64,000 nucleotides of DNA from Paramecium tetraurelia. Lineage: Eukaryota; Ciliophora; Oligohymenophorea; Peniculida; Parameciidae. Numbering within the stretch: the stretch's first letter is position 1; every line of letters starts with the position of its first letter. Positions 1-64,000 of the stretch are shown here, piece after piece. The stretch is taken from positions 373,342-437,341 of the forward strand of contig NW_001799289.1 of NCBI RefSeq assembly GCF_000165425.1, in the 5' to 3' direction. Made by a program: the position numbers and the translations under genes. Under the pieces are notes generated by a model. The model saw nothing but the letters and a program-made list of their open reading frames with translations, was not told the DNA's origin and ran no database searches.

Positions 1-3000
1 CTTAATCCAACGAGGCACAGGAAGTTGGTTATGTAATACATCCGTTTGCCTTAGCAACCGTACAATCTGATCTATAGGTTTTACAGAGAGCATCACTTGT
101 ATATAAGGTTTTGCTTGCATCAGTGCACAGAGCCACTCTGCAGTTGGAAGGATTGGCATAGCCATTCCAGAAGCAAGTAACTCCTTTGGAAGTGATGCAT
201 TACTATTTAACCATTAAAGTACAATCTGAAGGTTCATCAACACAACCAGCTTAATCAGATCTTACTGTGCAACTAGGTAGCCAGGTTTTACATTGGGCAT
301 CAGTCTGATATTTAGTTGGAGCATCAGCGCAAACTCTACCGCGACATTATAAAGCCTCATCAACGATAGTACTATTGAATGAACAATAAGTTCCATTGAT
401 CAATTTAACATTCACACATTGTTTTTGATTTAGACCATTGCAAGATGCAGGTTTTTCAATACATCCTAACTCAGGATCCCCAAGAGTACAGGAATCTTAG
501 TAATTCTCACAGCTAGCAGAAGAGCCCTTAAAAGGACTATATTTGCAGGCTCTATCTTTACAAGTTGGGTTTTAATTTTCAATGGTTGTATCCCAACTGC
601 AATAACGATTGAAGCTCAAAATAGTTCCTTCACATTACTACATTTCTTTGATGTTTGAACAAGTATTTAACATTTCAACACAACCCATCCCAACTTCACC
701 AAGAGTGCATTAAATACTTAAAGCCTAGCATTTTGCATGAGTCATTTATGACGAGTTTTCATCAGTGCATCTGAAGTCTCTACAGAAATAGTTGTCAGTT
801 GAAACATCGTAATAACATCTTGTCCCACTTATTAAAATGGTGTCTGCACATTATACTTAATTCTTAATTTAATCACAGGATGAAAACTGAGCAACACAAC
901 CAGTCTAATCTGCATTCAATGTACATGTACTTAAATAAGAGTTACATGATTTATGTGTATATAATTACCCTGAACCGGCAATTGGTGCATTCAAACAAGT
1001 TCTATTTTCACACCCATTCCAACCGCACATGACTATATTGTTTGGATCAGACACTAAACGTCTACAAGCATCTTTGGTTTTGTACCCTTTGCATGATGTT
1101 GGCTCATTCACACATCCACTTCCTGTTGGACTTAGTGTACATGTAGCTAAGTATTGTCGACAGCCCTCTTCAGTCTTTATGGATTAATCAGAATCTGAGC
1201 ATTAACGATCTCTACACAAGGAATTATCATTATCCCAACTACAAGTTGATTTCATATCTATAAGAACTACTCCAAAACAATGCTATTTGTTTAGCATCAA
1301 TGAACAACCCAAAGGTTTTTTCATGCATGTACTTGAAAGATCAGCAACTGTACAGGAGGGATCGAAAGCACTACAAGTTTCATTCGTTTATGTTCCTGGT
1401 ATAATATCTGAGCAATCCAAGATTCTACATACTTTATTATTCTCATTATCATCATTCCAACTACATTTTGTCACATTATCACTTAACATTATACATTATT
1501 TTTCGCTCAATCTATCACATGATAGTGGTCTCTCAATACATCCTTTAAGTTATTAAGTGACTGTGCAATCATTTAAAAAGGCTCTACATTCCGCATCTGT
1601 TTTATATGTCAATGGAGCATTAGCACAACTTCTTTATTAACACTATTATCCATAATAACATTTTTTATTTTGATAATCAAAGGTACAATTATCACCTGTT
1701 AAAATATTCTTGCATTCTTGTAAAACACATCCTTTATAAGTAGATTTGACCATACAAGTAGACGAGAACCTCTTACATTCCTAATCATTTGTAAAGTCTT
1801 CAGATGCATTACTGCAAAGTCTCTCAATACACACATTATTCTAAAATATACACAACTTTCCATTCAATTAAGATACACACTGTTATTCTTTGGCGAAGAG
1901 AGAACAAGAGGTCTTTTTCTTTTCACATCCAGTTAAGTCAATTTGAACAGTGCAAGTAGATAAAAATTAAGAACACATTTCATCAGTAATATTAGTAGAG
2001 GGAGCATTCTCACAAGATTTTAATAAACACTTGCCCTCATTCCAAAAACATTCATCTCCTGTTAATGTCTAAACACATTGATTTGAAGCAGTGTATTTTG
2101 TACAATCACTTAATTTAGTCTAACAACCTATTCCTCCAGAATTAACAGTGCAAATACTCAACCATTGCTAACACATATCATGATTCTAATTATCATCAGA
2201 TGCATTATCACAATTTTTATCTTCGCATTTTTTATTGTTCTTGTTCCAATAACACTTTTATCCACCACTGTTAATTATACAATTATTCTAAAGATTCAAT
2301 GCTGAACATTACACTGGTAAATCTTGGCATCCATTTAATGTATCATTAACTGTACAAGTGGCTAAATATGCTGTACATAAATCATGGGTTGTATTGGTTT
2401 GAAGTGCGTTTATACAAGTTTTATCTTTGCATATATTTGTATCCCAAATACACTTAGTTTTTTGATCTAGACTTGTAAAACAAGCTCCCTCAAATTTTTG
2501 ATTTTCACATTTTTCTCCACTTACCTCACATCCACCACCGTTCTTCATTGTGCAGCTACTGATCTATGCTCTACATAAACCATCAGAATTCAAAGTGTTT
2601 GGTAATAGATCACAACTTGTTGTCAATGAACATACCTTCTTATCAGTATTCCAATAACAAAATTTTCCAGTTTCATCCCTAACACAACTTATCTAATTTG
2701 TGTAATTACTACACTTATCCAATTCTATACACTATTCTCCATCTGTCGTACAACTCGTTGAGATGTTTTAGCATATTTCATTCGTATGGTATTGATATGT
2801 GCTGCATCCTGAGAAAGAAACGCATTTCTCAGAAACATTAGCACAACCTGGTGTACTCATACATACTTCAATCCCTATCAATTCGCAATAATTAGTAGTC
2901 TTTAAAGTTAAATTGGAACACACATTATTGTTCCAATAGCATTTACGTTCTTTGCATTCTTTCTCAGTTAAAACTTAAGTGCAAGAACAAGTTGCATTAG

Positions 3001-3088
3001 AAACACTCAGAGTGGTTGGCTCTGCAGAAGTATTTTAAACGAGAATAAGCAAATATATCAAAATCAGAGATTGACCTAGGTCTTTCAT
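1..3088 (-). CDS. Paramecium surface antigen-like cysteine-rich protein, 3' end outside window
   Basis: The frame is open from an ATG at 3088 to base 1 (over 1,029 codons) without introns if TAA/TAG are Gln. The start is followed by a hydrophobic signal peptide (MKDLGQSLILIYLLILV). The rest is tandem cysteine-rich modules of roughly 65-70 residues with recurring pairs such as C-x-W-N, GLC and CTxxNGC; examples are CIWDTNICKDKTC and CTVNDTLNGC. This is the pattern of the Paramecium surface antigen repeat found in immobilization antigens and their relatives. Such proteins coat the cell surface and ciliary membrane, usually by a GPI anchor; the C-terminus that would show the anchor signal is off the window. 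Expression of true antigens is mutually exclusive, but nothing regulatory is visible here. It could be a surface-antigen-related secreted protein rather than a classical serotype antigen. Confidence 0.85.
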
Positions 3089-4774
3089 TCTTATTTTAAA
3101 TTATGAAATATTCAATGATTGATTGCGATACATTATTATAATCTGTCATTTATATTTCTAATTATTGAAAAATCTAAATATTTAAAATCTATTATCAATT
3201 AATGAACTCCTAACCCAAATCCATTTATTATATAAGAAAATGTTCTGTGTTGTATGAGAAAACTAATTTAACCAAATTATAGGATTTACGAAAATATTCT
3301 GACATAATAATTGATATAAATAACTGTTGATAATTACTACCATTATTATTTTTAAAAAAACAATTTCAATAGCTATTTATAAATAATGAACTTGAGAATT
3401 AATTTTCTTTTTCTCTTATATTTTGAATAATTGAGAGAAATTGTAAAATATATTTATTGTGAATGATGACCTCAATTTCAAAAATAATTAGAATATAATG
3501 AATATGTCTTTTGAGTTCCAACAAAGTTAAGAAATAATTTAAATTATAAATTTATCAACTAATTTTTTTCAAATTCTCAATTAAATAAGAGAGAGAATTT
3601 ATTCAGGAGTCATTAGGAATATCGAGACTTAATATTATCTATAGTTTTACATCTAGATTTAGATAATGTTGAAAAATATTCAATTTATTTTGTAAGGAAA
3701 ATGTTAATAAAATTCAAAATAATTAAATCCTATGAAATCAATTGCTAAAGTCTTTTTAGTTCAACTTGAATTAGATTATAATTTCCAAAAGGAATAAAAT
3801 TATTTTAATAACAAATCAAATTGTTTGGTGGATGGGGGGAGTAAATTATTAATTGATAAAAGAATATTAAAAAAAATATCTTGAGTTTTTTTTAGAAAAC
3901 CATATAGTGTTTTTTTTTTGAAATTAGAAGATCTGAAAGATTTATAGAATGTCGAAAAAGTCTAAATTTACGAAATTGTTAAGGTATCAAATATATTATT
4001 AAGCGATGAAGATTATGAATGGCTATATTCTATTTATAAACTAATATATTCTAAAGTAGTCTAGTAAAAATTAATTATTGCAAGTACCTAATATTAATTT
4101 CATAGGATTTCAAATCGTCTCACGTTAGTAAATTAAAACACTCTTTAGCTGTATCGTTGAATTTTGACGAAGGGAAACTTATCTCTATCATAAGAAAGTA
4201 GAGTCATATTCTTTGAAAATCTTATCAATATGAAATTTCTTTAATCTTAGATCTTTTGCGAATTATCTCATATCAAATAATATTAAGATTATTAGGACAA
4301 TAATAGTTGATTGAAGTCAAGATAAGCATCTGAGTTATCATGGTAGAATATATAGAAAATAAGTCAAAGAAAGTAGATATATTGTTATGCGATTGAAAAA
4401 TAGAATTATATAAAAAATTATAGTAAATTATTAATTGTCTATTAATTATAATAATTATTTGTTAAATTTTAATAATAAAATTATACCAAATAATTGTGTA
4501 AAGTCATTTTTTTTAAAACTTCACACTGAATAGTGACAATACGAATTTGAATAAAAGTAGACCTATTACAATGGGACAATCTATTAATTAATAATAAATT
4601 GTTGGAAGATTTAAATTTAATCCTCGCTTTATTATAATGAATACAAGGAATCATATAATGAATTTCAATTTTATATAATGATGTAAACTAAATAAATTAT
4701 TATTATCATCAATATAGTTATCTGATTGAAATCTCAAATAACAAATAAATTAATTGAAACTTTCATTGATTAAA
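3089..4774. other. AT-rich intergenic stretch, no gene seen
   Basis: About 1.7 kb of very AT-rich sequence between the surface antigen start and the next open frame. No frame on either strand stays open with protein-like composition. This is long for a Paramecium macronuclear genome, where spacers are usually a few hundred bases or less. It includes the upstream region of the surface antigen gene. Confidence 0.6.
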
Positions 4775-4778
4775 GTGA

Positions 4779-5752
4779 TAAAATGCAAGATCCTCTACCC
4801 AACCTCCTATTTTTTTGAAAAAATAGATTTCCAAACAATATAGCTTTTAACATTCTTATGGAAGTCAAAGCAAAATGTTATTGATATTGCCTAACTAGAA
4901 AAGTACCCCACATGTTGATAAAAGCCTTTTTTTTAAACAAAGCCCATAAATTTCCAAACTAGAGAGTAGAGAAAATTACTATTAAAACAATAAAGATCAA
5001 TTTTTCAATCAGCTGCATGTAAGGAAGAATAATCTTGATGTCATTTCTGCATTTGAAATTAAGATTTGGGAAAGTCTTATAGATTAAATAACTATTACTA
5101 AAAATTCACAAATTCATTTCATATTTAATCTTGATACTTTTTAAGGAGTTTTAAGAGAAAATCTTTACACTAAAGTAGTCTATTTGGGTAATGAAGTTAA
5201 TGCACTCTTTGAAGTATTTGTTGAGAATGTGCGTAAACCATTGGATATGTTTAAGGTTTTTATTCCCATCAGGTTGAATGAGAGTTAGAACTTTTAACTT
5301 TATCTAAGAATTACTTTATTTGAAGAACCAAAGGTAGTTAATTTTAATTTAATGCTGCGCAAGGTTCTGCATAGTTATTATTATGATGAGAGAAGGAATC
5401 TATAAAATCATAAGATTAGGGATTTCTAACTAGATTCATATGAATTCATATAATCGGATATTTAAAAGTGTTCAGTTTATATGTTGAATAAGTTGAAAAA
5501 GTAATTGAAATAGAATCCAAGCACATTTGCCGTTTAAGATGTTTTGGGGGATGAAAAATGTCCTTAAGTAATTAAAGTTAACGCTAATTATAAGTAATAT
5601 GCTGAATTTAAAGTATGTCTTAATTAATATAATAGTAATATTAATATGTATTATTGAAGAGATAGATTTTTACAATGAGACCAACCCAAACCTATGTTTC
5701 AATTTTTTACTAAGAAATAGGAAAAAGTTTCATTTATATTTTTCAAGTATGA
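4779..5752 (+). CDS. Unrecognised protein, start not resolved
   Basis: The frame is open from just after a TGA at 4776. It is joined by a good 23-base intron (5613-5635, GTATGT...ATAG) to a short last exon ending at TGA 5750-5752. The first in-frame ATG is at 4875, giving 284 residues. The open frame before it (FLKKQISKQYSFQHSYGS) is also protein-like, so an upstream exon may be missed. The N-terminal third is Gln/Ser/Lys-rich. The middle is regular (VVYLGNEVNALFEVFVENV, FKVFIPIRL, YLRITLFEEPKVVNF) and looks like a beta-rich domain. I do not recognise the family. It ends about 190 bases before the tubulin ligase gene on the same strand. Confidence 0.5.
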
Positions 5753-5945
5753 AAAATTGTAAGAATGTCACAATAAAATACTCTCTAATAGAAATTTAGT
5801 TATGTGTTCCTAGCGCAATCAGTTTTTTTAAATTTGGGATTGCGTCAGGAATTAGGGAATAGAATATATAAGAGTTTCAAAAATAGACTATTAATTTCTA
5901 CTTATTAATAATTGCTATGAATTTTATTATTTTTTTTAATATACT

Positions 5946-7363
5946 ATGTAATAATAAGACGATATTGAAATATAAAAAGAAGTGACCAAACCAAAAAATA
6001 AGGTTAAGAAAAGCAAAGAACGATTAATTATAAATGTTTCCAGTACAAATGACCAAGATAACTTTTTTAGGTTCTTAATACCCTGTGATTCGGTATGTTG
6101 GTAAAAAGATGTTAGATTGGAAAATTTAGAAAGACGAGAATGCTACAAATTGGGATGTTTGGTGGACTGATGGAGCCGTATTCTCAGATCTTTTGGGGAG
6201 AATGAACGGTAATCAATTAATCAAACCATTTAGCCCATCAAAAAGTTAACCATTTCCCTGGAATGTATAGTTTAGCTCGTAAAAATCATCTGGGAAGGAA
6301 CTTAATGAAGATGCATAAATAGTTTCCTTAAGCATATAATTACTTCCCTTACACTTGGTTATTGCCAGCAGAATTAAGTGATTTCAGAGCAAATATTGGC
6401 AAGAATAAAACTTTTATCATCAAGCCTGAGGCTTCATGCCAAGGCAAGGGGATTATGCTGGTTAAGGATTCAGAAGGCCTTTCAATTCATGAACATTATG
6501 TTGCTTAAAGATTACTTGAGCAATCCTTTATTTGATTGATGGTTTAAAATTCGATCTTAGAATCTAATGTATTATTGGCTGGGTTGCGATCCTTTAAGAA
6601 TTTATATCTTTAAAGAAGGTCTTGCTAGATTTGCAACAGAATAATACAAGAAAACCTGGTAAAGACAATTTGGATAATATCTGTATGCATCTCACAAATT
6701 ATGCTGTGAATAAGGATAACGAAAATTTTGTATTTAATTAGAGTGATTAATAAATGGATGTCGGTCATAAGAGAAGTATGACAAGTGTTTTTGAATTGCT
6801 CAGAAGTAAAGGTGAGAATGTTGATTTGTTATGGAATACAATCAAAAAGATGATGATTAAGACATTCTGTGCCGTATAGCCAATTCTAGCTCATTAATAT
6901 AAATCTTGTCAACCTAATAATCATATGAACAATATGTGTTTCGAAGTTTTAGGCATGGATGTCATCTTGGATCATAAGTTAAAACCATATTTATTAGAAG
7001 TTAACCATTCCCCTAGTTTTACAACAGACACTCCTTTGGATGCAACCATAAAAAGGTCTTTGATTTCATAGTCTTTGATTTTAATGAATTGTACTTGGAA
7101 AGCTAAACAGGAAATTATAAATTAAGAAAGACAAATACTGTAATAAAGAATGTTGACAAATAAACCAGTCAGATTAACATTTGAGGAGAGGCAAAAACTA
7201 ATAAAGTAATGTTAAGAGATGAGAGATTAGTATGAGAATTAGAATATAGGAAATTTTGAAAAAGTTTATCCATTAGAATAATATGAGGAAGAGTATGATA
7301 AATTTATAGAGTATGCAGGGTAATTATACTAAGAATCAACAGGAGCAAGTAAAGCTTTAAAAC

Positions 7364-7401
<38 letters not shown>

Positions 7402-7776
7402 TAATAATAATAATAATAACAATAATCAACTAAAAGAATTGAAAAACCTGATCTCAAATCAGAATTCAATTTAAGAACTTTAGAATATAAATCAGAATCT
7501 AAAATTTTAGAACAAAAAACAGAATTTGTTAGATTGAAAAGTGAAAAATCCTCTGGTATGAAAAGAATTTTAAAAAAGGAGTATTCAACAGCTCTTTTAG
7601 CTGATGAAGTTATCAGAAACATTAAATTTACTGGTTTGAAACCTCAATAGAAAGCTTTATTAAAGTAGGAATCTGTGAGGAAGAACTTTAAACTTCCTGT
7701 TAGCTAAGGTACTTTTGTCACACCAAAATTATTTATGATTAATGAAAACAATAAAAATGGCAATAATCCCTTTTGA
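5946..7776 (+). CDS. Tubulin tyrosine ligase-like (TTLL) protein, probable polyglutamylase, frame disrupted
   Basis: TTLL enzymes are ATP-grasp ligases that add Glu or Gly to tubulin tails in cilia and other microtubules. Motifs in order: [46 protein letters not shown], the ATP-grasp [52 protein letters not shown] and [14 protein letters not shown]. The set suits the glutamylase clade (TTLL4/6/9/13-like). Introns are 6043-6070 and 6209-6233. After QGKGI the frame breaks five times within about 150 bases (near 6512, 6531, 6566, 6582 and 6652), each explained by one extra base; removing five gives exactly 591 codons. The tail has a 21-Gln tract at 7363-7425 written mainly with TAA. It is either a recent pseudogene or a patch of sequence errors. 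It converges on the IQ-protein gene, with 80 bases between. Confidence 0.8.
7363..7425 (+). repeat. TAA/CAA trinucleotide tract encoding polyglutamine
   Basis: Twenty-one consecutive codons are CAA or TAA, mostly TAA, inside the TTLL reading frame. Under the ciliate code this is an uninterrupted polyglutamine tract; under the standard code it is a wall of stops. The frame is open on both sides ([11 protein letters not shown] before, [13 protein letters not shown] after), so the tract is translated in the model. It also creates a shadow Tyr-rich frame on the minus strand that is not a gene. Confidence 0.85.
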
Positions 7777-7856
7777 TGGGTTTCATTTAATTAATTATTA
7801 TATTTGCTAAATTTATAAAATTAAAATGAGATATAATTCAAAAATAAAATAAAATA

Positions 7857-10439
7857 TCAAATTTTTAATTCAGTGATTACTTCAGTAATGAGATGATTGA
7901 ATATTAATTCACTCAACTCCAATGCTACTTCAGTGTGTTCTTCATCAAATTCCTACCATCTATCATCTGTTTCGAATATCTACATATAATGAATAGCTTA
8001 TTTACTTCCTACTTTAACATCTTATCTAATCTTTCTTCTCTAACTTGTGGCAAGATGTCGTTATCCACTTAACTACCTTATGGTAATAGTATACCACTTA
8101 GAGTCTCAGCCCATTGCATAACCCTTATTGCCGATTTCTCAAGCGTATCTTCAACAGAGCTTACTTGCCTATATATCACATTCTTCCTCCAAGGCAATGG
8201 TCTTCCTTTAATACCAAAAGGCCGGTGATAATCCAATGCCTCATTGAAAGCATCAAAAATAGCTTTGTTGTGTATTCTCTCCATCTCATTGACACAAACT
8301 TCTTCTGTTCCCACCTTCTCCTTAATTGAAAATATATCCAAATTCAACACTGCCTAATGTATGAATCCTCCATCTAAGGATTGTTCCAGCATTTCTTCAG
8401 TTAATCTGAAGAATCTTAAGATTTCAAAGGGAGATGGGCCAATACTTAAATTGATAATTTATAAGAATTGATTCTGATATTGATTTTTAACTATTAATTT
8501 GATGTCCTCTAAATATTGTTTAACATAGCCAACATGAGTCTATACATACTGCAGATTCTCAACTTGTCCCTACTCTTCCGTTTCTATTGGAACATCCCTT
8601 ACTAAGGTAATATATTACTTCTAGACCTTGGATGTATGATGACAAAGTCTTATTTGATTAATTTGAATTGTATGATGCTAATTACTATTCTTAATTATCC
8701 AACTACTCCGAATGTTAAAGTGGCTTCTTCTTTTAATCTATGAGATTTTCCTCAGAATAGCTAGCCCTTAATAACTATAAATCATTCATAACAATTACAT
8801 TAATTTTTAAATCGTTAAGTTAATTCTTCAGCAGATTACTTTGACTAACACTAACTGGCATCATCTTGCTAAAATGATCATCTCCTAATTTCTACACAAA
8901 CCTTAAGTCCTTTTGAGTCTTTTGAATTGTTTCGTAGGCTTTAAACCATCCATCCTTGATTGCTTATTTGCTGATTTCCAATGCTTCCAATTCTTTTTCC
9001 CCCCACTTCTAAATTTCTTGCTCCTTCAAACCAAAGGAGCGAGGAGAGATCCTCTCTAAAACAAGGAGATCCTTCAAGATCTACTTTTCTTTCTTTTCTC
9101 TTTCCTTAATCAATTCGCCTCTAAGATATAGGATTTGTCCGATTTGTGGAGGAAAAACTTCGGATTTTTCTATGATCAACTTCTAAGGTTTCAATTTGAT
9201 TTGAGGTTATTCAATAGTATTTGATAGTACATTTTCTTTGTTGAAATCGGCATATCTAATTAAACTCTCAATCAAATCTGCCAACACAACCATATCTTAC
9301 TTGACTTATAGATTTTATAGGAATGCTTTTAGATTATCCCATCTTACCATTTCAGAGTCTTTCATTTATTAGAATTACTATATTTTGAGTAGCTTCTTCT
9401 ATTTCTTCTTCAACCAAAGTTTACGAGCTTTGAATCCTTTAAACCATCTCTAGATGCATTTGGCTGCTTATTCTTTCATTTCGTGTTCGTAGTTTCTAGA
9501 TTCTCTCAATGATATAACATCACTATTACTCTTTAAAGTTTTATATCGAGCCTCCAATTACTTAAATTGTTCCTTCAAAGATTTAGGGACTCCCGATTTC
9601 CGTGAAGTACTTTTGCGATTAGCCACATAACTTAACATAAGTGGTTTTGCACTAACTTTATTTGTACTGTCTCTCGGGGGTGATCTACTATTTGAAAGAG
9701 AATTTCTTTTTGCAATTTCAGCCAAAGAACGCAGATTCTCATCAATGTGCTTTTTCTTTTCTAACATGGATTGTTGCTTAATTGAATCTAATTGTGAGTA
9801 GAACTTCTTTTTCTCCTTCATGTAATGCTTTAATTCATGAGGAAAGCGATGTTTCTCAGGAGTGAGCGGAGGATGATGTGATTGTTCTATTGATGACATC
9901 CTATTACCTAACGCTATAGAATCATTAAAATACGCTCTAAAATTTAATCAATTCTCTTAGTGCCTATTTTATTTAAAAAACTGAGTCCTAGACGTTCACG
10001 ATGATCTAAGAGAGTGTTAGGCTTTTCATTAAAAAAAGTAGCTGCCTTCTTACGACGCACATACTCTGGAGACGAGAACTCCAAGGTTTGGCTCTTAACT
10101 CTTTCAGCACTAACACTCTTTTTAATTTTCGTAGATTTCTTTTTTTTCTTGTACAACTGCTGACTCTTCTTGATGGCAGCATGGCGATCTAGTGACTTTT
10201 TTTTTTTTTATCTTTTCCGTACTCTTTGCAACTTTAAGTTCACTTTGGCACTGCTGCATATGCGATTTCAGGTTCTCATACTACATTATTTAAATTTTAG
10301 CAACCACACTAGTATCCATATCTCTCCCAGAAGGACCTATGATCTCCACCTCTGACGCTGTCTTCTTTTTAAGAACTTTCCCAGTCAACTTAATCTGGTT
10401 TGAAATGCGTCGACCTTTGATTGGCGAGTTGTTTTACAT
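7857..10439 (-). CDS. IQ-motif coiled-coil protein with DUF4378-like C-terminus
   Basis: The start is the ATG at 10439; TGA is at 7857. Introns are 9914-9933, 8584-8602 and 7980-8005. The exon sum is one base over a whole number of codons. The surplus maps to a run of thirteen T at 10197-10209, across which the frame shifts; twelve would be in frame. The protein (about 838 residues) is basic and Lys/Ser-rich at the N-terminus. It then has coiled-coil segments and an IQ calmodulin-binding motif (AAKCIQRWFKGFKARK). The acidic C-terminus (RWQEFDEEHTEVALELSEL, then IFNHLITEVI) resembles DUF4378 domains of plant TON1-recruiting and CAP350-type proteins; that match is from memory and is an inference. 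A role at microtubules or basal bodies is plausible but not shown. It is divergent from the NPC1-like gene, with 363 bases between. Confidence 0.7.
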
Positions 10440-10802
10440 TAAATTTAATTAACAGTCAAGTTTTCAATATATTTTATTAATGACTCAATTCTAAAAAATT
10501 ATTCATTCAAATTGGTTCTCATATCAGAAGAGACTTAAAAGTCATACTTAATACTTTCTACATATTGAGTTATGAGAATTTATTGTTGGTTATTCTATAG
10601 ATTTGACTATGTTGAAAATATATACAATTTTATCATCTCCCTGTTTTCATTCATCTCTGTTAAAGGGAGAGTTCTCAAATACTCCAATTTACGTTATCAT
10701 ATGTAAACTTCTCAGTAACTGAGTGTGTATCTTAATTGTAGGGTTTTATTGGTATTACTTTCAATTTAAAAAGATTAATCCATAAATTATTACATTTGTT
10801 GA
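10440..10802. other. Divergent intergenic region
   Basis: The 363 bases between the starts of the IQ-protein gene (-) and the NPC1-like gene (+) must hold both promoters. They are AT-rich. I see no frame, repeat or recognisable motif in them. Confidence 0.5.
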
Positions 10803-11783
10803 ATGAATTCATTTAATTATAAAATAACTATGTTATGGATTTTAGCATTAATGCAGATGGCTTATGGAATACCTTGTGGATACACATTAGATCAAAATAA
10901 CTTACCCATAGAAACAGATAAGGAGCCATGGATTAATGAAAATATGAGTGCATGTCAATTCTATGATAAATCTCCTGTTTGTTGCACTCAATCATAAGAT
11001 GAAGGAATTGGAAACGATTTTGTCTCTTTGGATGCCACTTTCGGAAGTGATGGCGATGGGTGTGATATGTACAAATCAAAACAAGTACAATAGATGTGCA
11101 GCCAACATGAAAAGATTTTGGTGTGCATATTCATGTGATCCAAGATAGGGGGAATTTCTTAAAATTACTGGAAGAGCTAATGTCACTGACCCAAGGAATC
11201 CCAATCGAACCATTGATGTACAGACTGTAACTTTGCGTATTCATCCCTCAGTGGCATGTGTACATATATTTCATTAAAATAAGGATGTATTTTCTTCTTG
11301 TCAACGCACAAACTTTGCTTCTTAGGTCAGTGCCATGTAAACACCTGGTGGATTCTTTACTTTCTAGGCTGAATAAGGAGTGTATGAGCATTTCTATAAA
11401 TCCTTAGATCGACATCTCTTTAATTGATCGCTATTGAATTTTCGGAATAAGATTCTTTGCTCATGCCTAATATCGACAATTGTAATCAAACATTTGAAAT
11501 CGCTGATGATGGTAAATTCTATGATCCATACCAATTTGAAATCAAAAAACCTTGTGGTTGTAATACTTGTGAAGACTCTTGCGATTCCCAGAAAGTTTTA
11601 TATCAAGAACCAGGTTCTATTCAATATTTATGAGTAGGAGTCTTTTATGGATTTGATTGGCAATATGTATTGTTTGCTTGGGGTTGGGCAATTTTATTTG
11701 CGATTGGCTTCACTCTTTATAGATAATGCAAGAGAAAGAATGCTGTTATTTTATAAGAGGAGGGAGACTCTATTTATATTTGA
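10803..11783 (+). CDS. NPC1 N-terminal domain protein with a single transmembrane segment
   Basis: Three introns (11069-11093, 11382-11407, 11614-11637) give exactly 301 residues. A signal peptide (MLWILALMQMAYGIP) is followed by the cysteine pattern of the sterol-binding N-terminal domain of NPC1: CGY, CCTQSQ, GDGCDICAANMKRFWCAYSC, CVHIF, SSCQRTNFA and CNQTFEI. Then comes a short Cys cluster (CGCNTCEDSC) and one transmembrane helix (YVLFAWGWAILFAIGFTLY) with a short basic tail. Full-length NPC1 has about 1,270 residues and 13 helices; this one stops after helix 1. The known family role is cholesterol transfer in late endosomes, so a lumenal sterol carrier or co-receptor role is inferred. The third intron is 24 bases, a multiple of three, and carries an in-frame TGA, so retention would stop translation. 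Confidence 0.8.
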
Positions 11784-12231
11784 TTATAATTCATATCAAT
11801 ATTTGTAAAAAATAATTGGGCTGTTTGGGTTGATATTAGACAATATAAACTTATTGTGGAACAAATGAGCATCACTCATTTAAATATAATATTTCTAATT
11901 GAAGATAGGATATTTATAAAAGAATATAGAATATTTAAATTTTGATATAATATTATAATGGTTATTCTAATATTCTTATCAAACTAATGAGTATTTATTA
12001 AATTCTGAATACTAGTTCAATATTACACATTAGGAAACCATACGTTGCTAGATAGAAAGGAAACATTCAAATAATTTATAAAATAATGATATGGTAAAAA
12101 TTCGGAATTAAACAGACATACTCTTAAATTAGTAAGTTCCTCATTTGAATATCTGAAATCCTAAGATGAAACTCTTATCAAAAATAAATCATATTTATTT
12201 TTATTTTATATAATATAATTATACAATAAAT
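11784..12231. other. Intergenic region, nothing recognised
   Basis: About 450 AT-rich bases between two genes on the same strand. Only short frames are present, with no repeat or structured element. Confidence 0.5.
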
Positions 12232-13422
12232 ATGAAAAGAGCATCATAAATCCAAATATAGAAGGAAGCTATTGTATTCTCTTCTGATGATTCAATGAAC
12301 AGTGACAATTCCTTCAATTCTAGTATTGAGGAGGAAGAAGCAGAGGCAGACACAAACACTATTTTTCATCTCAAAGAGCAAATGGCACAATTTTTTACAG
12401 AAAATCCAGGATTGCAAGAAGCCATCAAATTTGAATAAGAGGAGAAAGATGAGGGTAATGCTGAAAAAAATGAATAAACTAAACACAAGTAAACTAAATG
12501 GTAATATCAATAGACCAGCTTTAATTTCTAAATCAGAGTAACAGTAATTTGTACATGGTTGGAAGTTGCTTGGAAAAGATGTTATAAGAAACAGCTAAGG
12601 AGGACAGACTCTACCGACTTTGGAAACTATAAATCATAGACTGAATATATTCAAATAGAAGGTTGACAAGGTAGATTATTTGGAAATTTTGTAACGAGAA
12701 ACTCAATAGCAATAATAGAAGCAAGAAGAGCAAGTCTAAGTTAAACAAGACAACACCAAATAATAGCCAAGATCACAATCAGAGAACCCTAACAAAAATG
12801 ACAATGAGGAATAGAAATTAGAGGAAGAATAAGATATAACTTATTTCAGTTTCAAAAAAAAAATGCAATTGGCTTTACACAAAAGATAATAACTATAAAG
12901 AGAGGAAGAAGAGAGGAAACAAAAATAGTAAAAAGAGAAATAGAAGAAGGTCAATGAAGCTGATTAACTTGCCAACGATGCACCTAACCAATAAACATAA
13001 AATACTTTAGTTGGATCTAAAATGGAATTTTAAACTCATGTTGGGTAAATGCTGTATTAGACTTACCTTTAAACTGGAGGAGACAAGGAGAGCTTTAAAA
13101 AGATGGCTGCTATTTTCCTTAAAAATTATCATAAGAAGCAGAAAGAAAATTTAGATAAATTAAAAGTATGCTAATTGATCAATCCAATAAGGTATTTCCA
13201 CCGGCAATTCCAAAATTTACATCAGAAGATTGCAAGCATCTGAATTTGTTATTACCAGACTTCTCTACTCAATTATATGCTCCAAACAAATAAAATTTAT
13301 TTTAAGGAGTTGAGAATTATAAATTTCCAGCCAATAGTCCAGAATAAGAATTCATAAACTTGGTTGATTAGATTATGTCAGGGAAAGTAATGTAATTTTG
13401 GAAAGAAATGCATTAATAATGA
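12232..13422 (+). CDS. Acidic/Gln-rich coiled-coil protein, unknown function
   Basis: The gene runs from ATG 12232 to TGA 13420-13422, with introns 12489-12513 and 13166-13191, giving exactly 379 residues. The N-terminus is Ser/Glu-rich and acidic (SDDSMNSDNSFNSSIEEEEA). The middle is a charged Gln/Lys/Glu coiled coil, and the C-terminal third is more globular (FPPAIPKFTSEDCKHLNLLL, then PDFSTQLYAPN). I recognise no catalytic or binding motif. Many Gln codons are TAA/TAG, as in the neighbours. Its function is unknown. Confidence 0.65.
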
Positions 13423-13897
13423 AATGAATTATAAAAATCAATTTTTTCATATTTTTAAACATAATATATATTTTTCAGAATAGGATCTTAGTTAGGGTTT
13501 TAAGTGTTGGGAAATGCAGTTTTTAATAGACAAATAATAAGGGAACATCAAAAATGAAGAGCTCTCTCAAAATAAATAAAAATTATGCGAAATACGTTAG
13601 TTTAATTTAAATATTAATAATCGCGATCATATTCTTTTAAAACTCATGTTTCATTCATTTTGACTCTTGAAAATGAGAAGAGAGGAGGAATTCGAAAATA
13701 TTGTGTAAAGGGGATTTAGGGGTTAAGAAATTGATGAATTCTGAATAAAGAGAGAGTTATTGCCAGCAATGGTTGACTAATTTTACTCTATTCTTGGATG
13801 GAGATATAGGAGTTGATCCTGATTTGCGAAATGATTTATTTCTCATGGCTCTCTTTTTTTATTACTTTGTGATAGAGTGCTTCTTTATTCAATATTT
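13423..13897 (+). other. Spacer with weak coding-like remnants
   Basis: The stretch lies between two plus-strand genes. A frame around 13680-13890 is open for about 75 codons under the ciliate code but has no sensible start and does not splice into the next gene. It could be a decayed exon or chance. The next gene has a clear own start with a signal peptide at 13898. Confidence 0.35.
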
Positions 13898-14974
13898 ATG
13901 TTATTAATAATTCTACTGTCTGTAGCTGCTTTTGCATACGTGCATAAAGAGGAATAACATGTGATGGATGTTTATAACAAAATGAATTCTATAAAGGAAT
14001 TCCTATCCCAATTGGAGTATTATACGGCTCTGGAGAAATTGGAGGTCAGGTCGAAAGAAAATTTTGAGTTTGAGGAGGAAAGTTTTACAATCTACAGTGA
14101 GCATTACTAAGAAGTAAGGAGATTTGAAATTTTTAGCTCCTCTAAGCATTGAAAGCAGAATAGGTGTGTCATAAGAAATAGAAGGAAGACATGTAGATGT
14201 TCTTAAGGGAAACCTTTCCAGAAGCAATTGATAAGATAAAACGTATAATTGCAGATAAAGTATATTAGTTAATAAAATAAGGAAAAACTCATAGAAGGGG
14301 ACATTAAAGAATTAGCAAAGATAAAACATTCTTAGCCTGAAGATATCAGCAAACGTTTTGAGGAATTTAATTATTTGCATCAAAAAATATAAGAAGGTAG
14401 TATCAATCAGATGATGATGTTTTAGTGTTAGAATCGAATGATCAATAAGACATTTATAAAGCCTTGGAATTATTGGAATCAAAAATAATGATAGGGTCAT
14501 TCAAGCAGATGCAAAATTAGGAGGTGGATTTTTTTATGAAGAGCGTTGATAGATTATTCCGAGAAAAATCAAATCCTCATAAAAAGGAAGAGTCAATCTA
14601 ATTGCTGAGTCTAATGAGGAGTGTTATATCTGAGTATCTGATAACGATGATGAATGATCAATTGGAGTAGTCCTTTGATTTATTGGATAAGGAACTTTTT
14701 TTCACTCAATCCAAGCACACTCATATCAATGCTAAAGATCAATACGTAAATCTGCTGCAGAGTATGGAATGTAAGTTTATGATTAATCAAAACTGTAGAG
14801 AATCATTACAATATTTGGAAGAGTATCTTAGAAATGAAATTTGACAGCACAATGCTCGAAGTAGCTGAAAAACAATAGGATACTGCAACTAAAATAGGGA
14901 CTCGTGCTATGTAATATCATACACAGATGTAAGAAATGTTTAAGGCAATGCTAGAACGTTTTTTATAAAGATGA
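13898..14974 (+). CDS. Secreted coiled-coil protein, unknown
   Basis: Four introns (14114-14136, 14260-14281, 14397-14425, 14771-14798) give exactly 324 residues. The start at 13898 is chosen because it begins with a textbook signal peptide (MLLIILLSVAAFAYVHKEEQ) and upstream codons run into a TGA. The mature part is almost all alpha-helical heptad-like sequence (SIKEFLSQLEYYTALEKLEV, ISKRFEEFNYLHQKIQEVLE). It has few cysteines and no membrane segment. Secreted helical proteins in Paramecium include trichocyst matrix proteins, but I cannot show membership in that family. The gene ends only 16 bases before the end of the converging CDPK gene. Confidence 0.75.
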
Positions 14975-14990
14975 AATTAGTCTATATATA

Positions 14991-16554
<1,564 letters not shown>

Positions 16555-17321
16555 AAGTCTTATTTTTATGTATAATTATCAAATTGAATAATAATCAAAA
16601 TCCCATTTATAAACATTTCATAATTACATCAATTTTTTAAAGATTACCTCTCCAATAAAATTAAAATAATTTTGTTAAGAAATTTTTACTCTCAAAAGTC
16701 ATAAAGAATAAACTAAACAATTTAGTCGTAATACTTAATTTTATTTATAACTAAGTTATAATCAATAAATAATTTTGACTTTTCAATGTAAATTCAATAT
16801 GCACATCTTCATCCCACAAGAAATCTAATTGTAAATTTACTACTTTTATATGTAAAATTGGAAGGTTGGATAGAATATATAAAGATAAAAAAGTAGTGTA
16901 TAATAGAGATTTTTTAATTTCATCTGATTCATAATGAACAAGCACTTGATGTAATATGAAATTGGATTTAAAACAAGGATAAAAGAACTGGAAATAAAGC
17001 TAAAACTACTTTTTAGAGTATATTATAAAAATAATAAAGAGAGATTATGTAAATATATGAAATGATTACTAAATTTATGGTTACTTCAATAAGGAAATTA
17101 GAAAAGTTACCCTTTATGAATAAGATTTATAGATTTAAATAATTATTGATAACATTTGATTTAACTACTAATCTTAAGGTGAAGTAGAATGAAATTTTAA
17201 ATAATAAGTAGTAAATCATTTTTATTTTCTTGTTGAACTCTATCCTCGTTAACTTATAGATGATTTTAAATGAGTTGATGAACTAGAACCTCTTTTCACC
17301 TGAGGGGGTCTCCAAGATAAT
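16555..17321. other. Intergenic region with an uncertain minus-strand open frame
   Basis: About 770 bases separate the CDPK start from the end of the AGC kinase gene. On the minus strand, roughly 16600-17080 is open for about 150 codons under the ciliate code (containing HYESDEIKKSLLYTTF), but it lacks an ATG near its beginning and is hydrophobic in the way AT-rich shadow frames are. I do not call it a gene. Confidence 0.35.
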
Positions 17322-19080
17322 TCATTATGTTAAGGACTCTGCGGTTTCTTCTTGCTTGTTAAAGTTTATAACATCTTTTATATCTACAATTATTTAGGAT
17401 GAATTGGCTACATAATTGCGATCTATAATTGGCCGATCCGATAGCACAGTACTCAAAGTGGGATGATTGTCCTAACTCTTTCTCGGTTTCTCTTTCATCA
17501 TTTATTAGAATGATTTGCGTAATAAAGACAGCGGCATAATACTCTATGGTGTGAGTGATTGTTTTTGGGTCTGAGTCTTAGAAAATTGCTTCTCTATTTC
17601 ATTCAAGTTAAGTTATAGATTCTTCTTTTTTGTCGTTGATTGACTTATTTGTAAAAGCTTTTTATCAATGAGATGATCACTTTGAACTCTCATCTTCTAT
17701 TTCAATTGAAATATATCTTTGTATGACTCGTTGACATAATTGAAGAAATCAAAGAGATCTTCAGAACTGCTTAATTCGCCTTACTCATTCTTCTGATTGA
17801 GATCAGTTACGTCAATCTTCAAGAACTCTTGATGTATATGTGTTTCATAGATATCAATGAATATAGGCATCTGATTGGATTTCTTCTATTTAACGGCTTG
17901 CCAATCGACATCACTAAACCAAGAATTCTTCTTCAAAGTAGCGAAGTCATGTATTCTGTCTGCGATATTCTTATTCAAAAGACTTTGCAACAGTTACATG
18001 ACATCGCCAGTCAATTCTTCAGGAAAGGAGATATCCTCATTTTGAATTTTATGAAAAATTTCCTCAGTATTTTGAGAATAATGAGGTGGTAAGCCTAGCA
18101 ACAATTCATATAATAAGCACCCTAAGGTATAGAAGTCTGCAGGATAAGAGTAACCTTATCGATTGACTATCTCTGGAGGCATATACTCAGGAGAACCACA
18201 GAAACTGTTGGTTAATTGTTCTTCACTCAAGTCCAATTTGGATAGGCCAAAATCAGTGAGTTAAATGTGACCCCTGAGATCAATGAGTATATTCTCTGGC
18301 TAGATATATAAGTTATTGGGATGTTACCTTTAAATCCCTGTATAGGACTCGATGTTGATGGAGTTCTTCAAGGGCACAAATGACTTCGCAAATGTAAGCT
18401 TTGGCTTCTTCATCTGTAAAACGGTAATTTTGAAGATGATAAAACATCTCGCCCCCAGCAGAGTATTCCATTAGAAAACACAGATGATCTTTGGTTGCAA
18501 ATGTGGCATACAATGGAATGATGAATTTAGAGTGATTCAGAACCTGAGACAGAATTTTCTTCTCTCTAAGGATTTGTTCCAGTCTTCTGCAATCAGTAAT
18601 GTATTATTTTTTGATCATCTTCAGAGCAAACAATCGTCCAGACACTTGATGACGCACCAAATAGACTTCTGAAGTGCCTCCCTTGCCAATGCATCTCTCG
18701 AATGTGAAATCCAGAAGACTGAGAATTGATTTGTGAGCATTTTATCTATAGACTCCAATCAAAGCTTCCTGTTTTAACTTGTGTATGGGCAGTTAAGCTG
18801 ATTTAATATGAATTAAACGCTTACCTCTCTCTTCTGGTACAGACAACATGTAATCCATGGTGATTGAATTAGAGACCGTTTTCAGAGCAACTAACTATTA
18901 TGAATTTGGTGTTGCTGGATGTTCACGAAGCTATTATGAATAACTCTCAAATACTCATACCTTGTTTAGGAGATCAGCCACACTCTTGTCCATTGCTATA
19001 TCAATCGCCACTTGTTTATCAAAGCACCTTATCAATACAGTTCTAATTTTCTATGAGTGATTTCGCTTGTGTTCTAACAT
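17322..19080 (-). CDS. AGC-family serine/threonine protein kinase
   Basis: Introns 18931-18960, 18798-18824 and 18300-18327 give exactly 557 residues. After about 120 residues without a recognised domain, the kinase domain shows [66 protein letters not shown] and [16 protein letters not shown]. The YRDLKPEN loop and the GTSEV-ALK spacing are typical of AGC kinases (PKA, PKG, S6K). All catalytic residues (Lys, Asp, DFG Asp) are present. A Ser/Lys-rich C-terminal tail of about 200 residues follows. The first intron is 30 bases and carries an in-frame TGA. The start is 108 bases from the divergent TraB-like gene. Confidence 0.9.
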
Positions 19081-19188
19081 TATTTATGTTATAAAGAATT
19101 AAAATTGTTAGATCACTCAATCAGAAATTGAGATATCGATACGAATAGCTCTCCGCAGAGCTCTACTTCTTGAATTAAAGAGATTGCT

Positions 19189-20506
19189 ATGGTGGCCAAA
19201 ACACCCAAATCAGTCAAACTCAAACCATTGAAAGCAGCCAATCAAGGATATCTGGCAAACAATCACGAAAGTTCAGACACTTGCTATGTCACTGGAGTGC
19301 CCTATGGTTAAACCAAAGACAAATTCCAGAATTACGATCTCTTCAACAGTCTTAACACTCAGTATATCCAATTCCTCTACTTAGAATGCATCCAGATCTA
19401 ATTGTATTGCAATTAGACCCTTCCCCTTATCTTGCAAGACAAAGATTCCTCGCTCACAAATGTGCACTCCAAAATGTGGAAGGCTACGAAATGTATGACA
19501 CTCCCTTGATTGATCCCCTCAAACCACATGCTTGGGAAGAAGCAGTAGTCAATCTAGTCGTCTTGGATATGCTCAATGCAAATAAAAACATGGAAGAAAT
19601 CGATTGGTCCAAAGGTCTCAGCACTTATTCCTATGCCAACATCCAATCCAAAGAAATACAAGAAGCCAATAAAAATCTATTCATATAAACTATCGACGAA
19701 CACATTATCAACCATAGATATTCAGAATATTATCTCATTAATCGTGTCCTCTACACAGCCCTTATGGGTAAACACAAAGTTCTGTTGGCTGACATGCCTG
19801 ATCATTTGCATAAATTAAATTTGGGTGGCACTCTTGAAATCCAAGAGGCTAGAGATCTATTCAAATACACTCTACAAAAAACTAAATAAATGAATGACAT
19901 CCCCATCACTCTAAGAAAAGCAGCATATGATTTCTTGCCACATGTCTTTTAAACACCTAAGGATCTGTATATGACTGCTATGTTGAAGAGTGCTTTCGAA
20001 GGTTGCGAAACTATCAATGCCTATGTGGGAGTCCCTCACCTAGTACCCATCAATAACTATTGGGTCGAGGCTCCTCATGGCATCAATTATACAGAAGCCA
20101 CGCGAATCCCACCAAGAAGAACTGGAGAAACTGATGAAAATTAAATTGAAAAAATGGCACTCTTGGATGTATTGCTTGAAACCCACACTTGGGCAGAACC
20201 ATACTTAAGCAATCCATTTCCATATGTTGTCGAGGATCTTACACAAGTATAACTCATTCAAATTATTCAAAGGCTACAGCTGGAGATTTGAAGGCCATGA
20301 AAGAATGCTTCCTACAATATTACTAAAAATATAGCGCATATAAAAATGAATTACAAAAGGAATTGCCCAACTTGAGGAATCACGATATTAAATTTATTGA
20401 ATAAACCAGACAAGCCATTCCTGATATGAAATACGAAAAATCCATTGAGATCAAAGCCTTAACAAACAAACAATTATAATAAAGAAATGTAGAAATAGTA
20501 TAATGA
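19189..20506 (+). CDS. TraB/PrgY-like domain protein, divergent
   Basis: Introns 19362-19384 and 20247-20272 give exactly 422 residues. The N-terminal third matches the TraB/TRABD layout: a strand with CYVTGVPYGQTKDKF in place of the usual V-G-T-A-H-x-S, then MHPDLIVLQLDPSPYLARQR, equivalent to the family's P-D-V-V-x-V-E-L-C...R. Later segments (DIPITLRKAAYDFLPHVF) are helical. The conserved His of GTAH is absent, so if the family's metal/peptidase chemistry applies, this copy may lack it. Function is unknown; TRABD relatives are cytosolic or mitochondrial-surface proteins. The family assignment is by pattern and moderate. Confidence 0.55.
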
Positions 20507-20971
20507 TTATTTTAATTAAATATTATTCATTCAACTCGTTTTTTGACCCATAATTATTGTTATTATACTAATTATACCTTTATATTACTTTTAGTATTAA
20601 CTTTTATTTGTATTTAATATTATTAAATAACTTCTTTAAGTATAATACTCTAAATTCACTTATTATTTACGTTTACATATTTGTAGTGATTTGCCTTATG
20701 ATAATGAAAACATTCACTCTTAATAGATCTTTTATCAAAATTTCTATACTGTTAATGTATTATCATTTAAATTATAAATGTTCTTAAATTCTATAGAAGA
20801 AGCATAGACTATTATAATAAGGATATCGATTTCTAAAATTAATACAATTTGTTGAATTGAGTAGTTATTTTAATTAGTTTTGATTGCGTGGTAGTATGAT
20901 GTAATTATGTTAAAGGAATGAATAAGTTTTTTCAAGAACATTATTATTTAATATATATAAAAACGTATTAA
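20507..20971. other. Intergenic region, nothing recognised
   Basis: About 465 AT-rich bases upstream of a secreted-protein gene. They contain only short frames and no repeat. Confidence 0.5.
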
Positions 20972-22100
20972 ATGCAATATTTTTTGGCTTTGTGTTTTGT
21001 TTTAGTAGCTTTGGGCTAACAGATAAAAGGAAATGGAAAACATCATAAACACAAGAACAAAGAGATAGGGTTTGTGTAGGTTTCAGCAGATCTGAATGAT
21101 TAACGTATCATCTTGGAAGGGATTATACAATAGGTGAATCAATTAGCTCTCTTAGTATAAAGATAAAATGTATTTGATGATAGTTTGAGACAAAGACCTT
21201 TTGATTTGATGGGTTAATTGGATCGACTTGATAAATTGGAATTGTACCCAGAAGAATCTAAGATTATTGAAAGCTTAAAATAGCAATTAAACATAATCTC
21301 TAATGCCATGGATGTGGATGATTACATTCAGGAATGCGATGGGGAAGATGTTTGTTAAATCTGTCAAGCTTCCATGTACTATTAATTAGACGATGATAAT
21401 TGGTATATGATTGGATTCGAGCATGGATTTAAGTAATTATGCATTGAAATGAAGAAAGGAATTCCAATTCCTATTAGATTCTGCGAAATAAGCACTAGGA
21501 TCTGATGGGGATCTCTTGTTGGCCTTCTCAACTGAAAATCACATCTGTCTGCAATTTGCCAATCTCAAACATCCCATAGACATCAATGGTGTGCTTAAGC
21601 TCTATTTGGGAACTACCTTAAACGATTACCAAAACAAATTGATTCACTTGCCAACACATGGAGTGCCTTTGGAGTTCCTTGTCAGAGCAGAGTATACAAA
21701 TAGGAATTTCATTTACAAAGACCTCAAATTTATTGTAAATGACAATTCCTAGAGAGACATCCTGGGGGGTCGATTGAACAAATTGCAATTTTCCATTTTC
21801 GATTAAAATGTTTATATTTTAGAATATCATACAAGGTATTCATCGAATACGACGGTCAATTTTATATCCAATCCCAAATCTATCCATTTTAGGTCAAGAC
21901 TATTCAAGGGGACACCAAATCAGAATAGGTACATCCATATTTATTATAATACTCAATAGATCAATATTAAATATTCAAAGAACATAGCTGAAAAGTATTT
22001 GTCTAATTCCATTTTGAAGGATACTTTCAAATTTAGCTAGATGCAAGCTTCTACTTATACAAATAGTACTGATATTGTAATATCTGTTGAATTAGACTGA
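20972..22100 (+). CDS. Secreted or lumenal protein, unknown
   Basis: One intron (21433-21454) gives exactly 368 residues. The start codon is followed by a signal peptide (MQYFLALCFVLVALGQQ) and a Lys/His-rich stretch. The N-terminal half is helical and acidic, with a few cysteines (ECDGEDVCQICQAS). The C-terminal half is beta-rich (LLLAFSTENHICLQFANL, GVPLEFLVRAEY). No transmembrane segment follows the signal. I do not recognise the family. Confidence 0.7.
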
Positions 22101-22128
22101 TTTTTATTTTTAATTCTAATAATATTTA

Positions 22129-23447
22129 ATGAAAAGGATATATAATAATAATCAGCCAATCAACAGACCCCTTTATCAATTAGGATACAAAGTTTAGGAT
22201 CAAGTAGTTCCACAAGGGATAGCATTTTTTTCAACATCTGGCAAAAGACATTATCCAGATAATCAAAGGGGAGAATTGGAAACCTACTAAGGAATGCAAC
22301 ATCTCTTTGACCCACCCAAAAGGTAAATCGTTTTTGAAATCCTCATAGATTGGCTCAAGACTACGATAGATCTTTAAATACAAAGGACATCGATGGGGCA
22401 GTTACAAATACCCTACGTAGCAAAGTTGTAAAAAACATGGAATTAGCATAAGTCTATAAACAAGAAAAGCAGAAATCCTTATGGGAATAGGGCAGTAAAC
22501 CTAGTGATCTTGAATCCTAATCCTATTAACCAAGGGCTAAATGGGATGAGAATGATCCATATAAAAATAGAAGTGCAATCTACACCAATAATCAGGATTC
22601 TAAAAGGAAACTAGAAGATCTAAGTGACAAACATCTAGATACCATTCAATATCCTGATTCTACCACTTTCAAGCCTAATCAATAATTTAATGAATCTCAT
22701 CATTAATAGTAATTGTATCCATAATCATATGATGATCCAAATTTGATCGCTTTGCGTTAACAAACACAAAACTAGCAACAATTAATTCAACTACAAAATT
22801 CACAATCTTAACCAAATCTAGTGGTTTAGCCCTAAAACCCTCAATTATTCAACTACCCTGAGTAACTACATTAGTAAGTTCCTCTGTATCAATATTAGTT
22901 GGAAGATGAAAGATTAAAATAGTAATAATTGTTAATGCAAAAACAATGGGAGTAATAAAGATTAGAGAGTCTTCAAAGATTACAGCAATAATAAAATGAA
23001 AAAATCAGAGAACAACAGAATCTTAAAATGCAACAGGATTAAGACTATCAAATTATGTAATAATAACGACAATAATCATTAAACTAAAAATAGCAGTACG
23101 CTCAAGATTTGAGATCTTAATAGGAAAGTAATAAGGAAGGAAGTCTTAGAAAAGGATTCACCCCTCCACCTGCAACCAAAAGCGAACTCATAGGCGCTCT
23201 CTTGCAACCTCCTAAAATACAAAAGTCATAAGGTTTTGATGGAGATAAGAATCAAAATCTGAGAGATTCTTTATCCAAAGAAATAGAAGAAAATGAGAGA
23301 AAACTAATAATTAATAGATTTAGACCGCATGAATTGCAATAATACATTTACGACATGAAAAATGGAAGAATAGGCGGCAGCAAAACTAGAAATAACCCAA
23401 CTTTTATGTCCTATGCTGGACAATAATTAGTGAATCAATAATAATGA
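22129..23447 (+). CDS. Gln-rich low-complexity protein, unknown
   Basis: One intron (22323-22348) gives exactly 430 residues. The first 150 residues are charged and disordered-looking (YQLGYKVQDQVVPQGIAFFS). The middle is a long Gln-rich coiled coil using TAA, TAG and CAA. The C-terminus is conserved-looking (TKSELIGALLQPPKIQK, then RFRPHELQQYIYDMKNGRIG, ending NPTFMSYAGQQL). Such short C-terminal blocks occur in basal-body and axonemal linker proteins, but I cannot name a family. It sits 28 bases downstream of the secreted-protein gene on the same strand. Confidence 0.65.
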
Positions 23448-23751
23448 TAACATATTATAATAATAATATATTATTTATTTTTTACTTTTAGTTTTTGTTA
23501 TCATATTCATATTTCATTTGTGATACTCTCAATTATTTAATATCATTTTATACTTCTACTTATTTCAAGTATCCATCATCAATCTCACCTGCATTCTATG
23601 ATCAAAATCAGATTTTTACAATCCAAAATATAATTAAACTAAAACTAAAATTATAATTAGCAATATGGATATTCATGAAATCATTGGTAATTATTGGAAT
23701 TCAATAACAATAGATAATTAGTTTTGTTTATATTTAGAATATTAAATCTTG
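23448..23751. other. Convergent spacer, nothing recognised
   Basis: About 300 AT-rich bases between two converging gene ends. Confidence 0.5.
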
Positions 23752-24210
23752 TCAAATTTCATATTCCTCCCATGAGTTCTCTTCTTCAAGAATGTCCTCA
23801 ACTGGCCTTGGGTCTTCATAAAATAATTCCTCCCACGTCATAGCATATCTATATTTATCTACGATATTTCAGTTTTCATACCTTTAAGTGCATCTTATAA
23901 TAATTTCTTTCTGCTTCTTTCAAGGGTTGGTTTGTACCAAACACCATAACCCCAATTCCTATAGTATTTATTTATGAACACAACCTTTTATTGACTTCTG
24001 CTTAAGCAACTAATTCAGCCTCTGAGAATTGTCTTTATTTATAATATGCCCATTTTCCAAAAAAGTAGTATCTACCACCATAGAATGCTGTGAATGCAAA
24101 GCCTCCCAAGACAATAAACTTAATAATAGATATGCTTAAAATACAGGTCTGATTCTTCTCAACCACCAGGCATTGGTTTCCCAGACAAAGTTTGTCCACT
24201 GATAAACCAT
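23752..24210 (-). CDS. Small single-pass membrane protein, possibly mitochondrial
   Basis: Three introns (24119-24144, 23959-23984, 23859-23881) give exactly 127 residues. The N-terminus is Trp/Arg-rich (MVYQWTNFVWETNAWWLRRI). It is followed by one membrane segment (PFIVLGGFAFTAFYGGRYYF) and a soluble tail with YGVWYKPTLERSRK and a strongly acidic C-terminus (EDILEEENSWEEYEI). Size, the Trp/Tyr-rich membrane edge and charge distribution resemble small ciliate-specific respiratory-complex subunits, but this is inference. Confidence 0.7.
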
Positions 24211-24740
24211 TTTATATTAAATTTAATATTATCATTGATTTGTTTGAGTTCATAGAATAAGGATAAAATACAATTGCATATTTCTGATTTCTTCTTGGAG
24301 TGATGTTATTAATCAATTTAAATTAACACATTAAACTAAGACAATATTATCCAATCCAATTATGAAACAAATAATTTGGTTAGGTATTATAATTGGTTTC
24401 AAAATATAATTTTAGAAATTTTGCTACTCAGAAGAGAATAAAATTACTAATACAAATTGTTTGCCAATTTAAAATTTAGTATATAAAAATAATTAAAAGT
24501 ATAAAATACTTAGGTTATTCTATTGAGTTCCACAACCCCATATAGAACCACTTTTATTTTCTATAAATTCTGAATTTGTCGTCAGAATGTAGTATTTTTA
24601 AATCCTGTATATTTTAGAGAAAAGATAAATATAAAAAAAAAATAATAAAATATTCCTTCAGATTTAATAAATTCATTCAGTATTTCGCTTCGGTCATTTT
24701 TACAAAAAAATTTTTGAAATTAATATAATATCAATATAAA
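24211..24740. other. Divergent intergenic region
   Basis: About 530 AT-rich bases between the start of the small membrane-protein gene (-) and the histidine kinase gene (+). No motif or frame of note. Confidence 0.5.
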
Positions 24741-27153
24741 ATGTTGATTGGAAAACAGCATCTTTTATTCAGTGACCTTTGTCAACTAATTTACCTAGCA
24801 TATATTAATCAAGGTTTGTATTTTATTAATCATTAGCCAGTTCCATTATTATATTATCTTTGATAACTGTACTTTATGCTAGCAGCATCATTTTTGAGAT
24901 TTTATCTGTAATACTCAAAAATGAACGCAGAAATCAAATAATCCATCAAATTGGATACTCTATTAAAATGATTTCCTTCTGGTTTGCATATTAAGCAAAA
25001 TAAGAATACATTCTTTGCTCTTTATTATAAACCCAAATATTATTTAATAATACCGACTTAAAATAGAAGCCTTAATATCCTATTCTAATTTTGAGTTAAA
25101 TGTCTCTATTCATTTTTGATTTTAAATAAATTGTGCTTGATTATGAGTAGATAATTATAATTATTGTTTAATTAGCTATTTTTAGTTTATGGTTATATAG
25201 AGATAGATGCATAAAATAGCGAGATAGCATTGAATTTCGTGAGCAATAGAATTAATAACAATGTACAATTGATATATAAGTCAATACTCTTAAATAGCAA
25301 TAGAATCTTATTTAAACAAATTCAACGAAGAGATTAAATACGACATAAAATTCATTATTATTTAATGATTAATTTGAACTCTTAGAAACACAAATTAATT
25401 TTGCAGAATTGCTAACTCATCAAAATTAATATAATTAAGCATTTGAAATACTTTTAAATTTAAATTTTAATTATATTTAAGAAACCGCACTAAAATAATG
25501 TGAACTTAGAATAATAGTATTAGAAATGCAAATTGATGAACAACTCCTCTTAACAATAGATAAGAATGAGTATTTCAAATATGAAAATTATGCCATGCTT
25601 ATAAATTGTATTGAAATAAATGAAGTTAGGTGTTTTTAAATTCAATTTTTTCCTCTACCCTTAAAAACGAATAATAATAAAGAAACAGATGAATCAATGG
25701 AAATAGATATGTGCAGATCATTATCTCATGAATTGGGAACCAATTTAAATAGCATAGTAACATTTACAAAAATGGCATTAAAGGATGACAACGTCGATTC
25801 CCTTCTTAAAAGTAAATATTTGGAACCGATAAGAATTAATAGTGAATAGCTTAATCTAATCGTAGGAACGATTAGAGACTATAATTTAATAAATTTAAAG
25901 CAATTCAGTTTGAAATTAGAAGAATTGGATTTAGAATCAGAAATTCGATTTATTGTTTCCTTATTAAATGAGAGCATTGAAAATAAGAACATTAAAATAG
26001 ATTATCATTTTGATTTACAATCGAATGTATTGGTAAACGACAAAATACGGTTTAGATAGGTTTTATTTCAATTGATGTAAAACGCAGTGAAATATACATT
26101 TGAAAGCTCAATCACTATTACAATCTTGAATGATATTTTGGAGTGTTTTATCTCAATTGCAGACAATGGAATTGGAATGGTATTATATAATACTATATTA
26201 TATAGACTGAATAAGAAGCAGAAAATATGAATTCATTGTTGCAATCTAATAAATTCGTAAAAGTGTCCGAATAATCAGTAGGAGTTGGGCTAGGACTAGG
26301 AATATCAAATTAACTAGTTAAACAAATGAGCGGAAAGAATAATTCCATTTAGCTTAGTCGAAACAAGGAGAGAGGATGTTAGTTTAGCTTCTTTATAAAG
26401 AATCATCAATTAGAGATATCAAAAGAATTTATGAGAAAGTAGTCTTCAGGATTCATTAAAAAAAGTAGTTAAACGATTCGATTTATATCAGCCAACACAT
26501 ATATCGAAGATTAAGTAAAAGGACAATCTATTTAAAAAATTCAAATATAAAAGAGTCAAATTTAAACCAACACAAACTCATAATAATAATTCAAAATTCC
26601 ATCCACTAACAGAATCAATTTCTATCAAGAAAGCAAAAATTAGAGTGAAGAAGATAGTCTATCATCGATTCATCCTCCTATTTTAAGTCCAAAATTTTAG
26701 TAGTCTATTGTACAATGCAGTCTTAACAGTGATTGTTGTTCAAGAGTTTTAATTGTAGATGACGAGTACTTTAATATACAATGTCTGAAATTGCTGATGA
26801 CCAAATATTAATCTAAATGTGATTCTGCTTATAATGGCAAAGAAGCTATATAACTTGTAAATCACAAAAAGCATAATCCTTGCAAGAAGTGCGGGAATCG
26901 ATATTACAGTTTGATTTTCTTGGATATTAATATGCCAATTTTAGATGGTTACAAAACAGTTAAAGAATTGAAACATTTAATGAAATAACAAATTATCAAT
27001 AAGGCTTGGTGTATTGCTAATACAGGATTCTGTGATTTAGACACAAAACTGAAGAGCTATGAGGCAGGAATGGATTATTACTTAACTAAGCCTTTGGATT
27101 AAAACGAACTTAGAGGCATTTTGAATGTATTATTTCCTATTAACGATTACTGA
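24741..27153 (+). CDS. Membrane hybrid histidine kinase with receiver domain
   Basis: Introns 24814-24836 and 26180-26205 give exactly 787 residues. The N-terminal 250 residues hold several hydrophobic segments (SSIIILSLITVLYASSIIF, IIIIIVQLAIFSLWLYRD), so it is a membrane sensor. The H box is SLSHELGTNLNSI; the family usually has Pro after H-E-L/I-R-T, and here it is Asn. The N box is LMQNAVKYTF and G1 is ADNGIGM, with a G2-like GVGLGLGIS. The C-terminal receiver has all key residues: VDDEY, phosphoacceptor FLDINMPILDGY, NTGF and TKPLD. Phosphorelay proteins of this type are expanded in ciliates; the signal is unknown. The loop between receiver beta2 and beta3 carries a CxxC (NPCKKCGNRY). 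Confidence 0.92.
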
Positions 27154-27696
27154 TTATAAATTGTTATAAATTATTAATATTCTACTAATTATTTCTTTTT
27201 ATCCAATCATATAATTTGATGGAATTTTTATAATTTAAACAGATATACTATCAGATTTGTGGTTTAGAAGTGTATTTTGAACTATTTTGTGATGAAGCAA
27301 TGATCTTTCTTGGTACAATTATGATTAATAATTTAAGAGCTCAACTATTGCAAAAAGGATATCTTAATTAAATTCATTAAATTAGATCAAGATTTAAACC
27401 CTTATTTTGTATAAGAAATACATAGTATTGAATTAGAAATTATTTGAAAAGTGGCATAATATGCATATTTTAAATATATGTTTTTTTTGATATAAATTAC
27501 CTTTCCTATTTTATCGAAATTATAAACAATTAATGCATTCATTTTATAGTCTAAATCTCTAAAAAAATCAATATGATCAAGATGAAATAAAAGAATTGTT
27601 AATAAAGAATGAAGAGTAACAAATTTGATTTTTTCTTTCTTAATAATTTAATGTTTAATTATAATATTGATGACTATTCGGCATACATGATATCTC
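27154..27696 (+). other. Spacer with one doubtful 70-codon frame
   Basis: About 540 bases separate the histidine kinase from the next gene. A frame at 27219-27431 begins with ATG and stays open for 70 codons under the ciliate code (ICGLEVYFELFCDEAMIF), but nothing supports it as a gene beyond that. Confidence 0.3.
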
Positions 27697-29439
27697 ATGA
27701 TCAAATCAGTCTAACATATAGAGGATAAATGTAACACTCTCGAAAATATTAGTACAAAGGACATTTATCAATTTAAATTCTTAGAATTCGACATTTTAGA
27801 AGAGATATTATTTTAAAAGTAAGAAGAAACTGCTGTTTCTTTACCTTGGGCAAAAACAATAATTGTTAATTTTTGGAATATCCCCAAAGAAAACTATACA
27901 TTGTTTAATTTATATGGAGGTATGAAAATCCTATTTGACATGGACATAATCAAGGATCTCTAAGAAGTTCAATTCAAGTTCTTTTCAAATGAAGATATCT
28001 AAGCATTGATTAAATTAAAATGGCTACAATCTGACAATACCAACTACTTTTATTTTGAAATACAAGAGGAGGTACAATTATATATTTTGAATCTATTTAG
28101 AATCAATATGAATTAACACTTTAATGGAGAGATCCCATCTAAAATGCTGAATGCTCAAGCTTAGAATTGGAGAGGTAGCTACTAAAGAGGAATCTTACTA
28201 AATTGTTAAATAAAATAGGTGATTATAGGTATTATGAAATAATGATAATATCTTAGTAATATCTATGATTAGTAAGAGTTATTTGATATGATTTTGGAGA
28301 ATCAATACGATACGATCTATGTTTACTTCCCTTCAATAATAAAGTTAAAAATCCATACTAAAATATTTGAAAATAGTGAAGAATAAGTTAGATCAGTAGA
28401 GTTGTTCATTCATAATGAATGGTTCAAGGAAAGATAGGATAATTTAATTGCCTAATTCGAGATATTGCATACTCAAATCTAAAGATCTATGATTGATAAT
28501 ACTGATGAAATAGTATTAGATTACGCCTTGATTTACGATGAAGAACAAATCAATTGTTCTCAATTAATGAGTAAGATCAATTCATTGATAATTAAAATAT
28601 TGCTAACAAATAATAAAAGAATTCAAACTATCTTATTGTCTCTGATGCCTCTGGAGATTCATTTTGAATTAGATATGAAGAGATAAGAACTAAATCTAGA
28701 TATCAATTTGCATCATGAGGATCCATAAGATATATATTAAGAAGGATTGATAATTTTACTATAAACAATCACAACTTGCAAATTGTTTTAATCTTTGAAG
28801 GTTGATATTCAATAGGAAGATGATTCAAATAATGTAAAATTTCAATTGTTCTCCTTCATCATGATGATTCATGAATTCCAATAGACTCTTATTAAAAAAG
28901 GAACTTTTACATACAATAATTATTCCTTGATTCCGAGATACAATTCAGTTTGTTCAAAAGGGGCAATGAATTATTTAATTTCAGAGAAGAAGTAAGCGAA
29001 ATGATGTTATTTTAGGTCGATTTATTCAATTTCTGATAAAGACTATCTTGATATTCAGAGAGAAATCGGATGCTTCATCCAATATCTGAGTTTTTATGCT
29101 AAGGAGAGTAGTTCAATTATAATTTCCTGTGATATGTGTGAGTTGAGCAATTCTAGTAAGTAATTCTACGATCAATTGATTGAATAATTAATAAAACAGA
29201 ATGGAATATTGGAATTCGGAATATTAGATAGTGGGAATCGAGATCAGAAATATTATGAAAGAGTAATCTAATAATTATTATTACCACTTATCAAATATTT
29301 TAGATTAAAGAAGAGGATGCTGACAACATTGTTGATGATAGATAAAAAATATCAGAGCAGAATGAGGTGGGAGAGTATAAAAGAACTGATTAATTATTTG
29401 CCAAATGAATATCAATGCTTGTTACATTAGTAAAATTGA
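27697..29439 (+). CDS. Unrecognised 561-residue protein
   Basis: Introns 28072-28100 (29 bases) and 28229-28256 (28 bases) are both needed; without them a TGA interrupts the frame. With them the sum is exactly 562 codons. The start at 27697 is the first ATG in the frame that continues. The protein is helical with beta-rich patches and no membrane segment. Distinct segments are SLPWAKTIIVNFWNIPKENY, LQWRDPIQNAECSSLELERQ, MIHEFQQTLIKKGTF and the C-terminal KKRMLTTLLMIDKKYQ. The last resembles the winged-helix tail of cullin-type proteins only superficially. I could not assign it. Confidence 0.65.
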
Positions 29440-29505
29440 ATAAAATGAAAAAAAATTAAATCCTTTTAAATAAATTATTAAAAAAAAGAAATAATTCCTT
29501 AAGAG

Positions 29506-29906
29506 ATGCCATCAAAGAGAAGAAATAATGGTCGTTCAAAGAAAAATAGAGGTCACGTCAAGCCAGTAACATGCTCAAATTGTTGCAGATTAGTCGGCAA
29601 AGATAAAGCCATCAAAAGATTCACAGTGAGAGACATTGTTGATGCATCATCAAAGAAAGACATTTTGGAAGCCTCTGCTTATGAATCCAAATAATAATAG
29701 TCAATTCCCAAATTATTTGACAAACTTCAAGTAGTCTTAATCTTTAAAGGTAGTATTGCATTTCTTGTGCCATCCATGCACGTATCGTTAGAGTGAGATC
29801 ATCTGAAGACAGAAAAATTCGTGTTATTGAAAGAAAACGACCTGTTTAATAATCAACATAAAAAAAAGATGCCCCAAAACCATAAGCTCCAGTTGCAGCT
29901 TAATGA
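29506..29906 (+). CDS. RPS26: 40S ribosomal protein eS26
   Basis: One 23-base intron (29731-29753) gives exactly 125 residues. The sequence begins [20 protein letters not shown] and carries the paired zinc-binding cysteines CSNC and YCISCAIH plus the basic [14 protein letters not shown]. Together these are diagnostic of eS26. It lies at the mRNA exit region of the small subunit. The Lys/Ala-rich tail (DAPKPQAPVAAQ) is a common variation. It is followed after about 116 bases by the eL21 gene on the same strand. Confidence 0.95.
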
Positions 29907-30022
29907 TATATCTAATACAAACATACATTATAAAATTTGAATTTCTTTCATTTATCAAGCATCTTGAATGCTTTTTGGGTATTTGTATAAATAATTTAAA
30001 AAAAAATTAATATCTTGAATCA

Positions 30023-30522
30023 ATGACACATAGTTATGGTTTGAAAAAGGGAACAAGAAGTAAGTTTGCAAAACCATTCAGAGGACATGGCAATATAAGC
30101 ATTCGTAAAACACTTTAAACATTCAGAAGAGGTTAATTATTATTATTACAAAAGGTGATTTCGTTGATATTTTGGTTGATGGAGCATAACATAAAGGAGT
30201 CCCCTTCCAATATTATCATGGACGAACAGCCAGAGTTTTCAATGTTAATCCAAGAGGAATTGGAGTCTCATTATAAAGAAGAGTAAGAGGAAGATATGTG
30301 GAGAAAAGATTTCATGTTAGAGCTGATCATTTGAGACCATCAAAATGCAGAGAGGAATTTGTTAAAAGAGTTTAAGTCAATGATAAGAAAAAGACTGAAG
30401 CTAATAAATTGAAATAACATATCTCTACTAAAAGACAACCTGTTTTACCAAGAAGTGCTGAAATTGTCAAACCAACAGCTACAGTCTTTTAACATCCAAA
30501 AGCATTTGTAGAAATCATTTGA
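30023..30522 (+). CDS. RPL21: 60S ribosomal protein eL21
   Basis: One 23-base intron (30132-30154) gives exactly 158 residues. Diagnostic segments are SYGLKKGTRSKFAKPFRGHG, TFRRGDFVDILVDGAQHKGV, YYHGRTARVFNV and VEKRFHVRADHLRPSKCREE, the last matching the family's conserved R-x-H-V-R...PS-x-C block. Length and spacing match eL21 of other eukaryotes. The gene is in tandem with eS26. Confidence 0.95.
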
Positions 30523-30849
30523 ATTATAATATCATAAGTATAATAATATAGTAATTTGACAAAAAATACTTTTAGATTTATTATAAATATTATTAAAATA
30601 ATGAGAGATTGGTTTTCATGACTTTTTTTAAGCTTTAATCTAAAATGAGCTTGAGATGTTGAGATAGAGATAGAATTTTATTTAAATAAGATTCATATAT
30701 CTTTCAGCTTTAGAGATTACCTTCATATCTATTTCTATAAATTATTAAAATATAAACAAGAAATAGAAGAATCCAGAGATTATTCAATTTATAAATTTAA
30801 TGAGGTTATTTATAAGTCAATTTAAACAGTTTTATTGGTATGATATAAT
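30523..30849. other. Convergent spacer
   Basis: About 330 AT-rich bases between the eL21 stop and the stop of coiled-coil gene A. No feature seen. Confidence 0.5.
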
Positions 30850-31725
30850 TCAAATTTATTAATCCAATTCTGTTTCATTATTTAAACTTCGATTTCTTCT
30901 ATTTTCTTCTTACAATCTCTTTTTCTCCGATTCAAATTCTTCTTTTAATAAAATATTCTTTTTTTATTCTTCTTCAAACTTATCTCTAATTTCATTTAAA
31001 TAAGCCATGTATGATTATAACATTTTTTATTGTCTATCAAAATTGTCTTTCAACTTTATAAGCTATTGCTAATACTTTTACTAAACTTCTTTGGCTTTAT
31101 CCTCTAATTCTGACTTTTCTTTAAGTTATTACTGCAATTTCAAAATTTGTTCTTAGCAAGCTTTTAATCTGTATTCACAAATTTCATTTCTTTCTTTTAA
31201 TTTATTTAGTTCATGCTATTTTTATTCCAATTTTATTTCCATTTATTGTTTTTCTTATTCCTTTTCAGAAATTTCAGATTTAGCAGATAAAAACAATTGT
31301 CTTTCAGTCTCCATATATTACTCAAATTCTTAAATAGTATTTTACAGCTTTTCATATGATTCCTTGTCAATATTGGTATTTGATAAATCTGTGATCCATT
31401 ATTTACATTCTGATAAAGACTATTATGATTAATTCATTAATATTTTTTCAATTTCAGCATTCATTAACTATGTTTATAATTTATTGTTTTCTTAAATAAG
31501 TTTATCAAAAGTCTTTTGTAAGGAATATTTAAATGTTTCCATTTCCCTTTCATGTTCCTAGATTTGTTTTTAATACATCTATTAGTCTTCTTAAGTCATT
31601 CGTTATACCTTTTCCAATTACTATTCAAAATTCAACTTTTGCAAAACAATCTCCCTCTTTAACTGTTCATTTTCTTTTTTGTATTATTCAAATTAAACAA
31701 TATAAAAGTCAACGCTTGGTTTCAT
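30850..31725 (-). CDS. Coiled-coil protein A, near copy of the 3' part of gene D
   Basis: A single open frame of exactly 291 residues runs from ATG 31725 to TGA 30852-30850. It is entirely Gln/Glu/Lys coiled coil (EHEREMETFKYSLQKTFDKL, LKEKSELEDKAKEVQQKYQQ). From about 31566 down to 30892 it is a near-identical, inverted copy of 41325-42010 in gene D. In the last 375 aligned bases I count about 21 mismatches, mostly conservative. Upstream of this block the match weakens but persists. Gene A lacks the N-terminal head (DLKEI...KCKERE) and the C-terminal exon of D, so it is either a shortened paralogue or a fragment that kept an open frame. Confidence 0.55.
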
Positions 31726-31899
31726 TTTAGCAAGCAATTTATAAATAATATGTTTAAGAAAACAAATTTTTGGTTAACAATAACTTTTTCTATTAAAACA
31801 AGTCTTGTATATTAATATATATTATCAATTTTATTATTTTAGTAGAAATTTAAAAAATAATAATTTAGAGACCAGATAAAAAATTGTTAAATTCTAAAT

Positions 31900-32445
31900 T
31901 ATATTTTTTTCAACCTAAATGCACCTTAGTATATTTGTATTCGATGTTTTATTTTTTACTAATTCTGATCATCATATTTTTCTTTAGCTAACTATAAAGT
32001 TGTTCCAAATGCATAATATGTTAGAAATCTCTTGAACCTTAGGTTTTTGTCCCCTTATCTGTAAGAATATGATTTACTATTGCTATTAATTTGTAAACTT
32101 ACATGTTAAAGTTCTCATCCAGTAGACTATTATAAGTTTCTGAATTCAAATAGATTGCTTAGAGTTCTGAAATGATTTAAACCCCTTATTCTTTAAAATT
32201 TTTAATTCTATCTTCTCTTAATATTATTAGAATATTTTATATCTCTAATATAATTCATTTAGATTATTCATAATTTTCAGAATCCTTTTATTTTTCAAAA
32301 AAATTCTTGGGATTGAGGAAATTGATAAAATCTTTATAAGTTGAACTTTTTATGATTCACTTAGTTTATAGTTAGTTCATATTCCAGCATTGCTTGAAAA
32401 TCTATCATTCTTTTCAAAATTATGTTTTCTTATTAAAATTTAAGT
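31900..32445 (-). pseudogene. Decayed C-terminal part of a gene F-like coiled-coil gene
   Basis: Past the stop of gene B the minus strand still shows blocks clearly related to the C-terminal region of gene F, in more than one frame and with an in-frame TGA. Examples are YKDFINFLNPKNFFEKQKDS against F's YKRFISFLPYKKSPKQKP, and IISELQAIYLNSETYNSLLD against IISELQTTYSNSDAIENLLN. The F membrane anchor is not found. This looks like the eroded end of the ancestral version of gene B. Confidence 0.6.
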
Positions 32446-33775
32446 TCATTATATCATAGAATAAATATATTATTATAATATATACTCTTCAAGGGATTTA
32501 TTTTATGTTGTTAATTGATTAATTGTTTCTCTCAATTATTATTTTTAGATTTCAAATTCTTCGTTCTACCTTCTTTTTTATATTTATTCATATTATTGGA
32601 TTTGTTCATTTTATTACTTTAATATGCAATCATTTTAAGCTTTTAATTTATCAATTGTTGAATCATATGTCTATCTCAATTATTAGGTTTAGAATTGAAA
32701 TTCTTCTTTCTCTTTTATGTTTTACATCTATAATTATTAATATTTTCGTTCTGATTCTTCCAAAGCCTTCTTGCAATTGAATAATTCAGATTCTTTAATC
32801 TAAAGTACTTTTTTGACTTTTTTCAATTCTTCTTTATATATAATTTGTTTTTTGTCACAAATATCTTTACCTATTTCGTTTTCTTCTCTCATTATTTGAG
32901 AATCCTTTTGGCATTTTTATAATAATTCTTAACATATTTTCAATTCATTCTAACATTTTTTCAATTAATCTTAATATTATTTCGATTCATCTATGTAACT
33001 CCTGCATTTTTATTTTTAATGGAGATTTATTTTTTCTAATTTATCCTAAATATATTCATTTTCTTCTTTCATCTCCTTCAATCTATAGTTCTATCTCTAT
33101 TTAAATTAGATGCAACTATATCTATATTCCAAAATTTTCAATTAATCCTGCAGTTGTTTAAGATTATCTTATGCTTCTTTCGATAATTCATTGATATCAT
33201 AACCTTGAATTTTAACTTCTTAGGAAGAAAAATTCAATTTTTAAACTTCTTATACTAAATCTTTTTGATATTTTTCTTCATTTTTATCTATATAATTTTA
33301 ATTAATTTTCTCCTAAAGGTTTTTGAAATCAGTAAAAACTTTTTCTTATTATATTTTTAATTATTCGTTGTTGAATATCAATTTATCTATATTGTTGTTA
33401 GACTGTTTTAATTGTTATCTTAAGTCATCTATTTCCTATTCCTTCAAATTAATACTTTTTTTAAATGATATTTAGTTTTATATCAACATTTATTCATAGT
33501 TTGCTATAATCTCTAATGTGTAACGTTTTTCATTATCTGCAAGTTATCTTAACCCCGCTAATTTATCTATGAAATTTTGTTTCAAAGTTTCTTGTTCTTG
33601 ATTATATTGCATTAATATTATTTAATGCTCTTTTTGTTTATCTTCAATGTATTTTTCACAATCTGTTTGGTACTTGGATAATTATTAATTGATTTATTTC
33701 ATTTTCTCTCTCCTTACATTTCTGTGTAATTATTTGTTAGATCTCCTTCAAGCCAAAGTCAGCACTTGATTGCAT
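32446..33775 (-). pseudogene. Coiled-coil gene B, disrupted paralogue of C and D
   Basis: An ATG at 33775 begins a head like that of gene D (FGLKEIQQIITQKCKERENE against FDLKEIEEVIKKKCKEREEE), but that frame stops about 30 codons on. The homologous sequence continues in another frame (LSKYQTDCEKYIEDKQKEH against LTKYKTECEKYIETIQKEH) that is open for 418 codons from an internal ATG at 33702 to the TGA at 32448-32446. Compared with D, the junction looks like a net loss of about five bases. The body is Gln/Lys/Glu coiled coil and merges downstream into F-like remnants. It is either a pseudogene or a shortened gene using the internal ATG. Confidence 0.55.
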
Positions 33776-36370
33776 TTTAAATAGATATCAATAAATAATA
33801 TGTTAAGAGAATCAAAAGTTGCTATACACTCTTTATTTCTATTAGAAATTTAACTTCCTATTATTAAATATATTCTTATTTATTATATTTTTTGGAAATG
33901 TTTAAAATTGTTTTTCAGATATGCAAGTTCAAAGTAATTGCAATATTTTTGGTTTATTTAGTATGAATTTATAAATATTTTTTGAACTTCTAAATAATTT
34001 AGACTATAATAATGTTTACAAGTGTTACCAACAATAGATTACGCCACAAAATTGTAAAAGACTCCATTAATACATTTGAATCATTTGATTTATATATTAT
34101 AAGATCTATTTTGAACAGTATAAGCAAAAATATTTCTTCAAACAAAATATTAACTTTAATTTAAATTTTTTGGTTGTTTTTATGTATTTATTTTAAAAAA
34201 TGTATAAAAATTTTTAGTTTGACTAATTTCATTAATTTAATGATTATAGCTTTTTCCATTGTATTATTTTTATATTTTTTAAATTTCAAAGGTTGTTGAA
34301 TTAATTAATTAAGTGTTTAGTGAATTATGAAAATAAAATAATTTGATTTGATTGTTATTTTTCGGTAGATATTTTAATAGGATAAAAATTATACATGATA
34401 AATCTGATTATTTTTTCGTTTTTAGATGCAGTTATTGAATTTTTGACATGGCAATAGCTTGATCAATTTTATGTTTTTAAATATCTTATCTAGAGATTTC
34501 GAAGTTATGCACATAAAGTATTTTAACTATTCATTACAAGTATTATAATCTAAAACCTTTTATTAACAGATAAAGAGTACTTAGAACAATCAGCATTTGG
34601 AAGAAAACCCCCAACTTATCACGTTATTGTGCAGACTTTTTTTAAGCTAAAATATTTCATATTAAAACTCTTTTAGAAAGGTTACTTTGGACTTAATGCA
34701 TTTTATACAGATTTCTTTATCAACCAATCAATCATCCTGTTTATTAATCAATTTGCATTATTAATTCTTAACTTCTTCTTGGAATTGCTAAATTTCTTAA
34801 TTTTAACCTATAAAATAGGTCTTATTTACTCTGAGAATTTCATAAAATGAACTATTTATAAAATTCGATAAAATATAGACAAATCGTCCATTTGGATTTG
34901 ATCTTAGTCATAACCTAAGTCTTGGCCAATCAACATAATATAGAAATTAGACCCAAAAAATAATATCTTTAAGAAATCAGATGAGCAATAAAGAAAAATA
35001 CTAAAATTTAAGAGCAAATTGAGATTTTAATTATAAAGAATTAAAAATCAAAGTAATATTGTCAAAGCTACAGCAATATGCTGCTAATTAGCCAGATTGA
35101 GAAGTAAGAAAACTCATTAATACTCTAGTAATTTGTTAAGATACTTTACAAAGCTTATGATATTAATGAGTAATGAAGCTCATTATTTAAAAAAAATATT
35201 ATATAGTTTGAAATATTCCAATAGTTTGATTTATTCTCAACCAAATAATTAATTTTTTTCTTTCCAAGCTAAGTAAAACTGTGGAAGTCGCAACAGATCC
35301 ACTCTTATAAAAGTATAAACTCCTTGTTTGAAATATTTCCATTCAAAACCATAACACGACAATAGGCATTCATTTTGTTTAGGTATGTCCCATATGTAGT
35401 CATATTTATTTAAAATTGACTTCTTCTAAGGAATCTTATCTAAGAAACTCTACAAAATTCATAAAATAAAGTGCAAATGTGAATAATGAATATTCTTTCC
35501 AGCAGTTTGAATAATATAAAACAAAAAAAATCTAAAAAATACTATATATTATATTTTTAAAGTAATGTAATACCACAAATAAATAAGCAAGTCCACAATT
35601 CATTTTCCCATCAGCTAACTACTTGAAGAAAAGTGAGCTGGAGTAGAATTCTGTCTTGACTGTACTATTTTTTATTAAATTTCTTCCTTTACAGTGTTTT
35701 TATTTCTATCTTCTATTATTAAGAATAGATATTGAACTTCTTTGTGCTTTCTTTTTGTAAATTATTAAGATCTTTTCTTTCAATTGGATAGAAGCTATTC
35801 ATTTTTTGTTTTTACATATAAATTCTGATTTTTAATTTCTATATTTATGGAAAGATGCTCCTTATCTTTTTAGTTATTTAACTTATCAAAGGTATAAATT
35901 CTATAAATCATTTATTGATAGTTAATTTTTTATCAAGTTTTGATTACCTGAAAATCTTAATAACTCATCTGTACCATTTTGCACATTTTTAGATATGCTA
36001 TGTGTCATCAAATAACATGTTATTTTTTATGAAGCATAATAATAGTAACCTTACTTCTCTTTTTACTTATAACCATGATATTAGAGTAATATACATCAAT
36101 AATGTAATTGACAAGAAATATTAAATCAAAAAGTGTAATATTATTTTCTATAATTGAGAATGTAGATATAAGTCTATAAATGTTGTAGATGATTAATTAC
36201 TCGAATGCTGTAAATAGATTGTAATTAAATAATAAAGTTTGATAAACCTAATTTATTATATAATAAATATGAGTACATTTAATAATCTAAGGATAGATTT
36301 TTAATAGAAATAGAAAGTCTTAAGCAACATTTGATTTTCTTAAACTTATTATTTTTAATTTCTGTCTAAA
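33776..36370. other. Long gene-poor AT-rich region
   Basis: About 2.6 kb of very AT-rich sequence between coiled-coil genes B (-) and C (+). The only coding-like island I find is on the minus strand at 35237-35458 (listed separately). The rest has no protein-like frame, RNA gene or obvious tandem repeat. Such a long spacer is unusual for a Paramecium macronuclear chromosome. Confidence 0.5.
35237..35458 (-). pseudogene. Isolated coding-like fragment, family unknown
   Basis: An open stretch of about 73 codons reads like real protein (YIWDIPKQNECLLSCYGFEW, GVYTFIRVDLLRLPQFYLAW) with Trp, Cys and Pro that random AT-rich DNA rarely gives. It is bounded by TGA at both ends, has no ATG, and I find no exons that splice to it. 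It is most likely a relic of a lost gene. Confidence 0.35.
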
Positions 36371-39300
36371 ATGCTACAGAAGGTTGACATTGACCTTAAT
36401 TAAGTCAATGAAACTATTAAACAGAAATGTATGGAAGAAATCATGAATTATCTCAACAAAGAATTATCTGAGTATCAGGCCAAATGTTAAAATTATATAT
36501 TAAAAATCCAATAAGAGCATGAGAAATTGCAAAATCAATATAGAGAAGACTCAGAATAATTTAGTAAAAGTCTAGTTTAGAAGTTGAGATCACTAAAGTC
36601 ACTTGTAGAAGAGGAAAAGAATAGCGCATTAGAATTAATAGAAAATTCTTAAAAGCATTTTTTAAAATAAGCACAAAGTTAATTTAACGATCATTTTACG
36701 GATAAAAGTTAACTGAAGGAAGAACTTTAAAAAAGAAATTAAGAATATGACAAATTAAAAAAAGACCTGGATAATCTTAAGTTTAGTAAAATTAATGAAA
36801 GTCAAAGCCTACAGAGGGCAATAGAAAAATAATAATTAGTTGAGAATAAATTGGAGGAACTTTAGATCACGTCACAAAATATAATTAATGAACTTAAAGA
36901 AAAAAATCAAAAATAATTGAAATAAGCTTAAGATGAATTTTAGAGATAACAAGATATTTACAAATAAAATTTAGACTAACTCAAATCAAGTAATATTGAA
37001 ACTTTATAATTTTTGTAAAAACTTTAAAATGAAAATTCAAGTTTATAAGAGCAAGTTAATACAGGATAGTCATAATTATAATATTAGAAAAAATAGTATG
37101 ATTAATAATTAATAAAATTTAAAAATGAAAAAGGTTTATTAGAACAATAAGCATTAAAAGCTTAAGCGGAGTACCAATAAATCATAGAATCTAGATAAAC
37201 ATTTTAAAATTAGCTTTAAGAAGAATAAGTTAAATTTAAAAAATAATAACAGGAATTAGTAAAAAGAGCAGAAGAAAATAGGATAAAACAAGAAGAATAA
37301 AAATAGAAAGAAATTTAAGAATAAGAGTAGATAGCTAAAAAAATTAAAGAAAACTATGAATAAATAAATGAAAAAATTTGTAATTTAGAATTTGAAAAAT
37401 AGAAAATTGAATAAGAATAATTAATTAAAGCGAATGCGAATGAAGCTTAAGATAAGAAAAATAGCTAAATGAACGAAACACTTTAGTAAAAAGAAANNNN
37501 NNNNNNNNNNNNNNNNNNNNNNNNNNNNNNNNNNNNNNNNNNNNNNNNNNNNNNNNNNNNNNNNNNNNNNNNNNNNNNNNNNNNNNNNNNNNNNNNNNNN
37601 NNNNNNNNNNNNNNNNNNNNNNNNNNNNNNNNNNNNNNNNNNNNNNNNNNNNNNNNNNNNNNNNNNNNNNNNNNNNNNNNNNNNNNNNNNNNNNNNNNNN
37701 NNNNNNNNNNNNNNNNNNNNNNNNNNNNNNNNNNNNNNNNNNNNNNNNNNNNNNNNNNNNNNNNNNNNNNNNNNNNNNNNNNNNNNNNNNNNNNNNNNNN
37801 NNNNNNNNNNNNNNNNNNNNNNNNNNNNNNNNNNNNNNNNNNNNNNNNNNNNNNNNNNNNNNNNNNNNNNNNNNNNNNNNNNNNNNNNNNNNNNNNNNNN
37901 NNNNNNNNNNNNNNNNNNNNNNNNNNNNNNNNNNNNNNNNNNNNNNNNNNNNNNNNNNNNNNNNNNNNNNNNNNNNNNNNNNNNNNNNNNNNNNNNNNNN
38001 NNNNNNNNNNNNNNNNNNNNNNNNNNNNNNNNNNNNNNNNNNNNNNNNNNNNNNNNNNNNNNNNNNNNNNNNNNNNNNNNNNNNNNNNNNNNNNNNNNNN
38101 NNNNNNNNNNNNNAAGATGACATTGAAACCTTAACCACATATGTTGAATCACTTGCTCATTAAGTTGTTGAACTCGAATTGACATACAAATAAACTGAAG
38201 ATGAGCTCTCATAAACAATAGTTACGAAAACTGAATATGAGCATTTGCTTAAAACTGTAAAGGAAGAATTAGAAAAAGACAACAAAGACAATGAACTCTT
38301 AATGCACTCAGGATCAATAGAACAAAGAAATGATATAAAATTTTGTTACATAAAACAAAAGAACAAAATAAAACAATTGATAGTTTGAATTCGGAAATGT
38401 AGAGTTAAGCTGAAAAACTTTAAATATTGGATAATAAAGTTGCCGAATTAAAATTAAAAGTTAATGAAGCTAAATAATAAGAGAGTTAAGCAAAAGAAAA
38501 TTTAAAAGAGTATTAAATACAGCTTGAAAATGAACAAAAGAATTTTGAATAAAAAATGCTTGAATTATAAAACAAAGCCAAAGAAGATTTGGAAATGTTA
38601 GCGAGAGAAAATACCAATCTTTCTTAATCATAATAAGAGGAGTATTAAAAAACGCTTGAAGATTTGAAAGAACAATATTAGAAAGAACAAAATGAATTAG
38701 AACAATAAGTAAAAGAAGCTGATTCTAAATATATAAATATCAACACAAAATATAAAGAAACGGAAGAGGCTCTCAAAAAAACATAAGAAATGAAACAAAA
38801 GTGTTAGGAAAAGCTCAAAAAATAAAAGGAGGAATATGAAAAAGAAAAAAGTCTGTTTGAATAAAAAGTATAACAAGTTGATAATGAAGTTGAGAAACTC
38901 AAGGTGTTAAACAAAGATACTGAAGAAGAGCTTCAGAAAACAAGAGAAGGTAAATAAAAATATTAGGAGTAGCTTAAAACTTACAAAGAAAAATTTGAAT
39001 AAGAAAGATAGTAATTAGAAGAACAAATAAAAAAAGCTGATGCTGAAGTTGAAAAAATCAATAAATAAAACTATGAAACTGAATTAGAGCATAGTACAGC
39101 TAAAAATCAGAAAGAACTTTATTAATAATAGCTTGAAAAATAAAGGGAGTAATTTGTTTCAAAAATACTTGAAATAGAAAAAGCCAAAGAAAATTTAGAA
39201 AAGAAAGTATTAGAAAATACCAAAGATATTTAATAGTAGCAGGAGCATGATTAAGATAAATATTCTAAATTGATTGAAGATTTGAAAAAAAAATTTGAAG

Positions 39301-39716
39301 AAGAAAAATTAAAATTATAAAAGAATATCCAAGAAGCCAAAGAAAAGGAAAAGGAAGCCTAAGATAAGGAAAAGGAAGCCACAAGTAGTTTAGAAGAGAA
39401 CAAGCGATAGCTTTTAGGTTTAAAAAATAAATACGAACCACAATAATAGGATGAAGAAAACTATTAATTAACTACAGCATTCAACAATATTCGAAAGGAA
39501 CTATAGAAATTTGATATATCTGTAATTGATGATTAAAATAAAAATGAAGAAGCTATGATGTATTAAAATATTCTATCCTATTTAGGTAATAAACAGAAAG
39601 AGTTTAAGAATAAACCATATAATAAGAATAATAAGTATAATAAGTATAAAATTAAAATACTTAAATACACCATTATATAGAGAACCATAATATTATATAA
39701 TGTTTAGAGGAAATGA
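36371..39716 (+). CDS. Coiled-coil protein C (large, interrupted by assembly gap)
   Basis: ATG 36371 begins LQKVDIDLNQVNETIKQKCM, the same head pattern as B and D. The frame is open to the N run at 37497-38113 and is open again after it, ending at TGA 39714-39716. Near 38350 the frame shifts; a very short 17-base intron (GTTACA...AAAG) would join the two halves, otherwise it is a one-base error. Excluding the gap there are about 900 codons, all Gln/Lys/Glu coiled coil (for example DLKEQYQKEQNELEQQVKEA) with a short internal repeat EKEKEAQDKEKEA. Long coiled-coil proteins of this kind form cytoskeletal fibres or tethers in ciliates; the role here is unknown. Confidence 0.6.
37497..38113. other. 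Assembly gap (run of N)
   Basis: 617 undetermined bases inside coiled-coil gene C. The flanks are both coiled-coil coding sequence and the locus contains near-identical paralogues, so the gap was probably caused by repeats. Its true length is unknown. The long X-filled reading frames across it are artefacts. Confidence 0.95.
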
Positions 39717-40725
39717 AAAATAAAATTAAGAGAACCAATTTGGATTTAGAAAATTAATGTTAAGGAATAATTATGTAGTTAAATATCCAAGTAATGAATT
39801 AACATATTATTATTAGAAATATTTGTAATGAAGTTAATTAATGCCCTTAAAGCATGAATATTTATAATCTTATCAAATATTATTCCTAAAATACATTGTA
39901 ATTTTAATTCTTGAAAATCATCAAGTAAATCCATCTGATCCAAAGCATTTACTCAAATGTTAAATTTGACATAAGATTATACTGTTACTTAATTTAATTG
40001 AGAGTTAGTGAACCTTCCCAAATTTTTGCTTTATTCAATATAACTTGATTGTATTTATCTGCAATATCAAGTCTGAGATGATACTCCCTCCAGAATTATG
40101 ACTCTCCTTGTCATTCTGAGAAACATTATCTACCCCCTAACAAATATTATTATGTTGTGTATATGCCCTTCTTAGATATTAATTAGGTGGTTTTAAATAT
40201 TTAATATTAAAAATAATTTGTTTATTCATAACTCGATAAATTAACCGGAAATAATCAAAAAAAAGCAATAGCAAAAAGAACGTTTTGTTATTGAACTAGT
40301 CAATATTTGTTCTTATTCTTATTGAAGATGCCATTATTAAAACAATCTTGAAAGATTAAATTTTCTTTTTTTCGAGTATTTGTTGTATGCTGATATTTCA
40401 CTTTTGATTTGAGAAGCAATCTATGAAATTTGTAGATGATAAATTTATTGAATGCTCTAAATTAAATGAGAACATAATAATAATTAGATGTTATTATATA
40501 ATATCTATTTATCAGGCACAATATTAACCTGAAGCTTTGAGTAAATGTTCTTTTGAAATATTGATGAATTAGTTAGATAGGGTATTAAACTTTTTAATAT
40601 AATAAAAATAATCATATTCAATAATATAAAAGATTTTTTCATATTAATAGAATTCCAAAATTTAAAGCTAATTAGATTCCTTTGCAATATCATAAATTAA
40701 ATTAAATAATACATTTTTGTATAAA
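39717..40725 (-). other. Spacer between C and D with minus-strand coding-like remnants
   Basis: In about 1 kb between the plus-strand genes C and D, the minus strand shows broken protein-like pieces in different frames around 39720-40140 (QNDKESHNSGGSIISDLILQ, NKAKIWEGSLTLNQIKQQYN, LDQMDLLDDFQELKLQCILG). TGA codons lie between them and no start is visible. They may belong to one decayed gene; I do not recognise it. The rest (40140-40725) is plain AT-rich sequence. Confidence 0.35.
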
Positions 40726-42415
40726 ATGTAGTAGTAGGCTGAGTTTGATCTGAAGGAGATAGAAGAAGTCATCAAAAAGAAGTGTAAGGAGAGAGAGGAA
40801 GAGATCTCAAAGCAAGTTAATGATGAATTAACTAAGTACAAAACAGAATGTGAAAAATACATAGAAACAATACAAAAAGAGCATGAAAGAATATAAAAGG
40901 AATATGGATAAGAATAAGAAAAATTTAATAAATCATTAAAGGAGAAGATCAACTAAGTTAAGGCACTTGTGGATACTGAAAAGAATAACACTAAAAAATT
41001 GATAGCCAATGCTCAATAAAAAGTTGTTGAGATCACACAAAGCTCATTTGATAGTTTAGTTTAAGTTAAGGATTAAGAAATAGAAAACTTAAAAAAAGAA
41101 CAATAAAAGTTATAAATCTAGATAGAACAATTAGAAAAGGAAAGGTAAGAACAAAATGCTTAAATTGAACAATAAAATATAGACAAAGGAAAGTTAAGGA
41201 AGGAGATTGATCATTTAACAATTGATTTTAAAAAAGCATCTGAACAGAAACATTTAGAGGCTTAAGAAGAAATAAAGAAAAACGTCAGATTAATCTAAGA
41301 AGACTATTAAAAGATGAATTAAAAACAAATATAAGAACATGAAAGGGATATGGAATCATTTAAACATTCCTTACAAAAGACTATTGATAAACTTATTTAA
41401 GAAAACAATAAATTATAAACATAATTAACGAATGCTGAAATTGAAAAAATATAAATGAATTAATCCTAATAGTCTTTAACAGAATGTAAATAATGTGTCC
41501 AAGATCTATCAAATTCCAATCTTGATAAAGAGTCTTATGAGTTACTGTAAAATACTATTAAAGAATATGAATAATCAGTTCAAGATATGGAGACTGAAAG
41601 AAAAATGTTTTTGTCTGCTAAATCTGAAATTTCTGAAAAGGAATAAGAAAAAAAATAGATGGAAATGAAATTGGAATAAAAATAGCATGGACTGAATAAA
41701 TTAAAAGAAAGAAATGAAATTTGTGCGAAAAACTTAAAAGCATGCTAAGAACAAATTTTGAAATTACAGTAATAACTTAAAGAAAAGTCAGAATTAGAGG
41801 ATAAAGCCAAAGAAGCTTAGTAAAAGTATTAGCAATAGCTTATAAAGTTGAAAGACAATTTTGATAAACAATAAAAAGAGTTATAATCATACATGGCTTA
41901 ATTAAATGAAATTAAAGACAAGTTTGAAGAAGAATAAAAAAAGAATATTTTATTAAAAGAAGAATTTGAATCGGAGAAAAAGAGATTGTAAGAAGAAAAT
42001 AAAAGAAATTAAGAGATTCTTTAAAAAAAACATGAAGAAGCAATTTTGTATTAAATTAACTCTAATTTAGATAATAAACCTAAAGAATCGAAAAAGAGAT
42101 ATTAGATTAAAGAGGAAAAATAGTTGAAATGGAATTGATAAAGCAAAAGGAAAGGCTCAAGCCAAATAATAATTAATTAAGCGAAGGTACACTTCATATA
42201 TAATTTTCATTAGAACAACTTCAAAATAAGTTATCAAAGATTGGTGAGCACTTGCATAATTATAGAAGAGCTATGACTTAAGGTTTATAAATCAAAGGTA
42301 ATAAATTAATTGAAAATAATTAGAATGCTTATTATCTGAAATTGGTTATTTTGAGAAGCAAGCATAAATGTATCCTATTGAGTCATTGTTGGATACTGGG
42401 ATAACATCCTATTGA
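40726..42415 (+). CDS. Coiled-coil protein D
   Basis: Introns 42048-42070 and 42298-42323 give exactly 546 residues from ATG 40726. The head (QQQAEFDLKEIEEVIKKKCK) is shared with B and C. The body is continuous Gln/Lys/Glu coiled coil, and the last exon is more varied (LSKIGEHLHNYRRAMTQGL, ECLLSEIGYFEKQAQMYPIE). The block 41325-42010 is nearly identical to gene A in reverse orientation. Many Gln are written TAA/TAG. The function is unknown, with a filament or scaffold role likely from composition. Intact splice sites and an exact codon count suggest a live gene. Confidence 0.7.
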
Positions 42416-42918
42416 TAAATATATATCTAAATGAAAAAGTATTTATACGAATTATTTTTCATCGTTTCTTAATTTATAAAGACTTGTATTTCTATTTGAT
42501 AATAGGCTAACAAAAAAATTATCTAAACATTTCTCTTATAAAGATTATTAGGTAAACATATAATAAATTAAAATAATCTTAAAGTATTTTAAATTTCAAG
42601 GAGAACTATTACTGAGAAAAAATGTCTCTAGTAAATAAATACTAAATTTAAAGTTAATATTATTGAGATATAGAATAGAATTAAAAATATAAATAAATGT
42701 AAAGCTGAGTTTAAACTGAATAAGAAATCAAAAATCAGAATCTAAATAGCTAGAGAAGATAAAGGATTTGTCTAAGTAACTTCAAATGTTAAGGTTTGGA
42801 TATTATTCAACCTATAATGATTTATTCTATGTTTTATAAAATTCAATATATGACCTATAATTAATTAAGTAATAGAATTCTAATCGGCCAAATTTTTTGG
42901 TAGCTATTATTATTTTTA
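42416..42918. other. Spacer between D and E
   Basis: About 500 AT-rich bases with only short frames. Nothing recognised. Confidence 0.45.
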
Positions 42919-45307
42919 ATGCAAGATTCTGAACCAAGAGGTAGAGTCTCTATTGGTGGAAAGACTGATAAGTTTAGGATGGTGAAGTTGTCTCTGTCGT
43001 ATAAGGAGAAAATTGATTCAACATTGTATATTAGATTCATCAACAAAACATTAAATGAAGAGGTTTATAAGGTTTAAGAAATGAAGTAAGAGTAGTAGTT
43101 ATATACAATTGAACTAATTCTGAAAGAAAACTGCATCTATAAATACTATTACGACGCTCTTGATAATACAACTAAATTAAAACATACGGAGCTAGGGCGC
43201 AGATATTTTTAATTTGCTGAGACTGAAAAGATTTAAATTGATGAATGGAATAAAGTTTGGTGTCTCTACAGAATTCGTCCAAAGACTGATGAAATATTTA
43301 AGGCTTATTAGATTTAGGTAAAAAATTTACAAGATGGGAAATATTTTGAACTAAGAAAATCAGCAATTGTATTTCCAGCAAAGGATTTTTATGAAAACAC
43401 AGGTGATAGTATGTCTTAAGAGATTATACAATTTTCATTAAGATCAAAAATAGATGAGAAAGAGGATTTGAGCTCTTAAATTCAAATTTAGAATATAAAT
43501 AAATTTAAGATGAATTGTTTTTTTATTGAAATTGATCTGCAGTTATTTCCAAAATAAAAGTAGGATTAAATTAAAAAGTTTTTTATAGGTATTTGAGACA
43601 AATTAAGAATGGAATTTTAGTTAAAAAATTTAGATATTAGAAGAATAAATTAAAGAAAGAGATAAAGGGATATAAGAATTAGAACAAGAAAATGGCGAAT
43701 TGAAGTTTAAGTAAAAGGACAAAGATTAGCGTTTATCTGAATTACAAATTGAAATTATAAAAAAAGATGAACTTCATAGAAAAGAAATAAACAACCTCAT
43801 TTATAAATATGAGTAAGAAAAAGCTTCTCTTTCTATCCTTCATTGTTAAGAAACCAATAATTTAACGGTGGAATTTGATAAAAAATTTAAACGTCTTTCA
43901 GATCAAGTTACTGAATGGAATAATTAGTACAATTCAATTTAACAAGATTTCAATTAATTTTAATTAAATGCTACCAAAAGGATAGCCGAATATATTGAGA
44001 AACTTTAAGAATCATAAACAACCGTTCAAATCTAGGAACTTTAATTGATTTAATTTAAAAACAATAATTAAAATGTTGTTGAAGATGATAGCCAAATTAA
44101 TGATAAAATATTTATAACATTACTTGATGGTGATTAAAAAGCATCCAAAGAAGAGATTACTTAAATGAATAGTTTACAAGAAACCCTCAAATAGTATAAG
44201 GACAATCTTCATGAATTGTAAATTAAGAATCAAGAGATCGAATCAGAACTTTCAAAGAAAGATAGATTACAATCAGCATTTAAGGTAAAGATCAATGAGT
44301 AGATTAAAAAATACAACACTTGTATGTTAAGTTTGGAAAATACATAAAATCAACTTCAAGATTATATTCAGAAAAATGAAGTTTTACAACAAAATAATTT
44401 ACATGAGGTTGAACGTTATAAAAAGCTCTAAAATGTATTAGAAATAATTAAAGGGAAATATAAGGATCTTTAGAAATATAAAGAATAATATTAAGAGCTA
44501 TTGGATAGGTATGAAAAACAAACACAATAATTTGTATAATTAGAGAATTAAAAGAGAATCGATGATATGGAATTCGAAAAGCAAATAACAGAAAAATCCA
44601 ATTAAATTCAGTCAATGGCTTGCGAATATCAAAAATAAATCACATAAACTTAGTAAGAAAATTAATAATTATTGGAAAATTAACATGCAGAATAACTTAT
44701 AAGATTGAAGTAGAAACATGATCTTTTTATGCAATTTTCGGAAGGGATTTTAGAGAATGTGCTTACAGAAATTTTAAAACCTTATTAAGTTCATCAAGCA
44801 ACATTCTCAAGAAAGTTATCATCTAATTTAGATAGTGAAATACGTAATATTAAGTGTTTAATGCTTATAAATTTTGAAACAGCTATAAACATTGCTGCGG
44901 ATGGAATTAATATCATCACAAACAATTCATTCAATAATTTGAAGGAAGATTTAATTAATATCCATAGCCAAATCATTTAGTAGATTTAGATATATAAAGA
45001 AAATATAGACTTTTCAACTATGAAATGTTTGTTATCGCTTATGAATGAGTTTTAACAAAAAATAATAGAAATTAAAAATTTCGCATATTCAGTAGAAAAC
45101 ATGTTATAATAGGACTAAGATTAGATTGATCTAATTAATAATAATTGTTAAACTCTGGAAAAAATATTAGATATTGTGATCAAATTAAATAGTGTTTTAG
45201 AAAGAAAAAACGATGAATTAACTATACTATTAGAAAATTAAGAAATCGTTATTTAAGCATTTGAACATTTCCGATAAAAATCATTAAGTCTTATTGATAG
45301 CATGTGA
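42919..45307 (+). CDS. Coiled-coil protein E with N-terminal beta-rich (CBM20-like) domain
   Basis: One 19-base intron (43589-43607) gives exactly 789 residues. The first 230 residues are not coiled coil but beta-rich: FRMVKLSLSYKEKIDSTLYI, TIELILKENCIYKYYYDALD, GRRYFQFAETEKI and DEWNKVWCLYRI. The order of a Y-K-Y-x-Y strand, then R-x-F, then W-N-x-x-W resembles the starch-binding CBM20 fold and recurs in gene F; this is an inference from pattern. The rest is coiled coil, ending in a helical region with few Gln (CLMLINFETAINIAADGINI). No membrane anchor is present, unlike F. Confidence 0.65.
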
Positions 45308-45657
45308 TTAAAATCGATTTAGAATCAAAATGATAATTTATATAATACATATCTATTCCATTTTTATAATTCAAATTATTTTTAAATATGCGATTTAGAT
45401 GAATAGTTCATGGAAATTTGTTTTAATTATAGGATAATTTCAATAAAATACAATTTCAGCTAAATCTTAGATTATAAATTAATGGATCATTGGCAGATTT
45501 TTTTCAATTCTTGAGAATTTACAATAAGCCTATTGTAAAATAATAATTTGAATAAAATTTTAGCTAAAATATTAAATAATAATGTAGAGATGACTTAATT
45601 AATGATATATCCAAATTATAAAAATAACTTTTATTAAATATTTCAACAATTATTATT
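45308..45657. other. Convergent spacer between E and F
   Basis: About 350 AT-rich bases between two converging gene ends. Nothing recognised. Confidence 0.5.
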
Positions 45658-48149
45658 TCATATTAGCAAGTTTTGATATTTTAAGAAAACTATTATTAAT
45701 ATTAATATAATTAAAGCTGATAGTACATTCATTTTATCGAACCATTTATTTTATTCTTTATTAACTTAATATTTCTTATTTTCTTATGATTATTTTATTA
45801 GAATCGTAACATCTTCCTAAAGCTAATTATTAAGTTATTCTAAATCAGTGATATTTTAAATATCTTTTGATTCTTAGTTTCTAATGCAGTTTTTTGAATT
45901 AATCTAATCTAATATTACGCTTAATTTGCAAATTTACTTCAAAAAGTTCTCATTAAGTAGATTTTCAATAGCATCTGAATTAGAATAGGTTGTCTACAGT
46001 TCTGATATAATTTCAACGCATAAATCGTTATGATTTTGTATTTTATGTTCTTATACTTATAGTAATTGCGTAGATATTTCTTAAATTATTTATTAAGATT
46101 ATCGATAAGCATCTAATACAGGTTTTTATTTGGGAGATTTCTTATAAGGTAAAAAACTGATAAATCTTTTATAAAATTCATTTTTAGTAGGAATTTCATT
46201 TAGAATTCTTTCATATTTTTGATTTGCTTTAAAATCCATCTTTTATCTTTATTGTTAATTTGCTTTTTTTTACAATTCTTTTTAATTTTCTTCTTATTAA
46301 TCTAGTTTTTATTAGATTTATGCATGCATCTCATTCATTGTTTTATCATAATCTTATTTCAATTGTAAGATATCGGATTCAAATTTTACTTACTAATCTT
46401 TATTTTTTTGTTACTCTTCTTCAAATTTTTTTTCCAAATCTTCCAATGCCTTCCGATACTTGTTTAATTCATCTTCTTACTTTTTCAATTTACTTTAGAC
46501 AAATTTTAGTTATTCTTAATATCGATTTTATTTATCCTCTCTAATATTTATTTCTATTTGCTTTTCTTCGCCCATTATTTGAGACTCCTATTGGCATTTT
46601 TCTAGTAATTCTTAACATTTTTTCAATTCGTCTATGGAACTAATGCATTTTTATTTTATTTGAAGATTTTTTTTTCCTAATCTTTCCTTAATACATTCAT
46701 TTTCTTCTTTCATTTCGACAACTTTAGATTCATAAATTTTCAATCGTTTCTGAAGTTCTTGAAGATTGTTTTATTCTTCTTCGGAAAATTGATTGAAATC
46801 TTCTGCTTGAATTGTAATTTCTTCAGAAGAAAAGTTAACGTTTTTATATTCTAATTCCATCAACTTTTGATTAGCTTCTTCATATTATGTGATATATTAT
46901 TAAATAATCTTCTCTGAATATTGTTTGAAATTATCAAACTCAATTTTATTCTAGTTTTTCAACTGTTCAAGTATTTCCTTATTTTCAGACATAAATTTAT
47001 TCATTTCTTCTTTATGCTTTAATTATATATCAATATTTTCTTATTCTAATCTAATTCTGTCCATTTCATTTTTAGACTCTAATTACTTTAGTCTACTTTC
47101 ATAATAATTTTATTTATCTTGCAAATACTATTTTTTTTATTTATTTTAATTTTTAAAAATTTCCAATTCTTGTTTCTTTTCTTCCAATTCTTATTTCTTT
47201 TTATCCAATTCTTTTTCCTTTTCTTCCAATTCTAGTTTCAAATTTTTCAATTCATATTTCTAATTTTTCGATTTTTGTTCCAAAGTTTCCATATCTTATT
47301 TCTTAAATTTCAATTCTTCTTCATATCTCTTAACCTCATCAAAAAGTCTTGAATAATTTTCTAATCTTCTTTTTACGTTGCTGTCTATCTTATATTCAAC
47401 AGAGATTAGATTTGAACTATGATTCTTTTGATCGTTAACATAAACTGAGCTTAAGTATTCATCGATCCTCTTGCTCAAGGATTCATCTATTTTCTGCTTT
47501 TCTGCCTCTTAATTAAAATTGATCGATTTTCTCACTTTTGGTTAATTATTCAATTCTAATTGAATTTAGATAAAACTCATTTATCTACTCTTCTAACCTT
47601 TGTCCCATTCTATGATTTCTTTACAACTCATCTTATTATTAGCATCTTTCTCTAGTTTAATCATATTGTTCTCATTATTTTCTTTTGTATAAATATAAAC
47701 CATATAACCTGAAAAGTTGATTAACTTTTCATCAATTAAACTATATTTGCACCATTATTTATTCCACTAATCTACTTCAAAAGGATCATCAGGGCTGTAT
47801 TAATAACCTCTAAAATATTTTTCACTGATAGTATCCTAATCATTCTTTTGACAATATTGATATCTATATTTGCTTTTCTACAAGACTTTTATTTTCGTTT
47901 AGTAAATCATGGATTCTTTATCTTTTTCATCTAACTCCATTTCGTACTCCCTATCAAGAGGAGGCTGATCACCATCTGATGGTCCATGCAAAAGTTTAAG
48001 AAATACTTGAACTAGAAATACAAATTTTATTTACAATTATTTTGAGCTTCTGGATTACTTTTTAGAATTTACTCTTGGCTCAGCTTGAGTTTAAAAGTAA
48101 TATTTGCAAAGGATCCAGTATTTGATCTTGATTTTGATCTTTCTTCCAT
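45658..48149 (-). CDS. Coiled-coil protein F with CBM20-like head and C-terminal membrane anchor
   Basis: One intron (48012-48034) gives exactly 822 residues from ATG 48149. The head (SFANITFKLKLSQEQILK, KIKVLQKSKYRYQYCQKN, EKYFRGYQYSP, DQWNKQWCKYSL) has the same layout as that of gene E. A coiled coil of about 450 residues follows (KKQELEEKKQELEIFKNQNK). The C-terminal region is FYKRFISFLPYKKS then IISELQTTYSNSDAIENLLN. The last 30 residues are a Trp-bounded hydrophobic helix (WFDKMNVLSALIILILIIVF) with a short tail, i.e. a tail-anchored protein. Golgin-type tethers share this plan of rod plus tail anchor, so a tethering role is possible. Relics of its C-terminal part lie beside gene B. Confidence 0.7.
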
Positions 48150-48212
48150 CATTATTTAATATGGATGTATCTAAATATTAAATGTCAATTATAAAATTAA
48201 TTAACATTTAAT

Positions 48213-49231
48213 ATGGGAAATTCATAAAATGGGAAGGAAGATATGGATTATGATTAAGTGCTAAAACACTTCAATTTTAATTAGGATATTAATCATTACC
48301 AAATAGGAAATGTTAAGATTTTTGAAGCCATTGAAAATAAGAATCAGAAAGTGTTTCAATTTAAGCGATTATGCTAATCAGACTAGTAATTGCAACAATT
48401 GAAACATCATTTCTAATAACGAAAACTATTAATAAATGACCACCTGGTCAGAGTGTTTTACGTAATGGCGAAAGAATCAGTTATGTGTTCAGATGCGAGT
48501 CATGTTGTAGTATTGGGAGAATACTTCTCAAATAGCTTATTTTCAGAACACGAATACAAGTACGATTGATGTGATGTTGATAGTTTGAATCAGAAGTTAA
48601 TTTTCAATGAATCTCGACTGTGGTTCATAATTTATTAAATAATCTAATGTTGCGCATATTTAGAGGGATAAGGCAAATACCATGGAGATTTGAGTATTCA
48701 ACATGTTTATTTAGATCTTGATGGGTCTGTTAAACTGATTGTATTACATTAATAATAAAAACAAGGAACATGATTTTATACCAGGAGGAATGAACCCATT
48801 TTAGAAGGCATTATACAATAATGAGTTTCATGCTTTTTCGCCTGAATTGTTGGGTTTATTGCAATAAGGAGATAAGGAGCACCAGTATGGGAAGATAGAC
48901 AATGCAACCCTAAATAAGACAGATGTGTTTTGCTTAGGATTGATGATTCTGGAATTAGCTTCGCAATTTCGTATATTTATTTATATGATAATTAGCAACC
49001 TAGCAATATTATGATTGGGAAGCAAAGTCTATGAATTATTAACAAATAATGAATGCCATTTAGTTTTTGCCCAATAGAGGGTATTCTACAGTATTGCAGA
49101 ATCTGTTGTTGCAGATGTGTTAGGAGGATTTAGGAGCGAGGCCTGGATTTCAAGAGATGAGGACTGGGCTGGCATCTTTGGAGAATGACATATTATCGCA
49201 TACAGCATTTTATAGAAGTCACATTAAATGA
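48213..49231 (+). CDS. Protein kinase-like protein lacking catalytic residues (pseudokinase)
   Basis: Introns 48560-48583, 48741-48765 and 48971-48995 give exactly 314 residues. The start MGNSQNGK is a good N-myristoylation signal. The fold is recognisable from YQIGNVKIFEAIENKNQKVF, a catalytic-loop equivalent HGDLSIQHVYLDLDG, an activation-segment end AFSPELLGLL and the helix-F region TDVFCLGLMILELAS. The catalytic loop has HGD with no Asn, the DFG motif is missing (KLIEHDF) and no clear glycine loop is seen, so it should not transfer phosphate. The first intron is 24 bases with in-frame TGAs. It probably acts as a membrane-bound scaffold; the partner is unknown. Confidence 0.75.
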
Positions 49232-49247
49232 TAATTATAATTATATT

Positions 49248-49659
49248 ATGAATTAAGTTGAACCTTTTGGCATTAGAGTAATACCTATTAAGTGGGTGTT
49301 AAAATTTGAGCCACCCATTATAGGGTTGGTTTACAAGCAGCATCAGAAGGAGAAGAAAAAGCATCTCTACTAGATTTCATTGAATAATCTGATATTTTTG
49401 ACAAATCCAGAAGACATTGTGAATCAAATAATTTATGAACATCCTGTTTATTTGAATAGGAAATTCATAAAGCATGAGCAAGTAATAGGATGTGTTTTTA
49501 TGAATCTAGCTCATCGGATTAGTGCGTAAATTGCTGGATTATAAAAGTCAGAAGTTATAGGAAATGGTAGAGTTTATGGAAGATCATTTGGTTGAGTATG
49601 ACGATGCAGATTCAGATTAGGAAGAAAAATACACAACTAATAAGAACTACTCTTTTTGA
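49248..49659 (+). CDS. CEP19-like centrosomal/basal-body protein
   Basis: One 28-base intron (49482-49509) gives exactly 127 residues. The layout matches CEP19: an N-terminal IRVIPIKWVLKFEPPIIGLV, equivalent to the family's R-x-x-P-P-x-I-x-L-x-Y; a central NNLIFLTNPEDIVNQIIYEH; then YLNRKFIKHEQLIGLVRKLL, like the family's helix with Q-L-x-x-L; and an acidic tail. CEP19 docks RABL2 to initiate intraflagellar transport at basal bodies, which suits a ciliate. The gene begins 16 bases after the pseudokinase stop. The assignment rests on pattern and length. Confidence 0.6.
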
Positions 49660-49735
49660 TTTTTAATTTTATATAATTAGCTGATACGTAAAATCTAAAT
49701 ATGTATTTAACTAATACAAAATATATATTCTTAAA

Positions 49736-49978
49736 TCAAAAGACAGAGCAACATTGTTGTTTTTCTGTGATTTTCACTTGATTGTATCGAAGATCTCTTT
49801 GTTACTGAATAATCAAATATCTCCATTTGTTTCTGGTTAGATTCTGCAAATCTCTCTCACTGCTGATGCTGCTGCGAGTCCTCAGCTTAGTCTAATTCCT
49901 GGATTCTTGGATTTCAGTTGAAAAGCTGACGTTTGGCTTTCTCGGACTTGCTGAATTTCTGAAACAAGATTTATTCAT
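49736..49978 (-). CDS. Small basic protein, uncertain
   Basis: An ATG-initiated frame of 80 residues under the ciliate code, rich in Ser, Arg and Asn (SFSTEIQESRNQTKLRTRSS, then WRYLIIQQQRDLRYNQ). It lies downstream of the proteasome gene on the same strand, 44 bases after that gene's stop. It is intronless. Composition is more protein-like than typical AT-rich shadow frames, but no homology is apparent. Confidence 0.4.
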
Positions 49979-50022
49979 TAAATTTGAAAATACTGGAATA
50001 TAATATTTATATGAATGTAAAC

Positions 50023-50746
50023 TCATTTGACTGGGACATCTTTATAATCAATAAATTCTCGTTCGATTTTGTCTTTGGTTACATTAAGGTAGTCTAATGA
50101 TTCCACCTGATGAGCCATCTCTAAACATGGCATGAGCTACTGCGTGTAAGACGAAGGTTCTCGCTTCTTGAAATGACATGTTTTCCTTAACACATAATTT
50201 GATTCAACATACTTTGGTAATTGGAATCACAGAATCCCCAAATAAATGTACTTCCAGATCCACCGATACTCCATTTCTGCTCAATGACTGATCCTCCCAA
50301 AGGCAATGTGAATATCTATGGACCTTTGTATGGATCCCATCCAGCAACGATGATGGAAGCTGACATTGAGCTTGGCATATTCATAAATTATATACTCCTT
50401 GTATTCGTATAAGAAGTTTCTGAAGAGATTTGCAGCAGTGGCCACAGCTGGCAATCTACCTAATTCTTATGCATGTGCATCTACATAGTATCGAACGTGT
50501 TTAGTAATTATTTATGTGTCTGCAGCTGCGCCACTTCTCAGACAAAATATTCTATCATGAATATAATCGATTTTATCAGCACATCTATCTGCAACAAATT
50601 GGCTTTGAATTATTTATAGATCATTACCCAGAAGATGTACGACTATCAGCTCCAATGATTAATCCACCATCATAAATGACAGCCATGATAGTTGTGCCTG
50701 TAGTTTCTGGTTCGAATTTGGATGATAAAATGTCTGTGTAATTCAT
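50023..50746 (-). CDS. 20S proteasome subunit beta1, frame broken near the 3' end
   Basis: The sequence begins with a short propeptide ([15 protein letters not shown]). The catalytic Thr follows in [20 protein letters not shown], then [16 protein letters not shown] with the catalytic Lys, [51 protein letters not shown] and the C-terminal [20 protein letters not shown]. This is the caspase-like beta1 (PSMB6) type. Introns 50603-50627 and 50371-50395 are clean. The third (50186-50212) leaves the frame one base off, and a second misfit lies near 50085-50100, before [15 protein letters not shown]. Either the assembly has small errors or this is a fading paralogue. Confidence 0.85.
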
Positions 50747-50906
50747 TATTTTAAATATTTTTAAGATTAGTATTAAATGGAACTTTATAATATATGTAGT
50801 ACAAATATATATTAAAATAATAATGAATAAATTCATAAAGATAGGCTAACCATTTAAATAGAAACCGGTTAGAATTTATATTAAGAAAGAGGACTTAAGT
50901 AGTTGC

Positions 50907-52104
50907 TCAGACATACTCTATAAATTAATTCGAATAGTACTTTTAGGAAGGTTAATCGTATTCGCCTGTGAAAAAAGGATGGGCCAAACAATCCTCAGCA
51001 CTATATCTTAGGTTGGGATCCTAATTCAACATTTGCAATAACAGATCCTTGGCGTTCTTATCTTTTATGTGAGAACTTATCTTCATTCGGCCAGCCATGT
51101 TTTCATTAAGATTATTATAAATTCCTTTCCCGGTCAACAATTTGTGGAAAATGACTCCAATGCTGAAGATATCACTTTTAGATGTTATTGCCTGATTCAA
51201 AAAAACCTCAGGTGCTATATAACCGCCAGTTCCAGAACGGATATTTGTGGCCTCCCCTATTTGAGATAATCCGAAATCGATGATCTTCACTGTTCCATCC
51301 TGAGTTATCAAGACATTATCGTATTTTAAATCCTTGTGGATTATTTTGTGAGAGTGTAAATGATTGACACCTAAATTTATATTACGTATTTAATTACCTT
51401 CCAATAATTATTAAAGGATAGGTCTTAATATATTTATAGGTAATCTTTTTTTACTGTACTCATTTTATAAATCCCCTAATGATTGTTCGTGGAAGTCCAT
51501 CAGTAAATACACTTAAAGCTCGTCCTTATAGAACTCATCCGAATGAAGTAGATTGACATGAGGTTTTTGATTTAGCATTTGATTAACTAATAACTCCACA
51601 TTAGACTAAGAATAAGAATTCGCTTTTACATCATTGTCTTATAGAACTTTGATCACTTTTTAATTTTCGCCCCGTAACACTTGAAAAATCTAATGAGTTT
51701 ATTTAATAATATTTACTTCACAATGCTCTGTCTTCTTTATCCACTTTTTAAACGAAACCTCTTTCTCCCAATTAAAAAATCCAATTCTACCCCTTAATAC
51801 ACTCCTTAGTTCAGTGAGATTATGAGACTCACCCTAAAATTAATACAGTCTCTATCCGTATTGACATAATGTGAAACCCTTTAAATAATTGCTCTGGCAC
51901 CTAAACTGTGCTCAAAGATTCATACATGTCATAATCCCACTCAATGCAATAGTTGGTCTCAATAAAATCCAACATTTTTTCCTATCGGCCTTCGAATCCC
52001 ACGAAACCTTCGATTATCAATTTCTCTTAGTATACTTTCACAATAACCTCTGATTAAGTTCTTGAGATCTAGAAGAATGGAGATTGAAATATTGGCAAAA
52101 ACAT
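50907..52104 (-). CDS. Serine/threonine protein kinase with non-RD catalytic loop
   Basis: Introns 51805-51832 and 51371-51397 give exactly 380 residues. The first 110 residues are beta-rich and look like the PH-type N-terminal region common in Paramecium kinases (VIVKVYQEKLIIEGFVGFEG, RGRIGFFNWEKEVSFKKWIK). The kinase domain has a weak glycine loop (QVLRGENQKVIKVL), a catalytic loop HKDLKYDNVLI (Lys replaces the Arg of HRD), intact IIDFGLSQIGE, GTGGYIAPEV and SDIFSIGVIFHKLLTG. The catalytic Asp, Asn and DFG are present, so it is probably active without activation-loop phosphorylation. The substrate is unknown. Confidence 0.8.
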
Positions 52105-52321
52105 ATTCAAGAAAGATTTAATTACACAATTAATTCCTCTATACATTACGAATTTAAACACAAAAAATCTTAATACTTCTTATCAATATATTATCACTAA
52201 TTTATCAACTATTCAGTTTATTGGTTCCCATCATCCTCTCCAGGAGTGTTATCATCTGAATCAACTCAATTCGCATCATATACTTACTATCTACCAAAAG
52301 TACATTTGTATTGCATTATTT

Positions 52322-53180
52322 TCATCTTAGTTACATTACTAAAAATATGGAATCTATAAACTTGGTCCATTGATTCTTCTCCACCCTTCCATACCATTCC
52401 TTATATTCAATATAAAATCTATTTTAATCTTGATTTATCAGATTTCTAAAATACTTCTTGGTACTCATTGCAAAGACCAGTAAATTGATGTAAATATGAT
52501 TAATTTCAAAATCTATCTGTCTCTCTTAAAGCTGTCCTAGACCCTTCTAGAATTCATTTCCATCTATGCTTTTATCTTTATTAAAAGAACTCTGGTGTAA
52601 TAGAGGGCTAAATTTTTGATTATTTAAATCCTTATAATTTCTCAAAGAAAAGGACTGATCGAATTATATACATCTAAAAACCTGCCATTTTGGTTGTCTT
52701 ATCACTCTATTTACACTTTTGGATAACAAAAGACTAAACCAGTATTCATTTTCTTTTTTTAGAACACTCTAATGCAATATTTAATTACAATGATTTCACA
52801 GGGATTCATTCATTCTTATACTCTTGTTGCAGTTTCCGATTGAATTGTGTAATTTTTCTAAGTTTTTAGAATTTAGGATTTAATCTATATCTCATCTAAA
52901 ATAGTGAATTTTATCTTGAATTCCTCATATCTTAATCCAAAAAGAGCCAAAACCTTATTTTGATTCAATATTAAATGGAAATTTATATTGTATTAGATTT
53001 TGATATGATGACATCTAATGATGATTTCCATCTATTTTTGAAATTGCCTGTGTTATAATTTATGTATTTCATGCCTTTGAAATATTATTTATCTTAGCGG
53101 ATAGTGAAGCTATTCAATTTTTGGATACTGAAATGAATAAACTTATTTGTTGAGTTTATATCCGAAGACAATTAATTTAA
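52322..53180 (-). CDS. Hypothetical protein with unresolved exons
   Basis: Three protein-like open blocks on the minus strand belong together but do not join cleanly. One is an N-terminal block (SSDINSTNKFIHFSIQKLNS, KYINYNTGNFKNRWKSS) with no ATG. Next is a middle block from about 53031 (KVLALFGLRYEEFKIKFTIL). Last is a block ending at TGA 52322-52324 with FNKDKSIDGNEFQKGLGQL, which resembles one degenerate EF-hand loop. The middle and last blocks fit in phase only across an unusually long 53-base intron. It may be a gene damaged by errors or mutation. Sequence after the stop (DSKYMMRIELIQMITLLERM) could be a last exon. Confidence 0.35.
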
Positions 53181-53234
53181 TGTGACAATTTCTTTAATAT
53201 TAATTTAATATATATATAAATAAAATTAAAATAT

Positions 53235-54383
53235 TCACAAAACAGTATCATCATTTCTTGCACTTTCAAATTAATCATAAGTATTATTGTAATAATTCTG
53301 CTTATTTGTGAAGCTTTTGCATATGTTTTTATTTCTGATAAATAAAAATATTGCAATAATGGCTGATAGAAAATAGATTATGGTTTTGTGTTATGTAAAT
53401 GATTCGTAATTAGAATGAGCGTATCTCAAAATGATGTAATTAATTAGAACAACGGCATCGTAGTTAATGTATTTAATTGTCCGTGATATCTTTGGATCGA
53501 TTTCTCGAAATATGTAAATGAATATGGTAAATTACACGATAAATATGATTGGGATGAATATGGATGCCACCAAAAATACTGCCAATTAATCAAATAGGAA
53601 CAGCCCACTGATAGCAACATTCAATATCAGAAGTGACTCGCTGGTATATTGAATATGGCGAATTAATGGCAGGAAGTAGAAGGGGTATAAGAATAGGATG
53701 ATATATCTTGCCAAGGAGGAGGTGAATGCTCCTACAAATGTATTGAGGTTGATTGTTGTTAACAGGATCTACAAGAATAGTATCAATATTATGACAGCCA
53801 TGCGAGCAGTGCACAGATGTTTGATCACGATGAAGTAATTAGTTGTAGGCAATGACCTGCATCTTAAGCGTAAGGTTGATAAAGAGACTATGAGGAGGAA
53901 GAGGAAGTATTTGAAATATTTTAAATTCATGAATAGCTGAGCCAATTCAAGGTAACTCTTATAAATATAGATGAGTACTTCCCAAATACGTAGCAATAGG
54001 TCAGGGCTTGAACCGCTCTTTCTCTAAATAGATACAAAGTGTGACCAATGACTAATAGAATCAAACTGTCATATGTCATTTTATAAATGCTAGATACAAA
54101 AACCACATGAGTTGTACTGCTTAGGAAGTAGATGCTGAATAGATTCATAATTACACATATAAAGATGCACCATACCCTGCCTTTCATCCATTAATTGATA
54201 AATACCTATTTTCGCGAACATCAATCCAAATAGAATGGTGAGTAGCCACAAGTAATTAGGTTAAAGAGAGCTGTAAAAATCCATATCAACACTTCTGATT
54301 CGTAGATACATTGCTGTTAACAAAACAATCAAGTAATCTAAGAAAATATATTTTTTTCTTCTCCTTGTTATTGATTTTAACAT
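53235..54383 (-). CDS. Polytopic membrane protein, unknown family
   Basis: Introns 54181-54205 and 53958-53989 give exactly 363 residues from ATG 54383. Most of the length is hydrophobic, with seven or more membrane segments, for example YLWLLTILFGLMFAKIG, VWCIFICVIMNLFSIYF, MAVIILILFLQILLTTI, LILNVAISGLFLF, FIPIIFIVQFTIFIYIF and IIYFLSAIIAIFLFI. The N-terminus is basic (MLKSITRRRKKYIF). It resembles the TMEM-type or GPCR-like multi-pass proteins of ciliates, but no family signature is evident. The start lies 33 bases from the end of the upstream kinase gene on the same strand. Confidence 0.7.
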
Positions 54384-54416
54384 AATATTTAATATTTATT
54401 TATTAATTGTGAAAAT

Positions 54417-55660
54417 TCATAATTTGAATATATTAGGATGTTTAAGAATGCCTGTGGGATTGGGTGATTTGCTTCTCGCTCTCGGACTGGCAGAGGGTCT
54501 AGCTTTACGAATATTTCCTTCTGATGGTATCTATAGAAACATTTGTTTCTGTTGAGCAGTTCTTTGATCTGTATTTACCCAAGGATGATATTCCACATCT
54601 GTAATACGATATCTTTATTCGTTGTTCTTCTCCAACATTTGATTCAACAAACCGATAACTTCCTCACTCAAATTATTGGGTGGGAATTGCAATTCCTTGG
54701 ATATTATGTTATTAATTATATCTTGTTGAGTTTTCCCATTGAAAGGAACATTCCCGAACAACATTTTATACAATATTATCCCCATGGCCCAGATATCCAC
54801 AGAAGTGCTCACTCTGGTCACTCTACCTGCAAGAATCTCGGGAGCCATGTAATGCAAACTACCAATATTCACATGATCAGTATTTGTTGGACATTGAATT
54901 CCAGCTATACCAAAATCTATGGCCTTTAATTCATCCGAATCAGCTGAAACTGAATAACAAATTCTCCAATTTCAAGTCCCGATGAACTACATTCTTTTAA
55001 TGACAATACGAAATTGCACAAACTATCTATCTGAAATATTTGCATGCCTCTTCCTCTGAAAATCTCCCTCCTTTCTACTTCAATCTATCACTCAACTCAC
55101 CGCCTTCCAAATATTCCATTATCACAGCCATTTAAGTATTTTTTAATGCATATGAATTATACACTTTTACTATGTTTTTGTGACTCAAAGAACGAAGAAC
55201 TTCTGCTTCTCGAAAATTTAGTTCTATGTCCTAAGCATTTCCTATCATTTTTATAATCTTTATTGCAACCAATTCACCTGTGATCCTATGCTTAGCAAGT
55301 GTCACACACCCAAAACCTCCTTCTCCCAATTATTTTATCGTTTCATATTATGAGAATGGCGAATAAGGATCAAATTCATCTGAAATTCAATTACTTAATA
55401 ATACCTCCTCGAGAAGCATAGAAAGATTATCCGTCCTTAAAAAACTTTACATCATCATCAAAGATCTCTACACCTTATTATGTAAACAACCTCATCTCCT
55501 TAAATTTCCCAAATCTCTAATCTAGTTGTGTTTAAATATCATTCCATGTTGTATTCTATGCAATCTTCAAATCTGTGTACTTTGAAGAATCCCCATTCAA
55601 ATATATACGAATGGCTTTTACAAAGCACAAAGGAAAATCATCATATTCTTCGTACATCAT
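54417..55660 (-). CDS. Doublecortin-like domain fused to a CAMK-type protein kinase, one frame break
   Basis: Residues 1-100 match the doublecortin (DCX) fold: FVKAIRIYLNGDSSKYTDLK, WNDIQTQLDQRFGKFKEMRL, FTQQGVEIFDDDVKFFKDGQ and FYASRGG. After an intron (55380-55404) a kinase domain follows: LGEGGFGCVTLAKH, VAIKIIKM, MEYLEGGELSDRL, VVHRDLKLENLL, AIDFGIAGI, LHYMAPEIL and VDIWAMGIILYKML. DCX domains bind microtubules, and DCX-kinase fusions occur in animal DCLK proteins, so a microtubule-localised kinase is inferred. Near 54941-54958, between the HRD and DFG motifs, the frame shifts by one base; removing one T gives exactly 406 codons. The Ser/Arg-rich C-terminus is SASPRARSKSPNPTGILKH. Confidence 0.8.
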
Positions 55661-56554
55661 AAGTTAATTAAATTTGTTTCAACAGAAATTTATTTTATCA
55701 TCCCTTCACAACCTCCTCGCTGCTCCTCCTTACCACCCTTTGCCATCTTTACTCCTCAGTCCTGCCTTTATTACTTCCACTTTATATTCAAAAACAATTC
55801 AAATAAATCTCAAACCAAAATAACATTATCTATGTCTATCCCCATCATTTTGAGGGTAACTCTTGACAATTATAGAATTTGAATAACAAAATTAAGACTT
55901 TTTTTAGATTGTAATATAAATATGAACTATTTTAACAATAAATCTATTTTTAAATCTAATTACTAATAAATAGGACCTGATTTGTAAATCCTTAAATCAT
56001 GATTACAAATCAATTTCCAATACAAAATTCAATTGAAAGAACTTCCAAAATTGAAGTGATTCGCTCACTACAAAAATTAATCGTCTTAAATTGCCACTAC
56101 AAAAACTTGATAATATTAGATTGATTTTGAATACACTTATTCAAGTTATTAAGACTTAGTTATTTCGATTAATAATGTAAAAAATTAAGATTATCGATAT
56201 TTTAACAATTGATCTAATATATTAAAAATAATACCTCTGTTTATATTACTCAATTCATTAATCATCAATACAAAGCAAACTTATAACTTAAAAAACAATT
56301 TAGAATTAATAAAATTTGCAATTCAAAGGATGAAATTCTTTCAAAAATATATAGTAGATCGTTCTAAAATCTAATAGCATTATAATTATATATTATATTG
56401 ATATAGTATTAAATTCTTAAATAAATTGAATTAAATTTTAAATTATGAGAACTAAAGAAAATATATGAATCAAATTTTAGAAATCTTGTATTAATATAAC
56501 AAATATTTAAAACGCCATGAAGATTTTATTATAGATTCATTAATTATGATACTT
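55661..56554. other. Intergenic region with a GC-richer purine-biased patch
   Basis: About 890 bases between two minus-strand kinase genes. Most is AT-rich and empty. Around 55690-55780 the minus strand has a patch much richer in G than its surroundings that opens with ATG and reads MAKGGKEEQRGGCEGM before running on for about 15 codons to a TGA. It lies just upstream of the DCX-kinase start and could be a small upstream frame or an unrecognised first exon. Confidence 0.4.
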
Positions 56555-58109
56555 TCATTTTTATTAAACTTCTTGCTCCTAGTTCTCTTCACCATTTTTA
56601 TGAAGAACTTCTATCATTCTAGAAATGATTTCTTTGAACTTTAGGTAATTTCCTTATTATTTGGTAATTATCAATTTAATCATCTCATCTTCGCAATCAA
56701 AAATCTCTAGTTAAAATTAGATGGTTTCATTTAGAGAGTCTTCAGCTTCGAAGTTGATCTTAGAGTAATTATAATTAATATACCTTATATTTGGTTTCAG
56801 GGAACTTAACCACCTTGGAATTGAATACATCACAATGCTTTAACAAAAAGCAGAATACAAAATTTGGATCTTGATAAAGTAAGATTTCATTTGGTAATCC
56901 TGTAACAACACCTTTATTTAATATTTTTTTGTCCAAATCCAAGTTATATTATTCAATGATAGCAGTGAAATTTTCTTGTTCAGTTTCTCCGACTATGCTC
57001 CTAAATTTGCCAACTTGATTTCCTAAGATATAAGGATGGAAATACTATTTGGCTTTGCCTTTTAGGTTTCTAGTTTCAGTTTGGTTGCCTAAGCCAAAGC
57101 TTTAATTTTTGCCAATCTTTATTGAAATTCATATTAAATCTACTATAGAGTAGCCACTGGTCCATTTGTCCATGGATGCTGCAAGCATTAATCTAAGGTG
57201 AATCTCTTATCTGGATCTGGAGCCAACATTCCTTCCATCAAGTTTCTAAAAAATATAATTGATTTGATAGTACACGAAATCTTAGGTGAACTAAATGTTA
57301 TGATTATTCTGACTATGGTTCATCCAGAATTTATTATTATTATTGGTCATTAAGTATTTATAATAACCATCTTTTTCAGTAGCTCTTTCGAAGGGTGGAG
57401 TTCCAACATGAAGAATAAACATAATCACTCCAAAAGAAAATATATCTGCTTTGGTTCCGTTATATGGACGATTTGCCTCTAATTCAGGAGCCTAATATCC
57501 TAAATGTTATGAGAAGGATTAATACCAGGAGTCCCAAGAATTGTAGTTAATTTTGCTGCTTCCATTATTTTAGCAAATCCAAAATCAGCAATTTTAAGAT
57601 TGAAATTCGCATCCAATAAGACATTCTCCAATTTCAAATCTCTATGACAAATTCCTTTGTTTTCCATAAAACTCATAGCAGACAAGAACTATCTAAAGTA
57701 ATATCTTTAAGCTTCTGGAGCAAAAGGTCCAGAGGTTGCGACGTATTCATAGAGTTCTCCATTAGAGGCTAATTCCAAAACCATACAAACACGTGATTCG
57801 ACTTATCCATTTTTTTTCTATTTAAATATTTGAGATATAATACTCTATAAAGATAAGCATCGCCAAAATCAATGAGGTTGATTATATTAGGGTGATTCAT
57901 TAAATTGAGAATTTTAATTTCATTAACAAGTGTCTTGATGTTTTAAGCTGTATTGTGCTTCTTCTTGAAAATTTTGATGGCCACTCGCTTTCCATCTTTC
58001 TCACCTAACTTGACTCTAGCAAACTTAAATAAAGAGATTACTTTGAATGATAGCCTTCGCCCAATTTCTCAATTATGTTGTACTCTCCACATTAGCTGTA
58101 TTTTTGCAT
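56555..58109 (-). CDS. CAMK/SNF1-type protein kinase, KA1-like C-terminus
   Basis: The kinase domain begins near the N-terminus: YNIIEKLGEGYHS, FARVKLGEKDGKRVAIKIF, MVLELASNGELYEYV, GICHRDLKLENVLLD, IADFGFAKI, GTPGYQAPELEANRPY and DIFSFGVIMFILHVG. Introns are 57818-57843, 57500-57525, 57246-57273, 57023-57045 and 56759-56783. A further 18-base intron near 58022-58039 fits only if one G is missing before it; adding one base gives exactly 470 codons. The C-terminal domain (VGKFRSIVGETEQENFTAII, KHCDVFNSKVVKFPETKYK) has the strand pattern of KA1-like regions of SNF1/MARK-type kinases; that is inference. All catalytic residues are present. Confidence 0.82.
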
Positions 58110-58289
58110 AATTTTTAATATATGTATAAAAATTAAATCTTATAATTTATATATATAGATTTAAATGGTAAAATTATAGAATTTGCAATCATAAGATAAA
58201 TTTTGAACTTATCATAGGGTTTAGAACTATAATTTATATTATTAGGTAATTGCACTCAATTAATCTGAGTAACTAAGTAAGGCAACACT

Positions 58290-58571
58290 TCATTTTTGTC
58301 TGTTTCTTTAATCTTCGGTTTTCAGACTTAACCATAATATATTCTATTTATACCACATAATACACAATTAAATAACTTCACGATGATAAAGGTGGTTGGC
58401 TATTTGATTGAGTTTTGAATGTGATTGCCTCCATTTCTTGTTCCTATGATCTCGAGGAGGACTTCTCTAATACAGATAAGTACAGAGGCATAGATTTTTT
58501 TATAAGCATTCTTAATACAACGTATTTGATATTAGTAGAATTATTACCAAGAGGAGCGAGAAGTATAGCAT
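58290..58571 (-). CDS. Small protein with N-terminal hydrophobic segment, uncertain
   Basis: ATG 58571 begins MLYFSLLLVIILLISNTLYQ, a signal peptide or membrane anchor. A Cys/Tyr stretch (ECLQKNLCLCTYLYQRS) and a basic tail follow; 93 residues, no intron. It follows the aspartyl protease gene by 32 bases on the same strand. A longer frame on the opposite strand overlaps it but is hydrophobic in the manner of shadow frames. No family is recognised. Confidence 0.4.
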
Positions 58572-58603
58572 ATTATTATTATGAGAAGTGCTTCGAAATT
58601 AAT

Positions 58604-59659
58604 TCAATTTATCCCTTTCTAAAATTATTTTTATATCTTACAATAATAAATGGATTTAGCAATGCCAATTTAAAATGTAGTAATATCATAATGGATGTAA
58701 TACTTTTACAAGAATACAATACCCAATACAAGCACATCAGTGTTATCTATATCTATCTATTGCAAATTTAATAAGCATTTATGCTACAAATAGTAATTGT
58801 ACTCACAACTCGCAATGTAATCTTGCGGTAAGAGCGTTAAACTAAGATTACTATCAATATTAATATTCAATTCAGGAAATGATTATTCATTGTAGGAGCA
58901 CACGATTTCATTGATTTAATTTGATGTTTCCTTTTAACAATTCAGATTATAATTCTCGTTAAAAATAGTAATTAGCTTATTGAATTTATCCCTTGATATT
59001 AAGATTTTTGGTTCTCCACTATCAAATACAATAATTTGGGAAGTTGACTCCAATATTTACTTATTGTTTTTGCCAACAATTTAAACTGAAGAACCTTTTA
59101 CCATCCATTATTATGAGTTGAGAGTTTTTACATATTGTAATTCATTGATATAGTGATGTTTGATAGGTTTTCCAAAAATTAAGATAGATGTCGGTTAACA
59201 ATTCTATTCATTTAATAAAAGTCCAAATTACATCTCATCAATCACTTTGGAATCATACAATTTCTTCAATAAATTATCTTCCTTTGACAGTTGTGATCTG
59301 CTTAATCCAATTGCACCATCAGTAATAATTGAATAGAAATAATCCACCTTTGATGCCTCAATTACTTACAAACTCAGAGATTGATTCATTAGTAAAAATG
59401 TTTGATTGTACTCAACTCCAAAAATTCTGCCTTATGAGTATTCCTTTGTTTCATTATGTGTTGGAATGCACTTCTCACATTGATAGTATGTCTTTCTATT
59501 GGAAGTCTTGCCGAATATCCACATTTCATCATTCCCAGTATCAATCAATAGATTGTAGGTTATATCATTTGCTTGGATGGGCATGCTATAATAATTGTCT
59601 TAGAGGTTTGTCAAATTGACCTCCAAGCAAGTGACTATGGGTATAAACAACATTATCAT
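58604..59659 (-). CDS. Pepsin-like aspartyl protease (A1 family)
   Basis: An uninterrupted frame of exactly 351 residues runs from ATG 59659. A short signal peptide (MIMLFIPIVTCLE) precedes YYSMPIQAND. The first catalytic motif is NLLIDTGNDEMWIFG (DTG); the conserved flap-downstream segment is SIITDGAIGLSRSQLSKED. The second catalytic motif is IIVFDSGEPKILISRDKF (DSG), with the C-terminal LVLGIVFLQKYYIHYD and TTFQIGIAKS. Both catalytic Asp are present. No propeptide of the usual 40 residues is evident. Likely secreted or lysosomal, as for other ciliate cathepsin D-like enzymes. Confidence 0.88.
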
Positions 59660-59815
59660 TTTGTAATTAATTATAATTATATTTGGGGGTTCTCTACTAC
59701 AATTTTTCCTATATCATAGATTTAATTTATTTATTTCTTTAAATTATAAATGATTGTCTGATTGTATTTGATAAATTAAAATTATTAATCACACTTTTTA
59801 TAATTAATTTATCTA

Positions 59816-60270
59816 ATGTAAACTAAAGAGAATAAGTAAAAATTTGCGCTCATTTTTTTAGTTCCACTCTTTCTACAAAATATATCAGATCTGATGGTAT
59901 TCGTAAGTTAAATGATCTAACCAATTACGATACTATACGATAATAGCAGAAAATGTAGATGAAGCTTTCAATGAGCAATCAATATTAAAAAATTCTTGGA
60001 AGATTGCCAGATGCTAAGTTTTTTAATCCGAAATAAGAATCGTATGTCTCCTATCCTTGTTATAATGAGAAATATTTAAAGTTTCCTAAAGAAATTTTAT
60101 GCAAACTAAAAAAAAGAGTAAAAATAAATTTATATCTTTAGACCTAAGATGATGATTGCGATACCGATGAAGAAGTGAAACAACATTCAATAAATCACAA
60201 TGTCACAGAAATTATAAAATCATTATCTTCAATAAATAAAAAAGCATACAATGCATCAGATTATTTATGA
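59816..60270 (+). CDS. Small Lys/Gln-rich protein, unknown
   Basis: ATG 59816, intron 59836-59861 (26 bases), TGA 60268-60270: exactly 142 codons plus stop. A second possible intron at 60118-60141 is 24 bases (a multiple of three, without TGA), so the model could be 8 residues shorter. The protein is basic at first (YIRSDGIRKLNDLTNYDTI) with YVSYPCYNEKYLKFPKEIL and an acidic DDDCDTDEE. No family is recognised. It is divergent from the aspartyl protease, 156 bases apart. Confidence 0.55.
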
Positions 60271-60549
60271 TTAATATTTTCTTAATTTAAATTAGAAGTA
60301 TTATATCTCCTGATTTTGCTTTGCATTCCACTTTCATCCTCAATTATCTTACTGCAAAATTAGTTAAAATATTTATATTCTATTCATTAATCCAGATTTT
60401 AAATTTATTTACCTAATTTTAACGTAATAATTCAAATTAATACTCATGTCAATCCAAAGCATGCTTGTATACTCTCAATAGCCAAATAAATGACTACTAT
60501 TTATGACATTAATATATATTGCATATATAAAATAATAATTAACGAATAT

Positions 60550-61562
60550 ATGTGTTCAAAAGAATAATAAGAATCTAAAACTCTTAGAGATGAAGTATCA
60601 CCATCAATCAGAGATTTCATCACCAATTTTAGAAAATAGCAAGCATAACTAGCAAAACAAAATGCATATCAGCAATCCATTTAAAAAAGCATTCCCATAT
60701 AATAAATAACACAATTGCAATTTATTAGATAATCAGTTGATACTTAAACAGACCGAGCAGAATTATAATCAGATACATCTTTCAAAAGAAATTCAGCGTA
60801 AATCTCATAAAGATAAAATTCGACATTTTCTTAATCTTACTTGACTACTCGAGAAGTACAAAAACAATGCGAATATAATTAAGCAAAACCCACCGATGAT
60901 CTTCCATCAACAAGAGTGAATTTTCATCAACTTCATCAACACTATCTATCCACTTAATCAGAATTGGGTACTTAGAACATATCTCAATAATTACCTTTGA
61001 TATACAGATCTCCATAAAAGTGTGAGGGTAATATCAATTATAACTAAATGACTGAACAAATCAGAAACAAAGTGATATATGAATTAGATAAAAGAAACAT
61101 AGAAAATAATTCATTTTCATAATAGCAATCTTAATCTAAGTCACTTTCTAGTTAAAAAATGATTAATTTATCGCTTAATAATTAAACTACATCCTTGACG
61201 GTTATACCATAACCAAAAAGTGAAGATGAGGATTCCTTTATAAAATTTATGTATCCATTTATAACTGATATTCCCCTAGTTAAATGAATCTGGTCAATAA
61301 GAGCAAGGCGCATTTGGAAGAACAAGAAAATCGACCACCTTAATAGAGTCTTATGTAATACAACTCAAACATTACAAAGACTAAATAACAACATTTAAAA
61401 TAGTCCATAAGCAAATAAAGAATTTCAGAATCCTTAAATCAGAATAGTAAATTTCAAAATTATCGATAGGAGTAATAAAGAATAAAAGTTGTATCAAAGC
61501 AAATACAAATACGAATACTAAATCAAATGCACATTAAAGACTATATTAAGATGCATGTATGA
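60550..61562 (+). CDS. Gln/Ser-rich low-complexity protein, unknown
   Basis: ATG 60550, intron 61251-61279 (29 bases), TGA 61560-61562: exactly 327 residues. The composition is Gln, Ser, Asn and Thr throughout (SVDTQTDRAELQSDTSFKRN) with a mildly conserved-looking RSPQKCEGNINYNQMTEQI. There is no membrane segment or recognised domain. It is likely disordered. Confidence 0.6.
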
Positions 61563-61763
61563 GATAGGAGAGAAAATCTTTGGCTATTACTAAAAGATGC
61601 AGATATTGAATTGATATTTATATATAATACTACTACTATTTATTATTATTATGAATGAATGAATTGATATAAGAGTTACTATTATTATTTATTTTCGAAT
61701 TGAAATCATAGATATATAGTTTAATTGAAAATTAAGTGTAAAGACTTATTTATATTAATAAAA

Positions 61764-63184
61764 TCATATGATATTCTCCATTTGAGATCTAACTGATTTA
61801 ATAAATAAAGGATTGTCTAATTGTCTTCTATTGGCTGATAGCTATCTTTTGATTGGTTACGATTATTTTAACTGTTAGGTTTTAATTTATTTATTATCAG
61901 AATTATCAAAGTGTTTTTAACTAAGTTATTTAGGCCTGGCTGAAAAGTGTTTTCCAATAGGAGGTAATTTATGATTTAAAATACTGTGTTCTTCTTCTTT
62001 TTGAATGACCCATTTTTTTGTTTCAGCAAGATGCAACGCCTTCTCCTCTGAAGAGAGATTATTAAACAAGCCAACAAATTGAGGTTGATTATCGATGGGA
62101 CACAAGTAACAATGTTCTTTCATTCTGTTAAGACAACCTTCATCTGCAATGTGACCGCATTACAATAGTCTCAGTTACTTTGGTTTATGGCAGAAGGAAC
62201 ATTTGCTTTGTTTCTGGAATCCAGTGCCTACCAACATCAGTCCTCCAGTTTCATGATTACCAGCATTTAAATTTTCAGGGAATATGAACATTAGCGATTC
62301 ATACGAGCAATTGGCCTCAAATACGTATTTCTCAAGCCTCGTGTGTTTAAACATGAAGATATGTTATTAATGGATCTTTTTACTATGACACTTATCACAC
62401 AAATGATAATTGGGACATGAGATGCATGTATAGATTGTGCCGATGATAGGTGTTATTTTGCAATAACTACATATTTTGTTGTGAGTCTTGTGTAGGTTTT
62501 CAAATATCTTCTCTTCTTGTCTTATTTCAACCAAGGCAGTGTCACCCCAATCAACTCTACACATGGGGCAATTTATCTTTTTGCCAGCTGTTTATTTTTG
62601 CATCACCCAGACTTTCATGCATTTGGCATGGAAATTGTTTCCACATTACTTTTTGCAATGCACCAAGGCTTCATTACATAACAAAGTCTCTTGGCATATT
62701 GGACACATGTCATCTTCTGTTATTTATTATCGATTTTATTATTGATCTTCAGAATTAGTATTATTTTACTATACTTATTGCTGTTATTATCTGATCACAC
62801 TTATCTATTGTCTTGTTTTAGTCTGTTATGATTTGGTTTTATATTATCCATTTAAAATATTTGTGATATCATATTGAGAATATTATTGTTACCATAGAAT
62901 TGGGCATTTTTCATCCACTTGAAACACTTTTAATAACGCATGGATTGTATGAATGCAATGCTGGTTATTCTAATTGCAAGAACAGATCATAGTAGTCGAT
63001 AATTCTACTTTAAATTTATTTCCATCCTCATCGCAATACTTTAAACTAGTTGGCCCAATTCTCTTCAATAAATATAACCTGGTTTATTTGGCTTACTCTA
63101 TCAAATCTAATATTATCTGAGGAGCACTAAAAGTTGTTAAATCATTTACTTTTTAGATGTTTTCACTTTTGTTTGATTTTTCAT
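61764..63184 (-). CDS. ZSWIM2: ZSWIM2-like E3 ubiquitin ligase (SWIM-RING-ZZ-RING)
   Basis: One intron (63127-63149) gives exactly 465 residues. The N-terminal SWIM zinc finger is CSC...CIHTIHALLKVF (CxCx(n)CxH), preceded by LYLLKRIGPTSLKY, which matches ZSWIM2. A RING finger follows (CPICQETL, HAKCM, CPMCRVDWG). Next is a ZZ zinc finger (CSYCKITPIIGTIYTCISC, LCDKCHSKKIHQQH), then a second RING-like finger (CSFCHKPKQLRLLQCGH, EGCL, CYLCP). This exact order is the ZSWIM2 architecture; the vertebrate protein is a testis-expressed ubiquitin ligase. The substrate here is unknown. The tail is basic and Gln-rich. The stop is at TGA 61764-61766, because TAA codons after PRPK-like residues are read as Gln. 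Confidence 0.88.
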
Positions 63185-63550
63185 TTTATATTAAATAATG
63201 CTTAATCAAATACGATTAATATAACTGATTTTTTATTATTTTGAACTCTTTTCCATTGAAAGTATGATGTCAAATAATGAATACTCAGTAGTATTATTTT
63301 ACAATTGATATTCTGAATAATACAGAGAATGAGATCCTATTATAATCTTTGTTAAATATCTTGATTCTAAAATTATATTTAATTTTAGAATCAAGATATT
63401 TAACAAATACTATTTTTTGTAAAATGTATAAAGTAATTCTTTATATAAAATAAATTCCATACTTTTTTTAAAATTATAAAATATTCAAAATATATTCAGG
63501 ACTTTGATTTGTTAGAAAGGAGCGATGACTTAGAAATTAAAATTAATTTT
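63185..63550. other. Divergent spacer containing a long palindrome
   Basis: About 365 AT-rich bases between the ZSWIM2-like start (-) and the BAH gene (+). It contains the perfect inverted repeat listed next; no other feature is seen. Confidence 0.6.
63348..63407. repeat. Perfect 28-bp inverted repeat (hairpin) with 4-base loop
   Basis: The left arm 63348-63375 and right arm 63380-63407 are exact reverse complements over 28 bases, separated by TATT. The arm begins TTTGTTAAATATCTTGATTC. Nothing else in the window approaches this length of perfect palindrome. It lies in a divergent intergenic region, so bidirectional transcription through it or a cruciform is possible. It could equally be the footprint of an inverted-repeat element or an assembly fold-back. 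Confidence 0.9.
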
Positions 63551-64000
63551 ATGAAAGAAGACGATTCTGCAATTTAGTAAAACAAGATTGATGAATTAAT
63601 CAAAGAGTAAAAATACTCTGCACTCATCTAATTGATTTCTAGGAAAGATCCACAAAGGTCAACCAATTTATATATTTTAGACTTAAACAATATAGTTGCA
63701 TAAAAATTAAGAATTAAATCTTCAGATTGAAATAGGATGTTGCTGTCTGTGCCAATAATAACGATATTTACTACGGAAAGCTAATTAAGATCTACTGCAT
63801 TAAGGATGTAAATGATTAGCATGTTCCAGTAATCTAAGTTCAATGGTAATTGTTTATTCATCATATTAATTGTAGGTATTACACCAAATAGGATTTAAAT
63901 TTGGATAAAAAGTCAATGAGGAGTATTTCAATTAAAGAATTGTTCTTCTCAACTCATGTGGAATTTTTAGCTGCTAATAAATTATAATGTCCAATAGAAG
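63551..64000 (+). CDS. BAH-domain protein, 3' end outside window
   Basis: The frame runs off the right edge. After an acidic start (MKEDDSAIQQNKIDELIKEQ) the BAH fold is seen in AVCANNNDIYYGKLIKIYCI, VPVIQVQWYYTKQDL and ELFFSTHVEFLAANKL, matching the family's strand order V-Q-W-F-Y-R...E-L-F-x-S...D. BAH modules bind nucleosomes and modified histone tails in chromatin regulators and ORC1. A 30-base intron at 63846-63875 is a multiple of three. The join before AVCANN needs either a 41-base intron (from about 63694) or an error. The start is uncertain because the frame is also open upstream of 63551. Confidence 0.6.

Follow-up and report, generated by a model that had tools for sequence, protein, structure and literature searches.

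How did a set of coiled-coil genes come to be multiplied at one place in the genome of Paramecium tetraurelia? Paramecium genomes retain many whole-genome duplicates. Single-gene duplication is reported to be very rare in Paramecium aurelia, with very few recent single-gene duplicates, and gene conversion is described there as common (PMC10195154). Within the window, the whole 64,000-nucleotide stretch of DNA analyzed here, six genes or gene pieces (code 6) form a cluster with outer bounds at 30850 and 48152. We consider it probable that a fast-evolving coiled-coil gene, presumably encoding a scaffold, gave rise to this cluster through a local process of birth and death that left mosaic copies.

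An earlier note on this DNA had described six coiled-coil reading frames on both strands, and both the frames and the heptad period of their rods agree with that description. Genes A and B lie on the minus strand, D, C, and E on the plus strand, and F on the minus strand. Genes C, E, and F are open with short predicted introns, A is truncated yet open, B is frameshifted, and D is split by an assembly gap. Gene C (40726 to 42415, plus strand, 546 aa) reads through after removal of its two predicted introns (42048 to 42070 and 42298 to 42323). Genes E (42919 to 45307, plus strand, 789 aa, predicted intron 43589 to 43607) and F (45658 to 48152, minus strand, 823 aa, predicted intron 48012 to 48034) each encode a non-heptad head followed by a coiled coil, with a C-terminal hydrophobic segment in F. 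An in-frame ATG at 42817 is an alternative start for E. Eight open reading frames in or beside the intergenic spaces have no Pfam match at an E value of 0.01 or better, in keeping with the note's statement that no unrelated intact gene lies inside the cluster. One of the eight resembles DUF4282 at an E value of 0.074. No further family copies were detected in the window outside the known genes (tblastn E 0.01), and the stretch from 33900 to 36260 has no match elsewhere in the genome.

A hydrophobic period of 3.5 residues was present in all eight rod segments tested (seven from the cluster and one from G76, a relative on contig C76; z of 2.7 to 5.2) and absent from the heads of E, F, and G76 (z of −1.0 to −0.1). 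Likeness among these proteins might stem from Gln/Lys/Glu composition and the heptad pattern alone, an explanation that the note itself had named as a refutation. All pieces were therefore compared by Smith-Waterman alignment against shuffled sequences in which heptad phase and local composition were preserved (45 piece pairs, 60 shuffles each). A z of at least 5.0 was reached by 12 pairs: A-C (39.6), B tail-F (18.0), B-F (17.7), E-G76 (16.4), F-G76 (13.8), the head comparisons C-D (14.5), B-D (11.6), and B-C (11.4), F-C213 (5.4; C213 is a contig carrying a weak head relative), E-F (5.3), C-G76 (5.0), and A-G76 (5.0). For these pairs the composition explanation is rejected. It is not rejected for the other 33, which stay below z 5 and include every pair with the 3′ part of D as well as A-E, C-E, D-E, and C-F. 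At the DNA level, seven matches on both strands link the members, with five pairs of places at E values below 1e-25. As an account of the whole cluster, composition alone is extremely improbable.

The note had sorted the genes by two heads, and both heads are real. The one common to B, C, and D is well supported (blastp E of 2e-17 for B-C, 1e-9 for B-D, and 2e-15 for C-D). The W-N-x-x-W motif reported for E and F is also present, as the end of a common head in D-x-W-N-K-x-W-C, but the likeness is weak (blastp E of 2e-4; whole-protein z of 5.3). The grouping of whole genes did not hold: A is related to C, the C/D-type head of B sits on a body and tail of F type, and the 3′ part of D has no clear relation.

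Gene B (32446 to 33775, minus strand, ATG at 33775) changes frame near 33700, and the open frame that follows (33702 to 32446) contains the F-type body. Its head matches C as given above, its body (33329 to 32654) matches F (blastp E of 3e-26), and a detached tail (31968 to 32273, minus strand) matches F at 45803 to 46108 (68.6% DNA identity; blastp E of 3e-16; genome search E of 7e-14). At the protein level, the tail match to F extends over 31847 to 32377, with three TGA stops inside, and a genome search with the F rod recovers B. Judged by these alignments, B is a mosaic in which a C/D-type head precedes a body and tail of F type. A misassembly near the 617-base gap inside D could account for part of this mosaic pattern, but the pieces of B differ by ~28 to 36% from their best matches, and A and C differ by 9% and by indels. 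A mix-up of such dissimilar copies is unlikely, and we regard this explanation as very improbable.

The gap in question (37497 to 38113, 617 N) is the single one that the note had reported. Gene D before it (36371 to 37496, plus strand) encodes 375 aa, and a coiled-coil frame after it (38114 to 39716, plus strand) is read as the putative end of D. This latter piece shows no shuffle z above 3.5 against any other, and that top value is with D's own first part. A frame change near 38345 in the postgap frame is either a 17-nt intron or a frameshift. The 5′ flank and first codons of D (36258 to 36391, plus strand) are common to the 5′ ends of B (33755 to 33907) and A (31705 to 31855), at 70.7 to 72.3% DNA identity and E values of 4e-6 to 4e-31; the match to B continues to 36520 in D.

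Gene A (30850 to 31725, minus strand) has an open frame of 291 aa and, by DNA comparison, is a truncated, head-less relative of C. A 0.7-kb tract (30892 to 31593, minus strand) covering 702 of its 876 bases matches C at 41296 to 42009 with 90.6% identity. The tract borders are sharp: just outside (C 41183 to 41262), 46 of 80 columns are identical, versus 90.6% inside. Within the tract, the last 240 columns contain 8 differences, whereas the remaining 474 contain 48 (Fisher P of 0.001), and the longest identical run is marginally significant (P of 0.043). Because the borders are sharp and the 3′ part is little diverged, gene conversion between A and C is suggested. The truncation of A, together with the frameshift and detached tail of B, confirms the decayed members that the note had described.

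The flanks of the cluster map on both sides to contig C76, where a gap-free interval holds one relative, G76, in the orientation of F. The neighbors of G76 there are TPR, kinase, EF-hand/calpain, and Z genes, all absent from the window. The TPR, kinase, and Z genes were also seen on C62 or C15, which carry more distant sister loci, while the calpain gene was seen on C76 only, with no counterpart on C62 or C15. No relative of the cluster genes was found at C62 or C15 (tblastn E of 1e-3); the C15 stretch contains a 4,194-base gap, and the right border of the locus was not located there. The synteny check proposed in the note thus gives one relative at C76 and none found at the other two loci. 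With homologous neighbors and decayed copies in the cluster and fewer copies at the sister locus, the proposed local expansion with birth and death is supported. A search of the cluster with lenient scoring for remnants of these C76 neighbors (TPR, kinase, calpain, and Z) gave matches at noise level, mostly within the coiled-coil genes (blastn E of 8e-7 to 0.009, plus a single tblastx match at 0.003), and the idea of such remnants was rejected. Weak matches outside genes include a kinase stretch (35748 to 35933, E of 1e-6) and a Z stretch (33846 to 33906, E of 2e-5).

The cluster members used as genome-wide queries were C (as DNA and as protein), pregap D, the F rod, E, and the F head. Among the best-scoring candidates, C, pregap D, and the F rod matched only inside the cluster, and the sole relatives found outside it were G76, retrieved by E, and the weak head relative on C213, retrieved by the F head. 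The tie between F and G76 is seen in blastp (E of 2e-6) and in the shuffle z. However, F had no tblastn match on C76 at 1e-3, whereas E did; G76 as a genome query found E and not F; and the F rod did not find G76. Taking F as the counterpart of G76 therefore depends mainly on their shared orientation.

Divergence bears directly on the age of the copies. Residue identity between F and G76 is 26%, versus 45 to 99% in 23 flanking sister segments chosen by detectable similarity, and the amino acid divergence of the cluster coiled coils is ~6 times the median of neighboring sister segments (dN of 0.80 versus 0.13). Values of dS are 0.17 for A-C, 0.45 for B-F, 0.79 to 1.28 for the shared heads, 1.5 for E-F, and 1.7 for F-G76, with the old pairs near saturation. 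The flanking segments span a dS of 0.12 to 3.7, a range that encloses the head, E-F, and F-G76 values; post-duplication timing of the heads is therefore not established. The expansion was called recent in the note, which fits A-C and B-F but not the heads, E-F, or F-G76. Moreover, E-F, E-G76, and F-G76 are nearly equidistant (25 to 28% identity, dS of 1.5 to 2.0), so E and F were possibly two genes already before the duplication. This equidistance, the dS of the heads, and the link of G76 with E rather than F in whole-genome searches are what would be expected of an old array, with at least two copies already in place before the last whole-genome duplication and all but one later lost from C76. 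Yet the gap-free C76 interval shows no second relative and keeps the TPR, kinase, and Z genes that C62 or C15 also carry, and the dS values of B-F and A-C are younger than most, but not all, flanking segments. We consider an old array unlikely and prefer local birth and death around one ancestral gene.

The identity of the heads was pursued through domain and structure comparisons. A trimmed, 104-aa C213 head matched CBM_20 (PF00686) at 17 bits, below the curated cutoff of 23.3 (E of 0.005), with weaker AMPK1_CBM and CBM_48 matches. This hint, along with a Y-K-Y strand pattern, made CBM20, a starch-binding domain, a candidate, but it failed in Pfam and in profile comparison. In Pfam searches, neither a longer 337-aa piece of the C213 gene nor the heads of E and F matched CBM20, and the G76 head matched only CBM_48 at an E value of 0.13. 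When the four heads were compared by hhalign with seven CBM20 domains from this genome, a test of low power, the probability was 0.3% (E of 0.22). Two AlphaFold2 models of the E head had mean pLDDT values of 42.8 and 45.5, with strands predicted unreliably. Against solved structures, a profile search with the heads gave no match, and other searches stayed at chance level (best E of 0.19).

The mosaic genes, the head exchange, the sharp borders of the A-C tract, and the strong divergence among E, F, and G76 would also suit a locus for recognition or conflict whose diversity is generated by head swapping and gene conversion and maintained by selection. Against this, dN/dS over whole gene pairs is 0.39 to 0.80 (0.42 over 233 codons for A versus C) and exceeds 1 only in the last third of A-C (1.43, on one synonymous change). 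In addition, no Pfam family suggestive of a surface or recognition protein was found, and coiled-coil rods can, on structural grounds, tolerate substitution. Such a locus thus appears improbable. Paramecium surface antigen genes, as described in PMC9788069, similarly show species-specific duplication in the aurelia complex, rapid evolution, and a reported pseudogene; they encode surface proteins, some with internal repeats, whereas the cluster genes encode coiled-coil rods with no Pfam family. Among the titles and abstract openings listed in literature searches, none described this cluster or family.

What these proteins do can be approached through F. Its best 19-residue hydropathy window (2.47) lies at residue 800 of 823, and a transmembrane segment is predicted at residues 800 to 818 (45676 to 45732, minus strand). 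By hydropathy and heptad period, F alone is predicted to have the golgin plan of a long coiled coil with a C-terminal membrane anchor. GRIP is a known golgin domain; no Pfam family, GRIP included, was found in exon 2 of F at an E value of 0.01. F thus shares with golgins, which are C-terminally anchored coiled-coil tethers (PMC4707255), the plan and the hydrophobic C terminus, but differs in that no Pfam family was found in its second exon. SF-assemblin was likewise missing by Pfam from A, B, and pregap D (E up to 1) and from C, the E rod, exon 2 of F, and postgap D (E up to 0.01). Fast divergence with coiled-coil secondary structure kept, the pattern of the cluster genes, is also reported for synaptonemal complex proteins (PMC8598163), although nothing in the analysis points to a meiotic role for the cluster genes. 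Most likely, the open members C, E, and F are cytoplasmic rod-like scaffolds or tethers, with F probably held to a membrane by its C-terminal segment and the head at the far end acting as the binding part.

Under the birth-and-death reading, the ancestor would have been a G76-like gene, with a head and a long coiled-coil rod, bounded on one side by the gene for ribosomal protein L21e and on the other by the right flank. The copy at this locus would have multiplied in both orientations, either after the last whole-genome duplication or at about that time. Recombination among copies may then have placed a C/D-type head onto an F-type body and tail, yielding B, and may also have produced the common 5′ flank of A, B, and D; A would have become a head-less C-type gene, partly homogenized with C. 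B would then have decayed and A been truncated. The TPR, kinase, and Z genes, kept on the sister loci, were presumably lost at the cluster, and the EF-hand/calpain gene was either lost here or gained on C76. A bolder version, which we hold only tentatively and think rather unlikely, would see a local gene workshop in which repeated inverted duplication, exchange of two head kinds, and gene conversion generate new coiled-coil tethers, either free or anchored in a membrane, with selection on head binding possibly maintaining their diversity.

Like the recent P. aurelia single-gene duplications described in PMC10195154, the cluster probably arose by duplication other than that of the whole genome, in a genome that contains paralogous blocks; it differs in that four or five additional copies share one place, lie in both orientations, are in part mosaic, and include some that are not recent. 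It also presents a coiled-coil gene that shares about a quarter of its residues with its likely sister copy, versus 45 to 99% for detectable neighbors. With a mosaic array at one sister locus and the simpler order still readable at the other, the pair may help to show what breaks the rarity of single-gene duplication in Paramecium, for which relaxed dosage constraint, a recombination-prone site, and selection for variety are candidates.

The cluster comprises six coiled-coil genes or gene pieces (A to F) between 30850 and 48152. Reading TAA and TAG as Gln opens long frames, and the predicted introns are 19 to 26 bases long with GT...AG ends; both features fit Paramecium, as does the occurrence of the loci as sister sets. 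Gene C (40726-42415, 546 amino acids) has predicted introns at 42048-42070 and 42298-42323, gene E (42919-45307, 789 amino acids) at 43589-43607, and gene F (48152-45658, minus strand, 823 amino acids) at 48012-48034; gene A (31725-30850, minus strand, 291 amino acids) is a single open frame. Gene B, also on the minus strand, has its start and the shared head at 33775; its frame shifts near 33700, and the interval 33702-32446 is open, with an F-like tail behind stops (32273-31968 by DNA match, 32377-31847 by protein match). Gene D starts at 36371 and reaches a gap of 617 N, beyond which a coiled-coil frame, with another frame change near 38345, extends to 39716. A heptad period was detected in eight rod segments (z, 2.7 to 5.2) and was not found in the heads of E, F, and G76, the single relative of the cluster on sister contig C76. 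The C terminus of F contains a hydrophobic stretch (residues 800-818, mean hydropathy 2.47); none of the other nine protein pieces exceeded 1.31. A search across the window retrieved no further copies of the family. No gene was recognised in the 2.4 kb at 33900-36260, where five open reading frames had no Pfam match at E 0.01; the stretch has no match elsewhere in the genome.

An earlier note, made from the sequence alone, had proposed a recent local expansion of six paralogues. The cluster is real, as judged by seven matches between members when the window was compared with itself by blastn and by 12 of 45 protein pairs with z of at least 5.0 in a shuffle test (ten pieces, 60 shuffles per pair, heptad phase kept within 70-residue blocks). 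The DNA matches joined C 41296-42009 to A 31593-30892 (90.6%), F to B in body (64%) and tail (69%), the heads of C and B (70%), and the 5' ends of D and B (72%), D and A (72%), and B and A (71%); a 29-base F-D match and internal repeats in D and in B were also found. The highest shuffle scores were A-C (39.6), B tail-F (18.0), B-F (17.7), E-G76 (16.4), C-D (14.5), F-G76 (13.8), B-D (11.6), and B-C (11.4), followed by F with a weak relative on contig C213 (5.4), E-F (5.3), A-G76 (5.0), and C-G76 (5.0). Pairs below 5.0 included A-D (4.4), A-F (3.9), and E-C213 (3.9). The 3' part of D is at most a putative member: after the gap z never exceeded 3.5 in any pair. By blastp (E 1e-3), residues 1-108 of the B open frame match C and D and the disjoint residues 113-356 match F; thus, the short-head group (A to D) is linked through B to E and F.

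The proposed recency of the expansion applies to only part of the family (dN and dS by Nei-Gojobori). Low dS for A-C (0.17; dN/dS 0.42) and the B-F body (0.45; dN/dS 0.80) supports it, while the heads (B-C 0.79, C-D 0.88, B-D 1.28) and E-F (1.51) do not; dS was 1.72 for F-G76 (F exon 2) and 1.99 for E-G76. For the B-C, C-D, and B-D heads, E-F, F-G76, and E-G76, dN/dS was 0.39 to 0.55. The A-C tract has sharp borders, and dS is 0.026 in its last third versus 0.24 to 0.26 in the other two (dN/dS 1.43 in the last third, on one synonymous change). Differences number 8 in the last 240 columns versus 48 in 474 (P 0.001), and the test on the longest stretch of identical columns gave a marginal P of 0.043. 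This pattern is likely the result of partial gene conversion. One study of P. aurelia species (PMC10195154) reports that gene conversion is frequent and that single-gene duplications of recent date are extremely rare, with a median of 28 per genome; another (PMC9788069) describes young duplications of surface antigens. Among titles and openings of abstracts in the literature searched, no description of this cluster was found.

Genome searches covered one assembly (69.07 Mb, 231 contigs; window at C167 373342-437341) with C (DNA and protein), D before the gap, E, the F head, the F rod, G76, and the C213 gene as queries, and scored only the best candidates. C, D before the gap, and the F rod retrieved cluster members only; E retrieved G76, and G76 retrieved itself and E. 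With the F head, the search turned up a single weak relative, the C213 gene (E 9e-4, 23% identity); as a query, this gene found only itself, with no second copy. This locus (C213:157140-158039; L006, L017) has a weakly CBM20-like head, then a coiled-coil-like frame and a 150-base gap. Its trimmed head matched Pfam CBM_20 at E 0.005, below the cut-off; a longer piece had no such match. G76 gave a weak CBM_48 match, the E and F heads had no CBM match in Pfam, profile comparison for a CBM20-type identity of the heads found nothing, and both structure models made were unreliable. Genome-wide, 42 places matched Pfam CBM_20 with E values up to 10, and 35 of these exceeded the cut-off; each place is an exon piece rather than a gene. 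We infer function of the cluster proteins from architecture only, and glycan binding by the heads would be a guess.

Between the shared flanks, C76 (C76:93245-106290) carries TPR, protein kinase, and EF-hand/calpain genes and gene Z, and no counterparts of these were seen in the window copy (30550-49020). Window and C76 were compared over 24 segments of at least 70 residues, found by tblastx at E 1e-15, a threshold that would overlook very divergent neighbours; frames were picked by lowest dN/dS, and some may be wrong. Medians over all 24 were 76% identity, dS 0.78, and dN 0.13. One segment inside the cluster (38953-39255) is a chance match; the remaining 23 show 45 to 99% identity and dN up to 0.45, and F-G76 and E-G76 show 26% identity with dN 0.80 and 28% with dN 0.78. 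In adjacent sister segments (20922-30531 and 49131-55707), dS varies widely, from 0.12 to 1.8, possibly because sister chromosomes have undergone gene conversion in patches or because some frames were chosen wrongly. At 24722-27156, two neighbouring frames encode histidine-kinase and response-regulator domains, which are retained on C76 with 76 to 90% identity. DNA 80 to 92% identical to the ribosomal protein L21e region (29388-30557) lies on eight further contigs (C76, C15, C62, C16, C168, C154, C47, and C169).

Local birth and death of copies, as the earlier note had claimed, is borne out by B, frameshifted with its tail behind stops, and by the simpler state at C76. Beyond that claim, the locus exhibits mosaic structure, a simpler sister locus, neighbour loss, and strong divergence.
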